The notes below the pieces were generated by a model, which was not told the DNA's origin, ran no database searches, and saw only the letters and a list, made by a program, of their open reading frames with translations. From Halobacterium hubeiense (GTDB lineage Archaea > Halobacteriota > Halobacteria > Halobacteriales > Halobacteriaceae), in NCBI RefSeq assembly GCF_001488575.1, contig NZ_LN831302.1:558001-622000 (forward strand): a stretch of 64,000 nucleotides of DNA. The letters run 5' to 3'. The first letter of the stretch is position 1. Each line of letters begins with the position of its first letter. This document shows, piece by piece, positions 1 through 64,000 of this stretch. The position numbers and the translations under genes were made by a program.

Positions 1-593
1 CGACGCGCGGCGAGGGCGACAACCAGGTCCACTCGGAGGCCGACGGCCGCTACGTCACCGTGAAGTTCGCGCCCGACGGCATCGACGACTACCGCTCGTT
101 CGTCTCGGAGCACGTCACGCTCACGCTCAACGGCGACCACGAGTTCGGCGACCCGCTGTTCCCCATCGGCGGCGGCCCCTCGCGGTTCGACGCGGCGTTC
201 GCCGTCCCGTCGGACGTCACGCCGTACGGCGCGACCGTCGAACTCGACGCGGAGGAGACGACGGCGACGTGGGAGCTGGACGCCCGCGACATCGAGGCCA
301 TCACGCAGAGCGTCGACTACGAGGTGACGGGGCTGACCGCGCCCGACTCGGTCGCGCCGGGCGCGAGCTTCACGGCCGAACTGGAGGTCGTCAACGACGG
401 CGACGCGGTGACGTTCCGCGGCGTCGTCGAGGGCACCGCCGGCGCGCCGTCCCGGTTCGCGCGCGACGTCGCCGCCGGCGCGACCGAGACGCTGACCTTC
501 GACGTCACCGCGCCGCCCGCCGACGGCGAGACGTTCGACGTGGCAATCGACTACGGCCACGCCGACGCCGCCGCGACCGTCGCCTACGAGTAG
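1..593 (+). CDS. C-terminal part of a predicted exported beta-sandwich protein (5' end outside window)
   Basis: The frame is already open at the left edge (first full codon at base 3) and stops at TAG 591-593, leaving about 196 C-terminal residues; the GTG at 60 is internal. I do not recognise the family. The visible part is acidic and has no membrane segment. The last 90 or so residues read as an Ig-like beta-sandwich of the CARDB type: VAPGASFTAELEVVNDGD, then alternating hydrophobic strands up to the end. Such domains occur on haloarchaeal surface and secreted proteins, so an extracellular role is likely but inferred. A hairpin with a T-rich tail follows the stop. Confidence 0.6.
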   Translation, partial: TRGEGDNQVHSEADGRYVTVKFAPDGIDDYRSFVSEHVTLTLNGDHEFGDPLFPIGGGPSRFDAAFAVPSDVTPYGATVELDAEETTATWELDARDIEAITQSVDYEVTGLTAPDSVAPGASFTAELEVVNDGDAVTFRGVVEGTAGAPSRFARDVAAGATETLTFDVTAPPADGETFDVAIDYGHADAAATVAYE

Positions 594-603
594 GGCGGTA
601 ACT

Positions 604-623
604 CAAACGGCAGTTTGTGTTTC
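604..623 (+). terminator. Hairpin with T-rich tail after the first gene
   Basis: CAAAC (604-608) and GTTTG (613-617) form a 5-bp stem with a GGCA loop, followed by TGTTT. It lies 11 bases after the TAG of the upstream gene, as a terminator would. The stem is short, so this is tentative. Confidence 0.35.
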
Positions 624-659
624 CCCAATCGACTTGATACGTCCCGCCGTCACGTCCTC

Positions 660-733
660 GTGGAGCGCCACCGGTCCCCGACCCCACACCCCATCACTGC
701 CCCCTCACCTGTGTCAGCCCGCTGGCGCTCCAC
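660..733. repeat. 11-bp perfect inverted repeat enclosing a C-rich/G-quadruplex-capable tract
   Basis: GTGGAGCGCCA (660-670) and TGGCGCTCCAC (723-733) are exact reverse complements. The 52 bases between them are pyrimidine-rich and hold four C-runs at 676-679, 682-685, 689-692 and 700-704. On the minus strand this gives G5-N7-G4-N3-G4-N2-G4, which fits the usual G-quadruplex rule. The 594-803 interval has no convincing gene. A structured RNA or a DNA structural element is possible; the function is unknown. Confidence 0.5.
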
Positions 734-803
734 TGCCCCTTCTCCCCCTCCGGCGAGCGCGTAAGACGCGCATAACGAAGCGCGGCGGGAGCGACGCGTC
801 GGT

Positions 804-1043
804 ATGGTTCAGCGAACCACGAGCGCCGAGACGCTCGACAGAGACGCCGTAGCCGCTCGGCTCGAAGGCATCGCGGCGTCGCTGCGCTCCGACGACGAGT
901 TCACCGTCCGCGTCGAGAACAAGGACATCACGCTCCGGCCCACGGACAGTATCACGTTCGAGGTGGACGTCGTCGAGAAGCAGGCGGTGTTCCGCGGCGA
1001 CCGCGAGACCATCAAACTCGAACTCGACTGGCGGCCCGAGTAA
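804..1043 (+). CDS. amphi-Trp domain protein
   Basis: Small acidic protein of 79 residues, starting MVQRTTSAETLDR. It matches the halophile amphi-Trp family: an N-terminal helix (VAARLEGIAASLRSDDEFTV), then short amphipathic strands, and a conserved tryptophan near the C-terminus (LELDWRPE). The biochemical role of the family is not known. The A/T-rich GCATAAC at about 770-776, near -28 to -34, fits a leaderless promoter and supports the ATG at 804. A second, more divergent member lies at 35245-35529. The gene is convergent with the purine fusion gene downstream. Confidence 0.75.
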   Translation: MVQRTTSAETLDRDAVAARLEGIAASLRSDDEFTVRVENKDITLRPTDSITFEVDVVEKQAVFRGDRETIKLELDWRPE

Positions 1044-1067
1044 CCCGGTCGCCGACCGCGAGCCGGG

Positions 1068-2678
1068 TCAGTCGTGGCGGAACGTGCGGTGGCCGGTGAA
1101 CACCATCGCCATCCCGTGCTCGTCGGCTTTCTCGACGACGTCGTCGTCGTTCACCGAGCCGCCGGGCTGGATGACGGCTTCGACGCCCGCCTCCGCGGCG
1201 GCTTCGATGCCGTCCGGGAACGGGAAGAACGCGTCGGAGGCCATCACGGCGCCCTCGGCGTTCTTGCCGTCGGCGTCGCGTTCGGCCTTCTTCGCGGCGA
1301 GTTCGACGGCGTCCACGCGGGAGACCTGTCCGACGCCGAGGCCGACGGTCTCCGTGCCGTCCGCGAACAGGATGCCGTTGGACTTGACGTGCTTGAGCAC
1401 GCGCCACGCGAACAGCATCGTCTCGATTTCGTCCTCCGTGGGCTCGCGCTCCGTGACGACTTCGAGGTCCTCGCGCTCGGGCGCCCAGAGGTCCCGCTCC
1501 TGCACGAGACGGCCGCCGACCAGCGGCTTCTCCGTGAGCGTCTCCGAGATCTCGCCGAGCGGGCCGGTTTCGAGCACGCGGAGGTTGTCCTTCGCGGTGA
1601 GCACGTCCAGCGCGGCGTCCGTGTAGCCGGGCGCGACGACGACCTCCTTGAACGAGTCCGCGACGAGTTCGGCGGTCTCCTCGTCGCACTCGCGGTTGAG
1701 CGCGACGATGCCGCCGAACGCGCTCTTGGCGTCCGTCGCGAGCGCGTCGGCGTAGGCCTCGGCGAGCGTGTCAGCGACCGCGGCGCCCGCGGGGTTGGTG
1801 TGCTTGATGACGGCGGCGGCGGGCTCGTCGAACTCCTTGATGAGGTTGAGCGCGGCGTCGGCGTCGTTGTAGTTGTTGTACGAGAGCGCCTTCGCGCCCT
1901 CGTTGAGCTGGTCGGCGTGGACGACGCTGGCCTCCTCGCAAGTGTCGTCGCGGTAGAGCGCGGCGTCCTGGTGAGGGTTCTCGCCGTACCGCAGGTCGCT
2001 GTCGCGGTCGTTGCTCACGAACCGCCGCACCGGGAAGTCGCCGCCCTCGTCGGCCTCGACGGTGACGCCGTCGTCGGTGACGTCGAGGTCGCCGTTCGCC
2101 GCCCAGCGGACGGCGCGCGGGTACGCCTCGAACTCCGCGTCGTAGAGCACGCGCTCCTTGAGGTCGCTCTCGTCGTCGCCCTCGTAGACGGGCACCGGCT
2201 CCTGCGTGACGACGGGGCCGGCGTCCACGGCCTCGGTGCGGACGCTGCCGTCCTCCGCGACGGCGTTCGTGACGACGTGGACCGTACAGCCCGTCACGGA
2301 GACGTCGGCGTCCAGCACTTGCTCGTGGGCGTCAGCGCCGGGGAACGACGGCAGGAGGCTCGGGTGGACGTTCAGCGTGAGCGGCGTCGCGTCGAGGAAC
2401 ACCTCCGAGAGCACGCGCATGTAGCCGTCGAGGCAGACGAGGTCCACGTCGTAGTCGGCGAGGGCGTCCACGACGCGCTGTTCGTGGTCGCGCCGGGACT
2501 CGTTCTCTCGGTGTTCGACGACTTCCGTGGGAATGCCCCGCGCCTCGGCCGCGTCGAGGATGGGCGCGTCCGGGTCGTCCGCGAGCACGACGGCGAGGTC
2601 GGCGCCGCCGGGCCGCAGGTCGTCGATGTGCAGGAGGTTTCGGCCGCGGTTGCTGGCCAGACCGGCTACGTTCGTCAT
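1068..2678 (-). CDS. purNH: Fused glycinamide ribonucleotide formyltransferase / AICAR formyltransferase
   Basis: Two folate-dependent purine steps in one 536-residue chain. Residues 1 to about 195 are PurN-like: N103 and H105 in LNVHPSLLPSFPGADA match the catalytic Asn/His, and an Asp lies in VDAGPVVTQ. From about residue 215 the chain is the AICAR transformylase half of PurH (LRYGENPHQ, VIKHTNPAGAA, GLGVGQVSRVDA). The MGS-like IMP cyclohydrolase domain that precedes this half in bacterial PurH is absent, so ring closure must be done by another protein (PurO in archaea). The frame stays open upstream, but MTNVAGLASNRGRN at 2678 is the sensible start. It is divergent from purB, another purine gene. 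Confidence 0.9.
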   Translation of the reverse strand: MTNVAGLASNRGRNLLHIDDLRPGGADLAVVLADDPDAPILDAAEARGIPTEVVEHRENESRRDHEQRVVDALADYDVDLVCLDGYMRVLSEVFLDATPLTLNVHPSLLPSFPGADAHEQVLDADVSVTGCTVHVVTNAVAEDGSVRTEAVDAGPVVTQEPVPVYEGDDESDLKERVLYDAEFEAYPRAVRWAANGDLDVTDDGVTVEADEGGDFPVRRFVSNDRDSDLRYGENPHQDAALYRDDTCEEASVVHADQLNEGAKALSYNNYNDADAALNLIKEFDEPAAAVIKHTNPAGAAVADTLAEAYADALATDAKSAFGGIVALNRECDEETAELVADSFKEVVVAPGYTDAALDVLTAKDNLRVLETGPLGEISETLTEKPLVGGRLVQERDLWAPEREDLEVVTEREPTEDEIETMLFAWRVLKHVKSNGILFADGTETVGLGVGQVSRVDAVELAAKKAERDADGKNAEGAVMASDAFFPFPDGIEAAAEAGVEAVIQPGGSVNDDDVVEKADEHGMAMVFTGHRTFRHD

Positions 2679-2814
2679 GTCCCATCGACCGGCGCCCGCG
2701 GGCAAAGTGGTTGCGGTTCGCGCCCGGAAAGTATGCACGAACTGGCATAGAAATGTGTGACTACTGCCGGTATTGCCGCGAGTGTATGCACGCTCGTGGT
2801 TCGCTCGACCGGCA

Positions 2815-2824
2815 GGCTTTTGCC
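2815..2824 (+). promoter_or_regulatory. TATA-like element of purB
   Basis: GGCTTTTGCC lies 23-32 bases before the purB ATG (2847), the spacing expected for a leaderless haloarchaeal transcript. It argues against the upstream in-frame start at 2757. Confidence 0.5.
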
Positions 2825-2846
2825 GCGAGCGCGGCCACTCCGAGGC

Positions 2847-4223
2847 ATGACCGACACCCACGCCCTTCACGCCGTGACGCCGCTGGACGGCCGGTACGCG
2901 GGCCGCACCGAACCGCTCCGCGAGTACGCCAGCGAGGCGGCGCTAATGGGCGCTCGCGTCCGCGTCGAAGTCGAGTACCTGCTCGCGCTCGCGGATCTCG
3001 ACGAAGTCGACCTCGATTTCACCGACGAGGAGCGCGAAACCCTACGCGCGGCCTACGAGGAGTTCGGCGACGAGGACGCGGCGCTCGTGAAGGCAATCGA
3101 GACGGAGGGCGCGCGGGGCTACGACGCCACCAACCACGACGTGAAGGCCGTCGAGTACTTCGTCCGCGAGCACGCCCCGGAGCGCGCGCACCCGTGGATT
3201 CACTTCGCGCTCACCAGCGAGGACGTCAACAACCTCGCGCACCGCCTGCTCGTCAAGCCAGCGGTCGAGGACGTACTCGTGCCGGAACTCCGCGAGGTCC
3301 GGGACGCGCTCGTGGAGTTCGCCTACGACTACGCCGACCTCCCGATGCTCGCGCGCACCCACGGCCAGCCCGCGACGCCGACGACGTTCGGCAAGGAGAT
3401 GGCCGTCTACGCCGCCCGCCTCGGCCGCGCAATCGCGCGCGTCGAGGACGCCAGCGACGACCTCGCGGGGAAGCTCGCGGGCGCGTCCGGCACGTGGGCC
3501 GCCCACCACGCCGCGTTCCCCGAGATCGACTGGCGCGCGTTCTCCCGGGAGTTCGTGGAGGGACTGGGACTGGCGTACGTCGAACCCACCACGCAGGTGA
3601 ACCCCAGCGACGACCTCGGCGCGCTGTTCGACGCGCTCACGGGCGTCAACGGCGCCCTCATCGACCTCTCGCGTGACGTCTGGCTGTACGTCTCCCAGCG
3701 CTACCTCGGGCAGGAGGCTGCCAAGTCCGAGACCGGCTCCTCGACGATGCCGCACAAGGTCAACCCCATCGACTTCGAGAACGCCGAGGGCAACCTCTCG
3801 AAGGCCAACAGCGACCTCGACTTCCTCTCGGAGTACCTCGCGACCAGCCGCCTCCAGCGCGACCTCTCCGATTCGACCGTGAAACGCAACGTCGGCGCGT
3901 CGCTGGCGTACTGTCTGCTCGCGTACTCGAAGCTCCAGAACGGGCTCGCGAAGGTCACGCCCAACGAGGTCGTCATGCGCGAGGACCTCGAAGCAAACCC
4001 CGAAGTCATCGGCGAGGCCGTCCAGACGATTCTGCGGCGCGAGGGCCACGGCGACGCCTACGAGCGCGTGAAGGACCTCACGCGCGGCGAGCGCGTCACC
4101 ATCGAGGACTTCCACGACCTGTTCGCGGAGCTGGACGTCGAGGAGTCGGTCCGCGAGGAACTGCTCGCGCTCACGCCCGCGTCGTACACCGGCGTCGCCG
4201 GCGACGTCGCACGAGACGCCTGA
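2847..4223 (+). CDS. purB: Adenylosuccinate lyase
   Basis: Cleaves SAICAR to AICAR plus fumarate in purine synthesis, and adenylosuccinate to AMP plus fumarate. The 458-residue length is normal for PurB. It carries the fumarase/aspartase superfamily signature GSSTMPHKVNPIDFEN, the TSEDVNNLAHRL segment and the ARTHGQPATPTTFGKE histidine motif. The frame extends upstream to 2757, but MTDTHALHAVTPLDGRYA is the family N-terminus and a TATA element sits at the right distance. It is divergent from the purN/AICAR transformylase fusion, which uses the AICAR made here. Confidence 0.95.
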   Translation: MTDTHALHAVTPLDGRYAGRTEPLREYASEAALMGARVRVEVEYLLALADLDEVDLDFTDEERETLRAAYEEFGDEDAALVKAIETEGARGYDATNHDVKAVEYFVREHAPERAHPWIHFALTSEDVNNLAHRLLVKPAVEDVLVPELREVRDALVEFAYDYADLPMLARTHGQPATPTTFGKEMAVYAARLGRAIARVEDASDDLAGKLAGASGTWAAHHAAFPEIDWRAFSREFVEGLGLAYVEPTTQVNPSDDLGALFDALTGVNGALIDLSRDVWLYVSQRYLGQEAAKSETGSSTMPHKVNPIDFENAEGNLSKANSDLDFLSEYLATSRLQRDLSDSTVKRNVGASLAYCLLAYSKLQNGLAKVTPNEVVMREDLEANPEVIGEAVQTILRREGHGDAYERVKDLTRGERVTIEDFHDLFAELDVEESVREELLALTPASYTGVAGDVARDA

Positions 4224-4274
4224 GACGTTCCGGATTCCTGAAAGCTTATGCCGCGGCGCTCCCCAGCGCCACGC

Positions 4275-4493
4275 ATGTCCCCGACTCCAGACGACCACGA
4301 CGGCTGCCCGAAGTGCGGACACGACGAAGTCGACGTCGGCTCCATCTCGGCGACCGGCTCCGGGCTCTCCAAGCTGTTCGACATCCAGACGAACAACTTC
4401 CAGACGGTGACCTGCACGTCCTGCGGGTACACCGAACTGTACGCGGACGTCGCCTCCCGCGGCACCGACCTCGCGGACGTCTTCTTCGGTTAG
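4275..4493 (+). CDS. Small Zn-ribbon nucleic-acid-binding-type protein
   Basis: 72 residues. A CPKCGHDEVDVG knuckle and a second CTSCGYTELY knuckle make a four-cysteine zinc ribbon; between them SGLSKLFDIQTNNFQTVTC is typical of the COG3478/zinc_ribbon_13 family. Family members are called predicted nucleic-acid-binding proteins; no function is proven. The start MSPTPDDHDG (4275) has AGCTTATGCC at 4240-4249, about -26 to -35. An in-frame ATG at 4248 would place the promoter inside the coding frame. Its stop overlaps the stop of convergent dapE (shared bases 4490-4493). Confidence 0.75.
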   Translation: MSPTPDDHDGCPKCGHDEVDVGSISATGSGLSKLFDIQTNNFQTVTCTSCGYTELYADVASRGTDLADVFFG

Positions 4494-5560
4494 ACCAGCG
4501 CGTCCAGCGCGCCCGTGACGATTTCGGCGGCGCGCTCGACGTCCGAGCGCCGCACGTACTCGCGCTGGGCGTGCGCGACCGGTCCGTCGTCGTCGGCGAG
4601 CACGCCCGGCCCGAAGACGACCGTCGGCGCGTCGGCCGCGAAGTAAGAGGCTTCCGTAGCGGCGCCGAACGGCCGCGGACTGCCGGCGCCCACATCGACG
4701 AGCGCTTCGACGACGGCGCTGTCGTCGGGCGTGTCGAACGCTTCGAGGAACGGCGTCTCCCGCTCGGCCGGTTCGACCGCGACGCCGACGTGCTCGGGGA
4801 CCGCGTCCCGGACGTGCGCCGCGAAGCCGTCGAAGAACTCCGTCTGCGTCTCCGGCGGGACGGTCCGGCGGTCGAACGTGATTGCGCACTCGTCGGGCAC
4901 GCGGTTCGCGGCGTCCCCGCCTGCGATGCGCGTGGGCGTGAGCGTCGGCGGCCCGAGTTCGGGGTGCTCGGCGGCGCCCCGGGACGCGTCGTACGTCCGG
5001 ACTGCTTCGAGCGCCTGCTCGGCCGCGGCGACCGCGTTCGCGCCCGTCTCGGGTTCGGCGGCGTGCGCGCCCTCGCCCGCGAGTTCGACCGTTCCCTGGA
5101 ACCGACCGCGGGCGCTCGTGCACGCGTCGAGGTCCGTCGGCTCGCCGACGATGAAGCCGTCCGCGTCGAGGTCGAGCGCGGCCGCGCCCGTCGAGTCCGT
5201 CTCTTCGTCGGGTGTCACTGCCAGCGTCACCGTCCCGTCGTCGGCGTCCCCCGCGAAGAACGCCGCGAGCAGCGCCGCCAGCGGCCCCTTCGCGTCGCAG
5301 GCGCCCCGCCCCTCGACCGTGTCGCCGTCCCGCGAGAACTCGACGTGCGGCGGCACGGTGTCGATGTGCGTGTTTAGGACGTAGTGGGGTCGTCCAGTCC
5401 CCTTCGAGGCGAGGACGTTCCCGGCGTCGTCCACCTCGGGGTCTGCGCCGTGCTCGCGAAGCGTCTCGACGAGCAGCTCGCGCATCTCCGTGACGTCCTC
5501 GTGGGAGGGCGTGCGGACGGCGCGCTCGTGGAACTCCAGAACGGAGAACGAGTCAGGCAT
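4490..5560 (-). CDS. dapE: Succinyl-diaminopimelate desuccinylase (M20 family)
   Basis: Last gene of the lysine operon: removes succinate from N-succinyl-LL-diaminopimelate. 356 residues, peptidase family M20. Metal ligands are visible: NTHIDTVPPH (HxD), GACDAKGPLAA (bridging Asp), TPDEETDS (catalytic Glu pair), and a late His in VAHAQREYV. The start MPDSFSVLEFHERAV overlaps the dapF end by 8 bases, so the two are probably translationally coupled. It could in principle cleave other N-acyl amino acids, but the operon makes the DapE assignment strong. Confidence 0.88.
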   Translation of the reverse strand: MPDSFSVLEFHERAVRTPSHEDVTEMRELLVETLREHGADPEVDDAGNVLASKGTGRPHYVLNTHIDTVPPHVEFSRDGDTVEGRGACDAKGPLAALLAAFFAGDADDGTVTLAVTPDEETDSTGAAALDLDADGFIVGEPTDLDACTSARGRFQGTVELAGEGAHAAEPETGANAVAAAEQALEAVRTYDASRGAAEHPELGPPTLTPTRIAGGDAANRVPDECAITFDRRTVPPETQTEFFDGFAAHVRDAVPEHVGVAVEPAERETPFLEAFDTPDDSAVVEALVDVGAGSPRPFGAATEASYFAADAPTVVFGPGVLADDDGPVAHAQREYVRRSDVERAAEIVTGALDALV

Positions 5561-6371
5561 CGAGCTGGCGCGCGGAGACGGTCTCGGCTTCCCCGTCGAG
5601 CTCGTGCTCGGTCGGGCCGCGCAGCGTCGCGGTGGTGCCCGAGAGGTCGACGCGGAGTTCGCCGCCCGGCGGCCGGACCGCCACGCGGTCCCCGCAGCGA
5701 CCCTCGCGGCGCGCGACGGCGGCGACCGCGACCGCGCCCGTTCCACAGGAGTCCGTCTCGCCCTCGACGCCGCGCTCGAACGTGCGCTGGCGGAACGCGT
5801 CCTCGCCGTCCGGGGACGCGAACGTGACGTTCGCGCCCTCGGGGAACGCCTCGTGGTGGCGAATCTCGGGCGCGTCCGCCTCGATGTCCACGTCGTCGAC
5901 GTCGTCCACGAACGCGACCGCGTGGGGGACGCCCGTGTTCACGGCGGTGACCTCGTAGCCCGCCAGTTCCTCGCGCTCCATCGGCTCGTCGCGGAACGCC
6001 GGCACGTCGCGGGGCGCGAACGACGGCTCGCCCATCTCCACGGTCACTTCGGCGCCGTCGAGGTCCGCGCGCCGCGTCCCCGCCTGCGTGTCCAGCATCA
6101 CGGCGTCCGCGCCGGTCTGCTCGGCGACCCAGCGGGCCGCACAGCGCGCGCCGTTCCCGCACATGTCGGCGGTGGAGCCGTCGGGCTGGCGCAGTGTCAT
6201 CACCGCGCGCGGCGGCGTGTAGCGGTCCTCCAGCGCGAGGAAGAGGACGCCGTCGATGCCGAGGTCGGCGCAGAGCCGCTCGGCGAACGCCCCGCGGTCG
6301 GGGACGTAGTTCGACGCGTCGACGATTGCGAAGTCGTTGCCGGTGCCGTGGTATCGTTCGTAGGGAATCAT
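5553..6371 (-). CDS. dapF: Diaminopimelate epimerase
   Basis: Converts LL- to meso-diaminopimelate. 272 residues with the two catalytic-cysteine motifs of the family: ADMCGNGARCAARW and ETDSCGTGAVAVAA. The N-terminus MIPYERYHGTGNDFAIVD is diagnostic and fixes the start at 6371, although the frame stays open upstream. It lies 19 bases after lysA and overlaps dapE by 8 bases. Confidence 0.95.
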   Translation of the reverse strand: MIPYERYHGTGNDFAIVDASNYVPDRGAFAERLCADLGIDGVLFLALEDRYTPPRAVMTLRQPDGSTADMCGNGARCAARWVAEQTGADAVMLDTQAGTRRADLDGAEVTVEMGEPSFAPRDVPAFRDEPMEREELAGYEVTAVNTGVPHAVAFVDDVDDVDIEADAPEIRHHEAFPEGANVTFASPDGEDAFRQRTFERGVEGETDSCGTGAVAVAAVARREGRCGDRVAVRPPGGELRVDLSGTTATLRGPTEHELDGEAETVSARQLDA

Positions 6372-6390
6372 CGGTGTAGAGGTACGGGAA

Positions 6391-7623
6391 TCATCGTTCT
6401 GGGGTGGTGAGGTCGGCCAGCGAGTCGCGTTCGCGGGCGAGCCGGTGGTCGCCGCCCTCGACGGCGGCGACGGCGGGCCGCGGCCGGGAGTTGTACTGGG
6501 ACGCCATCTCGACGCCGTAGGCGCCCGCGTTCCCGACCGCGAGCAGGTCGCCGCGCTCCGGTCGCGGGAGCTGTCGGCGCTCCGCGAGTACGTCTGTGCT
6601 CTCACAGATGGGCCCGACCACCGTAACTGTACGGTCCGGGCGGTCGTGGCCGTCGCGGGTGAGCGCGCGCACCTCGTGGTGGGCGTCGTAGAGCGCGGGC
6701 CGCAGTAGGGTCGTCATACCGGCGTCGACGCCGGTGAGCGTCGGGCCGTCGGTACGCTTGACCGTGTTCACTTCGGTGAGGAGGACGCCGGCGTCCGCGA
6801 CGAGGAAGCGCCCGGGTTCGACGACCAGTTCGGCGTCCACGTCAGCGAGCGCGTCCCGGGTCGCGTCCGCCACCGCGTCGAGGTCCAGCGGCTCCTCCTC
6901 GGGGCGGTACGGGACGCCGAAGCCGCCGCCGACGTCCACGAACTCCAAATCGACGGGCGCCTCACGGGCGACCGCAGCGAGCCGTTCGACGACCTCGCGG
7001 TGGGCGTCCACGTCGCCCTCGGAGAGCATCCCGCTGCCGACGTGGGCGTGGATCCCGACCACGTCGAAGCCGCGAGCGTCAGCCTTTCGGAGCGCGTCCG
7101 CCGCGCGGTCGTGGGGTATGCCGAACTTGGCGTCGGCGCCGGTCGCCACCTCGTCGCTGTGGCCGGCGCCGACGCCGGGATGGACGCGGACCGCGAGCCG
7201 GCCGTCGAAGCCGCGCTCTTCGAGGCGGTCGATGGTGTCGCGGGCGCCCACGACGAACGTCGCGTCGGCCGCTTCGTCCAGCACGTAGTCGAGGTCGCGG
7301 GCGGGAGGATTGACGGCCGTGTAGTGAATTTCGCCGGGCTCGTAGCCGGCGTCGAGCGCGCGGTACACCTCGCCGGCGGACGCGCACTCCGCGCCCGCAC
7401 CGGCCTCGCGGAGCGCGTCGAGGACCGCGCGGCCGGCGTTGGCCTTCACGGCGTAGTGGATATCGGCGTCCGGGAACGCGGCCGCGAGTTGGTCGTAGTT
7501 CTCGCGTACGCGGTCGAGGTCCTGCACGTACAGCGGCGTCCCGTACTCGGCGGCGAGGCCGCGGAGCTCACTCGCCGACCAGTCCGCGAGCCGCCGCACG
7601 GCGGGGGCCTCGACGCGCGTCAC
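6391..7623 (-). CDS. lysA: Diaminopimelate decarboxylase
   Basis: PLP enzyme that makes L-lysine from meso-diaminopimelate. 410 residues, fold-type III barrel: the PLP lysine is in HYAVKANAG, followed by GAGAECASAGE, the IHAHVGSGM segment and the phosphate-binding glycines DVGGGFGVPY. The C-terminal barrel has the substrate cysteine in GPICESTDVLAE and the tyrosine motif GNAGAYGVEMASQYN. It starts with GTG at 7623; GTGA overlaps the dapD stop by 4 bases. Confidence 0.95.
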   Translation of the reverse strand: MTRVEAPAVRRLADWSASELRGLAAEYGTPLYVQDLDRVRENYDQLAAAFPDADIHYAVKANAGRAVLDALREAGAGAECASAGEVYRALDAGYEPGEIHYTAVNPPARDLDYVLDEAADATFVVGARDTIDRLEERGFDGRLAVRVHPGVGAGHSDEVATGADAKFGIPHDRAADALRKADARGFDVVGIHAHVGSGMLSEGDVDAHREVVERLAAVAREAPVDLEFVDVGGGFGVPYRPEEEPLDLDAVADATRDALADVDAELVVEPGRFLVADAGVLLTEVNTVKRTDGPTLTGVDAGMTTLLRPALYDAHHEVRALTRDGHDRPDRTVTVVGPICESTDVLAERRQLPRPERGDLLAVGNAGAYGVEMASQYNSRPRPAVAAVEGGDHRLARERDSLADLTTPER

Positions 7624-8453
7624 GACCGCAGGACCTCCTCGCGCTGGGTGGCGTCGAGCGTCTCCGCTTCGAGGTCCATCGCGACCACCGCGGGCTTGAA
7701 CGCGCCGCCGTCGAAGAGGTCGTGGTCGCCGACGCTGGACTCCACGTAGCGCGTGAACGCGCGGCGCTCGGGCGGCAGCTCGCCGTACAGAATCTCCTCC
7801 TCGACGAGGTCGTAGACGGGGATGCGCGGCGTCAGCAGCGTGTTCTCGCCGACCACGGAGTCCTCGCCGACGACGAACCCGGAGGTGACCCGGCAGCCCG
7901 CGCCCAGCGAGACGCCGTCCTCGACGACGACGGGCGCGCTCTCGACGGGTTCGAGCACACCACCAATCAGGGTGTTCGCGCCGAGCTTCACGTCCTCGCC
8001 GATTTGCGCACAGGAGCCGACGGTGTCACAGGAGTCCACGAGTGTGCCGTCGCCGACGTGCGCGCCGATGTTCACGAACGCCGGGGACATCACGATGCAG
8101 TCCGAGCCGAGGTGCGCGCCGCGGCGGAGCACGGTGCCGTCGGGCGTGTTCCGCGTGCCGCGGTCGTAGAGGTCGTCGGTGTCCCGCAGCGGGAGCACGT
8201 CGTGGTAAGTGACGTCGCCGTACTCGCGGGGCTCGGTCTCGTGGAGTGCGAAGTTCAGGAGGACGCCGCGCTTGACCCACTCGACGGCCTCCCACTCGCC
8301 GCCGGACTTCTCGGCGGCGCGCACGTCCCCGGCTTCGAGCGCGTCGAGGAACGCTTCGAGCGTGTCCGCGTCGTCCGCGCTCGCGGTTTCGGCCGTCAGG
8401 TCGCCGTCTTCGTGTCGGTGCCACAGGTCTCGTACGTCAGATTCCAGACTCAT
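7620..8453 (-). CDS. dapD: Tetrahydrodipicolinate N-succinyltransferase
   Basis: Commits the pathway to the succinylase branch, using succinyl-CoA. 277 residues. The N-terminal third is helical (MSLESDVRDLWHRHEDGD). The centre is a left-handed beta-helix of hexapeptide repeats (MSPAFVNIGAHVGDGTLVDS onward) with the DapD-type VGSCAQIGEDVKLGANTLIG stretch. Starts at 8453 with a 4-base ATGA overlap with dapB. The presence of DapD together with DapE excludes the aminotransferase and dehydrogenase variants of the pathway for this operon. Confidence 0.93.
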   Translation of the reverse strand: MSLESDVRDLWHRHEDGDLTAETASADDADTLEAFLDALEAGDVRAAEKSGGEWEAVEWVKRGVLLNFALHETEPREYGDVTYHDVLPLRDTDDLYDRGTRNTPDGTVLRRGAHLGSDCIVMSPAFVNIGAHVGDGTLVDSCDTVGSCAQIGEDVKLGANTLIGGVLEPVESAPVVVEDGVSLGAGCRVTSGFVVGEDSVVGENTLLTPRIPVYDLVEEEILYGELPPERRAFTRYVESSVGDHDLFDGGAFKPAVVAMDLEAETLDATQREEVLRS

Positions 8454-9193
8454 AGTTCGGAAGCAACCTCCTCGAATCGGTAAAAGTCCGCAGGCTGGTC
8501 GGCGAGCCACGCGGCGGTGTCGAGCGCGCCCGCCGCGAACACCGACCGGTCGCCCGCGCGGTGGGTCAACTCCAGCACTTCGCCGTTCCCGGCGAGCAGC
8601 GCCTCGTGCTCGCCGGTGACGTCGCCGGCGCGGCGCGCGTGCACGCCGATTTCGCCCTCTTCGCGGGGCTGGTCGCCCACGCGGCCGTGGACGCGCTCGG
8701 AGTCGTCTCGCTCGTCCTCAATCCGGTCCAGCAGCACGTTCGCCGTGCCGCTGGGGGCGTCGCGCTTCCCGTTGTGGTGGGTCTCGGTGACCTCGACATC
8801 GTACTCGGGGAGCGACCCGACTGCCTGCTCGACCACGTCCAAGAGGGCCTGGATGCCCCGTGAGAAGTTCGCGCCGAGCAGGACGGGCGCGTCGCTGCCC
8901 GCGTCCCGGAGCGCGTCCAGTTGGTCGTCGTCGAAGCCCGTAGTGCCGACGACGATGGGGACGCCGGCGGCCGCGCAGGCGGTCACGTACTCCACGCTCG
9001 CCTCCGGCACGGTAAAGTCCACGACCGCGTCAGGATTCTCGGCCTCCACGAGCGACGCGAACTCGCCGGCGGGGTCGAGGTCGCTGCCGGGGTCGCGGGT
9101 CGTCGCGAACGCCACCTCGACGCCGCGCTCGGCGGCCTCCTCGCGGACCTCGCGCCCCATCCGCCCGGTCGCGCCGGTGACCCCGATTCTCAT
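8450..9193 (-). CDS. dapB: 4-hydroxy-tetrahydrodipicolinate reductase
   Basis: NAD(P)H-dependent second step of the diaminopimelate pathway. 247 residues. Rossmann GVTGATGRMGREV at the N-terminus; the catalytic TETHHNGKRDAPSGTA motif (His/Lys) is in the middle of the chain. ATGA overlaps at both ends, with dapA upstream and dapD downstream. Complete and of normal size. Confidence 0.95.
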   Translation of the reverse strand: MRIGVTGATGRMGREVREEAAERGVEVAFATTRDPGSDLDPAGEFASLVEAENPDAVVDFTVPEASVEYVTACAAAGVPIVVGTTGFDDDQLDALRDAGSDAPVLLGANFSRGIQALLDVVEQAVGSLPEYDVEVTETHHNGKRDAPSGTANVLLDRIEDERDDSERVHGRVGDQPREEGEIGVHARRAGDVTGEHEALLAGNGEVLELTHRAGDRSVFAAGALDTAAWLADQPADFYRFEEVASEL

Positions 9194-10095
9194 GCGGACA
9201 CCTCCTGTTCGTCGAGGGCGTCCAGCGCCTCACGGAGCCGCTCGCGCGTCTCCTCGGTGGCGTCGGTCAGCGGCGAGCGGTAGTTCGCGGGACCGTGGCC
9301 CAGAATCTCCTGAGCGGCCTTCACGGGAATCGGGTTCGTCTCCGCGAACAGCGCGCGGTTCAGCGGCTCCAGCTCCTGGTGGCGCCGGCGCGCGGTCTCG
9401 TAGTCGCCGTCGCGGGCCGACCAGACGAGGTCGCTGACGCGCTCGGGCTCGACGTTCGCGGTGACGCTGATGGTCCCGGTGCCGCCCACGGAGAGCACGG
9501 GCAGCGTCAGGCCGTCGTCGCCGGAGAGCACGCCGAAGTCCTCCTCGCGGGTGCGCTCGACGACCTCGCTGACCCGCGAGAGGTCGCCGCTGGCGGCCTT
9601 GTAGCCGACGATATTCTCGTGGCTCGCGAGCGCCTCGGCGGTCTCCACGGCGATGTTGCGGCCGGTGCGCGAGGGCACGTTGTAGATGATTTGGGGCGCG
9701 TCCACGCGGTCCGCTATCTCCCGGTAGTGGGCTTCCATGCCCTCGGGCTCGGGCTTGTTGTAGTACGGTGAAATCAACAGGAGAGCGTCGGCGCCCGCGT
9801 CCACGGAGCGCTGGGAGAGCCCCAGCGCCTCGTGCGTAGAGTTCGAGCCCGCGCCCGCGATAATCGGCACCTCGTCGCCGGCCTCGGCGACGACTGCCTC
9901 CACGACCTTGACGTGCTCGTCGTGGGTGAGCGTCGCGCTCTCGCCGGTCGAACCAACGGGCACGAGGCCGTCGACGCCGCGGTCGACGAGGCGTCGCGCG
10001 TGTGCTCGGAGTCGGTCGAAGTCGATGCTGCCGTCGGCCGTGAACGGCGTCGTCATCGCCGGGAAGACGCCGTTCACGAATGTTGTGTGGTCCAT
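9190..10095 (-). CDS. dapA: 4-hydroxy-tetrahydrodipicolinate synthase
   Basis: Condenses pyruvate and aspartate semialdehyde, the first committed lysine step. 301 residues, TIM barrel. The Schiff-base lysine is in IVGYKAASGDLSR, the catalytic tyrosine in IIYNVPSRTGRN, and the substrate loop is VPVGSTGESATLTHDEH. First gene of a coupled run dapA-dapB-dapD-lysA-dapF-dapE, so transcription should start in the 280-bp region upstream. lysC, asd and the aminotransferase are not in the window. Confidence 0.95.
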   Translation of the reverse strand: MDHTTFVNGVFPAMTTPFTADGSIDFDRLRAHARRLVDRGVDGLVPVGSTGESATLTHDEHVKVVEAVVAEAGDEVPIIAGAGSNSTHEALGLSQRSVDAGADALLLISPYYNKPEPEGMEAHYREIADRVDAPQIIYNVPSRTGRNIAVETAEALASHENIVGYKAASGDLSRVSEVVERTREEDFGVLSGDDGLTLPVLSVGGTGTISVTANVEPERVSDLVWSARDGDYETARRRHQELEPLNRALFAETNPIPVKAAQEILGHGPANYRSPLTDATEETRERLREALDALDEQEVSA

Positions 10096-10124
10096 CTGGG
10101 TCTGGGTGTCGCGTCGTCGGTGTG

Positions 10125-10156
10125 CGGGCCGTGCGTCCGTCGGCGGCCCGGCACGG
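10125..10156 (-). promoter_or_regulatory. GC hairpin(s) in the presumed dapA leader
   Basis: CGGGCC (10125-10130) can pair with GGCCCG (10145-10150), and CCGTGC (10129-10134) with GCACGG (10151-10156); the two stems exclude each other. They sit 30-60 bases upstream of the dapA start in a leader that lacks a close TATA element. A switch between the two stems would be a simple attenuator, but this is inference. Confidence 0.3.
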
Positions 10157-10267
10157 GAGTGCTACGCCCGCAGCGAGCCGTGCGTGTCGGCTGTGCTGCG
10201 TTTGCGTTTACCCGAGAAGGAGCCGGCACTCTCGTCGGCGTCGAACCGCGTCCCGAGAGCGCCACTC

Positions 10268-10287
10268 ATACGCACAAGTGTGGGTAT
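10268..10287. promoter_or_regulatory. 20-bp dyad, candidate operator upstream of the lysine operon
   Basis: ATACGCACAAGTGTGGGTAT has the symmetric form ATAC-n-CACA-nn-TGTG-n-GTAT, 16 of 20 positions matching. It lies 172 bases upstream of dapA and 88 bases upstream of the divergent phosphoesterase gene, in a region otherwise empty of genes. The size and symmetry suit a dimeric helix-turn-helix repressor such as an Lrp/AsnC-type protein; the identity is not known. Confidence 0.45.
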
Positions 10288-10340
10288 CGGGGAACAAAGA
10301 GTTGTCGCCGCACGCAAGGACTGCCGAGCGACGCATCGAG

Positions 10341-10350
10341 AGCTTTTTGC
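10341..10350 (+). promoter_or_regulatory. TATA-like element of the metallophosphoesterase gene
   Basis: AGCTTTTTGC lies 26-35 bases before the ATG at 10376, the usual leaderless spacing. Confidence 0.45.
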
Positions 10351-10375
10351 CGCGTCTGACCGCAGGTCCGTGTAG

Positions 10376-11017
10376 ATGCTAGTCCTCGGGGACGCACACG
10401 CGAGCACGCCCGACCGGCGGCAGTCGCTGTTCGCCGCGTACCGCGCGGCTGACGCCGACGTCGCGCTCCAGGCCGGGGACATCATGTACTACGACCTCCC
10501 GATTCCCACCTACTTCATCGGCGGCAACAACGAGGACTTCGACGTCGTCGAGGCGCTGCGTCACGGCCGCATCGAGAGCGACGACGTCTCGAACGCCTAC
10601 CTCCTCCACAGCACCGCCGAGACCGTCGCCGGCCTGCGCGTCGCCGGCCTCTCCGGGAACTACGCGCCCACGCAGTTCGAGAAGTCCCGCGAGCAGCTCT
10701 ACGACGACCGCCGCCGCCACTTCGTCCGCGAGGACGTCGAACGGGCCAAGCGGCTCGACGACGTGGACGTCTTCCTCGCCCACGAAGCCCCCCACGGCCT
10801 CCCGGTCACCGAGGACTACGAGGTCGGCTGCGAGCACATCGACGATATCCTCGACGCGCTCGAACCGGAGCTCTGTCTGGTCGGCCACCACCACGAGCAC
10901 GCCGAGAGCGAGTTCGGTCCGACGCGCGTGGTCTCGCTCGCCCCCGCGTGGGAGTCGTACTACGAACTGGACCCCGACTCGCTGTCGCTGACGCGCCACG
11001 AGACGCCGCCCGCCTGA
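10376..11017 (+). CDS. Calcineurin-like metallophosphoesterase
   Basis: 213 residues with the metal-site motifs of the family in order: GDAHASTPDRR (GD-H variant), LQAGDIMYYD, GGNNEDFD (GNHD variant), LAHEAPHG, and LVGHHHEHAE near the end. Short archaeal members of this type are uncharacterised; the substrate cannot be read from sequence. It is divergent from the lysine operon across a 280-bp spacer and is followed 47 bases later by the NYN gene on the same strand. Confidence 0.8.
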   Translation: MLVLGDAHASTPDRRQSLFAAYRAADADVALQAGDIMYYDLPIPTYFIGGNNEDFDVVEALRHGRIESDDVSNAYLLHSTAETVAGLRVAGLSGNYAPTQFEKSREQLYDDRRRHFVREDVERAKRLDDVDVFLAHEAPHGLPVTEDYEVGCEHIDDILDALEPELCLVGHHHEHAESEFGPTRVVSLAPAWESYYELDPDSLSLTRHETPPA

Positions 11018-11064
11018 CCGGCCGGTCGCGTACCTTCTTTACGGCGGCGGCGCGTACGGCGCGT

Positions 11065-11562
11065 ATGGCTCCAATCCAACCGGGGCAGCGGGTCGCCGTG
11101 CTGGCCGACTCGCAGAACCTCTATCACTCCGCGCAGAGCGTCTACTCTCGGAACATCGACTACTCCTCGCTGCTCGAGAAGGCCGTGCAGGGACGGGAAC
11201 TCACGCGCGCCATCGCGTACGTCATCCGCGCGCAGGCTGAAGACGAGGACAGCTTCTTCGACGCGCTCCGGGACATCGGCTTCGAGACGAAGATCAAGGA
11301 CATCAAGACGTTCGGCGACGGCTCCAAGAAGGCCGACTGGGACGTCGGCATGAGCCTCGACGCGGTGACGCTCGCCGACCACGTCGACACCGTCGTGCTC
11401 TGCACGGGCGACGGCGACTTCTCGCGGCTCTGCAACCACCTCCGCCACGAGGGCGTGCGCGTGGAAGTGATGGCCTTCGGGGAGTCTACGGCCGAGGAAC
11501 TCATCGAGGTCGCGGACGCGTTCGTCGACCTCAGCGAGCGAGAAGAGACGTTCCTGCTCTAG
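11065..11562 (+). CDS. NYN (LabA/DUF88-type) domain protein, predicted RNase
   Basis: 165 residues, one NYN/PIN-like domain. Acidic positions typical of the metal site are visible: VAVLADSQNLYHS (D and N), KKADWDVGMSLDAVTLADHV, and VVLCTGDGDFSRLCNHLRHE. NYN domains are PIN-related and usually cut RNA; this protein's target is unknown. The start MAPIQPGQRV (11065) has CTTCTTTACG about 25-33 bases upstream. The stop shares CTAG (11559-11562) with the convergent small membrane gene. Confidence 0.8.
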   Translation: MAPIQPGQRVAVLADSQNLYHSAQSVYSRNIDYSSLLEKAVQGRELTRAIAYVIRAQAEDEDSFFDALRDIGFETKIKDIKTFGDGSKKADWDVGMSLDAVTLADHVDTVVLCTGDGDFSRLCNHLRHEGVRVEVMAFGESTAEELIEVADAFVDLSEREETFLL

Positions 11563-11747
11563 ACCATCCGGCCGTCGGTGCCGGTCGAACCCATCAGCAG
11601 CGACCCGGCCGCCAGCAGCGTCGTCGCGACGCCCGCCACGGCGAGCAGCGTCGTCGTCCCCGACGGGTCGAGGCTCGCCCACACCAACATCGCGGTACCG
11701 ACAGCGAGCAGCACCGCCGCAATCCCGATTTTCGCGGTCGTGTTCAT
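11559..11747 (-). CDS. Small two-helix membrane protein
   Basis: 62 residues from MNTTAKIGIAAVLL. Two hydrophobic helices (about residues 5-22 and 28-46) separated by a short WASLDPSGTT turn; the polar tail ends TGTDGRMV. No family recognised. CACATAAACGC at 11770-11780 on the opposite strand reads as GCGTTTATGTG, about -23 to -33 from 11747, which supports this start over the ATG at 11786. Confidence 0.6.
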   Translation of the reverse strand: MNTTAKIGIAAVLLAVGTAMLVWASLDPSGTTTLLAVAGVATTLLAAGSLLMGSTGTDGRMV

Positions 11748-11768
11748 GGCTCCGGGTTGCGTCCCACA

Positions 11769-11815
11769 CCACATAAACGCATCCACTTCGCGGACGCGAA
11801 CGAAGTGGCTTTACG
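11769..11815. promoter_or_regulatory. Divergent TATA elements (small membrane gene / PUA gene)
   Basis: Minus strand: GCGTTTATGTGG (11769-11780), 22-33 bases before 11747. Plus strand: GGCTTTACG (11807-11815), 23-31 bases before 11838. Both fit leaderless starts. Confidence 0.45.
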
Positions 11816-11837
11816 CCCGCCAGCCGACCGTCGAGGT

Positions 11838-12308
11838 ATGCAGGACGCGGACGTGCACTCGCTGCGGACCGTCGCCGACTACCAGTTCGGAGCCGGCGCG
11901 GGCGCGGCGCTGTTCCCGCCGGAGGAACGCTTCGAGGTGCAGCGCTCGACCACCGGCCGCCCCCAGCAGGTCGCCCGCGACGACGGCGCCCGGCTCGTCT
12001 CCGTCGGGATGGACGGCCGCTTCACGCTCGGCGCAGCCGGCGGCCGCCGGCTCGTCGACAACCTCGCACATCCCGCGGCCCGAGTGGTCGTCGGCGACGA
12101 CAGCGAGCCGTTCGTCCGCGACGGGAAGAACGTCTTCGCGAAGTTCGTCCAGACCGTCGACCCGGACGTCCGCGCCGACGACGAAGTCGCGGTCGTCCAC
12201 GAGCGCGGCGACCTGCTGGCGGTCGGCCGCGCGGAACTGGACGCCGGCTCGATGCTCGACTTCGACACCGGGATGGCAGTGATGGTGCGGGATAGCGTCC
12301 AGAAGTAG
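11838..12308 (+). CDS. PUA domain protein, RNA-binding type
   Basis: 156 residues. The C-terminal half (FAKFVQTVDPDVRADDEVAV through AVGRAELDAGSMLDF) has the PUA fold pattern, with GKNVFAKFV at its start as in archaeal stand-alone PUA proteins related to the archaeosine transglycosylase C-terminus. The N-terminal half (LRTVADYQFGAGAGAALFP) is the pre-PUA region commonly seen with it. The likely role is binding of a structured RNA; the partner is not known. It lies upstream of nac-trmI on the same strand, a translation-related run. Confidence 0.75.
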   Translation: MQDADVHSLRTVADYQFGAGAGAALFPPEERFEVQRSTTGRPQQVARDDGARLVSVGMDGRFTLGAAGGRRLVDNLAHPAARVVVGDDSEPFVRDGKNVFAKFVQTVDPDVRADDEVAVVHERGDLLAVGRAELDAGSMLDFDTGMAVMVRDSVQK

Positions 12309-12387
12309 TCCCCGGACGAGCGAAGCGACCGAGTGCCACAAGGGGTCGTTCGTCACCCTTTTCACGCCGCGACGCGACGCTCCGGGC

Positions 12388-12777
12388 ATGTTTGGCGGAG
12401 GCGGCATGAACCCCCAGAAGATGCAGCAGATGATGAAACAGATGGGCATCGACGTCGACGAGATCGATGCCACCGAGGTCGTCATCAAGCAGGCCGACGG
12501 CGACCAGCTCGTCTTCGACGATCCGGACGTCACGAAGATGGACGCCCGCGGCCAGGAGACCTACCAGATTATCGGCGAGCCCGAGACCGTCGAGAGCGCC
12601 GGCGAAATCGAGGCCGAGGCGGAGTCCGCGGAGTCCACGGAGTCCGACGAGGCGGGCATCCCGCAGGACGACGTCGAGCTGGTCGTCCAGCGCACCGGCG
12701 CCACCGAGGCCGACGCGCGAGCGGCGCTGGAGGCGACCGACGGCGACCTCGCCGCGGCCATCTCCCGGCTGGAGTGA
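12388..12777 (+). CDS. nac: Nascent polypeptide-associated complex protein (archaeal NAC)
   Basis: 129 residues. The N-terminal MFGGGGMNPQKMQQMMKQMG is the archaeal NAC signature, followed by the NAC beta-barrel strand region (IDATEVVIKQADGDQLVFDD). An acidic linker (about 73-88) leads to a C-terminal UBA domain (QDDVELVVQRTGATEADARA). It binds nascent chains at the ribosome exit. CCCTTTTCACG lies about 25-34 bases before the ATG. Its TGA overlaps the GTG of trmI, so the two are translationally coupled. Confidence 0.95.
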   Translation: MFGGGGMNPQKMQQMMKQMGIDVDEIDATEVVIKQADGDQLVFDDPDVTKMDARGQETYQIIGEPETVESAGEIEAEAESAESTESDEAGIPQDDVELVVQRTGATEADARAALEATDGDLAAAISRLE

Positions 12778-13493
12778 TTCTGCTCGTTCGGGAGGACCGG
12801 GAGTTCCTCGCTGCGCCGGGCGACGAAGTCCACACCGACCTCGGCGTCATCGACGTCCCGGAGAGCGTCGAAGCCGGCGACACGGTAGAGACGCACCTCG
12901 GCGAGCCGTTCACGGTCCGGGAGCTGCGCGGTCCGGACCTGTTCAACCACCTCGACCGGACGGGCGCGCCGATGATGCCCAAGGACATCGGGCTGGTCGT
13001 CGGCCACACGGGGGCGTCGCGGGGCGACCGCGTGCTCGACGCCGGCACCGGGACCGGCGTGCTCGCCGCCTACCTCGGCCGACTGGGCGCGGACGTCGTG
13101 ACCTACGAGCGCGACTCCGAGTTCGCCGAGGTCGCGCGGGGGAATATGGAACTCGCCGAAGTCGCGGACGCGGTGGACGTCCGCACGGGCGACGTGACCG
13201 ACCACCTCGACGACCTCGCGGAGTTCGACCTGCTGACGCTGGACACGGAGAACGCGCCGACGGTCGTCGAGCGCGCGGCCGACCTGCTGGTCTCGGGCGG
13301 CTACGCCGCCGTCTACTCGCCGTTCGTGGAGGACGCCCGCGAGGTCAACCTCGCCGCCGAGGACGCGGGCCTGGCGAACGTGGAGACTGTCGAGACGATT
13401 CAGCGGGAGATGGACCTCGACGAGCGTGGCTCGCGGCCGTCGACGGCGGGCGTCGGCCACACCGGCTACCTGACGTTCGCGCGGAACCCGTAG
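12774..13493 (+). CDS. trmI: tRNA (adenine-N1)-methyltransferase, TrmI family
   Basis: 239 residues. An N-terminal beta-barrel-like region (LLVREDREFLAAPGDEVHTD) precedes an SAM-binding Rossmann domain: motif I VLDAGTGTGVLAAYLG, motif II VVTYERDSEF, and FDLLTLDTENAP where other members have an LD-P type motif. MMPKDIGLVVGHTG before motif I is typical of TrmI/Trm61 (m1A57/58 of tRNA). The start is GTG 12774 inside the nac stop (GTGA). The segment after the end of nac is open in a longer frame, but only this start gives the family N-terminus. Confidence 0.9.
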   Translation: MILLVREDREFLAAPGDEVHTDLGVIDVPESVEAGDTVETHLGEPFTVRELRGPDLFNHLDRTGAPMMPKDIGLVVGHTGASRGDRVLDAGTGTGVLAAYLGRLGADVVTYERDSEFAEVARGNMELAEVADAVDVRTGDVTDHLDDLAEFDLLTLDTENAPTVVERAADLLVSGGYAAVYSPFVEDAREVNLAAEDAGLANVETVETIQREMDLDERGSRPSTAGVGHTGYLTFARNP

Positions 13494-13638
13494 CTGTCCG
13501 GCGGCTCGGTTTCGGGGACGGCTCGCCGCCTCGCCGCATCCACCGTCCCGTACTCGATTACTGCATAGCCGGGGCTGGTCGCGTTCTCGTATTTGAATGT
13601 CCGCCCGCGTAGCGGCCGGTCAGGTGATGGCGTCCCCA

Positions 13639-13813
13639 AGCATCCGCGAGCGAAGCGAGCGGTTCACTGCGCGAACGAGCGTCGCAAGTGAGCGCAGGGA
13701 GTTTTTAGCGTAGCTTTTTGCGAGCCGAGCGGGACCGGAGGTCCCGCTGGCCGTGCGAACGGCGCAAAGCGCCGTGAGCAGACGGGGGTGCGCCTACGGC
13801 GCACCCCCCGCAG
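13639..13813 (+). repeat. Modular hairpin repeat, copy A
   Basis: Non-coding element between the converging trmI and TFS genes. Parts in order: AGCAT; a GC hairpin (13644-13662); GGTTCAC; a T-rich block at 13702-13722 that contains TTTTTAGCGTAGCTTTTT; a 9-bp stem AGCGGGACC/GGTCCCGCT (13728-13748); a 7-bp stem ACGGCGC/GCGCCGT (13759-13775); an 11-bp stem GGGGGTGCGCC/GGCGCACCCCC (13784-13808); then GCAG. Copies B (27591-27802) and C (35101-35221, inverted) share the layout. Confidence 0.75.
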
Positions 13814-13826
13814 TAAAAAGGTCCTC

Positions 13827-14141
13827 TTAGTTGTCGTCTTCGCGCCAGCGGTGTTCGCACTCCGTGCAGATGAAAAAGCGCGTCTCGGATTCGTCGGCGG
13901 ACCGAATCTGTTGCATGTACCAGTGGGCTCGGTCGTTCTCGCAGTTCGGGCAGACCACTTCCGTCGTCGGTAGCCCGCGGTCTTGGGCGTCGCTGACGTC
14001 GACGATTTCGGTCTCCTCCTGCCCTTCGGTGACGACGAACGAGGCGTCGGGGTCTTTCGGCTGTTTGTTCCCGCAGCTACCGCAGACCCAGAGGTCGTCC
14101 TCCGCTTTCATCATCGAGCCGCACTCGTCGCAGAACTCCAT
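13827..14141 (-). CDS. tfs: Transcription factor S (TFIIS-like RNA cleavage factor)
   Basis: 104 residues, full-length archaeal TFS. The N-terminal RPB9-like zinc ribbon has CDECG and CGSCG pairs. The C-terminal TFIIS-like ribbon has CPNC and CTEC and the acidic tip SADESETRFF, whose Asp-Glu pair enters the RNA polymerase active site to stimulate cleavage of backtracked RNA. Minus-strand GCTTAACTTAC lies about 22-32 bases before the start. No stop-proximal signal is clear; the hairpin repeat begins immediately downstream. Confidence 0.95.
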   Translation of the reverse strand: MEFCDECGSMMKAEDDLWVCGSCGNKQPKDPDASFVVTEGQEETEIVDVSDAQDRGLPTTEVVCPNCENDRAHWYMQQIRSADESETRFFICTECEHRWREDDN

Positions 14142-14179
14142 ACCACGTGAACGCCGTCCTGTAAGTTAAGCCCCCTGTT

Positions 14180-14437
14180 TCAGCCGTCGCCCTCCGACTG
14201 GCCGGGCTCGCCGACGGCCTCGGTGGGGAGGTTGTTGTAGATGGCCGCTTCGAGGTCGTCGGGGTCGACGAACACGTCCTCGGTGACGCGCCCGACGACG
14301 TCCCGCAGCGACTCCTCGCCGTCGGCGTACCGGAGGACGACCTCGTCGTACTCCGCGAGGACGTCCTCGCGGGTGGCGGGGTAGGTGAGCGAGTCGAGTT
14401 CCGCGTGGAGTTCGTTGAGTTTGACTTCTCGTCCCAT
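14180..14437 (-). CDS. DUF5789-type halophile protein
   Basis: 85 acidic residues. The pattern VKLNELHAELDSLTYPATRE, then LRYADGEESLRDVVGRV and a final AIYNNLPTEAVGEPGQSEG, matches the haloarchaeal DUF5789 family: two helical hairpins around a Y-P turn and a conserved ending. Function unknown. It is monocistronic or read with TFS downstream, 38 bases away. Confidence 0.65.
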   Translation of the reverse strand: MGREVKLNELHAELDSLTYPATREDVLAEYDEVVLRYADGEESLRDVVGRVTEDVFVDPDDLEAAIYNNLPTEAVGEPGQSEGDG

Positions 14438-14485
14438 GGTGTGTGCTACCAGACCTACGGTCCTAACTGTTGCCCTCGGAACGGC

Positions 14486-15256
14486 CTACTCGAAGTCGGG
14501 CTCGCGGTCTTCGAGGAACGCCTGCATCCCCTCGCGCTGGTCGTGGCTGCCGAACAGGCTCGCCCACGTCCGGCGCTCGTACTCCAGTCCGGCGTCGAGC
14601 GGCGTCTCGTGGCTCTGATTGATGGCGTCCTTGGCGGCGCCGAGCGCGGTCTGTGACTTGCTCGCGAGGTCGGCGGCGAGGTCGGCGACGTGGTCGTCGA
14701 GTTCGTCGTGCGCGACGACCTCGCCGACGAGGCCCTCCTCGTAGGCGTCGGTGGCGTCGAGGCGGTCGCCGAAGTAAATCAGGCGGCGCGCGGTCTCGTC
14801 GCCCACCAGTTGGGGGAGCCGCTGGGTCGCTCCCCACCCCGGGACGATGCCGAGGTCGATTTCGGTCTGGCCCATGACGGCGGTCTCGCTGGCGACGCGG
14901 AGGTCGCAGGCCAGCGCCAGCTCCATCCCGCCGCCGAACGCGTAGCCGTTGATGGCCGCGATGACGGGCGCGGGGAACGACTCGATTGCGTCCGCGAGGT
15001 CGTGGCCGAGTTCGGCGTACTCGTGGGCCTCTTGGGTGTCCATCTCCGCCATGTGGGAGATGTCCGCGCCCGCGACGAACGCGTCGTCGCCGGCGCCCGT
15101 GAGCACGAGCACGCGGGTGCCCCGCCGTTCGGCCTCGTCGACGGCGTCGTGGAGCGCGTGCAGCGTCTCGACGTTGAGCGCGTTCAGGCTCTCGGGGCGG
15201 TCGATAGTGACGGTCGCGACGCCGTCGTCGAACTCGGAGCGGACTGTGTCTGCCAT
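14486..15256 (-). CDS. Enoyl-CoA hydratase/isomerase family protein
   Basis: 256 residues, crotonase fold. The oxyanion-hole segment AFVAGADISHMAEMD and the signature NGYAFGGGMELALACDLRVA are present; the catalytic Glu region reads MGQTEIDLGIVPGWGATQRL. It probably hydrates 2-enoyl-CoA in fatty-acid or amino-acid breakdown; the substrate is not decidable. The start MADTVRSEFDDGVATVTIDR has minus-strand GGCATTATTTGCG about 24-35 bases upstream, so the longer frame to 15427 is not used. Confidence 0.88.
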   Translation of the reverse strand: MADTVRSEFDDGVATVTIDRPESLNALNVETLHALHDAVDEAERRGTRVLVLTGAGDDAFVAGADISHMAEMDTQEAHEYAELGHDLADAIESFPAPVIAAINGYAFGGGMELALACDLRVASETAVMGQTEIDLGIVPGWGATQRLPQLVGDETARRLIYFGDRLDATDAYEEGLVGEVVAHDELDDHVADLAADLASKSQTALGAAKDAINQSHETPLDAGLEYERRTWASLFGSHDQREGMQAFLEDREPDFE

Positions 15257-15335
15257 GTGCGCGTGGACGTGGACGGCGCAAATAATGCCCGGGGTCTTCG
15301 CAAGCCCGAAATACCGGCGCTGAGTACCGACTGGC

Positions 15336-15845
15336 ATGACCCTCTCCGAGGAGGACCGCGAGCGGCTGGCGGACATCGTGGAACTCCAGCCGACGAAAAA
15401 CGGCGTGCTCCAGGACCGCTGGGACATGGAAAGCGGCAGCGACGTCCACCAGTACCTCGAGTCGGAGCTGCGGGACTACTACTACCGCGACGAGAACAGC
15501 CTGATTCGCGCCACCGCGGAGGCGGCCGAACTCGTCGGGGAGGCGCCCGAGAGCGGCGAGGCGCCCGCCGTCCACATGTCCGAGAACGAGCGCCGCGTGT
15601 TCGCGGTCATCGCCGGCCCGGACGAGCGCGCGGAGAGCGTCGTCTCGGTGCTGCACGCGGTCCGCGACGAGTTCGACGTCCCCGACCTCGAATCCGCGGA
15701 CGTCCGGCGCGCGCTCCAGACGCTCAAGCGCAAGGGCATCGTCACCGTCGAACACCGCACGGTCCCGACGTACAAGCTCGCGGTCGCACGCGAGGACGTG
15801 AACGTCGCGGAGCGCGACGGCGAGCAGTCCGCCTCGGAAGCGTAG
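15336..15845 (+). CDS. Haloarchaeal DUF5797-type protein, winged-helix-like
   Basis: 169 residues. The opening MTLSEEDRERLADIVELQPT and the following VHQYLESELRDYYYRDENS are the hallmark of a haloarchaeal family (DUF5797, by memory). The second half (ALQTLKRKGIVTVEHRTVPT) looks like the recognition helix and wing of a winged-helix domain, suggesting a DNA- or RNA-binding regulator. That role is inferred. It is convergent with the next gene; the stops abut (TAG|CTA). Confidence 0.6.
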   Translation: MTLSEEDRERLADIVELQPTKNGVLQDRWDMESGSDVHQYLESELRDYYYRDENSLIRATAEAAELVGEAPESGEAPAVHMSENERRVFAVIAGPDERAESVVSVLHAVRDEFDVPDLESADVRRALQTLKRKGIVTVEHRTVPTYKLAVAREDVNVAERDGEQSASEA

Positions 15846-16865
15846 CTATTCTCGCTGGCGCCGCCGGCGGTCGTCCATGACGCGCCGAATCGCGGCTCCC
15901 GGCCCGCCCTCGATTGGCCACTCGCCCTGCCGCCACGTCGGCGGCTCGGGCTCGTAGTCGGGACACGACCCCGAGCACTCCGCGGCCGTCTGTTCTCGCT
16001 CTTTCGCCGCGCAGTACGGCACGTAGCCGTGTTCGCCGCGCCGAACCGCGAAGTGCCGGCAGTCCGGCCGCATCGTGTCCAGATACGACCGCCAGCCGCG
16101 CTCGTACGCGCGCTCGGCGATTTCGAGGCGCTTCTGTGCCTTCCAGTCGGCGTCGACGTACTCGAAGCTCGCGGGCGAGTTGTCGAACTCGCTGTCCGAC
16201 GGCCGCTCGGTGATTCTGGTGCCGACGGACGCGGGGGCCAGCGACCGCGGGTGCCACGCCACGGACGCCTCGCCGTCCGCGAACGTGAGGACGCCGGCTT
16301 CGACGGGCATCTCCGCGAACAGCGCGCGCTCGGCGCCGCGCTCGTCGCTGGACTCGGTCGCCAGCCACACCTCGTCGGCGAGCCCGAGCGCGACATCCCG
16401 CTGGAGTTGGTCGGCGAGCGCGTCCGCCGCCGACGCGTCGAGGTCCGGCTTGTTCTCGATGGCGACGATTCGCCGCACCCAGTCGGGGTACGGCCACTTC
16501 CGCTTGAGCTCTATCTTGTTCCCGTTCCGCCGCGTCTCCACGATGTCGCGATCGGCGGCCTCGTGAATCGCCTCGCGAACGTAGCGCCACGGGTAGCCCG
16601 GGTGCGGGAGCGCGTCCCGGTAGAACGCCCAGTCCGCGGGCGCGTTCCGGACGACGTGCAGGAGGTCCGAGTTCAGCCGCTCGGGGCCGAAGTTCGCGCG
16701 CGCTTCGAGCGCTTCGGGGTCCACTTCCACGACGACGGTGTCCCAGCGCCGCCGCTTCGTGCCCAGTTGGCGCGCGACGATGCAGGGGCGCTCGCCGTCG
16801 GGGTGCCAGTGTCGCTCCGCCCACGCGCAGACGCGCAGTTCGAACGCGAACTCGGAGTCGGCCAC
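15846..16865 (-). CDS. DUF5787-type protein with nuclease-like core and four-cysteine tail
   Basis: 339 residues, GTG start (MADSEFAFELRVCAWAERHW). The N-terminal half alternates strands and helices and ends in a winged-helix-like stretch (YPWRYVREAIHEAADRDIVE). The middle holds RRIVAIENKPDLDASAADAL followed by a helix and ADEVWLAT, which resembles the E-x-K core of PD-(D/E)xK nucleases. The tail has four cysteines (DCRHF, PYCAAK, AECSGSC) that could hold zinc or an Fe-S cluster. The family is known only as a haloarchaeal DUF; the nuclease idea is inference. Confidence 0.6.
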   Translation of the reverse strand: MADSEFAFELRVCAWAERHWHPDGERPCIVARQLGTKRRRWDTVVVEVDPEALEARANFGPERLNSDLLHVVRNAPADWAFYRDALPHPGYPWRYVREAIHEAADRDIVETRRNGNKIELKRKWPYPDWVRRIVAIENKPDLDASAADALADQLQRDVALGLADEVWLATESSDERGAERALFAEMPVEAGVLTFADGEASVAWHPRSLAPASVGTRITERPSDSEFDNSPASFEYVDADWKAQKRLEIAERAYERGWRSYLDTMRPDCRHFAVRRGEHGYVPYCAAKEREQTAAECSGSCPDYEPEPPTWRQGEWPIEGGPGAAIRRVMDDRRRRQRE

Positions 16866-16975
16866 GCCGGACGTGGGGCCGCCGACCCACCTACGTCTTT
16901 CGCTGGCGCTCCGGAGAACCGGCGGAACCCGCGACGAGCAGCGCTCGGAAGTACCACACGAGAGTACGGACTAGT

Positions 16976-17992
16976 ATGCGAGCTTACGAAGTCCAGGAGG
17001 GAGACCCGAACTACGAGGGCGTCGTGGAAGTCGAGCGCGAGCGCCCCGAACCCGCCGCCGACGAGGCGCTCGTCCGCGTGCGGGCGGCGTCGCTGAACTA
17101 CCGCGACCTCGCCATCGCGAACAGCGAACTGACCTACCCCGGCGCGAGCCTCCCAGTCGTGCCGCTGTCGGACGGCGCTGGCGACGTCGTGGCGGTCGGC
17201 GAGGACGTCGAGCGGCTCTCGGAGGGCGACCGCGTGGCGACGCCGTTCGCGCCCGACTGGGTGGACGGCCCCGTCGAACCCGAGAAGGTCCAGCGCACCA
17301 CGGGCGGGAACGTGGACGGCGCGCTCGCCGAGTACGCCACGTTCCCCGCGGACAGCCTCCCCGTCCTCCCCGACTACCTCTCCTACGAGCAGGGCGCGGC
17401 GCTGTCCTGCGCCGGCCTGACGGCGTGGCGCGAACTCGTCGAGAACGGCGACCTCGCCGCCGACGAGACGGTGCTGGCGCTCGGCACGGGCGGCGTCTCC
17501 ACGTTCGCGACGCAGTTCGCGTCCGCCCGCGGCGCCGACGTCGTCGTCACTTCCTCCAGCGACAAGAAGCTCGACCGCGCGCGCGAACTCGGCGCGGACG
17601 TCACCATCAACTACGAGGAGACCCCTGAGTGGGGCGAAGTGGTCGCCGAGCAGACCGGCGGCGTCGAGCACGTCATCGAGGTCGGCGGCGCGGGCACGCT
17701 CGAACAGTCGCTTGAGGCCGCTGGCTTCGGCGGGCACGTCCACGTCATCGGCGTGCTCGCCGACCAGGAAGCGGTCGTCCACCCCGGCCCGATTCTCGGG
17801 AAGGCGTTGCGCGTCGAGGGGTCGATGGGCGTCGGCAGCCGCGCGATGTTCGACCGGATGCTCGCCGCGATGGCCGGCGACGAACTCCAGCCCGAAATCG
17901 ACCGCGTGTTCGACTTCGACGAGGTACGGGAGGCCTACCGCTACGTCGAAGCCGGCGACCACCAGGGGAAGGTCGTCGTCTCCCTAGAGTAA
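16976..17992 (+). CDS. Zinc-independent MDR oxidoreductase (quinone oxidoreductase-like)
   Basis: 338 residues, medium-chain dehydrogenase/reductase fold. The GroES-like N-half contains VPLSDGAGDVVAVGEDV where zinc alcohol dehydrogenases have GHE, so the catalytic zinc ligands are missing and a QOR-like NADPH reductase is more likely. The Rossmann half has LALGTGGVSTFATQFA and VVVTSSSDKKLDRARELGAD. Substrate unknown. Complete and transcribed alone; the upstream 110 bp holds no gene. Confidence 0.82.
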   Translation: MRAYEVQEGDPNYEGVVEVERERPEPAADEALVRVRAASLNYRDLAIANSELTYPGASLPVVPLSDGAGDVVAVGEDVERLSEGDRVATPFAPDWVDGPVEPEKVQRTTGGNVDGALAEYATFPADSLPVLPDYLSYEQGAALSCAGLTAWRELVENGDLAADETVLALGTGGVSTFATQFASARGADVVVTSSSDKKLDRARELGADVTINYEETPEWGEVVAEQTGGVEHVIEVGGAGTLEQSLEAAGFGGHVHVIGVLADQEAVVHPGPILGKALRVEGSMGVGSRAMFDRMLAAMAGDELQPEIDRVFDFDEVREAYRYVEAGDHQGKVVVSLE

Positions 17993-18036
17993 CGGCGTCG
18001 CTACACGGCGTAAAATAGCGACCGGTGGGAGGCCGG

Positions 18037-18468
18037 TCAGGCTTCTTCGAGCTGCTCGTCGATGAACTCGTGGGCGTCCCGGAGGATGTCCCGCGGGCCG
18101 TCCTGCGTGATCGTGTTGATGGCCTGCTCGTAGTCGCGCCACTGCAGGTCCGAGTGCTCGTTCGACAGTTCGGCGCTGGCCTCGAAGGACTTCGCGACGA
18201 ACAGGTGGACCGTCTTGTGGATGCGAGTGCCGTTCGCTTCGAACACGTAGTCGTAGTCGTCTCGGAAGCCGTCCAAGAGCCGGAAGTCCTCGATGCCGGC
18301 TTCCTCCTGTACCTCTCTGATAGCCGTCTGCTGGAGCTCTTCGTCCCCCTCCACGCCGCCCTTCGGGAACTCCCAGTCCCCGGGCCGGCTCTTCAGGAGG
18401 AGGTATTCGCGCCGGTCCCGCGTGTCGCGGAACAAGATGGCTCCGGCGCTGGTCGCTTCGACCGTCAT
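18037..18468 (-). CDS. Nudix hydrolase (dinucleoside-polyphosphate type)
   Basis: 143 residues. Complete Nudix box GGVEGDEELQQTAIREVQEE, flanked by WEFPKG in front and AGIEDF behind. The small size and the N-terminal TVEATSAGAILFRD plus LLLKSRPGDWEFPKGG suit the bis(5'-nucleosyl)-tetraphosphatase group, which clears Ap4A-like compounds. I take ATG 18468 (MTVEATSAG) as the start; a GTG two codons earlier is possible. Confidence 0.85.
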   Translation of the reverse strand: MTVEATSAGAILFRDTRDRREYLLLKSRPGDWEFPKGGVEGDEELQQTAIREVQEEAGIEDFRLLDGFRDDYDYVFEANGTRIHKTVHLFVAKSFEASAELSNEHSDLQWRDYEQAINTITQDGPRDILRDAHEFIDEQLEEA

Positions 18469-18592
18469 TAACACGGAGTAGTAGGCGACCAGTTAAGAGA
18501 ATGTCGGAGTGGGTGGGTACCTGACACGCCCAGCCGCCCAAGCACACGCTTTTTCACGGTGGAGCGCGTGGAATCGCACAGCACCCCCAGCC

Positions 18593-18925
18593 ATGACCTT
18601 CGTCACAAAACTCTCTCTGAAGAGCGGCGACCGAGCCGCCCTCGACGGCGTCGTCTCCGACATCAAGACGACGTGCCGTCGGAAGGGCGCGGAAATGAAA
18701 GGACCCCACTCCGATACGCCCGCCGAGCAGTCCGTCCCGCTGTACGACTCGCTGAACGGCCGCGACGACGGCAAACAGGGCGTGTGGACGTACACGGTCT
18801 ACCGCCGCCGCATCGAACTGTACGGCCACGACGACCTCGCCCGCGACATCATGGAGCGGGACTTCCCGGACAGCGTCCACGTCGAAGCCGAACTGGAGCA
18901 AGTGAAGCCGCTGGGCTCCTCGTAG
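18593..18925 (+). CDS. Divergent uS10/mL48-like protein
   Basis: 110 residues, MTFVTKLSLKSGDRAALDGV. It has the S10 layout: a strand, a helix (VVSDIKTTCRRKGAEMKGPH) with the S10-type GAEMKGPHSDTP loop, and a second beta-alpha-beta unit (YTVYRRRIELYGHDDLARDI). It is clearly not the main archaeal S10, which sits with elongation factor 1A. The role is unknown; an accessory ribosomal or RNA-binding protein is likely. The start follows the family N-terminus. A pyrimidine-rich run (18930-18955, TCTTCTCTCTCTG) after the stop may end transcription. Confidence 0.7.
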   Translation: MTFVTKLSLKSGDRAALDGVVSDIKTTCRRKGAEMKGPHSDTPAEQSVPLYDSLNGRDDGKQGVWTYTVYRRRIELYGHDDLARDIMERDFPDSVHVEAELEQVKPLGSS

Positions 18926-18929
18926 CTGG

Positions 18930-18955
18930 GTCTTCTCTCTCTGCGACTCTTCTGC
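18930..18955 (+). terminator. Pyrimidine-rich putative terminator after the S10-like gene
   Basis: The bases after the stop contain TCTTCTCTCTCTG and CTCTTCTG, T-rich by the standard of this very GC-rich DNA, as archaeal terminators are. No hairpin is needed or seen. Confidence 0.35.
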
Positions 18956-18990
18956 GACCGACTCGAAACGCGACAGCGGCGCCGACGAGC

Positions 18991-19254
18991 TTAGAACGAG
19001 CTCTCGCCGACGGTTTCGAGGTACTCCGCCTGCCCGACGTGGGTGTCGTCGTTGAACCCCTCGACGCGCAGCCGGACGAGCGTGTCGACGGCGTCGTCGG
19101 GCGCGTTCGAGATGCGGAGCTTCGAGTCGCCGATGCGCGCGACGGCCGACCCGTCCTCGACGCCGGTGACGAACGCCGTAAGCTCCACGCCGGCCTCGAA
19201 GCTCGGCGTGTTCGTGCGGAAGCCGACGCCCGCGAGGAACGAGCCGAGCGTCAT
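18991..19254 (-). CDS. TRAM/OB-like small protein
   Basis: 87 residues. The central part FEAGVELTAFVTGVEDGSAV followed by ARIGDSKLRISN and LVRLRVEGFNDD is a five-strand OB/TRAM-like barrel, as in small haloarchaeal RNA-binding proteins. No name can be given with certainty. ATGA couples its start to the stop of the NhaC antiporter gene upstream, so it is expressed with a transporter, an odd pairing. Confidence 0.6.
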   Translation of the reverse strand: MTLGSFLAGVGFRTNTPSFEAGVELTAFVTGVEDGSAVARIGDSKLRISNAPDDAVDTLVRLRVEGFNDDTHVGQAEYLETVGESSF

Positions 19255-20807
19255 GCGCGACTCACCTCCTCGGACTCGCGGTCGCTAACGTACTCCAGCC
19301 CGTACCCCGTGACGGCGGCCGCCAGGAAGACGAAGAACAGCAGCCAGCCGTGGAAGACGAACGGCCAGACGTCGATGGGGTTGACGACGGGGATGGTGTC
19401 GCCGAGCGAGCGCATCGCCCCGTAGCCGGCGAGCACGCCGCCGCCCCACGGGAAGATGTATCCGAGCGCGCTGGTGTTGGCGTCGAGGATGTTCGCGCGC
19501 CGGTAGCCGTTGATGTTGAACCGCTCGCCGATGCGCGCGATGTACGGCGCGATGGCGATTTCGGCGGCGGTGTTGATGGTAATCATGGAGTTGACGAACG
19601 CGGTGCCGAGCACCATCGTGGTCTCGGCGCGGCGGACGTTCGTCGCGACGCGGTTCAGCAGGAACGACTGAATCGCCTCGAAGCCGCCGCCCTGAATCAT
19701 GATGCGGGCGCCGGCGACGATGAGCAGCGTGAGCACGATGAGCGGGAAGAACCCGGACGCGCCGCTGTAGAGGCTGCCCGTGACGCCGGTGCCGTCCTCG
19801 ACGACGAGGACGAACGGCAGCCACTCCAGCGACTGTGCCAGCCCGGAGCTGGCGGGCGCGCGGAACAGCAGCGCGGGCGCGCTCTGGAGCCCGCTCTCGA
19901 TGACGCCCCGCGACGCGAGGACCGTCGAGCCGACGTTGAACACGAGCGCGAGGATGATGCCCCACGAAATCGCTTCGACGATGTGGCGGCCCGCGACCGC
20001 GAGGCCGATGACCAGTAGCATCGAGAGCACGTGGACGAGCCCGAGCGGCTGGCCGTCGAGAGAGGCGCTGGCGGTCGCGGCGACGTCCGACCCGGGCATC
20101 ATCTGACCGGCGACGACGTAGCCGGCGAACGCCAGCACCGCGGCGAGGATGGCGTACTTGAACCGGGATGCGACGACGCCGCCGATGTCGGCGTCCTGGG
20201 TGACCGCGGAGACGATGGTGGTGTCGCTGACGGGCGCGAGGTTGTCCCCGAAGACGGCCCCGGAGAGGATGGCGCCGAACAGCAACACGGGGTTGGCGCC
20301 GAGCAGCACGCCCGCGGGGTAGAACAGAGAGGTGAACGCGATGGCCCCGCCGTAGCCGGTGCCGATACCGGTGGTGAACAGCGCGGCCAGCAGGAACGTG
20401 ACCGCGGGGAACAGCGGGCCGGAGACGCTCGCCACGTCGGCGGCCCAGACGAGCCCCTGCACGAACCCGCCGTCCTGGAGCAGTTGCGCGAACATCCCCG
20501 CCCACAGCCACGCGACGATGGCGGTGGCGGCGACGCGCTGTGTCATTCCCTCGAAGATGGTGTTGGCGTACGTCGCCCACGACCCCTTCGTGAAGAACAT
20601 GCCCACGACGAGCGCCGCGAGCATGCCGATGACCAGTCCAGTCGTGTCACTGACTTGCAGGACGCCGCTCTGGAAGATGGCCCACACGACGAAGAGCGCG
20701 AGCGGTATCGCGCTCGCGATGCGGCCACCGTAGAACTCGATGTCGTGGCCGCCGCCCTCGCCGGGCTCGTGTAGTTCGTCCGCCGCTTCGCTGTCGTCGG
20801 TTGCCAT
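19251..20807 (-). CDS. Na+/H+ antiporter, NhaC family
   Basis: 518 residues with a short acidic N-terminal tail and about 11-12 membrane helices. NhaC features: GIGTGYGGAIAFTSLFYPAG in the first half, AVFGDNLAPVSDTTIVSAVT (the DNLAPVSDTT motif), and FVNSMITINTAAEIAIAPYI later. It should extrude Na+ in exchange for H+, fitting a salt-in halophile. The start MATDDSEAADELHEP is preceded by a TATA element on the minus strand (20834-20843); the GTG at 20822 is unlikely. Confidence 0.88.
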   Translation of the reverse strand: MATDDSEAADELHEPGEGGGHDIEFYGGRIASAIPLALFVVWAIFQSGVLQVSDTTGLVIGMLAALVVGMFFTKGSWATYANTIFEGMTQRVAATAIVAWLWAGMFAQLLQDGGFVQGLVWAADVASVSGPLFPAVTFLLAALFTTGIGTGYGGAIAFTSLFYPAGVLLGANPVLLFGAILSGAVFGDNLAPVSDTTIVSAVTQDADIGGVVASRFKYAILAAVLAFAGYVVAGQMMPGSDVAATASASLDGQPLGLVHVLSMLLVIGLAVAGRHIVEAISWGIILALVFNVGSTVLASRGVIESGLQSAPALLFRAPASSGLAQSLEWLPFVLVVEDGTGVTGSLYSGASGFFPLIVLTLLIVAGARIMIQGGGFEAIQSFLLNRVATNVRRAETTMVLGTAFVNSMITINTAAEIAIAPYIARIGERFNINGYRRANILDANTSALGYIFPWGGGVLAGYGAMRSLGDTIPVVNPIDVWPFVFHGWLLFFVFLAAAVTGYGLEYVSDRESEEVSRA

Positions 20808-20833
20808 ACGTGTTTCCCTCACTTCGCCGCACG

Positions 20834-20880
20834 TATTAAAAACCTACACCGTGAGCCCGCCGATACGTGACGGTTTATGT
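20834..20880. promoter_or_regulatory. Divergent TATA elements (NhaC / M20 hydrolase)
   Basis: TATTAAAAAC (20834-20843), read on the minus strand as GTTTTTAATA, lies 27-36 bases before 20807. CGGTTTATGT (20871-20880) lies 24-33 bases before 20904 on the plus strand. Confidence 0.55.
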
Positions 20881-20903
20881 GACGGCCGCGCCTCCCCCGA
20901 GAC

Positions 20904-22184
20904 ATGAGCGCTGACGCGACCGAGCGGCTGGTGGCGCTGCGACGCGACCTCCACCGCCACCCGGAGCCGGCGTGGTGTGAGTTCTACACGACCGCGCGCA
21001 TCGTCGAGGAGTGCCGGCGAATCGGGGTAGATGAACTCCACGTCGGCCGCGACGCAATCGACCCGGACGCGCGGATGGCGGTGCCCGACGGGGACGAGCT
21101 CGCGGAGTGGTTCGAGCGAGCGCGCGAGGACGGCGCCGACCCCGACATCCTCGAACAGCTGGAGGGCGGCCACACCGGCGCTATCGCGGTCCTCGAACGC
21201 GGCGAGGGGCCGACGGTCGCGCTGCGCGTGGACATCGACGCGCTCCACATCACCGAGTCCGAGGACGGCGACCACCACCCAGCCAGCGAGGGGTTCCGCT
21301 CCGAGCACGAGGGGCAGATGCACGCCTGCGGCCACGACGGCCACGCCGCCATCGGCGTCGGCGTCCTCGAAGCAGTCGCGAACAGCGACTTCGCGGGGAC
21401 GTTCAAGGTCGTCTTCCAGCCCGCCGAGGAGCGCGTCGGCGGCGGGAAAGCACTCGCGGAGAGCGGCCACCTCGACGACGTGGACTACCTCTACGCGGTC
21501 CACCTCGGCCTCGACCACCCCACCGGGGAGGTCGTCGCGGGCATCGACGGCTTCCTCGCGGTGAGCCACCTGCTCGCGGAGTTCGAGGGCGAGCCCGCGC
21601 ACGCCGGCGCCCACCCCGAGCAGGGCCGCAACGCCGTGCAGGCGATGGCCACCGCCATCCAGAACCTCTACGCGATTCCGCGCCACGACGGCGGCGCCAC
21701 CCGCGTGAACGCCGGGCGCGCGGGCGGCGGCACCGCGACGAACATCATCCCCGAGGACGCGTTCGTCGAGGGCGAGGTGCGCGGCGAGACCACCGAGCTG
21801 ATGCGCTACATGAAGGAGAAGGCCGACCGCGTGCTGCGCTCGGCCGCGGAGATGCACGACTGCGAGGTCGAACTCTCCACGGAGGGCGAAGCCCCCAGCG
21901 CCGAAAGCGACGACGAACTCCGGGAGGTGTTCGGCGCGGAAGCCGCCGACGTCGCGGGCGTGGAGACCGTCACCGAGCGCGACGACCTCGGCGGCAGCGA
22001 GGACGCCACGTTCCTCATGAACCGCGTGCAAGAACAGGGCGGGCTGGCGTGTTACGTCTGCGTCGGCACCGACCACCCCGGCGGCCACCACACGTCCACG
22101 TTCGACGTGGACGAGCGTTCCATCGGCATCGGCGTCGAGAGCCTCACGAACGCGATTCTGCGGGTCGGCGAAGAACAGCCGTAG
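20904..22184 (+). CDS. M20 family amidohydrolase (AbgA-like)
   Basis: 426 residues. Metal-site motifs: VALRVDIDALHITE, MHACGHDGHAAIG (HACGHDxH), VVFQPAEERVGGG (catalytic Glu pair) and YAVHLGLDHPTGE. The dimerisation insert contains AHAGAHPEQGRNAVQAM and NIIPEDAFVEGEVRGET. The N-terminal insertion (about 45-85), longer than in simple aminoacylases, resembles p-aminobenzoyl-glutamate hydrolase subunit A. Substrate uncertain: an N-acyl amino acid or pABA-Glu. Complete. Confidence 0.82.
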   Translation: MSADATERLVALRRDLHRHPEPAWCEFYTTARIVEECRRIGVDELHVGRDAIDPDARMAVPDGDELAEWFERAREDGADPDILEQLEGGHTGAIAVLERGEGPTVALRVDIDALHITESEDGDHHPASEGFRSEHEGQMHACGHDGHAAIGVGVLEAVANSDFAGTFKVVFQPAEERVGGGKALAESGHLDDVDYLYAVHLGLDHPTGEVVAGIDGFLAVSHLLAEFEGEPAHAGAHPEQGRNAVQAMATAIQNLYAIPRHDGGATRVNAGRAGGGTATNIIPEDAFVEGEVRGETTELMRYMKEKADRVLRSAAEMHDCEVELSTEGEAPSAESDDELREVFGAEAADVAGVETVTERDDLGGSEDATFLMNRVQEQGGLACYVCVGTDHPGGHHTSTFDVDERSIGIGVESLTNAILRVGEEQP

Positions 22185-23555
22185 TCAGTACTTCGGCTCG
22201 GCGCCGGTGACCTCGTAGACGTCGTCCATGATGTCGTCCCGCCGGGCCTGCCAGTCCGCGAGCGCGTCCGGGCTGGAGGGGTAGTCCTCATAGTGCTCCA
22301 GGAGGCGGTCGGCCTGCTGTTTGGTCTTGTAGAACTCCCAGATGTTCGACCAGTAGCCGAACGACTTCAGCGCGGTGACGACCTTCAGCCGGAGGCTGAA
22401 CTCCGTGCTGCCGCCGTACAGCGCTTCCGCGAGCTTCTCGCCGGGGAGCGACGCGAGCAGTCCCATCAGGTCGTCGACGTCCACCGCCGTCGAGAGGATG
22501 TTGTAGACGTCGAGGGCGGCGTAGCGCGCGCCGTAGTGGTCCATCACGCGCTCGTTGTACGACCACAGCATCTCCTCGGAGACGTCGCCGGCCTCGATGG
22601 CGTCGATGGCGGCCTCGGCGGCGTACTTGCCGGCGTACGCCGCGCCCGCGATGCCGCCGCCCGTGGTCGGGTTGACGTGCGCGGCGGCGTCGCCGACCGC
22701 CATGTAGCCGGGCGCGGTCGCGGAGTCGTAGGGCCGCCGCGTCGGCAGCGCCGCGCCGAGCTTGTCCTCGACCTCGCCGCCCTCGAACTCCTCGCGCTGG
22801 CGGAGGTCCCGCTTGAGGTCGTCGACCAGCTCCATCGGCTCCTCGGTCATCTGGAAGCCCAGCCCCGCGTTGATTTCGGTGCTCGTCCGCGGGAAGTACC
22901 AGAGGTAGCCGGCGGCGCGCTCGGTGGGCTTGAACACGAGCGCGTCGTCCCACTCGACCTCCTCGGGCACCTCGATGATTTCGCGGTACGCCGAGCAGAA
23001 CTGCGAGTACGAGACGTTCGTGTCGAAGGTCGCGTTCGAGAAGTCCGTCTTGTCCTGCAGGATGGAGAGCGCGCCCGCCGCGTCGATGACGACGTCCGCG
23101 TCGAACTCGTGGCTGGTGCCCTTCCGCGTGCCCTTCACGCCGGTGACGGTGCCGTCGTCTTCCTGCAGCACGTCTTGGACGACGACGTCGTAGTAGAAGT
23201 CCGCGCCCGCGTCCTCGGTCGCCGCGATGATCTGCCGGCCGTACTCCCAGCGGTCGATGACCGCCAGCTCGCCGGGGACGGGGATTTCGAGGACGGTGTC
23301 CTCCTGGGGAATCTCGAAGCGGCCGTGGTCGACGCCCGTGTTCGTGAACGCCGGCTCCAGTCGCTCCTTCGGGATGGCCTCGGGGAACGCGTCCGCGCCC
23401 TTCAGGGCGTCGCCGCAGGCGATGTGTCCGGCTTCCTCCTCGGACTTTCGCTCGACGACGGCGACGTCGTAGCCGGCGTTGGCGACGGTCGCGGCCGTGT
23501 AACAGCCCGCGGTGCCGGCGCCGACGACGGCGACGTCGTACTCGTGGGTGGTCAT
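22185..23555 (-). CDS. Geranylgeranyl reductase family flavoprotein (archaeal lipid saturation)
   Basis: 456 residues. FAD-binding GxGxxG in VAVVGAGTAGCYTAATVA and the ribose-binding ERKSEEEAG; the second FAD motif is GYMAVGDAAAHVNPTTGGGI. It has the GGR-family length and C-terminal helical region. The enzyme reduces geranylgeranyl chains of membrane ether lipids to phytanyl chains. It is divergent from a 2Fe-2S ferredoxin gene, a plausible electron donor, and both promoters carry the same 11-bp core. UbiH-type hydroxylase is the alternative, less likely. Confidence 0.8.
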   Translation of the reverse strand: MTTHEYDVAVVGAGTAGCYTAATVANAGYDVAVVERKSEEEAGHIACGDALKGADAFPEAIPKERLEPAFTNTGVDHGRFEIPQEDTVLEIPVPGELAVIDRWEYGRQIIAATEDAGADFYYDVVVQDVLQEDDGTVTGVKGTRKGTSHEFDADVVIDAAGALSILQDKTDFSNATFDTNVSYSQFCSAYREIIEVPEEVEWDDALVFKPTERAAGYLWYFPRTSTEINAGLGFQMTEEPMELVDDLKRDLRQREEFEGGEVEDKLGAALPTRRPYDSATAPGYMAVGDAAAHVNPTTGGGIAGAAYAGKYAAEAAIDAIEAGDVSEEMLWSYNERVMDHYGARYAALDVYNILSTAVDVDDLMGLLASLPGEKLAEALYGGSTEFSLRLKVVTALKSFGYWSNIWEFYKTKQQADRLLEHYEDYPSSPDALADWQARRDDIMDDVYEVTGAEPKY

Positions 23556-23580
23556 ACTGTTCGGGTTCGCGCCCGCGAGG

Positions 23581-23591
23581 AAAACTCTTTA
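23581..23591 (-). promoter_or_regulatory. Core promoter element of the geranylgeranyl reductase gene
   Basis: Read on the minus strand: TAAAGAGTTTT, at -26 to -36 from the ATG at 23555. The identical 11-mer, in the opposite direction, precedes the ferredoxin gene at the same spacing. Confidence 0.6.
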
Positions 23592-23627
23592 CGTACAATC
23601 TGTCCTCGCCGCGCGGACACGGACGAA

Positions 23628-23638
23628 TAAAGAGTTTT
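23628..23638 (+). promoter_or_regulatory. Core promoter element of the ferredoxin gene
   Basis: TAAAGAGTTTT at -26 to -36 from the ATG at 23664. Together with 23581-23591 it makes a perfect inverted repeat with a 36-bp spacer. Confidence 0.6.
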
Positions 23639-23663
23639 ACCCGCTCTCGTGGTAGCGCCAGCC

Positions 23664-23990
23664 ATGACCGAGTACACCGTCGAGTTCGTCGGGACCGGCG
23701 AGGAGATTCAGGTCTCCGACAAGGAGACGATTCTGTCGGCGTGCCTCGAAGAAGGCATCGCCCAGGAGTACTCCTGCCGCGTCGGGATGTGTCTGGCCTG
23801 CTCCGCGAAAATCGAAGCCGGCGACGTCACCCAGCCCGCCGCCCGCGGGCTCACCGAGGAGGAAGCCGAGAACTACGCGCTGACGTGCATGGCGCGCCCG
23901 CAGTCCGACCTCAAGCTCGACCGCGGGAAGTACCCGCCGAGCATCGAGGACGACGCCGCCGCGGCCGCGCCCGCGGCCGACGACGACTGA
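23664..23990 (+). CDS. 2Fe-2S ferredoxin, plant type
   Basis: 108 residues. Cluster ligands are CRVGMCLAC (C-x4-C-x2-C) plus a distal Cys in ALTCMARPQSD. It lacks the halophile-specific helical insert at the N-terminus of the major haloarchaeal ferredoxin (about 128 residues), so it is a second, shorter type. The tail is acidic/alanine-rich. Start at MTEYTVEFVG; the frame is open to an earlier ATG (23649) that would leave no room for the promoter. Divergent from the lipid reductase, its probable partner. Confidence 0.88.
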   Translation: MTEYTVEFVGTGEEIQVSDKETILSACLEEGIAQEYSCRVGMCLACSAKIEAGDVTQPAARGLTEEEAENYALTCMARPQSDLKLDRGKYPPSIEDDAAAAAPAADDD

Positions 23991-23991
23991 C

Positions 23992-25110
23992 TCACGTCGA
24001 GGACACCGCGCAGTTGTTCGGCCCGCGCTCCAGTTCTAGCGTCCCCTCGTCTATCTCCCGCCGCCCGAGGTTCGTCGCGACGATTGCCTCGTAGTTCGCC
24101 GGCCGCGGCGGCAGGTCCGTCGTGAGCGCGTCCACGAACGCCTCGCGCGACAGGTCCGCGACGGCGAGCGACTCCCGAACTGCGCCGAGGTTGCGAGCGA
24201 ACCCGTCGTCCGCGAGCGGCGTCGTCGCCTCGACGTGCCCGGGGAGCACGCGCTCGTCGTCCGGGTACGCGAAAATCGAGTCGTGGAGCGTGTCGTACTG
24301 CCGGCCCGCGAGTTCCCGGGCGCGGTCGGCGTCTTCGAGGTCCGGGCGGCCCACGCCGTCGAGGAACAGGCAGTCGGCGGTGAGCACCGCGTCGCCCCAC
24401 TCGAAGACGACGAGTTCGGTGGTGTGGCCGGGCGCGTGCCGCGCCACGAGGTCACGCCCCCCAATCGAGAGCGCGTCGCCGTCCGCGAGCAGGGTCGCGT
24501 CGTAGTCGAGGCCGCGCTCGGTCGCGCCCGCCGGCAGCACGGGCTCGGCGTCCGTCTCCGCGGCGAGCGCACGGACGCCGGAGAAGTGGTCGGCGTGGAC
24601 GTGCGTGTCCACGGCCCAGCGGACGTCGAGGCCGCGGTCGGCGGCGTCTTCGGCGTACCGCTCGCTCGCGGCCGCCAGCGGGTCCACGACCGCCGCCTCG
24701 TCGCCGTCCGCGAGCAGGTAGGAGAGACAGCCCGACGACGGGCGCTCGTACTGGACGACGCCGCCGAGGTCGTGCGCGACCACGAGGTCGCCCCACGCGT
24801 CCATCCCGCCGGCGAGGTTCACGGCGTCCACGCCCGCCTCGCGGAGCATCGCCGCGACCTCGTCGCTGGCCTCGCCGACCCCGCAGACAGCGACGATGGG
24901 TTCGTCCAGTTCGTCGGGGACGAGGGCGGCGGGGTCGCCGGCGACCTGCGCGGAGACGAACTGCATGTAGGGGACGTGAGCGGCGGTCACGCCCGGCCCG
25001 TCGACGTGCCACGCGTCGAACTCGTCGCGGTCGCGGACGTCCAGCACGGAGACGTCCCCGCTCCGGATGCGGTCGTAGAGGTCGCGCGGCGTGATGGCTG
25101 GCGAAGTCAC
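23992..25110 (-). CDS. Rhodanese - metallo-beta-lactamase fusion (persulfide dioxygenase-like)
   Basis: 372 residues, GTG start (MTSPAITPRDLYDRIRSGD). Residues 1 to about 110 are a rhodanese domain with a cysteine in the active-site loop IVAVCGVGEASDEV. The rest is a metallo-beta-lactamase domain: THVHADHFSG (HxHxDH), RHAPGHTTE, ADCLFLDGVGRPD and VLPGH. The GRPD context is typical of ETHE1-type glutathione persulfide dioxygenases. The rhodanese comes first, the reverse of the usual dioxygenase-rhodanese order. A role in sulfide or persulfide handling is inferred. Confidence 0.82.
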   Translation of the reverse strand: MTSPAITPRDLYDRIRSGDVSVLDVRDRDEFDAWHVDGPGVTAAHVPYMQFVSAQVAGDPAALVPDELDEPIVAVCGVGEASDEVAAMLREAGVDAVNLAGGMDAWGDLVVAHDLGGVVQYERPSSGCLSYLLADGDEAAVVDPLAAASERYAEDAADRGLDVRWAVDTHVHADHFSGVRALAAETDAEPVLPAGATERGLDYDATLLADGDALSIGGRDLVARHAPGHTTELVVFEWGDAVLTADCLFLDGVGRPDLEDADRARELAGRQYDTLHDSIFAYPDDERVLPGHVEATTPLADDGFARNLGAVRESLAVADLSREAFVDALTTDLPPRPANYEAIVATNLGRREIDEGTLELERGPNNCAVSST

Positions 25111-25170
25111 GAGCGGACGTACGCTCTCGCGTGCCAAAAGCTCACGTGGACGGCGCGCGAACTCGGCGGC

Positions 25171-25791
25171 ATGACCGACGACTTCCGCGACGGCGTCGCG
25201 GCCGCGGCGGAGACGGAGTTGGACCGCCTCGGCTCCTCGAAGCGCCTCGTCGCGCTCACGGACGCGACCCTCGACGACGAGACGGTGTTGCGCGCGGCCG
25301 CCGCCAGCGAGGCCGCCGCGGCCGACGTGTTCGCCGAGTGGGCGGCGGACGCGTCCGGCGACGCCGCCGAGACGTTCGCCGCGTTTGCGGAGCGCGAGCG
25401 CGACCACTACGAGCGCGTCGCCGGGGAACTCGGCGAGGACGTGGCCGCCGACCCGGGCGCCGTCCACGACTTCCTCCGCGGGCTGGACGACCCAATCGAG
25501 CAGGCCGGCGCGGTCGTCGGCCGCGGCCTCGTCGCCGAGCGCACGCTCGCGCAGTTCGTGAGCTACTTCGTGAATCAGGCCGACGAGGGCCGCGCGGACC
25601 TGTTCCGGGACCTGCGGCGCGACACGGAGGCCGACACCGAGACCGCAATCGCCCTGCTCGCGGACGTAGCGGAAGACGAGGCGGCCGTCGAGCGCGCGAG
25701 CGACGCGGCTATCGAGGTCGTGAGCGTCGCCTACGAGGAGTACGTCGCGGCGCTGGAGTCGATGGGCGTCAACGCCAAGTCCGTCTGCTAG
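25171..25791 (+). CDS. Rubrerythrin-family/ferritin-like haloarchaeal protein
   Basis: 206 residues, all helical, very acidic. Candidate di-iron ligands appear in ASEAAAADVFAEWA, FAERERDHYERVAGELGED (E...H) and RTLAQFVSYFVNQADEGRAD, the spacing of ferritin-like four-helix bundles. No C-terminal rubredoxin domain. A peroxide-related role is possible but unproven. It ends SMGVNAKSVC. Divergent from the rhodanese/MBL gene, with which a shared oxidative or sulfur stress role would be reasonable. Confidence 0.65.
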   Translation: MTDDFRDGVAAAAETELDRLGSSKRLVALTDATLDDETVLRAAAASEAAAADVFAEWAADASGDAAETFAAFAERERDHYERVAGELGEDVAADPGAVHDFLRGLDDPIEQAGAVVGRGLVAERTLAQFVSYFVNQADEGRADLFRDLRRDTEADTETAIALLADVAEDEAAVERASDAAIEVVSVAYEEYVAALESMGVNAKSVC

Positions 25792-25794
25792 GGG

Positions 25795-26763
25795 TTACTC
25801 GCCGTTGGAAATCGTGGTGTGCGCGCCGATGAGCGCGCCCGCGAAGTCGATGTCTTCGAGGTGGGTCTGCTCGTCGATGATGGAGTCGCGGACGTCGCAG
25901 TCGTGCAGGGTGGCGTTCGGGAAGATGACGGAGTTGTCCACGCTGGAGTTGCGGAGTTCGGCGTCGCCCATCACGTGGACGTTCTCGCCGATGGTGGTGT
26001 TCTCGACGACGGCGTCGTCGCTGACGAGGTTCTCGCCGTCGAGCTTCCAGCGCACGGCGTCGAGGTACGACTCCGGCGTGCCGATGTCGAACCACGCGCC
26101 CTCGAAGGTGAACGCGTGGACGGACTGGCGGTTCTGGAGCCACTGCATGAACCAGCCGGGCTCGTCGGGGTTCTCGCCCTCGTCGAGGTACCGGTCGAGG
26201 TCGGGCAGCGTCTCCCGCGGGAACGCGTAGCACGCGATGGAGACGAGCGTGCTCTTGGGGTGTTCGGGCTTCTCCTGGAAGTCCACGACCTCGTCGCCGT
26301 CGAGGTCCACGAGCCCGTAGGACTTCGCTCGTTCGAGGCTGCCGACGTCGTAGGCGGCCAGCGCGGGCGTCGCCTTCGCCTCGAAGAAGTCAACGAACTC
26401 CGCGATGTCGAAGCTGATGAGGTTGTCGCCGGCGACCACCACGAGGTCGTCGTCGACGTTCTCGCGGTCGACCAGCTGGGCGAGCGCGCCGACGACGCCG
26501 AACTTTTCGTCCTCCTCGGAGGTGTCTTCGACGGTCAGCGTCGGCTTCTGGAACTCGCTGTCGGCGAGGTACTCGCGGAAGTCCTCCGCGAAGCGCTCGT
26601 TCGTGGAGACGAACACATCCTCGATGCGGTCGTCGGCTTCGAGGTCGGCGAAGATTTCGTCGATGACTGTCGAGTCCCCGACGGGGAGGAACATCTTCGG
26701 TCGGTGTTTCGTGATGGGCCACAACCGGGTCGCGTACCCGCCGGCGAGGACGACGGCTTTCAT
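25795..26763 (-). CDS. Sugar-1-phosphate nucleotidyltransferase with beta-helix tail
   Basis: 322 residues. The nucleotide loop is MKAVVLAGGYATRLWPITK (G-G-x-x-T-R-L), followed by PKMFLPVGD; the metal Asp is in VVVAGDNLISF and the sugar-binding segment in VDFQEKPEHPKS. The C-terminal 80 residues are left-handed beta-helix repeats (VVENTTIGENVHVMG and on). It makes an NDP-sugar (dTDP- or UDP-glucose type) for surface glycosylation; the base is undetermined. ATG at 26763; the longer frame is not coding. Confidence 0.88.
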   Translation of the reverse strand: MKAVVLAGGYATRLWPITKHRPKMFLPVGDSTVIDEIFADLEADDRIEDVFVSTNERFAEDFREYLADSEFQKPTLTVEDTSEEDEKFGVVGALAQLVDRENVDDDLVVVAGDNLISFDIAEFVDFFEAKATPALAAYDVGSLERAKSYGLVDLDGDEVVDFQEKPEHPKSTLVSIACYAFPRETLPDLDRYLDEGENPDEPGWFMQWLQNRQSVHAFTFEGAWFDIGTPESYLDAVRWKLDGENLVSDDAVVENTTIGENVHVMGDAELRNSSVDNSVIFPNATLHDCDVRDSIIDEQTHLEDIDFAGALIGAHTTISNGE

Positions 26764-26783
26764 ACCCCGACGGTGCCGTGCGT

Positions 26784-26800
26784 CCGATAAGTCCTTTTTC
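26784..26800. promoter_or_regulatory. Back-to-back TATA elements of NDP-sugar synthase and regulator
   Basis: Within a 59-bp spacer, minus-strand CTTATCGG (26784-26791) is 21-28 bases before 26763, and CCTTTTTC (26793-26800) is 23-30 bases before 26823. The two promoters almost touch, so they probably compete. Confidence 0.5.
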
Positions 26801-26822
26801 ATCCAGGTGTCCACTTGCGGGC

Positions 26823-27113
26823 ATGGACGACCAGACCACCCGCGAACGCATCCTCGACACGCTCCGCGAGCGTCCGGACACGCCCAGCGCCCTCGCAGAG
26901 GAGTTCGGCGTCTCCCGCGGCACGGTGCTGACGCACGTCCGCCACCTCTCGAAGTCGCTGGAGGAGACCGACGAGGAACTGCTCGTGAAGCCCCCGGAGT
27001 GCCGCGAGTGCGGGTTCGACGGCTTCGACGACCCCGTGAACGTGCCGTCGCGGTGCCCCGAGTGCAAGAGCGAGAGCATCGAGGAGCCCGCGTTCGTCGT
27101 CGAAGCGGTCTAG
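26823..27113 (+). CDS. Small transcription regulator: HTH plus zinc ribbon
   Basis: 96 residues. Residues 1-55 form a winged helix-turn-helix (ALAEEFGVSRGTVLTHVRHL is helix-turn-helix in pattern). The C-terminal half is a zinc ribbon with CRECG and CPEC pairs. Predicted archaeal transcription regulators of COG3357 have this layout. Divergent from the NDP-sugar synthase with overlapping promoters, it may regulate that gene. Its stop shares CTAG (27110-27113) with the Rieske gene. Confidence 0.78.
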   Translation: MDDQTTRERILDTLRERPDTPSALAEEFGVSRGTVLTHVRHLSKSLEETDEELLVKPPECRECGFDGFDDPVNVPSRCPECKSESIEEPAFVVEAV

Positions 27114-27529
27114 AAGCCGAGGCGCGCGCCGGGGTCCGTCGAGAGGTCCGCGGGGTCGCCGTCCTCGACGCCCGTCCGCACGAACTCGTAGTCGTCGTCT
27201 GCGAGGTAGACGTCGCCGTCACGGGTCTCGACCGAGACGGGGTCCAGTTGCGCGCCCTCGCAGGGGCCGTGCGTGCAGACCCCCGTGTCCTTCTCGAAGG
27301 TCGCGGCGTGCTTCCGGCAGACCACGTCGCCGTTCCGCACGGGCGCGCCGTCGCCCGTGTCGAGTTTCACGTCCGTCCAGTGCATGCAGTAGTTCAGGAA
27401 CGACGTGACCGAGCCGTCCGAGAGCTTCAACAGGATGGCCTCGCGCTCGTCGCCGCCGTCGGCGACCGTGTACAGTAGCGTCCCGTCGGCCGGCACCTCC
27501 TCGACCGCAGCGATGCGCTCGTCTCCCAT
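27110..27529 (-). CDS. Rieske 2Fe-2S domain protein
   Basis: 139 residues, a single Rieske domain. Cluster ligands are CMHW (C-x-H) and CRKHAATFEKDTGVCTHGPC (C-x2-H), separated by about 30 residues, as in soluble Rieske ferredoxins. No transmembrane anchor. It may carry electrons for an oxygenase or act alone; no oxygenase partner is adjacent. Start MGDERIAAVEEVPADG, right after the hairpin repeat copy B on the upstream side. Confidence 0.85.
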   Translation of the reverse strand: MGDERIAAVEEVPADGTLLYTVADGGDEREAILLKLSDGSVTSFLNYCMHWTDVKLDTGDGAPVRNGDVVCRKHAATFEKDTGVCTHGPCEGAQLDPVSVETRDGDVYLADDDYEFVRTGVEDGDPADLSTDPGARLGF

Positions 27530-27590
27530 CGGCCCCGGCTACCGGTTCGGCGGCTTTGAGCGTACCGGAATCTGCGCCTGTTCACTCACG

Positions 27591-27802
27591 AGCATCCGCG
27601 AGCGCCATACGGCGCTCGCGGTTCACCGAGCGCGAACGACGCGAGGCGCGAAGCGCCTCGGAACGTGCGAGCGGCGAGCGAAGCGAGCCGTGAGCAGTGA
27701 GCGCTCGGGCCGACGACTGAGCGGAGTGAAACGAAGCGAAGGAGGAGTGCTTTTTCCGCAAGTTTTTGCCGAGCGGGGTGCGCCGGAGGCGCACCCCCGC
27801 AG
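27591..27802 (+). repeat. Modular hairpin repeat, copy B
   Basis: Begins AGCAT, then an 11-bp stem CCGCGAGCGCC/GGCGCTCGCGG (27596-27621) and GTTCAC as in copy A. Next an 8-bp stem CGAGGCGC/GCGCCTCG with GAA loop (27642-27660), GAGCGAAGCGAGC units, two T-runs (CTTTTTCCGCAAGTTTTTGC, 27750-27769) and a 10-bp stem GGGGTGCGCC/GGCGCACCCC (27775-27797), ending GCAG. The last stem has the same arms as the last stem of copy A. The 27530-27815 interval contains nothing else. Confidence 0.7.
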
Positions 27803-27815
27803 CGCAAAACGTGCG

Positions 27816-28670
27816 TTAGTAGTGCCGCGCTTCGACTTCTTCGGCGAGCGCGCGAGCGAGCCGCGCGCCGACCTTGCACGTGGTGTAGGTGGTGTCGTCG
27901 TAGGCGGCGACGGGTCGGACCTCCCACGTGGTGTTCGTGAGGAACACCTCGTCGGCGCTCCGCAGGTCTCGGGGCCGGTAGTGGCCTTCCTCCACCGGGA
28001 CGCCGAGGTCGTCGGCGAGTTCGAGGACCGCCCAGCGCGTGATGCCGGGGTTGACCGGGAGGTCGAGGCTGGGCGTGTGGAGGGTGTCGTCGTCGACGAA
28101 GAAGACGTTGCTCGCGGCGCCACCGGTGACGCGGCCGTCGGCGTCGAGGAGGACGGCTTCGTCGGCGTCGCCGGCGTCGATGCGCGCGAGAACCCCGTTG
28201 AGGTAGTTGTGGGTCTTCGCGACCGAGGGGAGCGCGTCGTCGGCGACGCGCTCGACCGCGGCGGTCACGGCGGTCGCGGGCTCGCTCCAGACGCGTTCGC
28301 CGTCCACGCCGCCACGCGGCAGGGGGTCAGTGACGACGACGACCGTCGGGTCCGCGTCGCCGTCGGGCGTCAGCGACCCGGAGTGGGTGCCGCGGGAGAC
28401 AGTGAGGCGGACGCGCGCGTCCGTGAGGTCGTTGGCGGCGAGCGTGGCGTGGACGCGGCCGCGGAGGTCGCGCTCGGAGAGCCCGTGGTCGATGCCGAGC
28501 GCGTTGCAGGTCGCCTGCAGGCGCTTGGCGTGGGCGGCCCACGCGAACACCTGGCCGCCGTACGCGCGCAGCGTCTCGACGGCGGCGTCGCCGTACTGGA
28601 ACCCGCGGTCGCGGACGCTCACGGTGGCGTCCTCGGCGGCCACGAGCTCGCCGTCTACGTGCGAGTACAC
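27816..28670 (-). CDS. pabC: Branched-chain aminotransferase / aminodeoxychorismate lyase family
   Basis: 284 residues, class IV PLP fold. The PLP lysine is in PSVAKTHNYLNGVLARI and the phosphate-binding end in GGAASNVFFVDDDTLH. The N-terminus YSHVDGELVAAEDATVSVRD resembles haloarchaeal PabC (4-amino-4-deoxychorismate lyase). pabA/pabB are not adjacent, so a D- or branched-chain amino-acid transaminase cannot be excluded. GTG start at 28670. Confidence 0.75.
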   Translation of the reverse strand: MYSHVDGELVAAEDATVSVRDRGFQYGDAAVETLRAYGGQVFAWAAHAKRLQATCNALGIDHGLSERDLRGRVHATLAANDLTDARVRLTVSRGTHSGSLTPDGDADPTVVVVTDPLPRGGVDGERVWSEPATAVTAAVERVADDALPSVAKTHNYLNGVLARIDAGDADEAVLLDADGRVTGGAASNVFFVDDDTLHTPSLDLPVNPGITRWAVLELADDLGVPVEEGHYRPRDLRSADEVFLTNTTWEVRPVAAYDDTTYTTCKVGARLARALAEEVEARHY

Positions 28671-28701
28671 GTGTCGGCGCCGGCCGGGGCGGCTGCGGCC
28701 A

Positions 28702-29229
28702 TCAGTCGTGGTCCTGGGCGGCGTCCACCCAGCGGCCGACGCGCTTCGCGGAGAGGTCCACGCGCTCGGCGAGGTCCTCCGGGTCGGCCGCCGCGAGGTC
28801 CGCGACGGTCTCGATGCCCGCGTCTTCGAGGCGGTCGGCGTACGCCGGGCCGATGCCCTTCAGGACGGTGACCGGCTCGCCCTCGACCGTCTCGGGCGCT
28901 TCCTCGTCGCCCGCGCTGGCGGCTTCCGCGGGTTCGGCGGCCCGCGTCGGGTCGTCGGTGTGCTCCTCGTCCACCAGCGACTCCGTGGAGGCGGCGGCAT
29001 CCGTCTCCGTCGCAACCGGCTCGTCGACGCCGTCCGCGTCGGCGTCGGCTTCGGCCTCGGCCTCCGGTTCGGCCTCAGTGTCGGTTTCGCGCGCTGCGTC
29101 GGATTCCTTGACCGCCCGCTCGGACTCCGCCTCCGGCTCGTGTTCGACGGTGACGTCGACGCCGCTCCCGGCGGAGCGGCTCTCCTCCTCCATCCCGAGC
29201 AGCGATTTGAGTGTCGAGAGCAGTCCCAT
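28702..29229 (-). CDS. Acidic linker protein with C-terminal helix-hairpin-helix domain
   Basis: 175 residues. An amphipathic start (MGLLSTLKSLLGMEEE) is followed by about 90 residues of Glu/Asp/Ala low complexity. The tail from VTVLKGIGPAYADRLEDAGI through the end is a Rad51/PolX-like helix-hairpin-helix (G-I-G-P, ADLAAADPEDLAERVDLS). HhH tails bind DNA or assemble complexes; the target is unknown. A TATA element (29254-29263) supports the start. It lies 31 bases upstream of the PabC-like gene on the same strand. Confidence 0.75.
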   Translation of the reverse strand: MGLLSTLKSLLGMEEESRSAGSGVDVTVEHEPEAESERAVKESDAARETDTEAEPEAEAEADADADGVDEPVATETDAAASTESLVDEEHTDDPTRAAEPAEAASAGDEEAPETVEGEPVTVLKGIGPAYADRLEDAGIETVADLAAADPEDLAERVDLSAKRVGRWVDAAQDHD

Positions 29230-29253
29230 TGGCTGGCTATATCTCCCGACTGC

Positions 29254-29263
29254 ACTTAAAGCC
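29254..29263 (-). promoter_or_regulatory. TATA element of the HhH gene
   Basis: Minus-strand GGCTTTAAGT, 25-34 bases before the ATG at 29229. Confidence 0.55.
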
Positions 29264-29274
29264 GTGCCCGTCAG

Positions 29275-30078
29275 TCAGAGTTGCGCGCGCAGTGCGTCGT
29301 TCATCGCGGCTATCGGCGCGTCTCGACCCGTCCACAGTTCGAACGCCGCGACGCCCTGGAAGAGGAGCATCCACGCGCCGTCTATCGTGGTCGCGCCCGC
29401 GGCGTCGGCGTCCCGGAGCAGCCGCGTCTCCAGCGGCGCGTACACCGCGTCCAGCACTGCGAGGTCGGCGTGGAGCGCGTCCGCCGGAACGGGCGACTCG
29501 TCCTCCTCCATCCCGACGCTCGTCGCGTTCACGAGCACGTCGGCGTCCGCGAGCAGTTCGGGGAGCGCGTCGAGGCCGTGTGCGGACGCCGCATCTCCGA
29601 CGTCGTCGGCCAGCAGTTCCGCCGTTTCGACGGTTCGGTTGGCGATGCTGACCGCCGCTCCCGCGTCGGCGAGCGCGAACGCCGCCGCGCGGCCCGCGCC
29701 GCCCGCCCCAACGACGACCGCGTCGCGGCCGTCCAGTTCGACGCCGTGGTGGGCGAACGACCGCCGCACGCCCTCCGCGTCCGTGTTGTGGCCGGTGACT
29801 GTGTCCCCGGAGAAGTCGATAGTGTTGACCGCGCCGATGCGGGCTGCGAGGTCGTCCGGCTCGACGGCGTCGAGGACTGCCTGCTTGAACGGGATGGTGA
29901 CGTTCAGGCCAGCGACGCCGAGCGCGTCCGCGCCCTCGACGGCGGCCGCGATGTCCTCGCGCGCCGGCTCGAAGGTGACGTACCGGGCGTCGATGCCGAG
30001 TTCGTCGTAGGCGGCCTCGTGCATCGGCGGCGACAGCGAGTGCTCGACCGGGTTCCCGACGAGTCCGAATACTTGCAC
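29275..30078 (-). CDS. aroE: Shikimate dehydrogenase
   Basis: NADP-dependent reduction of 3-dehydroshikimate in aromatic amino-acid synthesis. 267 residues. The N-terminal substrate motif is [20 protein letters not shown]; the catalytic Lys is in [15 protein letters not shown] and the Asp in GHNTDAEGV. The Rossmann loop is [16 protein letters not shown], with ANRTVETAE for NADP. I choose the GTG at 30078 ([10 protein letters not shown]); a GTG four codons upstream is in frame but would sit closer to the TATA box at 30100-30109. Confidence 0.93.
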
Positions 30079-30099
30079 GCCTCGACGCACTCACGCGCC

Positions 30100-30134
30100 G
30101 TTTATAACTGATGCTCACTCCGAACCGTTTTTGC
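30100..30134. promoter_or_regulatory. Divergent TATA elements (aroE / exchanger)
   Basis: Minus-strand AGTTATAAAC (30100-30109), 22-31 bases before 30078. Plus-strand CGTTTTTGC (30126-30134), 23-31 bases before 30157. Confidence 0.55.
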
Positions 30135-30156
30135 CCGCGAGCCAGTTTCCCGGCGT

Positions 30157-31113
30157 ATGGCCGGCACACTCCTCGTCGACGGCGCGATACTGCTCGTCGG
30201 CATCCTGCTGCTCTACGTCGGCGCCGAGTTCCTCGTCGCCGCGGCGTCCGCGCTCGCGCTCTCCCACGGCGTGAAGGCGGCGACGGTCGGCGTCACCATC
30301 GTCGCGTTCGCCACCACGGCGCCCGAGCTGTTCGTCTCCGCGACGGGCGCGCTGACCGCCTCCGACAGCATCGCGCTCGGCAACATCGTCGGGTCGAACA
30401 TCGCCAACATCGGCCTCGTCCTCGGCGCGTCCGCGCTCGTCCGCCCGATGGAAGTCGACGACAAGACGCTCTACCAGCACGGCCCGTTCATGTTCACGGC
30501 CGCCGTCGCGCTCGTCGTCCTCGGGCTTGACGGCAGCATCGCCGCGTTCGACGGCGTCGTCCTCCTCGCGCTGCTGGCGGGCTTCACCGGCTACCTCTAC
30601 TACAAGTCCCAGCAGGCCGACGACGTCGCGCTGCCCGAGGAGGTCGAGATGGACGAGGAGACCACGACCGCGGGCGTCCGCGAGTACGTCACGCTCGCCG
30701 GCGCCATCGTCCTGCTGCTGGCCGGCTCCCGCGCGCTCATCGTCGGCGGCAAGGGCGTCCTCGAGGCGTGGGGCTTCGGCGACCTCTTCATCGGCCTCAC
30801 CATCATCGCGTTCGGCACCTCCGTCCCCGAGCTGGCGACGTCGCTCGTGAGCGCGATTCGCGGCGAAGCCGAGTTCTCCATCGGGAACGTCGTCGGGTCG
30901 AACATCTACAACGTGCTCGCGGTCATCGGCGTCGTCGCCGTCCTCGTCCCCATCACGGTGTCCGGGTCCACCATCGGCTACGAGTTCCCCGTGATGTTGG
31001 CGTTCACCGTCGTCGCGCTCGCCGTCATGGCGTTCGGCGACCGCATCACGCGCGTCGAGGGCGCGGGCCTGCTGGCCGGCTACGTCGGCTTCGTCTACTT
31101 CCTGCTGCCGTAG
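30157..31113 (+). CDS. Calcium/sodium antiporter, CaCA family (YrbG-like)
   Basis: 318 residues, about 10 helices in two inverted halves. Both alpha repeats are canonical: GVTIVAFATTAPELFVSATG with GNIVGSNIANIG in the first half, and GLTIIAFGTSVPELATSLVS with GNVVGSNIYNVL in the second. The acidic loop between the halves (EEVEMDEETTTAG) is short. It should exchange Na+ for Ca2+ at the membrane. It is followed 43 bases later by a divergent relative in the same direction, probably one transcript. Confidence 0.9.
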   Translation: MAGTLLVDGAILLVGILLLYVGAEFLVAAASALALSHGVKAATVGVTIVAFATTAPELFVSATGALTASDSIALGNIVGSNIANIGLVLGASALVRPMEVDDKTLYQHGPFMFTAAVALVVLGLDGSIAAFDGVVLLALLAGFTGYLYYKSQQADDVALPEEVEMDEETTTAGVREYVTLAGAIVLLLAGSRALIVGGKGVLEAWGFGDLFIGLTIIAFGTSVPELATSLVSAIRGEAEFSIGNVVGSNIYNVLAVIGVVAVLVPITVSGSTIGYEFPVMLAFTVVALAVMAFGDRITRVEGAGLLAGYVGFVYFLLP

Positions 31114-31156
31114 CCCAACCACAAGCGTTAGGGAGCGCTTCGCGGACAGTACTGAT

Positions 31157-32476
31157 ATGCTACGAGAGCGCCTGCAACACCCACTGACCGCGCTGGCGCT
31201 CGCGACGCTGCTGACCGCGCCGTGGGTCGGCGTCTTCCTCACCGGCGGCCCCGACGCGTACGGGTTCGGCGAACCGACGACCGTCGCGGTCAGCGGTGTC
31301 GCCGTCCTCGGGGCGGCGTTCCTGCTGGCGTGGGGCGCCGAGACCGCCGAGAAGGACGTCCCGCCCGCGTTCGCCATCGCGGTGCTGGCGGTGCTGGCGG
31401 TCGCCCCCGAGTACGCCGTCGACGCGCTGTACGCGTGGACCGCCGGCGCGAACGCCGGGACCGCCCGCGGCATCGAAGCCGCGAACCTCGCGGTTGCGAA
31501 CATGACCGGCGCGAACCGCATCCTCATCGGGCTCGGGTGGTCGGGCGTCGCGCTGTTCACCGTCTACAAGGCCCGCTCCTCGAAGGACGCCGCGGTCGAG
31601 CAGCGCGGCGGCCTCCGCAGCGTCGTCAACCTCGACCCCGCCATCGCAACCGAAATCACGTTCCTGCTCGCCGCGACCGCCTACGCCTTCCTCGTGCCGC
31701 TCCGCGGCGGCATCGACATCGTGGACACGGTCGTGCTCGTGGGCCTGTTCGCGACGTACATCGCCATCATCATCCGCGGCGACGTCTCCCACGACACCGA
31801 ACACGTCGGCGTCCCCGCGTACCTCCAGCAGTTCCGGCGGCCCGCCCGCGTCGCCACCGTCCTCGCGCTGTTCGCGTTCTCCGGCGCGGTCATCTACACC
31901 GCCGTCCACCCGTTCGCGCACGGCCTCGAAGTGCTCGGGGAGAACGCCGGCATCCCGCCGTTCTTCATGATTCAGTGGGTCGCGCCGCTGGCCTCCGAGG
32001 CGCCCGAGCTCATCGTCGTCGTCTACCTCGTGAACAAGGCGCGCTCGACGGCCGGGTTCAACGCGCTCATCTCCTCGAAGCTCAACCAGTGGACGCTGCT
32101 CATCGGGACGCTCGCGGTCGTCTACAGCATCGCGTACGGCGGCGTCGCCACGCTCCCCTTCGACGAGAAGCAGGCCGCCGAAATCTGGATTACCGCCGCC
32201 CAGAGCCTCTTCGCCATCGCCATCCTCGCGAACCTCAACATCGCCGTCTGGGAGGGCGTCACGCTGCTGGTGTTGTTCCTCACGCAGGTGTTCGTGGAGT
32301 TCGGCATCATCCGGCTGGTCGCCGAGCCCCGGGCGACCGAGCTCAGCATCCTCGTCCTCTACGCGTACACCGCCGTCTACCTCGCGCTCGCCGCCGTCCT
32401 GCTCGTGAAGCGCCGCGAGTCCGTCGCGCGGCTCCTGCGGGTCACCGCGGACGGCGCTCGCTCGGCGTTCTCGTAG
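31157..32476 (+). CDS. Divergent CaCA-like sodium/calcium exchanger
   Basis: 439 residues, about 11-12 membrane helices. Alpha-repeat remnants remain: VLAVAPEYAVDALYAWTAG with NLAVANMTGANRILIGLGWS, and APLASEAPELIVVVYLVNKA with NALISSKLNQWTLLIGTL. The P-E of both repeats is kept, but the second-half GN-x-GSN-N block of a normal exchanger is replaced by SSKLNQWT, so ion choice may differ. This is the larger member of a tandem pair with the canonical exchanger upstream. Confidence 0.7.
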   Translation: MLRERLQHPLTALALATLLTAPWVGVFLTGGPDAYGFGEPTTVAVSGVAVLGAAFLLAWGAETAEKDVPPAFAIAVLAVLAVAPEYAVDALYAWTAGANAGTARGIEAANLAVANMTGANRILIGLGWSGVALFTVYKARSSKDAAVEQRGGLRSVVNLDPAIATEITFLLAATAYAFLVPLRGGIDIVDTVVLVGLFATYIAIIIRGDVSHDTEHVGVPAYLQQFRRPARVATVLALFAFSGAVIYTAVHPFAHGLEVLGENAGIPPFFMIQWVAPLASEAPELIVVVYLVNKARSTAGFNALISSKLNQWTLLIGTLAVVYSIAYGGVATLPFDEKQAAEIWITAAQSLFAIAILANLNIAVWEGVTLLVLFLTQVFVEFGIIRLVAEPRATELSILVLYAYTAVYLALAAVLLVKRRESVARLLRVTADGARSAFS

Positions 32477-32539
32477 CGGCCGCCGGCCAGTTCCTCGGGG
32501 AACGGCAGTCGTTTTACGGGCCGCCTCCTACGGCGTGCC

Positions 32540-33895
32540 GTGATTGGAATCGTCGTGAGCCGGGCCGACAGCGCGTCCGAACACATCGGCGAGCAGCTGC
32601 TGGAGGCCGGCGACTTCGAGCAGACCGGCGCGGGCGTCTACCGCGCGGACGGCTTCGAACTGCGGGAGTTCGACGACCTCCACATCGACCTCGACGACCC
32701 GGCGACGGCGTTCGACGACCCCGACTACGTGGTGGTCGTCTCGCGACACGCCGGCGACACCGGCGCGCTGCTGACCGCCCACCACACCGGGAACTTCGGC
32801 GACGCGGAGTACGGCGGCGAGGACCGCGCGCTCGCGGCCGCCTGCCCGAACGCCCACCGCGAGGTCGTGGACGCGCTCCGCGAGCACGCGCCGGACGGCT
32901 ACGAGGTCGGGATGGAGTGCACGCACCACGGTCCCACCGAGACCAGCGTGCCGTCGATGTTCGTGGAGCTCGGCAGCGACGAGTCGCAGTGGGACGACCC
33001 CGAGGGCGCGAGAGCAGTCGCGGAAGCCGTCCTCGACCTCCGCGGCGTCGACGCGCGCTCCGAGCGCGCGCTCGTCGCGTTCGGCGGCGGGCACTACGCG
33101 CCCCGCCCCACGCGCATCGTCAGGGAGACCGACTGGGGCGTCGGCCACGTCGCCGCCGACTGGTGTCTGAATGACCTCGGCGACCCCGAGGCCCACCGCG
33201 ACGTCGTCGAGCGGATGTTCGAGGCGAGCGGCGCGGAGCACGCCGTCGTGGACGGCGACAAACCCGCCGTCGAGCGCGTCGTCTCCGAGTTGGGCTACCG
33301 CGTCGTCAGCGAGACGTGGGTCCGGGAGACCGACGGGGTCCCCCTCGACCTCGTGGACAGCGCCGAAGACCACGTCGCGACGGTCGACGACGGCCTCCGC
33401 TTCGGCGAGCCAGCGACGGGCTACGAGGGTAGCTACGCGGTCGTGGACCTGCCCGCCGAACTGCTCGACGCCGTCCACGCGACCGACCCCGAGGCGGCCG
33501 TCGAGGCAGCAAGTGAGACCGCGCTCGCGTACGCCACCGACGAGAACGGCAACCGGCTCGCCGGCCCCGCCGCGTTCGCCGACGACGACGCCTACGACGC
33601 GTTCCTCGCTCGGGTCGCAGACATTCTGGAGCGCGACTACGACGTGACCCGCGAGGACGCCACGCTGACCGCGACGCGGGAGTCGTTCGACCCCGCCGCC
33701 GCCAGCGAACTCGGCGTTCCCGAAGGCCCGAAGTTCGGGAAGCTCGCCGGGGGTGAACCGGTGGACATCGACGGCGCGGAAATCCGGCCGGCCGACGTCA
33801 CCACCACGGAGACCACCTCCGTTTCGGTCGGCTTCCGCGAGCGGACGCGTGAGCGCGTGCGACGCCCGTCCGACGCCGAGGGGAAAGGTAATTAA
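32540..33895 (+). CDS. dtdA: D-aminoacyl-tRNA deacylase, archaeal DtdA type
   Basis: Frees D-amino acids wrongly charged on tRNA. 451 residues, GTG start (MIGIVVSRADSASEHIGEQL). The catalytic domain is shared with plants/archaea: TAHHTGNFGDAEYGG, ECTHHGPTETSVPSMFVELG and AFGGGHYAPRPTRI. The last 170 residues are a haloarchaeal extension rich in Asp/Glu. CGTTTTACG (32509-32517) lies 23-31 bases upstream. The gene runs into the ftsZ promoter: its stop overlaps the ftsZ TATA element. Confidence 0.92.
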   Translation: MIGIVVSRADSASEHIGEQLLEAGDFEQTGAGVYRADGFELREFDDLHIDLDDPATAFDDPDYVVVVSRHAGDTGALLTAHHTGNFGDAEYGGEDRALAAACPNAHREVVDALREHAPDGYEVGMECTHHGPTETSVPSMFVELGSDESQWDDPEGARAVAEAVLDLRGVDARSERALVAFGGGHYAPRPTRIVRETDWGVGHVAADWCLNDLGDPEAHRDVVERMFEASGAEHAVVDGDKPAVERVVSELGYRVVSETWVRETDGVPLDLVDSAEDHVATVDDGLRFGEPATGYEGSYAVVDLPAELLDAVHATDPEAAVEAASETALAYATDENGNRLAGPAAFADDDAYDAFLARVADILERDYDVTREDATLTATRESFDPAAASELGVPEGPKFGKLAGGEPVDIDGAEIRPADVTTTETTSVSVGFRERTRERVRRPSDAEGKGN

Positions 33896-33896
33896 G
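33887..33896 (+). promoter_or_regulatory. TATA element of ftsZ, overlapping the dtdA stop
   Basis: GGTAATTAAG, 27-36 bases before the ftsZ ATG; the TAA of dtdA (33893-33895) lies inside it. Confidence 0.6.
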
Positions 33897-33922
33897 CCTC
33901 ACACGCTACCCGTTACGCAACA

Positions 33923-35080
33923 ATGGACTCGATTGTGCAGGACGCCATCGACGAAGCCGAGGAGGACTCGGCTTCGGAGGGCGGCGGCACCCCAGCCGAG
34001 GGCGCGTCCGCCAGCGTTCCAACCGGGGAGATGACCGACGACGAACTCGAAGACGTCCTCCAGGAACTCCAGACGAGCATCACCGTCGTGGGCTGTGGCG
34101 GCGCCGGCTCGAACACCATCGACCGCATGTTCGAGGAGGGCATCCACGGCGCGTCGCTGGTCGCCGCGAACACCGACGTCCAGCACCTCGTCGAAATCGA
34201 GGCCGACACCAAGATTCTCATGGGCCAACAGAAGACCCAGGGCCGGGGCGCCGGCTCGCTCCCGCAGGTCGGCGAGGAAGCCGCCCTCGAATCACAGGAC
34301 GAAATCCGGGACTCCATCGAGGGCTCGGACATGGTGTTCGTCACCGCCGGCCTCGGCGGCGGCACCGGCACCGGCTCCGCGCCCGTCGTCGCGAAGGCCG
34401 CCCGCGAGGCCGGCGCGCTCACCATCGCCATCGTCACCACGCCGTTCACCGCCGAAGGCGAGGTCCGCCGCACGAACGCCGAAGCCGGCCTCGAACGCCT
34501 CCGCGACGTCGCCGACACCGTCATCGTCGTCCCCAACGACCGCCTCCTCGACTCGGTCGGCAAGCTCCCCGTCCGAGAGGCGTTCAAGGTCTCGGACGAA
34601 GTCCTCATGCGCTCCGTGAAGGGCATCACAGAACTCATCACCAAGCCCGGCCTCGTCAACCTCGACTTCGCCGACGTTCGGACTGTCATGGAGAAGGGCG
34701 GCGTCGCCATGATCGGCCTCGGCGAAGCCGACTCCGACGCCAAGGCCGCCGACTCCGTCAAGTCCGCGCTGCGCTCCCCGCTGCTCGACGTCGACATCTC
34801 CTCCGCGAACTCCGCGCTCGTCAACGTGACCGGCGGCCCCGACATGAGCATCGAGGAGGCCGAGGGCGTCGTCGAACAGCTCTACGACCGCATCGACCCC
34901 GACGCCCGCATCATCTGGGGGACCAGCGTCGACGAGGACATCGAAGGCGAGATGCGCACCATGGTCGTCGTCACCGGTGTCGACTCCCCGCAGATTTACG
35001 GCCGCAACGACGCCCCCGAACCCGAACCGGAGCCGGACGGCGGCGACAGCGAAATCGACGACATCGACTACGTCGAATAG
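33923..35080 (+). CDS. ftsZ: Cell division protein FtsZ (FtsZ1-like)
   Basis: Tubulin-like GTPase forming the division ring. 385 residues. N-terminal acidic tail [15 protein letters not shown]; nucleotide loop [16 protein letters not shown]; tubulin signature [21 protein letters not shown]7 synergy loop [17 protein letters not shown]. The acidic linker [18 protein letters not shown] ends the chain. It resembles FtsZ1 of haloarchaea more than FtsZ2 by its N-terminal tail (memory-based). In many archaea secE and nusG follow directly; here an opposed gene and a repeat intervene. Confidence 0.95.
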
Positions 35081-35082
35081 TA

Positions 35083-35092
35083 CCTTTTTCCG
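35083..35092 (+). terminator. T-run after ftsZ
   Basis: CCTTTTTCCG begins about 3 bases after the ftsZ stop, a typical archaeal terminator position. Confidence 0.4.
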
Positions 35093-35100
35093 CCTCGGGT

Positions 35101-35221
35101 GTCCTCGCTCCCGCTGGTCGCTGCGGGCACCACTTGGCGCAAAAAGCTACGCTAAAAAGACCCGCCGTCGCGGGGCTCCGCCCCGCTCCGGCGGTGAACA
35201 GCGCGCTACGCGCGCTGATGC
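35101..35221 (-). repeat. Modular hairpin repeat, copy C (inverted)
   Basis: Read on the minus strand: GGCAT, a stem CAGCGCG/CGCGCTG (35199-35217), GTTCACC, a stem GCGGGGC/GCCCCGC (35170-35186) within a larger CCGCC/GGCGG pairing, then the T-rich block (35138-35158) identical over 21 bases to 13702-13722 of copy A, and a stem CCCGC/GCGGG (35110-35127). The distance from CAT to the T-block is about 62 bases, matching copy A. It lies between the converging ftsZ and amphi-Trp genes. Confidence 0.75.
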
Positions 35222-35244
35222 CGACGTCCTGCCGCGACTGCTCT

Positions 35245-35529
35245 CTACTCGATTTCGAGTTCGCCGCTCTCGCTGGCTGTGTCGCCGTCCTCGGGCCACT
35301 CGAGTTCGAACTCGACGCTCAGTTCCTTCGGGCCGTCGGTCGCCCCCTCGCGTTCGGCTTTGACCTCGAACGTCGGACGGCTCGGCGGGTCGAGCGTGAC
35401 CTCGTCGCCGCCCGCTTTCAGCGTGATTCCCTTGCCGGATTCGAGGTTGTCGGCGATAGTGCGGAGGTAGGTGGCGATTTCCTCGCGGCTGCGATCGCTC
35501 TCGGACTCGAACAGGACTTCTTCGGGCAT
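35245..35529 (-). CDS. amphi-Trp domain protein (second copy)
   Basis: 94 residues. The amphi-Trp layout: MPEEVLFESESDRSREEIAT, a helix IATYLRTIADNLESGKGITL, strands EVTLDPPSRPTFEVK, and a Trp near the end in LSVEFELEWPEDGD, with an acidic tail. Better match to the family consensus than the gene at 804-1043. Function unknown. It points towards ftsZ and splits the ftsZ/secE-nusG neighbourhood together with repeat copy C. Confidence 0.8.
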   Translation of the reverse strand: MPEEVLFESESDRSREEIATYLRTIADNLESGKGITLKAGGDEVTLDPPSRPTFEVKAEREGATDGPKELSVEFELEWPEDGDTASESGELEIE

Positions 35530-35594
35530 ACGAGCCGACAGTACGCCGGCCGAACGGATAAACGAGCGGGCCGCCGGTCTCGCTCGGCATCAAT

Positions 35595-35603
35595 AGATAA
35601 AAG
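35595..35603 (+). promoter_or_regulatory. TATA element of secE-nusG
   Basis: AGATAAAAG, 25-33 bases before the secE ATG. Confidence 0.55.
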
Positions 35604-35627
35604 AGCGCTCGCCGACTCAACACGTGT

Positions 35628-35801
35628 ATGGACGTTCCCCTAGAGCTTTCCGCGTATACGCGCGTGCTCCGGCTGGCGAGCACGCCGTCGTGGGAGGAGT
35701 TCTCCCAGATTTCGAAAATCGCTGGCGCCGGCATCCTGCTGGTCGGACTGCTGGGCTTCGTCATCTTCCTGGTGATGGAAGGCGTCACGTCGGTGATATA
35801 A
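35628..35801 (+). CDS. secE: Protein translocase subunit SecE
   Basis: 57 residues, one membrane helix. A polar N-terminal helix ([20 protein letters not shown]) precedes the transmembrane segment [19 protein letters not shown], ending GVTSVI. The SWEEF..ISK..G pattern is the Sec61-gamma/SecE signature. It clamps the SecY channel. The gene is followed one base later by nusG, the classical archaeal/bacterial pair, which confirms the assignment. It has its own promoter after the insertion that separates it from ftsZ. Confidence 0.93.
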
Positions 35802-35802
35802 G

Positions 35803-36240
35803 ATGGGCGTGTACGCCGTCAAGACCACTGCGAGCCAGGAGCAGACCGTCGCCAGCATGATTGCCAACCGCGAGGCCGACGAGATTCACGCGGTGCTGGC
35901 GCCGGACGCGCTCACCAGCTACGTGATGGTCGAAGCAGACGACCACAACATCATCGAGCGCGTGATGGAGGAGATTCCCCACGCGCGCAGCCTCGTCCCC
36001 GGTGAGTCCGGCATCAGCGAGGTCGAGCACTTCCTCTCCCCGAAGCCCGACGTCGAGGGCATCGCGGAGGGCGACATCGTCGAACTCATCGCCGGCCCGT
36101 TCAAGGGCGAGAAGGCCCAGGTCCAGCGCATCGACGAGAGCAAAGACCAGGTCACCGTCGAACTGTACGAGGCGACCGTCCCGATTCCCGTGACGGTGCG
36201 GGGCGACCAGATTCGCGTGCTCGACTCCGAAGAACGCTAG
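35803..36240 (+). CDS. nusG: Transcription elongation factor Spt5 (NusG)
   Basis: 145 residues. NGN domain residues 1 to about 83 ([29 protein letters not shown]) and a C-terminal KOW domain ([20 protein letters not shown]). It binds the RNA polymerase clamp with Spt4 and keeps transcription processive; the archaeal form lacks the bacterial extra insert. It begins one base after the secE stop, so the pair is cotranscribed. Confidence 0.95.
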
Positions 36241-36251
36241 CGCGTTCCGAC

Positions 36252-36980
36252 TCAGTTCTCGCCGGCCGGTTCGACAATCGTGTTCTCGAGCGTGCCGACG
36301 CCCTCGTAGGTGATTTCGACGGTGTCGCCGGGTTCGACGAGCCCGGGGTTCGCGGGGCTGCCGAACGCGACGACGTCACCGGGCTGGAACGTGAACCGCT
36401 CGGAGAGGAACGAGACGACCTCGTAGGGGTCGAACAGCATCAGTTCGGTGTTGGCTTCCTGCCGGCGCTCGCCCGCGACGTCGGTGTGCATGTCGATGCT
36501 CGTGGGGTCGAGGTCGGTTTCTATCCACGGGCCGAGCGGCCCGGACCCGTCGAAGGCCTTCCGGGCGGTGCGGCCCGGCTGGTCGAGCGCGTCGAGGTCG
36601 TTCATGATAGTGAACCCGCGGAGCACGTCCGGCACGTCGGCCTCGTCCACGCGGTGACAGCGCTCGCCGACGACCGCCGCGAGTTCGCCCGCGTACGTCA
36701 GTTCGTCGGTGAACGTCGGGTACGGCACGTCGTCGCCGTGGCCGACCACGGAGACCGGCGGTTTGATGAAGAAGTCGGGCTGCTCGGGCCGCTCGTAGTC
36801 CATCTGGTCGAGCGTCTCCGCGTAGTTGCGGCCGACGCAGTACAGCGCCGACGGGTCGCAGGGCGGCGCGAGCGTGCCGTCCTCGCCGACGACGTACTCG
36901 GCGTCCTCGGTGGCGACGACGCCGTCGCGGTACTCGCCCTCGACGAGGCCGTCGTCGGTCCGGAGTCGTGCGAGTCGCAT
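36252..36980 (-). CDS. Fumarylacetoacetate hydrolase family protein
   Basis: 242 residues. FAH fold, with metal-site segments LYCVGRNYAETLDQM, VVGHGDDVPYPTFTDELTYA (where the family has E-x-E) and FTIMNDLDALDQPG; the C-terminal part has VVAFGSPANPGLVEPGDTVE. The class includes fumarylpyruvate hydrolases, decarboxylases and acylpyruvases; the substrate is not decidable. Convergent with nusG (11 bases between stops). GTAAGCGATTTGCC on the minus strand near 37002-37014 is a plausible TATA region. Confidence 0.82.
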   Translation of the reverse strand: MRLARLRTDDGLVEGEYRDGVVATEDAEYVVGEDGTLAPPCDPSALYCVGRNYAETLDQMDYERPEQPDFFIKPPVSVVGHGDDVPYPTFTDELTYAGELAAVVGERCHRVDEADVPDVLRGFTIMNDLDALDQPGRTARKAFDGSGPLGPWIETDLDPTSIDMHTDVAGERRQEANTELMLFDPYEVVSFLSERFTFQPGDVVAFGSPANPGLVEPGDTVEITYEGVGTLENTIVEPAGEN

Positions 36981-37030
36981 GGCTGGACGTCACGGAGGCG
37001 CGGCAAATCGCTTACGAACGCGGCGAGAAG

Positions 37031-37372
37031 CTAGCTCGTGGTGGCGTGCGCGGCGTCGGTGGCCTCGGCGACGTCGATGGGTTCGTCGCTCAGGAGGTCT
37101 TCGAGCACCGCCGGGTCGAGCGCGTCGGCGACGTCGTCGAGCACGCGCTCGCGCTCGCGGATGGCTTCGGCGTCGCCGTCGTAGAACCGGACGTACTCGG
37201 CGCGCGTGTGCTCGCGGAGCCCGTGCTTGATGGCGAAGAAGCCCTCGGGGACCGTCTCCCCGCAGATTTCGCACTCGTGGGCGTCGTGGTCCGCGACCTG
37301 ATGGGCCAACAGCGCCTCGACGCTCCCGAACGTCGACCCACATCCGACAATCGCGCACTCCCACGCAGACAT
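37031..37372 (-). CDS. Two-finger C2H2 zinc protein
   Basis: 113 residues. Finger 1: CAIVGC...HQVADH (C-x4-C-x12-H-x4-H). Finger 2: CEIC...HGLREH (C-x2-C-x12-H-x4-H). Between and after them are acidic helices. C2H2 fingers with such spacing are seen in small haloarchaeal proteins that may bind nucleic acid or protein. A clear TATA element (37396-37404) precedes the ATG. No neighbour suggests a pathway. Confidence 0.72.
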   Translation of the reverse strand: MSAWECAIVGCGSTFGSVEALLAHQVADHDAHECEICGETVPEGFFAIKHGLREHTRAEYVRFYDGDAEAIRERERVLDDVADALDPAVLEDLLSDEPIDVAEATDAAHATTS

Positions 37373-37395
37373 ACGCCTCTGTAACCTGAGCGCGC

Positions 37396-37404
37396 AAATA
37401 AACC
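37396..37404 (-). promoter_or_regulatory. TATA element of the two-finger gene
   Basis: Minus-strand GGTTTATTT, 24-32 bases before the ATG at 37372. The rest of the 220-bp spacer (37405-37592) is less GC-rich than average and shows no gene or repeat. Confidence 0.55.
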
Positions 37405-37592
37405 TTGTGTCGCCTTTTCGACCACTGAACCCGACGAGTCAGCCGTTCGTCACTGCTCTGTCAGACAAATTCTCGGACGCGAGACGCGGTTCAGGCAGTT
37501 GATACCACTTGACAACCGAAGCCTGATACGGGCGTTTCGAGCGCTATCGCGGCCGTTCGGTGTTCAGGAGAGGAAGTCTCCCGGCGAGTGAC

Positions 37593-38756
37593 TTACTGCT
37601 GTTCGCCGCTCTGCCGGTAAATCAGATTCCGCTGAATCTCGTTGGCGCCCTCGTAGATGACCGGGATGCGGGCGTCCCGGTAGACGCGGGCGATGCGGCG
37701 GTCGGTGAGAATCGAGCGGCCGCCGTGGAACTGCATCCCCTGCTCGGCGTTGTCGACGGCGACCTCCGTGGACTTCGTCTTCGCCATCGCCGCCCACAGG
37801 CCGGGGTTGTCGTACTCCTCGACCTTGCGGGCGGCGCGGTAGTTCAGCGCGCGCGCGGCCTCGAACTCCAGTCGCATGTCCGCGAGGCCGTGCTGGACGG
37901 CCTGGAAGTCCGCGACGTGGCGGCCGAACTCCTCGCGCTCGTGCACGAAGTCCCACGCCTCTTCGAGCGCCGCAGCGGCGAGGCCGAGGCCGTGCCCGCC
38001 GACGACGACGCGGCCGTGGTTGAAGAAGTCTGCGAGCATCATGAACCCGGCTCCCTCGCTCCCGATGAGGTTCTCCTCGGGAATCCGGCAGTCGTCGAAG
38101 ACGATGTGGGCCTGCTTGGACGCGCGCATCCCCATCTTCTCGGGGATGTGCTCGGCGACGTAGCCGTCGGCGTCCGTCGGCACGATGAAAAGCGAGTAGT
38201 CCATGTAGCGGTCGCCGGTGTCGCCGGTCTTGGCGTACACCGTCACCCAGTCGGCTTCGACGCCGTTGCCGATCCAGTACTTCTCGCCGTTGAGCACGTA
38301 CTCGTCGCCGTCCTTGTCGGCGGTCGTGTGCATCCCGGCGAGGTCCGACCCGACGTCGGGCTCGGAGACAGCCAGCCCCGTAATCTGGTCGTTGGCCGCG
38401 ACCGGGCGGAGGTACCGTTCCTTCTGGTCGTCGTTGCCGTACTCCTCGAGCATCTCCGCGCCGAAGCTCGCGAGCTGGAGCGTCAGCGCGATGCCGGCGT
38501 CCGCGCGGTAGAACTCCTCGGCGATGGCCAGCATCTGTTCGAGGTCGAGGCCGCGGCCGCCGTACTCCTCGCCGATGTCCTGGGCGACGAGCCCGGCGTC
38601 CATCCCGGCCTCCAGAATCTCCCACGGGTACTCGCCGGTCCGGTAGAACTCCTCGGCGTTCGGCGCGATGTGCTCCTCGGCGAACTCGCGGGCCTCGTGT
38701 TTGACGTCGACCGCGTGCTCGGGAACCACGTCCTCGGAGAGCAGGTTCAGACTCAT
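37593..38756 (-). CDS. Acyl-CoA dehydrogenase
   Basis: 387 residues. FAD-dependent first step of beta-oxidation type chemistry. Mid-domain signature GLAVSEPDVGSDLAGM and KYWIGNG; C-terminal helical domain with the catalytic base in VIYEGANEIQRNLIYRQ. Substrate chain length not decidable. The start MSLNLLSEDVVPEHAVDV has minus-strand CCGTTTATG (38780-38788) 25-32 bases upstream. It stands alone, not next to an enoyl-CoA hydratase. Confidence 0.93.
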   Translation of the reverse strand: MSLNLLSEDVVPEHAVDVKHEAREFAEEHIAPNAEEFYRTGEYPWEILEAGMDAGLVAQDIGEEYGGRGLDLEQMLAIAEEFYRADAGIALTLQLASFGAEMLEEYGNDDQKERYLRPVAANDQITGLAVSEPDVGSDLAGMHTTADKDGDEYVLNGEKYWIGNGVEADWVTVYAKTGDTGDRYMDYSLFIVPTDADGYVAEHIPEKMGMRASKQAHIVFDDCRIPEENLIGSEGAGFMMLADFFNHGRVVVGGHGLGLAAAALEEAWDFVHEREEFGRHVADFQAVQHGLADMRLEFEAARALNYRAARKVEEYDNPGLWAAMAKTKSTEVAVDNAEQGMQFHGGRSILTDRRIARVYRDARIPVIYEGANEIQRNLIYRQSGEQQ

Positions 38757-38868
38757 ACCGGCCGTTGGAGCGCCACGGGCATAAACGGCCGCGAACGTTC
38801 GACAGTCCGCGCGGAGTTTATCCGCCGGAACCGTAAGCCGCTAAACCTCGGCTCGCGAACTCGGGGAC

Positions 38869-39624
38869 GTGCCGACGACACGGGTCGACCTCCACGCGAA
38901 GGTACTCGACGACGACGTGGTGCGCCGGGCGAAGGCGGCTGGCGTCGACGTGCTGGTGTACGCCCCGCACTTCACGCGACTGCCTGACGCGCGCGAGCGC
39001 GCTGCGGCGTTCTCCGACGACGACCTGCTGGTGGTGCCCGGCCGCGAGGTGTTCACGGGGTCGTGGCGCGACCGCAAGCACGTGCTCGCGGTCGGCCTCG
39101 ACGACCCGGTGCCGGACTTCGTGACGCTGGACGGCGCGTTCGCGGCGTTCCGCGAGCAGGGCGCCGCCGTCCTCGCGCCGCACCCGGAGTTCCTCACGGT
39201 GAGCCTGACGGCCGCCGACGTCGAGCGGTTCCGCGAGGACGTGGACGCCGTGGAGACGTACAATCCCAAGCACTTCCCGTGGGACGACGACCGCGCGAGC
39301 GCGCTCGCCGACGCTTACGACATCCCCGGGTTCGCGTCCTCGTACGCGCACCGCCCCGAGACCGTCGGCGGCGTGTGGACGGAGTTCGACGCCGACATCC
39401 AGTCGGAGGCGGACCTCGTGGACGCCCTCAAGTCCGGCGTCCCGCGCCGCACCTACCACCAGCGCAACCCCCGGTTCCGGGCGCGCGAACTCGCGGAGAA
39501 GGCCCATCTCGCGTACGAGAACACGTGGGAGAAAGTCGACCGCCTCCTCCTCTCGGGTATGGAGCCCACGCACCCGCGCCACATCGCGTACGGCGGCGAG
39601 TTCGACGACGTCGCCGTCTACTAG
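38869..39624 (+). CDS. PHP domain protein with altered first metal motif
   Basis: 251 residues, GTG start (MPTTRVDLHAKVLDDDVVRR). PHP fold: VDLHAKV, DVLVYAPHFTRLPDA, VVPGREVFTGSW, VLAPHPEFLT, and a late GFASSYAHRPETVGG. A catalytic PHP site normally begins D-x-H-x-H; here the second His is Lys (DLHAK), so one metal ligand is missing. Catalysis may be lost or altered. The last 50 residues (RNPRFRARELAEKAHLAYEN) are an extra helical tail. Its stop overlaps that of the next gene in CTAG. Confidence 0.72.
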   Translation: MPTTRVDLHAKVLDDDVVRRAKAAGVDVLVYAPHFTRLPDARERAAAFSDDDLLVVPGREVFTGSWRDRKHVLAVGLDDPVPDFVTLDGAFAAFREQGAAVLAPHPEFLTVSLTAADVERFREDVDAVETYNPKHFPWDDDRASALADAYDIPGFASSYAHRPETVGGVWTEFDADIQSEADLVDALKSGVPRRTYHQRNPRFRARELAEKAHLAYENTWEKVDRLLLSGMEPTHPRHIAYGGEFDDVAVY

Positions 39625-40103
39625 AACAGGCTGCTGACGGCGTCCGTTGGGACGTACTGCGGGGCGACGTGGACGACGACCGCGATGGCCGCGAGCTCGA
39701 TGAGCGTGATGAGGACGGTGACGGTGGTGGCGTACTTCGAGACCGTGGTCACGCCGACCGGCAGCCCGTACTCTTGGTCCGACAGCGGGTAGAACAGCGC
39801 GATGCCGCGCTTGCTCCCGACGACGTCGAGGACGTAGTGGGTGGCGACGCCGATCCAGACGTACTGGAGGTTCCCGAAGTACATCGGGAAGACGTACAGC
39901 AGCGCCAGCACGGGGATGTTGTGGAGGGTCTTGCGGTGCTTCCCGAAGTCGGTGTCGACGTCCGGGAACAGCGCACCCAGCACCACGGGGATGAGGACGG
40001 CGGCGATGGTGCGTATCGTCTCGACGCCGCCCGAGGGGTAGAGCACGTAGCCCAGCCCGATGGCGAGCAGGATGCCGTTGAGGATGTGGTCGCCCTTGTT
40101 CAT
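39621..40103 (-). CDS. YdjM/DUF457-type membrane-bound metal-dependent hydrolase
   Basis: 160 residues, four to five membrane helices. Conserved polar residues of the family: MNKGDHILNGILLAI (first His), LFPDVDTDFGKHRKTLHN (PDxDxx-KHR-xxTH) and GVATHYVLDVVG (H and D). The family is called predicted inner-membrane metal-dependent hydrolase; no substrate is known. Convergent with the PHP gene, sharing CTAG (39621-39624). Confidence 0.78.
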   Translation of the reverse strand: MNKGDHILNGILLAIGLGYVLYPSGGVETIRTIAAVLIPVVLGALFPDVDTDFGKHRKTLHNIPVLALLYVFPMYFGNLQYVWIGVATHYVLDVVGSKRGIALFYPLSDQEYGLPVGVTTVSKYATTVTVLITLIELAAIAVVVHVAPQYVPTDAVSSLF

Positions 40104-40152
40104 TACTCGGGGCGAGAGCACGCGGGCACGTCACCGTTTCGGCACGCGGCCG

Positions 40153-40671
40153 CTACTCCTGCACCGCTCGGACTTCCTCGCGGAGCTTGCGGAGCGCGCG
40201 CCGCGCAATCTGCTCTTTGATTTCGGTGCGGGAGCCGTCGAACTCCCGGCGCTCGACGGTCGCGTAGCTGGACTGCGTGCCCCACTCGCCAGCGTACGCG
40301 ACGCCGATGTAGACGGTGCCGACGGGCTTGGCCTCGCTGCCGCCGGTCGGGCCGGCGATGCCGGTCGTGGAGACGCCCCACGTCGTGTCGGCCGCGTCCC
40401 GAGTGGCCTGCGCCATCTGCCGGGCGACGGGCTCGCTGACCGCGCCGTGTTCGTCCAGCGCCTCCCGGGAGACGCCAGTGTCGAGTTTGGCGTCGTACGT
40501 GTACGTCACCAGCGACCGGTCGAAGTAGTCGCTGGAGCCGGAGACGTCCGTCAACAGCGACCCGATGAGACCCCCCGTGCAGGATTCGGCGGTCGCGACG
40601 GTGTGGCCGGCCTCGGGGAGCACGTCGTTGAGTTCCTCCTCTATCGGCGGGTCGGCGGCGTACTCGCGCAT
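40153..40671 (-). CDS. CinA-like NMN amidohydrolase-type protein
   Basis: 172 residues: the stand-alone C-terminal domain of CinA (PncC). Motifs VATAESCTGGLIGSLLTDV, YFDRSLVTYTYDAK and GVSTTGIAGPTGGSEAKPVG are those of nicotinamide-mononucleotide deamidase. It recycles NMN to nicotinate mononucleotide. ATG at 40671 (MREYAADPPIEEEL); the longer frame is not supported by an upstream promoter. Confidence 0.88.
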   Translation of the reverse strand: MREYAADPPIEEELNDVLPEAGHTVATAESCTGGLIGSLLTDVSGSSDYFDRSLVTYTYDAKLDTGVSREALDEHGAVSEPVARQMAQATRDAADTTWGVSTTGIAGPTGGSEAKPVGTVYIGVAYAGEWGTQSSYATVERREFDGSRTEIKEQIARRALRKLREEVRAVQE

Positions 40672-40711
40672 ACCTCCGGGTACCGAACGACCGAGCAAGA
40701 AGGTGGTGGCG

Positions 40712-41062
40712 TCAGACGGTGTCGCGGTCGGTGTACGTGTACCGCTCGGCGATGCGGCCGTCCTCGAAGACGTGAACGTCCGCGAACCCGAACTCGACGT
40801 CTTCTCCGTCTTGGACGCCCGAGAACGTCCCGCGGACGGCCGCGCGCGACCCGTCTACGAGTACGTCGTGGACGGTGTGGCTACCGTCTTCGAGCGGGCG
40901 GCCCTCGCGGTAGAACGCTTCGAGCTCGGCCTTGCCCTCGATTGGCGGCTGGCCGGGTCGGTCGTAGACGACGTCGTCGGCGAACAGGTCGAGCAGGTCG
41001 TCGATGCGGTCGGCGTCCACGGCGTCGTAGTACTCGTGGACGCGCTCGGCGTAGTCGGTCAC
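40712..41062 (-). CDS. SnoaL/NTF2-like fold protein
   Basis: 116 residues, GTG start (MTDYAERVHEYYDAVDADRI). The cone-shaped NTF2 fold is visible: DDLLDLFADDVVYDRPGQPP, GKAELEAFYRE, AAVRGTFSGVQDGEDVEF, ADVHVFEDGRIAERYTY. Members include ketosteroid isomerases, dehydratases and non-enzymes; the function here is unknown. It lies 40 bases upstream of the CinA-like gene on the same strand. Confidence 0.75.
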   Translation of the reverse strand: MTDYAERVHEYYDAVDADRIDDLLDLFADDVVYDRPGQPPIEGKAELEAFYREGRPLEDGSHTVHDVLVDGSRAAVRGTFSGVQDGEDVEFGFADVHVFEDGRIAERYTYTDRDTV

Positions 41063-41166
41063 GGGCGAACTGTCTCGTGGCTGTCGAATCAACCGCACAG
41101 TACCGGCAAACGACGCCGCGTTTCCGCGGGCGAAAGAGCCACGTAGCGCCACGGAGACGCTGGCGT

Positions 41167-42273
41167 ATGGAGTACGAAGAGCCGCTGTTCTTCCGCGTGA
41201 TGGAGTACGCGGCGAACTCCGACGCGGACGTCATCGACATGGTCTCGGGGAACCCCGACTGGGGGTCGCCGCCCGCGCTCGCGGCGGGCCTCCACGAGTA
41301 CGCCGACACGGGCGGCCGGCAGTTCCAGTACCCGCCCAGCGAGGGCCTCCGGGAACTGCGGGAGGAAATCGCGGCGCGCCGGCAGGTCCCCGTCGAGCAG
41401 GTCGTCGTCACGAACGGCGCGGGCGAGGCGAACTACCTCGCGATGGGGCGCGCGCTCGAACGCGGCGCGGGCGACGAGGTCGTGATGACCGACCCGGTGT
41501 ACCCCTACTACCCGGGGAAGACGGACATGCTCGGCGGCGAGCAGGTGTTCGTGGAGACGGCCGAAGACGGCAGCCTCGACCCCGCGGACGTGCGCGCCGC
41601 GGCGAGCGAGGACACGGCGTGCATCGTGGCGACGACGCCGAACAACCCCACTGGCGCGGTGTACGGCGAGGAGACGATGCGCGAACTCGTCGCGGTCGCC
41701 GAGGACCACGACGCGATTCTGGTCAGCGACGAGGTGTACGACCACTTCGACTACTCCGGGCGGTTCACGTCCGCGCTGGAGTTCGACTCCGAGCACCGCG
41801 TCGTCGTGAACGCGTTCTCGAAGTCGCTTGCAATCACGGGGTTCCGCGTGGGCTACTGCATCGCGCCCGAGTCCCACGTCGAGCCGATGAAGTCCCGGCA
41901 CATGCTGACGAACGTCGCCACGTCGCGGCCCGCGCAGGCCGCGGTCCTGCACGCGCTCCGCGAGACCGACCCCGACTACTACGAGCAGACCCGAGAGACG
42001 CTCCGGGAGCGCGTGGACACGTTCACGTCGGCGCTGGACGACGCGGGCGCGGAGTACACCGAGCCCGACGGCGCGTTCTACGTGCTCGCGCGCTTCCCCG
42101 ACTTCCCGGGGACGCTGGAGAACACGTTCGAACTCATCGACGAGGCGGGCGTCGCGGGGATGCCCGGTTCGGGGTTCGGGAGCGCGCGCGAGGAGTGGCT
42201 GCGGTTCGCGCTCGTCACGCCGCGCGTCGAGGAGGCGGCCGACCGGCTCGCGGCCTACTTCGCGGACCGCTAG
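41167..42273 (+). CDS. Class I PLP aminotransferase
   Basis: 368 residues. The PLP lysine is in VVNAFSKSLAITGFRVGY; NPTGAVY and SDEVYDHF supply the pyridine-binding Asn and Asp-Tyr; the carboxylate-binding Arg is in EWLRFALVTPRVEEA. The acceptor substrate is unknown; aspartate, alanine or an aromatic acid are all possible. The lysine operon lacks its N-succinyl-DAP aminotransferase (DapC), and this or another PLP enzyme might serve, but no evidence here says so. Stop in CTAG shared with the next gene. Confidence 0.85.
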   Translation: MEYEEPLFFRVMEYAANSDADVIDMVSGNPDWGSPPALAAGLHEYADTGGRQFQYPPSEGLRELREEIAARRQVPVEQVVVTNGAGEANYLAMGRALERGAGDEVVMTDPVYPYYPGKTDMLGGEQVFVETAEDGSLDPADVRAAASEDTACIVATTPNNPTGAVYGEETMRELVAVAEDHDAILVSDEVYDHFDYSGRFTSALEFDSEHRVVVNAFSKSLAITGFRVGYCIAPESHVEPMKSRHMLTNVATSRPAQAAVLHALRETDPDYYEQTRETLRERVDTFTSALDDAGAEYTEPDGAFYVLARFPDFPGTLENTFELIDEAGVAGMPGSGFGSAREEWLRFALVTPRVEEAADRLAAYFADR

Positions 42274-42464
42274 TACCCGCCCGCGTCCGAGAAACACCGC
42301 CCGCAGCGGCAGGCGTCGAAGTCGTCAACGGCGCGCTCGACGGCGACCGTCCGGATGTCGTCGTGGCCCACGTCGTTGGTCGCGCCACACTTCGTCCGGC
42401 TGTAGGGGTTCTCCACCCCCTTCTTGTGCACGGTCGCCGTGCGCTCGTTCAGCACGCCCTCCAT
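42270..42464 (-). CDS. Small four-cysteine zinc-finger-like protein
   Basis: 64 residues, MEGVLNERTATVHKKGVENP. Four cysteines: KCGATN, then DACRCGRC at the C-terminus, a zinc-binding arrangement with a His/Asp-rich spacer (DVGHDDIRTVAVERAVDDFD). The closing DACRCGRCFSDAGGY resembles small haloarchaeal conserved proteins, but I give no family name. Minus-strand GCAGTTTTCC about 24-34 bases upstream of the ATG supports expression. Shares CTAG (42270-42273) with the aminotransferase. Confidence 0.6.
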   Translation of the reverse strand: MEGVLNERTATVHKKGVENPYSRTKCGATNDVGHDDIRTVAVERAVDDFDACRCGRCFSDAGGY

Positions 42465-42576
42465 GCGTGGTATTGACACGCTCAGCGCGGAAAACTGCTC
42501 CGGCCAAGACGTTCGGTGCGCCGCCCGCGAGGACCGCGACCGACGGATTGACCCCGCTGGGTCGCCGACTGTGCGT

Positions 42577-43608
42577 ATGGACGAAATCGAGGTCGAGGCG
42601 GTCGACTCCCTCGACCCCGGGGTGGTCAGCGACACCGCCGAGTACGTGCTGTACGGCGGGAAGGGCGGCGTCGGGAAGACGACGATGGCGGCGGCGACCG
42701 CGCTCGCGAGTGCCAACGACGGCACCGCGACGCTCGTGGTCTCGACGGACCCCGCGCACTCGCTGTCGGACACGCTGGAGTTCGACGTGCCGAGCCGGCC
42801 CGCGAAGATGCGCGAGGACAGCCCGCTGTGGGCGGTCGAAATCGACCCCGACGACGCGCTCCAGCAGGCCGGGATGTTCGGGCAGGACGGCGGATTCGCG
42901 GGCGGCCTCGACCAACTACTCGGCGGCGCGGGCGGCGCCGGCGGCGACGGCGCGATGATGCCGGGCGCCGACGAGGCCGCCGCGGTCCAGCTCCTCCTCG
43001 AATACATGGACGACGAGCGCTTCGACCGCGTCGTCGTCGACACCGCGCCGACGGGCCACACGCTCCGACTGCTGGAACTCCCCGAGGTGCTGGACTCGAT
43101 GGTCGGCCGCATGATGCAGCTGCGCGACCGCTTCGGCGGGATGATGGACGGCCTCACCGGGATGTTCGGCGGCGACGACGAGGACGAGCAGGCGGGCCTC
43201 GGCAACCTCGACGCCGTCGAGGAGCGCGTCGAGCGGCTCCGGGACGTGCTCACGGACCCGGCGCGCACGGAGTTCCGCGTCGTGCTCGTGCCCGAGGAGA
43301 TGAGCGTGCTGGAAGCCCAGCGCCTCACCGACCGCCTCGACGAGTTCGGCGTTCCGGTGGGGACGGTCGTCGTCAACCGCGTGATGGAGCCGCTGGCAGA
43401 CGCCGCCGACGTCCCCGGGGACGCGTTCGTCGCGCCGAACCACGAGGACTGCGAGTTCTGCGCGCGCCGCTGGGACGTCCAGCAGGCCGCGCTCGCGGAC
43501 GCCCAAGAGCTGTTCAGAAACTACGACGTGGCGCGCGTCCCACTGCTCGCCGACGAAGTCCGGGGCGAGCGCCCGCTCCGGGTCGTCGCCGCCTGCCTCG
43601 ACGAGTAG
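42577..43608 (+). CDS. Get3/ArsA-family ATPase (TRC40-like)
   Basis: 343 residues. Deviant Walker A YGGKGGVGKTTMAAATAL; switch segments STDPAHSLSDTLEF and VVVDTAPTGHTLRLLELPEV; Met/Gly-rich client-binding region GRMMQLRDRFGGMMDGLTGM; CEFCARRWD gives a CxxC that in Get3 dimers holds zinc. It targets tail-anchored membrane proteins in the Get3 model; in archaea this role is inferred. The arsenite-specific Cys triad of ArsA is not seen. Confidence 0.88.
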   Translation: MDEIEVEAVDSLDPGVVSDTAEYVLYGGKGGVGKTTMAAATALASANDGTATLVVSTDPAHSLSDTLEFDVPSRPAKMREDSPLWAVEIDPDDALQQAGMFGQDGGFAGGLDQLLGGAGGAGGDGAMMPGADEAAAVQLLLEYMDDERFDRVVVDTAPTGHTLRLLELPEVLDSMVGRMMQLRDRFGGMMDGLTGMFGGDDEDEQAGLGNLDAVEERVERLRDVLTDPARTEFRVVLVPEEMSVLEAQRLTDRLDEFGVPVGTVVVNRVMEPLADAADVPGDAFVAPNHEDCEFCARRWDVQQAALADAQELFRNYDVARVPLLADEVRGERPLRVVAACLDE

Positions 43609-44424
43609 CTACGAGAACCGCTGGAGCAGCCGGTAGCCGGCGTCCAGCCAGCGGTCCGGGAGGAAGCGCGCGAGCACGCCGACCCGGCCCGGCGTCCCGA
43701 CGGGGTACCGGGACTTGGGGTCGGGGCTGACCGCGGCCTCCGTGATGACTTCCGCGACCTTCTCCGGGGGGACGGCGCCGACGCCGTTGACCGCGCTGGC
43801 GTCCTCGAAGAACGAGTAGAGCTTCTCGTAGGCGCCGCTTCGGTCCAGCCCCTCGATTTCTCTCTCCGCTCGGTCCGTGAACTTCGTCTCGACCGGGCCG
43901 GGTTCGACGACGGCGACGTCCACGTCGTAGGGCGCGACCTCCGCGCGGAGCGCGTCGCTCATCGCTTCGAGCGCGAACTTCGAGCCGTTGTACGCGCCCA
44001 TCCCCGGGGTCGCGACGCGCCCGGAGACGCTGGAGACGTTGACGATGGTGCCGGCCTCGCGCTCGCGCATGTGCGGGAGCGCGGCGCGAATCAGGCGGTG
44101 GGGGCCGTAGACGTTCACGTCGAACTGCCGGTGGAGTTCCCGCGTGGGCACGTCCTCCAGCGGCCCGAGCTGGGCGTAGCCGGCGTTGTTCACGAGACAG
44201 TCCAGCCGGCCGTGCTCCTCGACGACCTCCTCGACGACGTTCCGGCACTGCGCGGGCTTCGTGACGTCGAGTTCGGCGGTCTCGCAGCCCGCCTCGGCGA
44301 GCGCCGCGAGGTCGTCGGTGTCCCGCGCGGTCGCGACGACCGTCCACTCCTCGGCGAGCAGCGAGCGGGCGGTCGCCGCGCCGATGCCCGACGAACACCC
44401 GGTGATGAGAGCGACCTTCTCCAT
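43609..44424 (-). CDS. Short-chain dehydrogenase/reductase
   Basis: 271 residues. Classical SDR: LITGCSSGIGAATARSL (TGxxxGxG), NNAGYAQLG, VNVSSVSGRV (catalytic Ser) and GAYNGSKFALEAMSDALRAE (YxxxK). The C-terminal part FFEDASAVNGVGAVPPEKVA is the substrate lid. NAD(P)-linked; the substrate is unknown. A minus-strand CCCTTTAAC lies about 26-34 bases before the start. Confidence 0.9.
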   Translation of the reverse strand: MEKVALITGCSSGIGAATARSLLAEEWTVVATARDTDDLAALAEAGCETAELDVTKPAQCRNVVEEVVEEHGRLDCLVNNAGYAQLGPLEDVPTRELHRQFDVNVYGPHRLIRAALPHMREREAGTIVNVSSVSGRVATPGMGAYNGSKFALEAMSDALRAEVAPYDVDVAVVEPGPVETKFTDRAEREIEGLDRSGAYEKLYSFFEDASAVNGVGAVPPEKVAEVITEAAVSPDPKSRYPVGTPGRVGVLARFLPDRWLDAGYRLLQRFS

Positions 44425-44471
44425 GCCCGATGCGTCGTGGCCCCCGCAGTTAAAGGGTCGAGTCGTCGGCG

Positions 44472-45284
44472 TCAGTCCTTCAGGTCGTCGGCGTACTGGT
44501 CGGCGAGCCGGGTCGGCGCGGGGAGCTTGTACCCCGTACAGGTCGCTTCCACGACGTCCACGGTGGTCTCGGCGCTGACGCGGTGGCCGGGGCTCACGAT
44601 GAGGGGGTTGACGTGGCGCTGCTCGGGATTGGGGTACTGCCGGGACTGGTAGGCGTACCCGACGACGGTGCCGTCGGGTACGTCCATCGAGTCGTCGGCC
44701 TCGATGGCGACGCGCGCGCCTTCCGGCAGCGGGTCGTCCAGCGGCTCACGGGGCGTCCCGCAGAGCAGGTTCTTCGCCACACCAACGGCAGGCACGTCGA
44801 AGAGCACGCCCACGTGCGTCGCGAGGCCGGCCTGACGGAAGTGGATGCGGCCGCTCCCGTCGAGCACGAGCACGTCCGGCTCGACGGACAGCGATTCGAG
44901 CGCGTCCACGATGGCGTCGCCCTCGCGGAACGCCAACAGCCCGGGAATGTAGGGGAGTTCCAGTTCCGCGCGGCCGGCGGCGCGCTCGACGACGCGGCCG
45001 TCCCGAATCGCGACCGCGGCGCTCACGGAGTAGTCGTCCCCGACGAACGCCTGGTCGACGCCGACGACCACGGGCGCGTCGCCGTCGGTGAGCGTCACCT
45101 GTTCGCCGACGCTCTCGGCGGCGGTCGGCGCGTCCGTCGGCGACTCCCCGAGTTCGACGTCCGCGACGTCGAAGCCGAAGTCGTCCTCGAAGGACGCTGT
45201 CGCGGCTATCTCGCGCTGGAGGTCCTCCATCTCCTCGCGGGAGCGGTCCGGGTCCGGGAGGAACTCGGGTCGGACGACCTCCAT
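44472..45284 (-). CDS. nfi: Endonuclease V
   Basis: 270 residues. Cleaves DNA near deaminated bases (inosine). Catalytic region VVVGVDQAFVGDDYSVSAAV (Asp), YIPGLLAFREGDAIVDAL (Glu), VLDGSGRIHFRQAGLATHVG (Asp and H) and VGVAKNLLCG, all in the EndoV order. It lies one base downstream of the rhomboid gene on the same strand, so the two may be cotranscribed. Confidence 0.93.
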   Translation of the reverse strand: MEVVRPEFLPDPDRSREEMEDLQREIAATASFEDDFGFDVADVELGESPTDAPTAAESVGEQVTLTDGDAPVVVGVDQAFVGDDYSVSAAVAIRDGRVVERAAGRAELELPYIPGLLAFREGDAIVDALESLSVEPDVLVLDGSGRIHFRQAGLATHVGVLFDVPAVGVAKNLLCGTPREPLDDPLPEGARVAIEADDSMDVPDGTVVGYAYQSRQYPNPEQRHVNPLIVSPGHRVSAETTVDVVEATCTGYKLPAPTRLADQYADDLKD

Positions 45285-45285
45285 G

Positions 45286-46239
45286 TCAGGGACGCCGCCG
45301 ACCGGGGCCGCCCGGCCCGCCGGGACCGCCGCCGCCGAACTGGAGCTGGTTCGGCGCGCGCTCGCCCTCGCGCTTGAGCTTCACGCCGTACAGCACGCCG
45401 ATGCCGAGGCCGGCGAGGTGCGCGAACTGCGCGACGCCGCCCGCGCCGATGCCGCCGCCGGCCGTCGAGACGAAGATTGAGTAGCCGGCGAACAGCAGCG
45501 TCGCGATCCACAGCGGCATCGGGATGATGAAGTAGAGGTAGATGCGGAGGTTCGGGTTCAGCACCGTGAGTACGCCCATCAGCGCCGCGATGGCGCCGCT
45601 CGCGCCGAGCACCGCCGAGCCGGTGAACTGGCTGAGCTGCTGGCCGTACCACGCGGGGTTCATCACGAGCGCCGCGCCGACCTGCGCGAGGCCCGCGAGC
45701 GCGCCCGCGACCACGAACAGCCCCACGAGCTTCGCGGAGCCGATGCGCTTCTCGACCACGGGGCCGAAGAAGTACAGCACGATGCTGTTCAACACGATGT
45801 GGCCGAAGCCGCCGTGCGCGAACACCGACGTCACCCACGTCCAGACGGCAAGCGGCTGGGTCGTGTTGATGGTGAAGAGGTCGAGCCACTGCTGGGAGTT
45901 CGGCGGGACGCCGAGCGCGGGCGCGACGGCGTACTGCACGACGAACATCAGCCACATCACCGTCAGCAGCGCGAACGAGACGTTCCCGCGGAAGTAGCCG
46001 AGCACGCCGCCCGGCCCCGTGTCCACGGGGAGTTTCGCCGCGAGCCCGCCGCTGTCCCGGGACTGGTTCACGCTGTCGTCGAACCCGCTGTCGAAGACGC
46101 CGCCGGGGTCGTTCCACTCGTCGAGGCCCGGACAGTCGTGGTTCTCCGGGAGCCTGTGCTTCGAGCAGAACGTGCCGCCGCAGAGCCGACACTGGTACGG
46201 CATCGACTCCTGCTCGCCACACCGGTCACACGTCGCCAT
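45286..46239 (-). CDS. Rhomboid serine protease with N-terminal AN1-type zinc finger
   Basis: 317 residues. Residues 1-36 form an AN1-like zinc finger (CDRCG, CRLCGGTFCSKHRLPENHDC). Then six to seven membrane helices. The rhomboid dyad is present: TGSAVLGASGAIAALMGVL (G-x-S-G, nucleophile Ser) and GGVAQFAHLAGLGIGVLYG (His). The conserved HxxxN-type segment is AHGGFGHIVLNSIVLYFFGP. It cuts transmembrane domains in the membrane plane; the zinc finger may bring substrates. Confidence 0.9.
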   Translation of the reverse strand: MATCDRCGEQESMPYQCRLCGGTFCSKHRLPENHDCPGLDEWNDPGGVFDSGFDDSVNQSRDSGGLAAKLPVDTGPGGVLGYFRGNVSFALLTVMWLMFVVQYAVAPALGVPPNSQQWLDLFTINTTQPLAVWTWVTSVFAHGGFGHIVLNSIVLYFFGPVVEKRIGSAKLVGLFVVAGALAGLAQVGAALVMNPAWYGQQLSQFTGSAVLGASGAIAALMGVLTVLNPNLRIYLYFIIPMPLWIATLLFAGYSIFVSTAGGGIGAGGVAQFAHLAGLGIGVLYGVKLKREGERAPNQLQFGGGGPGGPGGPGRRRP

Positions 46240-46335
46240 TACCGGCGGTTGGGTTGGCGCGTGGTTATCGTTTTGGGTCTCGGGGCCGCCCGCATCGACA
46301 GCTACTTGCTCGCGGAATCGGGAGAAGACGCCTGT

Positions 46336-46707
46336 ATGGACGCCGACGACGAACAGGTGTGGCGCTGCAAGGCCTGCGGGACGCGCCAGCCCGACCCCGA
46401 GCCGCCCTGCGAGCGCTGCTGGAACACGACGTTCGTCGCGGGCGACGGCGCCGAACGCGTCCTCGATTCACCGGACTCGGGGACCGACGCCACTGCGCTC
46501 CGGGTCGCGCAGGCGAAGTCGATTGCCTCCCGGACCGCCGTCGTGACGGGGGTGGCCGCGGTCGCGTTGGGCGGCGCGCAGTGGCTGCTGCCGGGCGTGC
46601 TCGCCGGCCTCGCGTTCACCGCGTTCGTCGGCGTTGCCGCGGTCGCCGCCGTCTTCTGTCTCGTCGCGGCCGGAGCTTCCGTCGCTGATTCCGTGGTCCT
46701 CGACTGA
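46336..46707 (+). CDS. Zinc-ribbon membrane protein
   Basis: 123 residues. N-terminal ribbon CKACGTRQPDPEPPCERC (C-x2-C-x10-C-x2-C), then two hydrophobic helices (about 67-84 and 91-115). No family recognised. A zinc ribbon ahead of membrane helices also occurs in the genes at 54575-54829 and 45286-46239. Convergent with the ABC permease gene (3 bases between stops). Confidence 0.65.
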   Translation: MDADDEQVWRCKACGTRQPDPEPPCERCWNTTFVAGDGAERVLDSPDSGTDATALRVAQAKSIASRTAVVTGVAAVALGGAQWLLPGVLAGLAFTAFVGVAAVAAVFCLVAAGASVADSVVLD

Positions 46708-46710
46708 GCC

Positions 46711-47454
46711 TCACTCGGTCCACGGAATCGCGAGCGTGCCGACGGCGAACGCGACGACCGCCAGCGCGACGACGACCGCCGCGTTCGTCGTCACGTCGCC
46801 GCCCGGCGTGGTGGCCGCGCGGACGCCCCGCGCGAAGTACGCCAGCGGCGAGAGGTCCACGACCGGCCGGAACCACGCCGGGAACAGTTCGGGTTGGACG
46901 AACGTCTCCGAGAGGAAGAGGACGGGGAGCGCGATGCCGTTGCTCGCGGCGATAGCGCCGTCCTGGCCGTCCGCGTAGCTCCCGATGACCGCGCCGACGC
47001 CGCAGAACACCACCGAGGTCGCGGGCACGAGCACCGCGAGCCACGGGGAGAGCGCGAACGACGCGCCCGTCGCGAGGAGTGCGACCAGCAGCACCGCGCA
47101 GGCCGCCGCGATGAGCGCGACGTTGACGAGCGTGTGCGCGGCCAGCCACTCCGCGCGCGTCAGCGGCGTCGTCGAGAGCTTCTCGAAGCGGTTGCCCTCG
47201 CGGTGGCGCGCGACCGTGCTCCCGACCCGCGACAGCGGCGTGAACAGCACGACGGTCGCGAGGTACGCCGGCACGTAGTAGGCGGTCGGCTCCGTGAATA
47301 GCCCGCCGCTGCCCGACGTCGTGCGGACGAGGCCGGCGAAGATGACGATGAGCAACACCGGGAAGAAGAACGTGAAGAACACCGCCGTCCGACGGCGCAG
47401 GAACGTCCGGTAGGTCGCGGACGCTTCCGCGCGAATCCGGGCGAGCCGGCTCAT
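46711..47454 (-). CDS. ABC-2 type transporter permease
   Basis: 247 residues, six membrane helices. TYRTFLRRRTAVFFTFFFPVLL is the usual start of ABC-2 permeases; the region FTPLSRVGSTVARHREGNRF and EKLSTTPLTRAEWLAAHTLV is the cytosolic coupling loop; DLSPLAYFARGVRAATT follows. It pairs with the ATPase encoded just upstream: ATGA overlap at 47451-47454 shows translational coupling. The exported compound is unknown. Confidence 0.88.
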   Translation of the reverse strand: MSRLARIRAEASATYRTFLRRRTAVFFTFFFPVLLIVIFAGLVRTTSGSGGLFTEPTAYYVPAYLATVVLFTPLSRVGSTVARHREGNRFEKLSTTPLTRAEWLAAHTLVNVALIAAACAVLLVALLATGASFALSPWLAVLVPATSVVFCGVGAVIGSYADGQDGAIAASNGIALPVLFLSETFVQPELFPAWFRPVVDLSPLAYFARGVRAATTPGGDVTTNAAVVVALAVVAFAVGTLAIPWTE

Positions 47455-48359
47455 CGCCGCACCTCCACGCCCTCGGCGTCGCCGGCGAGCGCGAGGTACG
47501 CGTCCTCCAGCGTCGGCTCGCGCCACGACAGCGCCTCGAAGCCGACGCCCGCGTCGTCCAGCGCCGCCACGACCCCGCCGATGCTCTCGGGCGCGACGTT
47601 CGAGAACACCAGTCCCTCCCGCGTCACCTCGGGGTCGAAGCCCGGAACTGCGGGCGCACGCTCGGTTTCTTCCGGGAGTTCGACGACGAGCCGGGGGTCG
47701 CCGCCGTGTGCGGCGACGAGTTCTCCCGGCGTCCCGGTCGCCGCCACCTCGCCGTCCGCGAGCAGCGCGACGCGGTCGGCGAGGCGCTCGGCTTCCGCCA
47801 TGTCGTGCGTGGTGAGGAAGATGGTCGTCCCCGACTCCGCGAGGTCCTCGAACACGCGCCAGAGCGCGCGCCGGCCCGCCGGGTCGACGGCGGTCGTCGG
47901 CTCGTCGAGGAACAGCACGTCCGGGGCGTTCACGAGCGCCGCGGCGACGCACGCGCGGCGCCGCTCGCCGCCCGAGAGGTCGCCGTACCACGTGTCGTTG
48001 TCGGCGTCGAGACCGACCTCCGACAGCACCGCGTCGGGGTCGCGAGCGTCGTCGTAGAGGCCCGCGTAGTAGCCGACGAGTTCGCCCGCGGTGAGGCGGT
48101 CCGGCGGTGCGAAGTCCTGCGGGAGCAGGCCGACGCGCTGGTCGTTGGTCTCGTCGGGCGCCTCGCCGAGCAACTCGACGCGGCCGCTGTCGGGTGTCGT
48201 CGTGCCGGTGAGACAGCGCACGAGCGTCGTCTTGCCCGCGCCGTTCGGCCCGACGAGCGCGAACACCTCGCCCTCGCCGACCGACAGCGAGACGCCGTCC
48301 ACGGCAGCGGTGTCGCCGTAGGCCTTCCGAACGTCTTCGGCGACGACTGCGGGAGTCAT
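47451..48359 (-). CDS. ABC transporter ATP-binding protein
   Basis: 302 residues. Walker A FALVGPNGAGKTTLVRCLTG; Q-loop VGLLPQDFAPPD; signature DLSGGERRRACVAAAL; Walker B DVLFLDEPTTAVDP; H-loop LTTHDMAEAERLADR. The last 80 residues (DRIVV-like region after GTPGELVAAHGGDP) are the regulatory tail of the DrrA/NatA exporter group. Drives the ABC-2 permease downstream. Start MTPAVVAEDVRKAYGD at 48359. Confidence 0.92.
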   Translation of the reverse strand: MTPAVVAEDVRKAYGDTAAVDGVSLSVGEGEVFALVGPNGAGKTTLVRCLTGTTTPDSGRVELLGEAPDETNDQRVGLLPQDFAPPDRLTAGELVGYYAGLYDDARDPDAVLSEVGLDADNDTWYGDLSGGERRRACVAAALVNAPDVLFLDEPTTAVDPAGRRALWRVFEDLAESGTTIFLTTHDMAEAERLADRVALLADGEVAATGTPGELVAAHGGDPRLVVELPEETERAPAVPGFDPEVTREGLVFSNVAPESIGGVVAALDDAGVGFEALSWREPTLEDAYLALAGDAEGVEVRR

Positions 48360-48408
48360 ACCGGACGGTCGGCGTGCGCGAAGGTAAAGCACTGCGGAAC
48401 GGCGCCGG

Positions 48409-49065
48409 CTACTGGGTCGGCCGCCACGCGAGCAACAGCACCGAGGAGACGAACACGACCGTCGAGAGCGCGTACGGCTCGTTCTGCGCGGCGGCCGCCA
48501 GCGCGGACGCGCTCCCGAACGCGCCCGTGAACACGGTTGCGGCGACCGGCCACGCGCAGCTCACGCACGCGAGCAGCCCGAGCAGGCCCGCGACGCCGGT
48601 CTTCGCGGCGTCGAGGACGGTCGCGGCGACGAGGTACGCCAGCGTCGCGTACCCGATGACCTTGAACGGGAGCAGGCTGACGGTGAGGTCCGCCCCGCTG
48701 TAGACGAACGCCGGCCCCCAGCCCGGGGAGAGCCAGGAGACGCGCGCGCCGAGGTCGGCGCCGTGGAACATGAACAGGCCGCCGACCCCGCCCAGCACGA
48801 GGAAGTACGCCACTCCGAGCGCGAGCGCGAACGCGCGCTGTCGCCGGGAGGCTTCGGGGAGGTCCACCCGGGAAACCGCCCAGATGGAGGCGTTGATCCA
48901 GACGAACGGGTACGCCAGCACCACGGGGTCGGTGGGGACCGACGACGACACCGCGAAGTAGAACAGCACGAGCGCCAGTTCGCCGTTCAGCACGAACGCG
49001 GCGTACAAAAGTGCCTTCCGCGTGGGCACGAACCGGCTCGGGGACAGCGATACTGACGCGCCCAC
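48409..49065 (-). CDS. Membrane protein of the cox cluster (DUF7546-type)
   Basis: 218 residues, GTG start, six to seven membrane helices. Haloarchaea carry this family beside ctaB; a name such as DUF7546 is from memory. Features: FVLNGELALVLFYFAV, YPFVWINASIWAVS, and LLGLLACVSCAWPVAATVFT with a C-x2-C pair in a membrane helix. Function unknown; the C-V-S-C pair and its position suggest copper or heme handling for the oxidase, an inference. It starts directly after the ctaB stop with no gap. Confidence 0.65.
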   Translation of the reverse strand: MGASVSLSPSRFVPTRKALLYAAFVLNGELALVLFYFAVSSSVPTDPVVLAYPFVWINASIWAVSRVDLPEASRRQRAFALALGVAYFLVLGGVGGLFMFHGADLGARVSWLSPGWGPAFVYSGADLTVSLLPFKVIGYATLAYLVAATVLDAAKTGVAGLLGLLACVSCAWPVAATVFTGAFGSASALAAAAQNEPYALSTVVFVSSVLLLAWRPTQ

Positions 49066-50442
49066 TCAGACCACCATCGCGTCCACGACCACGGCCACGA
49101 GCAGGCAGCCGAGGTAGGCGTTCGACGCGTGGAACGCGCGCATCGCGGCGGCGCGGTCGCGCTCTCGGTGGAGCCGCATCGCGGCGTACAGGAACACGCC
49201 ACCCAGGACGACCGTGGTCGCGGCGTACAGCACGCCGAGGCCCGCCAGCTCCGAGAGCGCCACCGCGGAGACGAGCGTCGCGCCGAGGTAGTAGACGATG
49301 TGCTTGCGGGTGGTGGCTTCGCCGCTGACGACCGGCATCAGCGGGAAGCCGCCGCGCTCGTAGTCGTCCTTGTACGCCAGCGCGAGGTTGTAGAAGTGCG
49401 CGGGCGTCCACAGGAAGATGACCGCCGCGAGCGCCAGCCCAGCGACGCCCACGTCGCCGGTCACCGCGGCCCAGCCGATGAGCGCGGGGAGCGCGCCCGC
49501 CGCGCCGCCGATGACGGTGCTCTGTCGGGTGTTGGGCTTCAACACGAGCGTGTAGACGACCGAGTAGAACACGATGGCGGTGAACCCAAGCGCCGCCGTC
49601 AGCGGATTCACGCTGTAGAACGCGGCCAGCGACGCCGCCGCCAGCGTCAGGCCGAAGGCGACCGCGTTGCGCTTCGGGATGCGGTCGGTCGCGATTGGCC
49701 GGTCGTCGGTGCGGGACATCTTCTTGTCCTTCTCGCGTTCGAGCACGTGGTTGAACGTGCCCGACGCGCCGATGGCGAGCACGCCGCCGCCGAGCGTCAA
49801 CGCGACGGTCTCCGAGCTCAGGCTCGGGCCGGCGGCCAGCGCCATGCCCGCGGCGGCGACCAGACAGAGCAGCCACATCAGCCGCGGCTTCGTCAACCGG
49901 AAGTACGCGTACGCGGTCGCCAGCGGGCCCGAGGCGGGCGCGGACGCGTCCTCGTCCTCGCCCTTCGGTTCGCCCTCCCACTCGCTGGACGGCAGGTGGC
50001 CCGTCTGGGCTTCCAGCGTCCACGCGAGCGCGGCGACCAGCCCGGCGAAGATGAGCACGCCGAGCGCGAGGTGCGCGCCGCCGAGCGCGGCCGCCCCCGG
50101 CGACGTCGCGGTGAGCGCGCCGACCGCGACCTGTACCGGGTAGGCGGCCAGCGCCACCGTGACCGCGGCGCGGACGCGCCTGGCGGTGTCGCGACGCCAC
50201 GCCATCACCGCGGCGACGAGCACGAGCACGCCGGTGACGACGGCTGCGGTCCGGTGGCCCCAGACGACCGCCAGCGACACCGAGTCGAGCGCGTACCAGC
50301 GTCCGTCACAGGCCGGCCACGAGCGACACGCCGCCGCGGCGTCCGTCAGCGCCGACGTCGCGCCGACGACGAGCAGCGCGTAGACGCCCATCGCGGCCGA
50401 CGCGAGCACCGCCGTGAACCGGTCGGGGATGTTTCGAATCAC
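49066..50442 (-). CDS. ctaB: Fused heme A synthase-like (CtaA) / protoheme farnesyltransferase (CtaB)
   Basis: 458 residues from the GTG at 50442 (MIRNIPDRFTAVLASAAM); another GTG at 50478 is in frame. The N-terminal 150 residues are a half CtaA/COX15-type unit with histidines in VVWGHRTAAVVTGVL and GGAHLALGVLIFAGLVAAL. From about 170 on is the UbiA prenyltransferase: LTKPRLMWLLCLVAAAGM, NHVLEREKDKKMSRTDDRPI (Asp-rich metal site), and LALAYKDDYERGGFPLMPVV. Converts heme B to heme O for the terminal oxidase. The fusion could couple heme handling to farnesylation. Confidence 0.9.
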   Translation of the reverse strand: MIRNIPDRFTAVLASAAMGVYALLVVGATSALTDAAAACRSWPACDGRWYALDSVSLAVVWGHRTAAVVTGVLVLVAAVMAWRRDTARRVRAAVTVALAAYPVQVAVGALTATSPGAAALGGAHLALGVLIFAGLVAALAWTLEAQTGHLPSSEWEGEPKGEDEDASAPASGPLATAYAYFRLTKPRLMWLLCLVAAAGMALAAGPSLSSETVALTLGGGVLAIGASGTFNHVLEREKDKKMSRTDDRPIATDRIPKRNAVAFGLTLAAASLAAFYSVNPLTAALGFTAIVFYSVVYTLVLKPNTRQSTVIGGAAGALPALIGWAAVTGDVGVAGLALAAVIFLWTPAHFYNLALAYKDDYERGGFPLMPVVSGEATTRKHIVYYLGATLVSAVALSELAGLGVLYAATTVVLGGVFLYAAMRLHRERDRAAAMRAFHASNAYLGCLLVAVVVDAMVV

Positions 50443-50515
50443 GAACGTCTCTCGTCGGGGGATTACACCGCGGTCCACTTAGCCTATCCGACTCGCCGAC
50501 GCCCCGATTCAGCAC

Positions 50516-50525
50516 CTATTTATGG
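50516..50525 (+). promoter_or_regulatory. TATA element of coxB
   Basis: CTATTTATGG, 26-35 bases before the coxB ATG. The 108-bp gap between ctaB and coxB, which diverge here, also carries the ctaB promoter region. Confidence 0.6.
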
Positions 50526-50550
50526 AACCGCTCCGAACGACCACGATAGT

Positions 50551-51318
50551 ATGAGAGGCAAGCGGCTCGTACCCGTTCTCGTCGCCGCCGTCGGCTTCCT
50601 CGCCGCCTTCGTGGACCCGGTCGCTGCCCAGCAGTACCAGTCGGTGACCGAGGGGCTCATCCGCAACCTGAACTCGATGCTGCTCGCGGCCGCGCTCCCG
50701 GTCACGCTGCTCGTCGAGGGCATCCTCGTCTACACGGTGTGGAAGTTCCGGAACAGCGACGAGGCGAAACCGACCAAGGAGAACCGCCGGCTCGAAATCA
50801 CGTGGACCGTCGCCACCGCCGTCGTCCTCCTGTTCGTCGGCGTCGCCGCCTACGGCGTGATGGCCCAGCCGTCGGTCACCGCCACGCAGGCCGACGCGCA
50901 GGAAGCGATGGCCGAGGACGACACCGTCGTCGTTGACGCCGTCGGCGTCCAGTGGTACTGGAACTACGACTACCCCGAGGAGAACCTCACCGTGAGCTCC
51001 GGCACCGCGACCAGCGGCGTCGACGTCGGCAACCAACCGATGGTGGTCCCGGAGGACACGAAGCTCGTGATACGCACTGAGTCCGACGACGTGATTCACG
51101 CGTTCCACGCGCCCGAAATCGGCCTGAAGGCCGACGCCGTCCCCGGACAGACGAACTACCTTATCACCGAGGTCAACGAGAAGGGCTCCTACCAGCTCTA
51201 CTGCGCCGAGTTCTGCGGGCAGGGCCACTCCGAGATGCTCGGCACCATCGCGGTCGTCGAGGAGGACAAGTATCAGGAGTGGGTCGAGGACCCCGAGAAC
51301 ACGACCATCGACGCGTAA
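50551..51318 (+). CDS. coxB: Cytochrome c oxidase subunit II
   Basis: 255 residues. N-terminal signal peptide (MRGKRLVPVLVAAVGFLAAF, cleavage around VAA-Q), two membrane helices, then the soluble cupredoxin domain. The CuA site is complete: His in SDDVIHAFHAPEIG, then YCAEFCGQGHSEM with both Cys, His and Met. The aromatic patch VGVQWYWNYDYPEENL is the electron-entry region. It receives electrons (in halophiles probably from halocyanin) for coxA. Confidence 0.94.
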   Translation: MRGKRLVPVLVAAVGFLAAFVDPVAAQQYQSVTEGLIRNLNSMLLAAALPVTLLVEGILVYTVWKFRNSDEAKPTKENRRLEITWTVATAVVLLFVGVAAYGVMAQPSVTATQADAQEAMAEDDTVVVDAVGVQWYWNYDYPEENLTVSSGTATSGVDVGNQPMVVPEDTKLVIRTESDDVIHAFHAPEIGLKADAVPGQTNYLITEVNEKGSYQLYCAEFCGQGHSEMLGTIAVVEEDKYQEWVEDPENTTIDA

Positions 51319-51365
51319 CGACCGACCGCTTCTCTCCGTCTTCTCCGTTCTCTTTCGCTCCGTAG

Positions 51366-52196
51366 CTACGCGCGGCGGAGCCGACTGCACTCGCCCTCCG
51401 TGACCGTCACGTCGCCGTCCGCCGTCTCGACGACGAGCGCGCCGCGGGACGTGACGCCGCTTGCGGTTCCGACGACCGTCTCGCCGCCGCGGGTCTCCAC
51501 GCGCACGCGCTCGCCGAGCGTCGCGCTCCGGTCGCGCCACGCGTCCAGCGCCGCCGCGAACCCGTCGTCGGTCCCGACGCGCTCGACCCACGCCAGCAGC
51601 CGCTCGTGGAGCGTCGCCGCGACCTCCGTCGCGTCCACGTCCCCGACCTCTTCCCGGAGCGTCGTCACCTCCCTGTCCACGTCGAGGTCGCTCGGGTCGA
51701 GGGCCGCGTTCACGCCGATGCCCAGCACCGCGAACGACAGTTCGGCGTCGGCGGGGTCAGTCCCCGGCAGCACTTCGTCCACGGGCTTGCCGGCCACCGG
51801 CACCTCGTCGACGACGGCCTCGGTGAGCACGCCGCAGAGCTTCCGCGCGTCGTCGCCGACGACCACGTCGTTGGGCCACTTCAGCCCCGCGTCCACGCCG
51901 AAGGCCTCGACGGTCTCGGCGGCCGCCAGCCCGCCCGCGAACGTCAGGCGGCCGACGTGGCTCGCGTCGAAGTCGGGGGAGACGAGCGTGCTCGACCAGA
52001 CGCCGCCCGGCGGGGACGCCCACGCGTTCCCCGTGCGGCCGCGGCCCGCGCTCTGCTCGTCCGCGACGACGAACGTGCCGTGGGCGGCGCCGTCGCGGCC
52101 CTCGGCGCGCGCGAGGTCGTTCGTACTCGGCACCGACTCGCGGTGGACGACCGGCGCGTCGACGAGCGAGCGCAGCCGGTCGGCGTCGACTGTCAT
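51366..52196 (-). CDS. birA: Biotin--protein ligase
   Basis: 276 residues. Adenylation of biotin and transfer to acyl-CoA carboxylases. Motifs SVPSTNDLARAEG, SAGRGRTGNAWASPPGGVWS (GRGRxG) and GLKWPNDVVVGDDARKLCG; the C-terminal capping domain ends RVETRGGETVVGTA. No N-terminal winged helix, so it is a ligase only, not the BirA repressor. It sits between coxB and coxC though not related to respiration. Confidence 0.92.
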   Translation of the reverse strand: MTVDADRLRSLVDAPVVHRESVPSTNDLARAEGRDGAAHGTFVVADEQSAGRGRTGNAWASPPGGVWSSTLVSPDFDASHVGRLTFAGGLAAAETVEAFGVDAGLKWPNDVVVGDDARKLCGVLTEAVVDEVPVAGKPVDEVLPGTDPADAELSFAVLGIGVNAALDPSDLDVDREVTTLREEVGDVDATEVAATLHERLLAWVERVGTDDGFAAALDAWRDRSATLGERVRVETRGGETVVGTASGVTSRGALVVETADGDVTVTEGECSRLRRA

Positions 52197-52238
52197 GCCT
52201 GCGCGTTCGCGGCAGGCGCGAAAAAAGACGGCGGTCGC

Positions 52239-53102
52239 TTAGAAGCTGACCTCGGCGCCGGCGTACAGCACGACGACGAGGAAGATCCAGACGGCGTCCA
52301 CGAAGTGCCAGTACATCGAGACGGTTGCCACGGAGACGTCGCGCTCGTGGGAGTACTGGCCCTTGAACGCGCGGACGGTGACGATGGCCAGCAGGACCGC
52401 GCCCAGCGTCACGTGGAGGCCGTGGAGGCCGGTCAGCCCGAAGAACGCGCTCTCGAAGACGCCGCCGGTCGGCGACAGGCCCTCGTGGACGATGAACTCG
52501 TAGTACTCGTACACCTGGCCGGCGATGAACACCACGCCGAGCACGAGCGTCGCGACGAGCAGGCCGAGGAACCGCGACCGGTTGCCCTTCCGGAGCGCGA
52601 CGTGCGCGAAGTGCAGCGTGAAACTAGAGACCACGAGGATGGCGGTGTTCGCGAGGACGAGCGCGCCCAGGAACCCGTCGGGAACGTGGGTGAGCGCTTG
52701 CGACCACTGCGAGCCCGCGCGGATGAAGAAGTAGTACGTGAACCCGGCGCCGAACGTCGCGACTTCGGTGCCGAGGAACAGTATCATCCCCCAGCGGAGC
52801 GCCTTGCCGCCGGTGGTATCCCGGCTCCAGAAGTGCTTCACGAAGGCGTGGTAGACCCAGCCGTACAGGCCCGCGAGGAAGACGAACAGGCTCCCCACGA
52901 AGACGGCCGGCCCGACCATCGGCGTGACGAACCCGAACGTCTCGTTCTGCCCGAGCACGTACAGTGCGGCCCCGATGTAGAACCCGGCGGCCCCGACGGC
53001 GGTGATGAACGGCCACCAGCTGGCCTCACCGAAGCCCTTCGGCCAGTCCTCCACGGCCGGCAGGTGGTGGCCGTGGTCCTCTGAGTCGTCCGTGACGGTC
53101 AT
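52239..53102 (-). CDS. coxC: Cytochrome c oxidase subunit III
   Basis: 287 residues, seven membrane helices. Motifs SWWPFITAVGAAGFYIGAAL, WGMILFLGTEVATFGAGFTY (E in membrane), THVPDGFLGALVLANTAILV, and GLTGLHGLHVTLGAVLLAIV; ends SMYWHFVDAVWIFLVVVLYAG. Minus-strand GTTTTTAGTATTC (52-region at 53124-53136) precedes the ATG. It is transcribed away from coxB and towards birA, so the oxidase genes are in several transcripts. Confidence 0.93.
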   Translation of the reverse strand: MTVTDDSEDHGHHLPAVEDWPKGFGEASWWPFITAVGAAGFYIGAALYVLGQNETFGFVTPMVGPAVFVGSLFVFLAGLYGWVYHAFVKHFWSRDTTGGKALRWGMILFLGTEVATFGAGFTYYFFIRAGSQWSQALTHVPDGFLGALVLANTAILVVSSFTLHFAHVALRKGNRSRFLGLLVATLVLGVVFIAGQVYEYYEFIVHEGLSPTGGVFESAFFGLTGLHGLHVTLGAVLLAIVTVRAFKGQYSHERDVSVATVSMYWHFVDAVWIFLVVVLYAGAEVSF

Positions 53103-53201
53103 ACCAGCGAGTTGCGGGGCGAATACTAAAAACCCATCCAACTCCGTCCGCGGCGGCGCCGTACCGCAATCCTCACGGGGGCCCGCCGAGAACTCCCGGC
53201 A

Positions 53202-54578
53202 ATGTCTCGTCGCGGCGCACGCGTCCTCGGTGCCGTCGTCGGCCTCCTCGCGGTCTGTGGCGTCGCCGTCGCGCACGGCGGCAGCCTCCGCGACGCCAGC
53301 GGGCAGGAGCTTGCGGTGCCGACGTGGCTGTTCCTCTCGACGGGCGGGGCGGTCGTCGGCGCGTCGTTCCTGCTGGCGAGCTTCGTCACGGACCGCGAGT
53401 TCGTCGCTGCCGTCCACGAGTGGCACCGTCGCGTCCCCGCGCCGCGCCGCGTGCTCGCGGGCGTCGGCCACGTCGTCGGCCTCGCGGGGCTCGCGCTCGT
53501 CCTCCTCGCGGGGTTCGCGCGGCCGGATATCGACCCGCTCCGGAACGCCGCCATCGTCCTCGTCTGGGTGGGCTGGTGGGCGGCGTTCGCGATGTCCACG
53601 TACCTCGTCGGGAACTCGTGGCCCGCGATAAACCCGTTCCGAACGCTGACGCGCCCGATCTCGTGGGTCCTCGGCGGCCGCGACGTCGAACTCCCGGCGG
53701 GACGGGCGGCGTGGGCGTCCACGCTGTTCCTCCTCGTGCTCGTCTGGTTCGAGGTGGTGAGCCCGCTCGCCGACGAGCCGCGACTGCTCGCGGCGGCCGC
53801 CGTCGGCTACCTCGCGCTCTCGGCAGTCGGCGTCGTCGCGGTCGGCCACGACCAGTGGTTCTCCGCCGTCGACCCGCTCTCCCGGCTGTTCGCGATGTAC
53901 GGGTCGGTCGCGCCGATTCAGCGCACCGACGGCGGGCTCGAACTCCGGCTGCCCGCGATGCGGCTGACCGACGACGTCGTCACCACGGACGGCGGCGTCG
54001 CGTTCGTCGTCGCGCTCGTCTGGGGGACCACCTACGACGGGTTCGTCGGCACGCCCGCGTGGGCGTCGTTCGCGCGCACGGTCGTCGATGCTGGCGTCCC
54101 TGCGCCCGTCCTCTACCCGGCCGCGCTCCTCGTCGGCTTCCTCGTGTTCCACCGGCTCTACTGGTGGGCCGCCCGGAAGGCCCGCGACGTCGCGCCGACG
54201 TACACCGACGCCGCCGTGCTCGCGCGCCGGTTCGCGCCGTCGCTGCTCGCCATCGCCGCCGGCTACCACCTCGCGCACTACCTCGTGTACGCGCTGTCGC
54301 TGTCCCCGTCGCTGTTCGGCGCGCTGCTCGCGCCGCTCGACCCGCCGGTCGCCCGCACGCTCGTGCTACCGAGCTGGGTCTCCGGCGTCGGCGTCGCCGC
54401 CGTCCTGCTGGGCCACCTGCTCGCCATCTGGGTCGCCCACGCCACCGCCTACGACGAGCTCCCGGGCCGACTGCAGGCGATTCGCAGCCAGTACACGCTC
54501 ACGCTCGTGATGGTGTTCTACACGATGACCAGCCTCTGGATAATCGGCCAGCCGGCCGCCGAACCACCGTTCCTATGA
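53202..54578 (+). CDS. Large polytopic membrane protein of the cox cluster, unknown function
   Basis: 458 residues, roughly twelve membrane helices. Begins with a signal-like stretch (GAVVGLLAVCGVAVAHGGS). Conserved-looking polar positions: AMSTYLVGNSWPAINPFRTL, VVWFEVVSPLADE-like region, DQWFSAVDPLSRLFAMYGS, and GYHLAHYLVYALSLSPSLFG (His pair). No family recognised with confidence. It precedes a small zinc-finger gene with an ATGA overlap and the other small membrane genes before coxA. Role in oxidase assembly or electron transfer is a guess from position. Confidence 0.65.
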   Translation: MSRRGARVLGAVVGLLAVCGVAVAHGGSLRDASGQELAVPTWLFLSTGGAVVGASFLLASFVTDREFVAAVHEWHRRVPAPRRVLAGVGHVVGLAGLALVLLAGFARPDIDPLRNAAIVLVWVGWWAAFAMSTYLVGNSWPAINPFRTLTRPISWVLGGRDVELPAGRAAWASTLFLLVLVWFEVVSPLADEPRLLAAAAVGYLALSAVGVVAVGHDQWFSAVDPLSRLFAMYGSVAPIQRTDGGLELRLPAMRLTDDVVTTDGGVAFVVALVWGTTYDGFVGTPAWASFARTVVDAGVPAPVLYPAALLVGFLVFHRLYWWAARKARDVAPTYTDAAVLARRFAPSLLAIAAGYHLAHYLVYALSLSPSLFGALLAPLDPPVARTLVLPSWVSGVGVAAVLLGHLLAIWVAHATAYDELPGRLQAIRSQYTLTLVMVFYTMTSLWIIGQPAAEPPFL

Positions 54579-54829
54579 CCGACACCACCGCTCCCGACGA
54601 CGCTCCGCGGTGCTCGCACTGCGGCGAGGCGTTCCCGACCGAGCGCCTGCGCGCGCTCCACCGCGGCCTCGAACACTACGACAGCCTCGACGACGACGAA
54701 CGCGACGCGTTCGAGGACGCGTACCGCGACGAGGGCGACGACCTCCGGTCGTTCCGACTGCGCGCGCTCGCGGTGCTGGTCGCGCTCTACTTCGGGTTCC
54801 TGATGACGTACGCCGTGGTCGCCGTCTGA
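54575..54829 (+). CDS. Small C2H2 zinc-finger membrane protein
   Basis: 84 residues. CSHCGEAFPTERLRALHRGLEH is a C2H2-like finger (C-x2-C-x12-H-x4-H). An acidic segment (DDDERDAFEDAYRDEGDD) leads to one C-terminal helix (LAVLVALYFGFLMTYAVVAV). Its start overlaps the previous stop (ATGA), so it is coupled to that membrane protein. Function unknown. Confidence 0.7.
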   Translation: MTDTTAPDDAPRCSHCGEAFPTERLRALHRGLEHYDSLDDDERDAFEDAYRDEGDDLRSFRLRALAVLVALYFGFLMTYAVVAV

Positions 54830-54873
54830 ACGGAAGCGATGGCTTTCTAACCCACCGCGCCGAACCCCGTGGT

Positions 54874-55236
54874 ATGGTCGAGCAAACGGAGCAGGGACTG
54901 AGCGACCAGTATCCGCGCGCCAGCCCGTGGCCGATACCGTTCGTGTTGGGGTTCGTCATCTCCGAAATCGGCATCCTCTTCGACGGGCTGCTCCCCGTCG
55001 CCGTCGGCGGCCTCGTGTTGCTCGCGGGCAGCGTCGTCGGCATCCTCCGCGAGTCCGGGTTCGCGGCCACGCTGTACCGGCCCGCGCTGGCGGTCGGCGC
55101 GCTGTTCGGCGCGGGCGGCGCCGCCCTCTACGTCGCCACGTCCGCGACTGCGCGCGGCCTCGCGCTCGCCGGCACCGGCGTCGTCGTCGTCGCCGCGTCG
55201 GTGGCGCTGTTCCTCTACGAGACCGGGCGCCTGTAA
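54874..55236 (+). CDS. Cox cluster membrane protein (four helices)
   Basis: 120 residues, hydrophobic except for MVEQTEQGLSDQYPRASPWP at the N-terminus. Four membrane helices. It resembles halophile 'cox cluster protein' in position and length. GGCTTTCTAACC (54840-54851) lies about 23-34 bases upstream. Function unknown. Confidence 0.6.
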   Translation: MVEQTEQGLSDQYPRASPWPIPFVLGFVISEIGILFDGLLPVAVGGLVLLAGSVVGILRESGFAATLYRPALAVGALFGAGGAALYVATSATARGLALAGTGVVVVAASVALFLYETGRL

Positions 55237-55260
55237 GCCCGCGCGGCGCTGAATCCTCAA

Positions 55261-55270
55261 GCTATATTTG
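55261..55270 (+). promoter_or_regulatory. TATA element of the DUF6684-type gene
   Basis: GCTATATTTG, 24-33 bases before the ATG at 55294. Confidence 0.6.
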
Positions 55271-55293
55271 TCCGCCGCCCCGAACTCCCTCCA

Positions 55294-55536
55294 ATGAGTT
55301 CCAGCCTCTTCGACACGGACACGATTCTCGACCTCACGGTCAACATCGTCCCGCTCGCCATCCTCGCGTTCTTCTTCGTGGGGTTCTTCGTCGTGAACCC
55401 GTGGGGCGCGGGATTCACGCTCGAACGCGTCATCCAGTTCATCCTCGTCGGCTGGGTGTTCGTCGCGCTCGCCATCCTCACGTACGCCGCCGCCAAGCGC
55501 ATCGAGACCGGCGACGAGGAAGTCGGCCCGCACTGA
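55294..55536 (+). CDS. Small two-helix protein (DUF6684-type), upstream of coxA
   Basis: 80 residues with two membrane helices: VNIVPLAILAFFFVGFFVVN and ERVIQFILVGWVFVALAILT, followed by YAAAKRIETGDEEVGPH. Such proteins occur next to coxA in haloarchaea (DUF6684 by memory). It may be an extra oxidase subunit, but this is position-based. Confidence 0.65.
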   Translation: MSSSLFDTDTILDLTVNIVPLAILAFFFVGFFVVNPWGAGFTLERVIQFILVGWVFVALAILTYAAAKRIETGDEEVGPH

Positions 55537-55657
55537 CGCGGCCGTCGAGGCTGCCGTCCGTTCACGAGAAATCCGTTCGCCGTCGGCCGATTCTCGGTTC
55601 GCGCGCTGGCGCGCCCAATCCTAAGCTTTCTTTACGGTCCGGTACTGACTGTGCTGC

Positions 55658-57391
55658 ATGGCCTCGTCACCACTGGTGCTAACCGTGCTGATGGGCGTGC
55701 TTCTCGTCGCGGTGGCCGCCTCCCTCGCACGTCTCGAGGACTGGCGGTCGTACACGCCTCTCAGCGACGTCGGCGGTGCGCTCGGGGAGCGCACCGAACA
55801 CGGACACGAAGAGAAGCCGGGCGGCATCGTCCGGTGGCTCACGACGGTCGACCACAAGGACATCGGGATTCTCTACGGCGCGTACGGCGCCATCGCGTTC
55901 GTCTGGGGTGGACTCGCCGTGCTCCTGATGCGCGTCGAACTCGCCGCGCCCGCGACGGACGTCATCGGGCCGTCGCTGTACAACGGACTCCTGACCAGTC
56001 ACGGCATCACGATGCTGTTCCTGTTCGGGACGCCGATGATTGCGGCGTTCGGGAACTACTTCATCCCGCTGCTCATCGGCGCCGACGACATGGCGTTCCC
56101 GCGCATCAACGCCATCGCGTTCTGGCTGCTGCCGCCGGGCGCGCTCCTCGTCTGGAGCGGCTTCCTGATTCCCGGCGTCGCGACCGCCCAGACCAGCTGG
56201 ACGATGTACACGCCGCTGTCGATTCAGATGTCCAGCCCCGCCATCGACATGATGCTGCTGGGCCTCCACCTCACGGGGGTTTCGGCGACGATGGGCGCCA
56301 TCAACTTCGTCGCGACCATCTTCACCGAGCGCGGGGACGACGTCGGCTGGCCGAGCCTCGACATCTTCTCGTGGACGATGCTCACCCAGTCGGGGCTCAT
56401 CCTGTTCGCGTTCCCGCTGCTGGGCAGCGCGCTCATCATGCTGCTGCTCGACCGCAACTTCGGCACGACGTTCTTCACGGTCGCCGGCGGTGACCCGATT
56501 CTCTGGCAGCACCTGTTCTGGTTCTTCGGCCACCCCGAGGTGTACATTCTCGTGCTCCCGCCGATGGGACTGGTCAGTCTCATCCTGCCGAAGTTCTCGG
56601 GGCGGAAGCTGTTCGGGTTCAAGTTCGTCGTCTACTCGACGCTGGCCATCGGCGTGCTGAGTTTCGGCGTGTGGGCCCACCACATGTTCACCACGGGCAT
56701 CGACCCGCGGCTCCGCGCGAGCTTCATGGCGGTATCACTCGCGATTGCGATACCGTCCGCGGTGAAGGTGTTCAACTGGATCACCACGATGTGGAACGGG
56801 AAGCTCCGCCTGACCGCGCCGATGCTGTTCTGCATCGGCTTCGTCCAGAACTTCATCATCGGCGGCGTCACCGGCATCTTCCTCGCCGCCATCCCCGTGG
56901 ACCTCATCCTCCACGACACCTACTACGTCGTCGGTCACTTCCACTTCATCGTCTACGGCGCCATCGGGTTCGCGCTGTTCGCGGGCACCTACTACTGGTT
57001 CCCGATGGTCACCGGCCGCATGTACCAGAAGAAGCTCGCGCACGCGCACTTCTGGCTCGGCCTCGTCGGGTCGAACCTGACCTTCCTCGCGATGCTGTGG
57101 CTCGGCTACGGCGGCATGCCGCGGCGGTACGCGACCTACCTCCCGCAGTTCGTCACCGCCCACCAGATCGCGACCGCGGGCGCGTTCCTCATCGCCATCA
57201 GCACCCTGCTGTGGGTGTGGAACATGGTCGTCTCCTGGAAAGAGGGGCCGAAGGTCGACAGCGGCGACCCGTGGAACCTCGAGAACACCGACCAGCTCAC
57301 CAACGACTGGGAGTGGTACGAGCAACAGCGTGACTCGCCGGTCCCGGCGACGGACGGCGGCGAGCCCGACGACGCCCAGTCCGCGGACTGA
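55658..57391 (+). CDS. coxA: Cytochrome c oxidase subunit I (heme-copper oxidase)
   Basis: 577 residues, 12 or more membrane helices. Ligands in order: heme a His in LTSHGITMLFLFGTP; CuB His-Tyr pair in FGHPEVYILVLPP (Glu at the D-channel end); GVWAHHMFTTGI (CuB His pair); DTYYVVGHFHFIVYGAI (heme a3 and heme a His). The D-channel entry has GADDMAFPRIN with A where A-type oxidases usually have the next N. It reduces O2 and pumps protons. An N-terminal extra helix precedes the core. Confidence 0.95.
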   Translation: MASSPLVLTVLMGVLLVAVAASLARLEDWRSYTPLSDVGGALGERTEHGHEEKPGGIVRWLTTVDHKDIGILYGAYGAIAFVWGGLAVLLMRVELAAPATDVIGPSLYNGLLTSHGITMLFLFGTPMIAAFGNYFIPLLIGADDMAFPRINAIAFWLLPPGALLVWSGFLIPGVATAQTSWTMYTPLSIQMSSPAIDMMLLGLHLTGVSATMGAINFVATIFTERGDDVGWPSLDIFSWTMLTQSGLILFAFPLLGSALIMLLLDRNFGTTFFTVAGGDPILWQHLFWFFGHPEVYILVLPPMGLVSLILPKFSGRKLFGFKFVVYSTLAIGVLSFGVWAHHMFTTGIDPRLRASFMAVSLAIAIPSAVKVFNWITTMWNGKLRLTAPMLFCIGFVQNFIIGGVTGIFLAAIPVDLILHDTYYVVGHFHFIVYGAIGFALFAGTYYWFPMVTGRMYQKKLAHAHFWLGLVGSNLTFLAMLWLGYGGMPRRYATYLPQFVTAHQIATAGAFLIAISTLLWVWNMVVSWKEGPKVDSGDPWNLENTDQLTNDWEWYEQQRDSPVPATDGGEPDDAQSAD

Positions 57392-57406
57392 GACGCGCGA
57401 GCTTTT

Positions 57407-57493
57407 CTACGCGAGAACGAGCACGAAGCCGGTCAGGAACATCAGGAGTGCGATACCCGCCAGCACCGCGAACAGTATCTCCTTGTCTTCCAT
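57407..57493 (-). CDS. 28-residue single-helix peptide next to coxA
   Basis: MEDKEILFAVLAGIALLMFL and then TGFVLVLA: a charged start followed by one hydrophobic helix. The minus-strand TAGCCTTTTGCGG (57516-57526) lies about 24-34 bases upstream, which suggests the ATG is used. Small oxidase-associated helices are known in many heme-copper oxidases, so a subunit IV-like role is plausible but unproven. Convergent with coxA. Confidence 0.45.
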   Translation of the reverse strand: MEDKEILFAVLAGIALLMFLTGFVLVLA

Positions 57494-57553
57494 ACGCGGT
57501 CCGTTGGCGGCGACACCGCAAAAGGCTACCCACTCCGCCGCCAACGAGGACGC

Positions 57554-57844
57554 GTGAGCGAACCCGACACGCGCGGTCGACGAGTGGTGGTGTGGATGTA
57601 CGTCTCCGCGGTCGCCGTCGCCGGCCTGTTCGGCTACGTGCTCGGCATCATCGTCTACGGCGACGGCGGCGGCCCCGCGGGGCCGCTCGTGGAGGGGTCG
57701 GGCGCGTCCTACGGCGCCATCGGCCCGATTACGTTCCAGCTGAACCCCCTGAACCTCGCGGCGTTCGGCGTCGTCTCCGTGGGCTTCATGCTGGGCGTCG
57801 GCCTGCTGGCCATCGTCTACGTCTCCGGGCGCGCCGACGCCTGA
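57554..57844 (+). CDS. Small two-helix membrane protein of the cox locus
   Basis: 96 residues, GTG start (MSEPDTRGRRVVVWMYVSAV). Helix 1 about 10-33, helix 2 about 66-92, with a Gly/Pro-rich loop between (GDGGGPAGPLVEGSG). Haloarchaea have similar proteins near cox genes; no function is known. Diverges from the 28-residue peptide gene over a 60-bp spacer. Confidence 0.6.
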   Translation: MSEPDTRGRRVVVWMYVSAVAVAGLFGYVLGIIVYGDGGGPAGPLVEGSGASYGAIGPITFQLNPLNLAAFGVVSVGFMLGVGLLAIVYVSGRADA

Positions 57845-57894
57845 CCGCTCCGGGCGCGAGTAGGTATTAGTGGGTGGAACGACATGTAGTGGGC

Positions 57895-58674
57895 ATGAAA
57901 GTCCGGGAAGCCACTCACGACGACGCAGACGGCATCCGGCGCGTGGCGGACGCGTCACTCGAAGCGACCTACGCCGGCCAGCTCGGCGAGGACATCGTCG
58001 CGGCCGCGGCCGACGAGTGGTACGGCGCGGACCGCCTCGCCGACCGCCTCGACGCCGACGACGTCGTCTACCTCGTCGTCGTGGACAGCGACGAGGTGGT
58101 CGCATTCTCCGAGAGCGAACTCGACGTCCGGCAGCCGACCGGCGAGCAGTCCCCGGACTCCGCGGACGGCGTCGCCGCCATCCAGTGGCTGCACGTCCAC
58201 CCCGACCACCGGGACCGCGGGCTCGGCGGCCGGCTGCTCGAACGCACGGAGACCGAACTGTTGGAGCGCGGCGCGAACCGCGTGGAGGGCCGCGTGCTCG
58301 CGGCGAACCGCGCGGGCAACGAGTTCTACCAGGCGAGCGGCTACGCGCGCACCGGCCAGCGCACGCTCGACATCGCCGGGGAGACGTACACCGAACACCT
58401 CTACGTGAACCTCCCCGCGGACGAGGCCGCCGAACTCACGGAGGAACACGAGGTCGACGGCGACACCGTCTTCGTCGCGTACGACGAGCGCGAGCGCGGC
58501 TCGGAGGCGCCGTTCTACGCGGCGTACAACACGACCGACCGCGAGGAGCGCTACGGGTTCTACTGCGCGAACTGCGGGTCGCTGGACACCTCGATGGACT
58601 CGATGGGGCGCGTGGAGTGCAGCGACTGCGGGAACAAGCGGAAGGCGACGCGGTGGGACTCGGCGTACCTCTAA
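57895..58674 (+). CDS. GNAT acetyltransferase with zinc-ribbon tail
   Basis: 259 residues. Residues 1 to about 170 are a GNAT domain: acetyl-CoA loop IQWLHVHPDHRDRGLGGRLL (Q/R-x-x-G-x-G/A) and NEFYQASGYARTGQRTL. The C-terminal 85 residues (a DUF5816-like unit, from memory) have YGFYCANCGSLDTSM and VECSDCGNKRKATRWDSAYL, a four-Cys ribbon. Acceptor unknown. ATG at 57895; TAGGTATTAG upstream (57861-57870) is the TATA. Confidence 0.78.
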   Translation: MKVREATHDDADGIRRVADASLEATYAGQLGEDIVAAAADEWYGADRLADRLDADDVVYLVVVDSDEVVAFSESELDVRQPTGEQSPDSADGVAAIQWLHVHPDHRDRGLGGRLLERTETELLERGANRVEGRVLAANRAGNEFYQASGYARTGQRTLDIAGETYTEHLYVNLPADEAAELTEEHEVDGDTVFVAYDERERGSEAPFYAAYNTTDREERYGFYCANCGSLDTSMDSMGRVECSDCGNKRKATRWDSAYL

Positions 58675-60378
<1,704 letters not shown>

Positions 60379-60399
60379 GCCACCAAATCTTGCCGGGAG

Positions 60400-60414
60400 A
60401 TTCATTAAGGAATC
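60400..60414 (-). promoter_or_regulatory. TATA element of the methylmalonyl-CoA mutase gene
   Basis: Minus strand: GATTCCTTAATGAAT, 22-36 bases before 60378. It overlaps the alternative in-frame ATG at 60405. Confidence 0.6.
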
Positions 60415-60423
60415 GGTGGTATC

Positions 60424-60592
60424 GGTGGCGTGGCCGAGCGCAGCGAGGCCACGTCATCGAGAGTAGCGAGGGACGAGGTCCCTCGGACCGTTCGAGCGGG
60501 CGAAGCCTGCGAGAAGACGGCGGTCGCGGGGAGCCGCGAGCGGCGTCGACGTTCGAAGCGAGCCGTGAGTGGGGCGCGTACGCGGCTACCGA
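60424..60592. repeat. Cluster of GC hairpins, copy D (degenerate relative of the hairpin family)
   Basis: CGTGGCC/GGCCACG (60429-60453, loop GAGCGCAGCGA) and CGAGGGAC/GTCCCTCG (60467-60485, loop GAG) are perfect stems, followed by GAGCGGGCGAAGC, CGCGGGGAGCCGCG and GAAGCGAGCC segments like those in copies A-C. The AGCAT/GTTCAC frame and the T-block are absent. It sits upstream of the mutase gene and downstream of the CBS-ParB gene stop; the 60415-60593 interval has no other content. Confidence 0.6.
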
Positions 60593-60593
60593 T

Positions 60594-61397
60594 TCACTGC
60601 AGGCGCTCGATGGTCTCCACCAGCGGATGGTGGGCGTAGTCCACGACGTCGATGTCCGAAATCGACTCCAGCCCCTCCTTGTCGGCGGTGCGGGCCATCC
60701 CGAGGTCGACGCGGCGCTCCAGGGCGATGACGTAGGCGTCCATCTCCTCGATGCCCGCGCGCTCGGCGGCCATCACGCGGTGGTGGCCGTCCGCCAGCAG
60801 GAGTTCGACGCCGCCGTTGTCGATGACGACCAGCGGCTCCGCGAGCCCGTGTTCGAGCTCGTACTGGCGCCCCTCCAGCTCGTCGGCGTACACCTTCCCC
60901 TGCGTTGGCACCAGCTCGTCCAACTGGACGGTGCGGCGCTCCTCCGTGGCCTCGATGCCGTGAATCGTCTCCAGCGTGCGCTGGAGCTTCCCGACCTTCT
61001 CCGGGGTGGCGCGCTCTATCTGCGAGCGGATGACGTCGGAGTTCGAGATGATGCCGACGAGGTTGCCCGCGTCGTCGACCACCGGGAGCTTCTGGATGCC
61101 CGACCGGAGGATGACCCGCGCGGCGTCCGTCACCTTCATCTCCGGGTGGGCGACGATGAGCTCGTCGCTCATCACCTTGAACACGAGCTCGTCCGGCTCG
61201 GAGAGCAGGAGGTCGCGCGCGGAGACGAACCCCTCGACGCGTCGCCCCTCGGTCACCGGGAAGCCGTTGTGCTCGCTCTCGGAGATGCGCGTCGCGACGT
61301 CGCGCACCGTGTCGTCCGGGGAGACGGTCGCGACGTCCCGAGTCATGTAGTCGTCGACCGTGGGTTTCGCGCCGTTGTGGTCGAGGGCCGAATCCAT
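60594..61397 (-). CDS. CBS-pair protein with ParB-like nuclease domain
   Basis: 267 residues. Two CBS motifs (residues about 12-65: YMTRDVATVSPDDTVRDVAT; about 75-125: MSDELIVAHPEMKVTDAARV, GNLVGIISNSDVIRSQIERA). A ParB/Srx-like domain follows: VQLDELVPTQGKVYADELEG and ELLLADGHHRVMAAERAGIE. CBS pairs bind adenine nucleotides. The 23-33-base spacing to TTTTTGCC supports ATG 61397. It lies 32 bases downstream of the DHH-type phosphoesterase gene. Confidence 0.85.
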   Translation of the reverse strand: MDSALDHNGAKPTVDDYMTRDVATVSPDDTVRDVATRISESEHNGFPVTEGRRVEGFVSARDLLLSEPDELVFKVMSDELIVAHPEMKVTDAARVILRSGIQKLPVVDDAGNLVGIISNSDVIRSQIERATPEKVGKLQRTLETIHGIEATEERRTVQLDELVPTQGKVYADELEGRQYELEHGLAEPLVVIDNGGVELLLADGHHRVMAAERAGIEEMDAYVIALERRVDLGMARTADKEGLESISDIDVVDYAHHPLVETIERLQ

Positions 61398-61429
61398 CAC
61401 GTGTCCGTTACGCGTCGACCGGCAAAAAC

Positions 61430-62839
61430 TCACCCCCCGCGAATCTCCTCGAAGAACCGCGTCGCCACCACGTCCTCGACCATCTCCGTGAGCGTGTGCT
61501 CGGCGTCCTCGCCGACCTCGTCGAACAGCCCCAGCGGGAGCTGCGCGCCGGCCATGTCCGCGTGGCCGCCCGCGCTCCCCAGCTCGCCGAACGCCGACCG
61601 CAACACCGCGCCGAGGTCGACGTCGTTGCCGCGGGCGCGCGCCGACACGTAGATGGTGCCGTCGGTGTAGCCGTAGACGAACGTCACCGTCACGCCCCGC
61701 ATCGCGAGCAAGCGGTCGGCGGCCTGCGCGAGCGTGTCCCGGTCGGAGATGGCGCCGACGCAGGACGCCAGCACGGAGCCGTCGAGTTCGCGGTTCCGGA
61801 TGCCGCGCGCGATGGTGTCGAGGGTGTCCGCGCTCACCGACGGGCTCTCGATGCGCTCTAAGACGTCGGTGTCCGCGCGGTCCAGCAGCCACGCGCCCGC
61901 CTCGAAGTCGTCGGTCGTAATCTCCCGGGCGAAGTCGTCGGTGTCCACGCGGATACCGTACAACAGCGCCGTCGCGACCGCGGTCTCGACGTCGAGGCCG
62001 AACCCGCGGACGTACTCCACGAGAATCGTGCTGGCCGCGCCCAGCTCCGGGCGGATGTCCACGAAGTCGGCGTCCACGTCGTCGTTCGGCGGGTGGTGGT
62101 CGACGACGATGTCCACGTCCGTCTCGGGGTCGAGCTGGTCGTTGACGCCGGGCGCGGAGTGGTCCACGAGCGCGATGGCGCCGAAGTCGAACTCCTCGCC
62201 CGCGGTCACGTTCCGCACTTCGAGGTCGAGGAGGTTGACGAACGCGCGGTTCTCCTGGTGGGAGATCTCCCCGAAGTAACACGCCTCCGTTTCGACGCCG
62301 AACTCCTCGGCGATGCGGGAGAGCCCGACCGCGGTCGCGATGGCGTCCGGGTCGGGGTTGTCGTGCATGAACACGCCCAGCGTCCCGTCGATGCCTTCGA
62401 GCGTCGCCCGCAGCGCCTGCAGTTTCTCGCCGTCGTCGGCGGTCGCGACCGCCTCGACGTGGTCGAGCACCGCCGCGCCCGGGTCGACGACGCGGTCGGC
62501 GACCGCGGCCAGCGCGTCGCGGTCCTCGGCGGTCGCCTCGAACCCGAGGTACGCCACGAGTTCGGCGTCCGGGTAGACCTCGCGGGCGGCCTCCGCGGCC
62601 AGCCGGTTCGCGGCCGCGCCGTCGGTCGCCACCACGACCACGTCGACGTCGCGCTCCAGCCCGCTAATCTCGGCCGGGTCGGTGACGTCCCGGACCTCGG
62701 CGGCGACCTTCTCGTTGCGCAGCGACTCCACGCGGCTCGCGTCGCCGTCCAGCACGAACAGCTCGCCGCGGCGCTGTGAGAGGTGCTCGACGACGGCGTG
62801 GCCGGTCGTGCCGCAACCGAGCACGAGCCGAGAAACCAT
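61430..62839 (-). CDS. RCK/TrkA-N - DHH - DHHA1 phosphoesterase
   Basis: 469 residues. Residues 1 to about 130 are an RCK_N/TrkA-N Rossmann domain (LVLGCGTTGHAVVEHL, VDVVVVATDGAAANRLA). DHH domain: FMHDNPDPDAIATAVGLSRI, IALVDHSAPGVND, and VDIVVDHHPPNDD. DHHA1: FVYGYTDGTIYVSARA and ELGSAGGHADMAGAQLPLG. This three-domain order is known in archaea; related DHH-DHHA1 proteins split cyclic di-AMP (GdpP) or nanoRNA. Specificity is not visible here. Confidence 0.85.
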   Translation of the reverse strand: MVSRLVLGCGTTGHAVVEHLSQRRGELFVLDGDASRVESLRNEKVAAEVRDVTDPAEISGLERDVDVVVVATDGAAANRLAAEAAREVYPDAELVAYLGFEATAEDRDALAAVADRVVDPGAAVLDHVEAVATADDGEKLQALRATLEGIDGTLGVFMHDNPDPDAIATAVGLSRIAEEFGVETEACYFGEISHQENRAFVNLLDLEVRNVTAGEEFDFGAIALVDHSAPGVNDQLDPETDVDIVVDHHPPNDDVDADFVDIRPELGAASTILVEYVRGFGLDVETAVATALLYGIRVDTDDFAREITTDDFEAGAWLLDRADTDVLERIESPSVSADTLDTIARGIRNRELDGSVLASCVGAISDRDTLAQAADRLLAMRGVTVTFVYGYTDGTIYVSARARGNDVDLGAVLRSAFGELGSAGGHADMAGAQLPLGLFDEVGEDAEHTLTEMVEDVVATRFFEEIRGG

Positions 62840-62896
62840 TCGTTGGCCCGTGATAACTTCCGAATCCGCTAAAAGGTACCGTTGTGCCCCGTTCGC

Positions 62897-64000
62897 TTAC
62901 AGCGCGAACAGGACGTCGGCGGCGTGGACGGCGGTCTGCGCGACCGGGTCGAACGCCACCAGCAACACGACCGTCGCGACGGCGGCGGCGACGACGGCGG
63001 CGTACAGCCCCGTCGGCGTCCCGTCAAGCGAGAGGTCGTCGCTGGGGTCCTCGATCCAGATGGCTTTCACGACTCGCGAGTAGTAGAACAGCGACAGCGC
63101 GCTGTTGATGGCCGCGACGGCCGCGAGCCACGCGAAGCCAGCCTGCACCGTCCCCGCGAACAGCAGGTACTTCGAGAGGAAGCCGCCGCCGACCGGGAGG
63201 CCGGCGAGGCTGAACATGAACACGGTCATCGCGACGCACGCCACCGGAGCGCGGGTCGCGAGGCCGTTGTAGTCCTCGAACGTGCGGCCCACGTCCCAGT
63301 ACTCGACGAGCGCGACGAACAGGAACGCGCCCGTGTTCATGAAGCCGTAGACGAGCAGGTGGGTCATCGACGCGCCGAGCACCCACGAGTTCGCGTCCGC
63401 GGCGCCGCTCTGGAGCGCGGCCAGCCCCATCAGCACGTAGCCCGCGTGGCCGATCGAGGAGTACGCGAGCATCCGCTTGACTTCGTCTTGGGTGGCCGCC
63501 GCGAAGTTCCCGAGGGTCATCGTGACCACTGCGAGCGCGGCGAACAGGATCGACCAGTCGATGGCCACGGCGGACACGACGTCCAGCGGGAACGCGGTCG
63601 TGAACACGCGGAACGCGACCGCGAACCCGGCGGCCTTCGACGCCGACGAGAGGAACGCGCTAATCGGCGCGGGCGCGCCCTCGTAGGCCTCCGGCGCCCA
63701 GAAGTGGAACGGCACGGAGGCGGTCTTGTACGCGAAGCCGCCGGCGAGCATCAGGATGCCGAGCCCGAGCACGCCGCCGAACTGGTTGCCGGCGACCTCG
63801 GCGGCGATGTCGTCCAGCAGGAGCGTGCCCGTGGTGGCGTACACGAGACTGATGCCGTACGCCATCACCGCGGAGGACAGCGCGCCGATGAGGAAGTACT
63901 TCAGGCCGGCTTCGACGCTGCCGCGGTCGGTCTTCAGGAACGAGACGAGCGCGTACGACGGCAGGCTCGCCAGCTCCAGCGCGACGAACACGGTCACGAG
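62897..64000 (-). CDS. nuoN: NADH-quinone oxidoreductase subunit N (5' end outside window)
   Basis: The frame runs into the right edge; at least 367 C-terminal residues are visible of about 490-500 expected. Antiporter-type subunit with ELASLPSYALVSFLKTDRGS, EAGLKYFLIGALSSAVMAYG, FHFWAPEAYEGAPAPISAFL and SVPFHF before it; YSSIGHAGYVLMGLAALQSG carries the functional H. It is part of complex I, which in halophiles takes electrons from a ferredoxin or F420-like source rather than NADH. Stop TAA at 62899. Confidence 0.9.
   Translation of the reverse strand, partial: LVTVFVALELASLPSYALVSFLKTDRGSVEAGLKYFLIGALSSAVMAYGISLVYATTGTLLLDDIAAEVAGNQFGGVLGLGILMLAGGFAYKTASVPFHFWAPEAYEGAPAPISAFLSSASKAAGFAVAFRVFTTAFPLDVVSAVAIDWSILFAALAVVTMTLGNFAAATQDEVKRMLAYSSIGHAGYVLMGLAALQSGAADANSWVLGASMTHLLVYGFMNTGAFLFVALVEYWDVGRTFEDYNGLATRAPVACVAMTVFMFSLAGLPVGGGFLSKYLLFAGTVQAGFAWLAAVAAINSALSLFYYSRVVKAIWIEDPSDDLSLDGTPTGLYAAVVAAAVATVVLLVAFDPVAQTAVHAADVLFAL

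Follow-up and report, generated by a model that had tools for sequence, protein, structure and literature searches.

A dispersed, strand-asymmetric hairpin element at gene 3' ends in Halobacterium hubeiense and its possible role as a two-way transcription terminator

The spacer between a TrmI-like gene and TFS in Halobacterium hubeiense carries one copy of a dispersed, modular hairpin element. About 42 copies with all of its words were found in the census, located mainly at gene 3' ends. We propose an insertion element that settles at gene 3' ends, where it would terminate transcription from both directions and act as an insulator. This reading was made from sequence, with termination and insulation as its predicted parts, and its chance of being right is about even.

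Results

Architecture of the element

The window analyzed is a stretch of 64,000 nt from contig NZ_LN831302.1 (positions 558,001 to 622,000), and contains copies A, B and C of the element (Table 1). On S1, the strand bearing the T-block, the element begins with AGCAT, hairpin 1, TTCAC and hairpin 2. These are followed by a T4-6 run, a word of 6-8 bases and a second T4-6 run with GC. Next come between one and three hairpins and a GC or variant of it, and the unit closes with an A4-6 run and a short complementary word.

A sequence-only reading of the window had described copy A as a series of parts at 13639-13813, running from AGCAT through a hairpin, GGTTCAC, the T-block and stems to GCAG. All of these parts are present in that order. 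The end has to be moved: AAAAA and GGTCC continue to 13826 and contact the TFS stop codon (13827-13829). Read on the opposite strand, this tail is GGACC-TTTTT, just 3' of the stop codon. The same reading had noted an exact T-block repeat, and the 21-mer TTTTTAGCGTAGCTTTTTGCG is indeed found at 13702-13722 (+) and 35138-35158 (-), with 0.00 such matches expected by chance at up to 3 mismatches. The equal CAT-to-T-block distance reported for these two copies stands for them (61 nt in A and 62 nt in C) and does not extend to the family. The distance from the end of hairpin 1 to the T-block is 24-124 nt across family copies, which rules out a constant spacing as a family rule. Copy B differs from A and C in its T-block word, which is TTTTTCCGCAAGTTTTTGC.

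Table 1. Coordinates of copies A, B and C and of neighboring genes in the window
Feature	Position	Strand	Composition and remarks	Basis
Copy A head module	13639-13667	+	AGCAT (13639-13643), hairpin 1 (CCGC GA GC-GAA-GC GA GCGG, 13644-13662), TTCAC (13663-13667); outer pairs co-vary	Module detected by pattern
Copy A hairpin 2 region	13668-13701	+	Immediately 5' of first T-run	
Copy A T-block	13702-13721	+	T5, word AGCGTAGC, T5, GC	
Copy A hairpin 3 array	13722-13809	+	Perfect stems of 9 bp (13728-13748), 7 bp (13759-13775) and 11 bp (13784-13808)	Read from sequence
Copy A tail	13810-13826	+	GCAGT, AAAAA, GGTCC	
TFS (TFIIS/RPB9 zinc ribbons)	13827-14141	-	Gene with copy A at 3' end	PF01096 4.5e-18; PF02150 7.4e-07
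TrmI-like tRNA methyltransferase	12774-13493	+	Convergent with TFS	PF08704 5.2e-13
Copy B head module	27590-27626	+	GAGCAT, hairpin 1, TTCAC	
Copy B T-block	27751-27769	+	T5, word CCGCAAG, T5, GC	
Copy B hairpin 3 and tail	27770-27815	+	Hairpin 3, AAAA, word CGTGCG; adjoins stop of aminotransferase gene	
Aminotransferase gene	27816-28670	-	Stop codon adjoins copy B	
Copy C head module	35192-35222	-	GGCAT, hairpin 1, TTCAC	
Copy C T-block	35139-35158	-	Identical to copy A T-block	
Copy C hairpin 3 and tail	35081-35138	-	Hairpin 3, AAAAA, word GGTA; adjoins ftsZ stop codon	
ftsZ	33923-35080	+	Stop codon adjoins copy C	TIGR00065, 430.6 bits

A separate feature lies just behind trmI (13494-13610, minus strand). 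This stretch is conserved in Halobacterium, even where the repeat is absent. It has a TTCAAATAC-like promoter box, ends in CGCCGGACAGC and contains a co-varying stem, GGGACGG/CCGTCCC, which in relatives is GGGGCGG/CCGCCCC and GGGTGG/CCACCC. It could be a small H/ACA-like RNA gene and is listed here as a candidate.

The census covered 2.4 Mb of the main contig in a genome of 3.13 Mb. The pattern was a T-run, 6-9 bases, a T-run, a GC-rich stretch and an A-run, and 6 matches judged unrelated were removed. The repeat family described from the window is borne out: the genome contains 14 close matches to the T-block, and the control 0. A strict paired-word detector, which finds each copy on both strands, gave 26 matches, compared to 6 in the reversed sequence and 0-2 in shuffles. 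The AGCAT-hairpin 1-TTCAC head module was detected by pattern in 27 of the 42 copies. Compact copies (L233, L243) consist of the T-block, hairpin 3 and tail only. The lengths of the two T-runs and the A-run are coupled. All three are equal in 37/42 copies: 5/5/5 in 23, 4/4/4 in 13 and 6/6/6 in one.

Class I copies are anchored at an opposing stop codon

The tail is 3-10 nt from the stop codon of the gene reading into the element in 32 of the 42 copies. Gene contexts were taken from a simple ad hoc gene finder, with a few misassigned. In two more copies (126828 and 2174893), the stop codon is visible in the tail and the gene was missed by the gene finder. The tail at 2042376 is located 6 nt 3' of a tRNA-Leu gene. 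Similar stop-codon anchoring is found for 24 of 34 copies in other genera.

The upstream gene is convergent in 26 copies and tandem in 16. Among spacers of at least 150 nt, the element is present in 19 of 70 convergent and 13 of 239 tandem spacers (P=2e-6). Calculated per gene end, the convergent enrichment is 19/140 versus 13/239 (P=0.007). At 446.7-447.0 kb, two convergent genes each have their own copy, arranged head to head.

The genes that carry the element include those for DNA polymerase II small subunit, EngB, a NusA-like factor, EF-2, LonB, MetRS, FtsZ, DnaJ, geranylfarnesyl diphosphate synthase, two Cdc48, HisRS, thermosome, aRF1, adenosylhomocysteinase and TFS. By our own classification, about 17 of 31 carriers are core genes, compared to 3 of 30 random genes (P=3e-4). 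Of these 30 control genes, all followed by a spacer, 10 fell into named families and about three were core genes. Where TFS orthologs carry the element, a T4-5 run is located about 10 nt 3' of the stop codon. No such T-run is found in five of six TFS orthologs that have no intact element, and the sixth retains a remnant.

Tandem G.A pairs and GNA loops mark one strand

Many of the stems that look imperfect become regular once tandem G.A pairs are allowed, as in hairpin 1 of copy A. The loops are mainly C-GNA-G triloops, and no GNRA tetraloop was found in the element hairpins. GNA minihairpins are unusually stable as DNA. Across the 42 copies, S1 holds 38 instances of the motif GA-xy-GNA-y'x'-GA and the other strand none. 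This bias is the same with a convergent (23:0) or a tandem (15:0) upstream gene. Upstream of the T-block, the motif is found 35:0 on S1 versus the other strand in H. hubeiense, 35:0 in other Halobacterium and 21:1 in other genera, and the ratio of GNA to TNC loops in H. hubeiense is 40:6. In hairpin 3, the motif count is 3:0 in H. hubeiense, 14:0 in other Halobacterium and 6:0 in other genera (23:0 over all sets), with GNA to TNC loops at 20:10 in H. hubeiense. Since the G.A/GNA signature is confined almost wholly to S1, we infer that S1 is the strand that folds. As to the folding molecule, the GNA preference leans toward DNA and the T-runs toward RNA.

Hairpins of the G.A type also occur beyond the element. 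They are found in 101 spacers of the main contig (positions 1-2400000), 75 of which have no T-block. The T-block-free G.A/GNA hairpin arrays (for example at 385670, 475674 and 802415) are located mostly between a gene promoter and its neighbor, often just upstream of the gene.

Words and stems vary as pairs

The T-block word and the tail word change together. The pairs include CGTAGC or CGTAGA with GGTACG, CGCAAG with GTGCG, CCCAAG with GTGGG, and CCGAGC with GGTCG. Copies and species share kinship, and the permutation results here are therefore guides and not probabilities: the summed word match in the H. hubeiense copies is 133, with a maximum of 102 in 2000 permutations, and 146 of 216 column pairs are Watson-Crick in 72 distinct word pairs from all genera, with a maximum of 107 in 5000 permutations. 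Paired changes are also seen at orthologous sites. Behind a thermosome gene (L244) with 94% identity in its DNA, a relative has AGCGTAGC/GGTAC where H. hubeiense has CCCCAA/GTGGG, and further cases are found at L298, L303 and L282. A word pair at 2105919 (-) in H. hubeiense, TTTTTATCTGACTTTTTGG ... CGAAAAATTTAGG, no longer matches, and relatives carry AGCGTAGC/GGTAC or GGTCC there.

The outer pair of hairpin 1 is C-G, A-T or T-A, set between the invariant AGCAT and TTCAC flanks. It is Watson-Crick in 36 of 37 distinct hairpins, compared to at most 26 in 1000 permutations, which upholds the earlier claim of compensatory exchange. That claim had been taken as a sign of selected structure. The covariation agrees with this, and is insufficient alone, because palindrome-templated mutation also yields perfect stems. 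Such events do occur, since a hairpin is flipped between sister species. The strand-specific tandem G.A pairs are stronger evidence that one strand folds.

Class II copies lie between duplicated gene ends

Copies with no opposing stop codon at the tail (class II) are often located 3' of the upstream gene's stop codon, and past them the end of this gene is repeated in direct orientation. In H. hubeiense, where the control pairing reached 16, the duplication is 79 bp with four mismatches at 2162920 and 28 bp exact at 281134. At 1382786, it is 22 bp exact and derives from a tRNA-Leu 3' end, with a third copy within the tRNA itself. Among 2335 genes, the two strongest gene-end duplications within about 500 nt downstream both enclose an element. 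The interval inside these two pairs is 138 and 217 nt of non-coding DNA.

In other genomes, duplications of 16-106 bp that begin 0-11 nt past the tail are found for 15 of 30 non-anchored copies and for none of 55 anchored ones. Some of the 15 depend on each other, being close neighbors (L324, two tandem copies, counted twice) or the same site across species. The 106-bp duplicates, in G196 (L260), are exact and are the candidates for the youngest insertion. Target duplications, a feature raised by the sequence-only reading, are seen in class II, while anchored copies have none and the length is not fixed.

Filled and empty sites can be compared at the gene ending at 2163052. Both element and duplication are present in 3 of 13 species (H. 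hubeiense, G093 and G196), and neither is present in 10, three of which are 95-96% identical at the protein level. At this site, the two gene ends within one genome are more alike than those of another species. This suggests that the duplication either was made from the host gene and then homogenised, or arose by repeated insertion. Precise loss through recombination between the duplicates is possible, hence the direction of change is not proven.

Two further observations concern similar arrangements. At 1382300-1383150, the three 22-bp copies of the tRNA-Leu 3' end around the element resemble scars of integrative elements. Near 1850886, two copies of a gene end (33 bp, two mismatches) enclose 76 nt of DNA that is rich in hairpins and has no T-block.

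Distribution and turnover

By TFS protein, the nearest named relatives are Halobacterium sp. CBA1126, KA-4 and TGN-42-S1. The TFS copy is present in 7 of 13 Halobacterium genomes and decayed or absent in the others. Behind TFS, the same architecture is built with other words in Halorussus, Halomarina, Halostella, Halococcus, Haladaptatus, Natrinema and Natrialba. A loose T-block pattern matches 164 of 194 genomes of the class, far exceeding the reversed control in some (65 versus 1 in G072) and not rising above it in many, so that presence in each genome is not claimed. Many orthologous genes have no element, indicating that it is not required.

The hairpins change quickly on this frame. Behind genes that are 95-96% identical (L224, L235), the frame is kept and the hairpins are replaced, with one flipped. 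Two of the seven Halobacterium TFS copies have a hairpin inserted inside the T-block word. Split T-blocks (L247 = L135 and L248 = L136; near 2385475 in H. hubeiense) read TTTTTAGCGT, CTTCCGAGC...GGAAGG and more, then CGTAG(C/A)TTTTTGC, with CGT flanking the inserted hairpin on both sides.

Copies A and C are the breakpoints of a 21-kb inversion in a sister genome (G035). There, window positions 13783-35109 run opposite to the segments 8001-13592 and 35139-41993, which share one orientation, and one recombinant site has lost its T-block. Another genome (G093) is collinear with the window over the A-C region. A general breakage of synteny at copies was not borne out: one break was found in 36 testable flanks, compared to 0 in 78 control pairs. 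Only the A-C inversion stands, as a single event.

Discussion

Our analysis suggests an element that combines gene-end insertion with termination on both strands. A two-way terminator fits because T-runs are present on both strands, the distance to the stop codon is tight and convergent spacers are favored. An insertion element that uses gene ends fits because of the class II duplications and the empty sites. In the proposed mechanism, a gene reading into the tail would meet a T4-6 run 3-10 nt past its stop codon, and its transcript would end there. The opposite transcript, from a convergent neighbor or antisense in tandem settings, would fold hairpins 1 and 2 and then meet two T-runs about 13 nt apart before entering the gene. 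The T-block word and the tail complement would close a stem around hairpin 3. If both strands terminate, no RNA would hold both the word and its complement, so RNA pairing is insufficient to account for the word covariation. Class II copies would be insertions with target duplication behind the upstream gene's stop codon. Hairpins would be renewed by DNA-level palindrome copying, and copies would recombine with each other; both the insertion enzyme and the copying mechanism are presumed here. Mobility and termination are compatible, as a unit with its own terminator could be tolerated behind a stop codon and may persist at strongly used genes.

The terminator part is consistent with earlier work. 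T5C alone gives 95% termination in Haloferax in vivo (PMC7237163), and archaeal termination uses a U-rich tract and aCPSF1, with a hairpin not strictly needed (PMC7515710). The H. hubeiense genome encodes aCPSF1. Several findings do not fit easily. The G.A motif of hairpin 3 is found only on S1 although it lies 3' of the S1 T-runs, the S1 bias persists in tandem settings, and class I copies have no target duplication.

A selfish mobile element, moved as folded single-stranded DNA or by an integrase at gene 3' ends, is possible but unlikely as the whole explanation. It would survive behind stop codons since insertion there does little harm, and its T-runs would keep it harmless with no gain to the host. 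The gene-end duplications, the clean empty sites and the confinement of the G.A motif to S1, strict in every module and regardless of gene context, would all be expected, as would C-GNA-G triloops in place of GNRA tetraloops, given the stability of GNA minihairpins as DNA. An IS200/IS605 family transposase is encoded in the genome (L025:7752-8129 (+), NF033573). The preference for convergent spacers and core genes, together with the close spacing of 3-10 nt, speaks instead for selection on termination, and no linked enzyme or constant end sequence is known.

Selection may also act on the T-runs alone, as ordinary archaeal terminators, with hairpins and duplications as by-products of palindrome-templated mutation and recombination. 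The loop flip between sister species, the wholesale replacement of hairpins, their insertion within the T-block of relatives and the A-C inversion agree with this. We consider it improbable, because palindrome correction would erase tandem G.A mismatches and would have no strand preference, whereas these are retained on one strand only. In addition, the invariant AGCAT and TTCAC border co-varying pairs. It is very unlikely that S1 codes for a small structured RNA or a signal for RNA processing. The S1-biased structure upstream of the T-block would suit such an RNA, but a search upstream of the head module showed no promoter-like AT peak at a constant distance, and no Rfam family matched above the gathering cut-off, with only chance-level matches at relaxed thresholds.

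The sequence-only reading had offered a terminator, a mobile MITE-like unit or a chromosome-organising repeat. The predicted terminator role is supported by the T-runs, the stop-codon distance and the convergent enrichment. Mobility agrees with the variable presence at orthologous sites and the class II duplications, and a classical MITE is ruled out by the missing constant terminal repeats. For chromosome organisation there is the one 21-kb A-C inversion, and 35 of 36 other testable copies are syntenic.

Comparison with known systems shows partial likeness. Like aCPSF1-assisted archaeal U-tract (T5C) terminators, the element has a T4-6 run just past the stop codon on one strand and behind hairpins on the other. 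Unlike them, it is a dispersed repeat whose parts keep one order, whose variable words are complementary and whose run lengths are coupled, and it has hairpin arrays and target duplications. Bacterial bidirectional intrinsic terminators (A-run, GC hairpin, T-run) are also palindromic, have a T-run on both strands and serve convergent genes. In the element, the polarity around hairpin 3 is reversed (T-run, hairpin, A-run), and hairpins 1 and 2 and the two T-runs serve one strand. A GC hairpin is followed directly by a T-run on S1 only, whereas the opposite strand has the T-run before the hairpin.

REP/BIME sequences are likewise multicopy palindromes behind stop codons with strand-asymmetric structure. 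The stems of the element are not conserved in sequence, and its modular order includes a T-block and tail. The constant GTAG or CGTC tag of REP/BIME, which stands beside a conserved imperfect palindrome, is absent, as the words vary (CGTA, CGCA, CCCA, CCGA, TCCA, TCGA and others). REP/BIME have a TnpA_REP (RAYT) transposase as partner; in H. hubeiense, the IS200/IS605 family transposase named above was seen. MITEs and integrative elements at gene 3' ends share non-coding insertion, variable presence and, in one class, gene-end duplication. In contrast to MITEs, complementarity is limited to the T/A runs and a short, variable pair of words, and the duplications are of variable length (16-106 bp), unlike short, fixed-length target-site duplications. 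The arrangement typical of integrative elements, a duplicate of the gene 3' end flanking the insert and an empty site with one copy, is found in one class only, with no integrase gene or cargo between the duplicates. No description of the element or its repeat words, and no matching REP, MITE or terminator, was found in the open-access literature searched; this absence is weak evidence.

A wider reading is tentative, and we think it probably does not hold in full. The element may belong to a new type of insertion system found across the haloarchaeal class, in which a non-coding unit of 75-260 bp, folded on one strand, inserts exactly behind stop codons. This reading includes sheared G.A pairs, GNA triloops, duplications to about 100 bp, its own two-way terminator and matched variable words exchanged as pairs.

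Accounts of archaeal termination usually speak of a bare U-tract. An ordered, dispersed element with strand asymmetry behind core genes would define a class of terminator open to genome-wide tests in laboratory haloarchaea. Should the insertion reading be right, it would be a mobile unit equipped with its own terminator, and the dated sites with and without it could be studied. The fast turnover of hairpins on a fixed frame and the inversion between copies show palindromes evolving and rearranging archaeal chromosomes.
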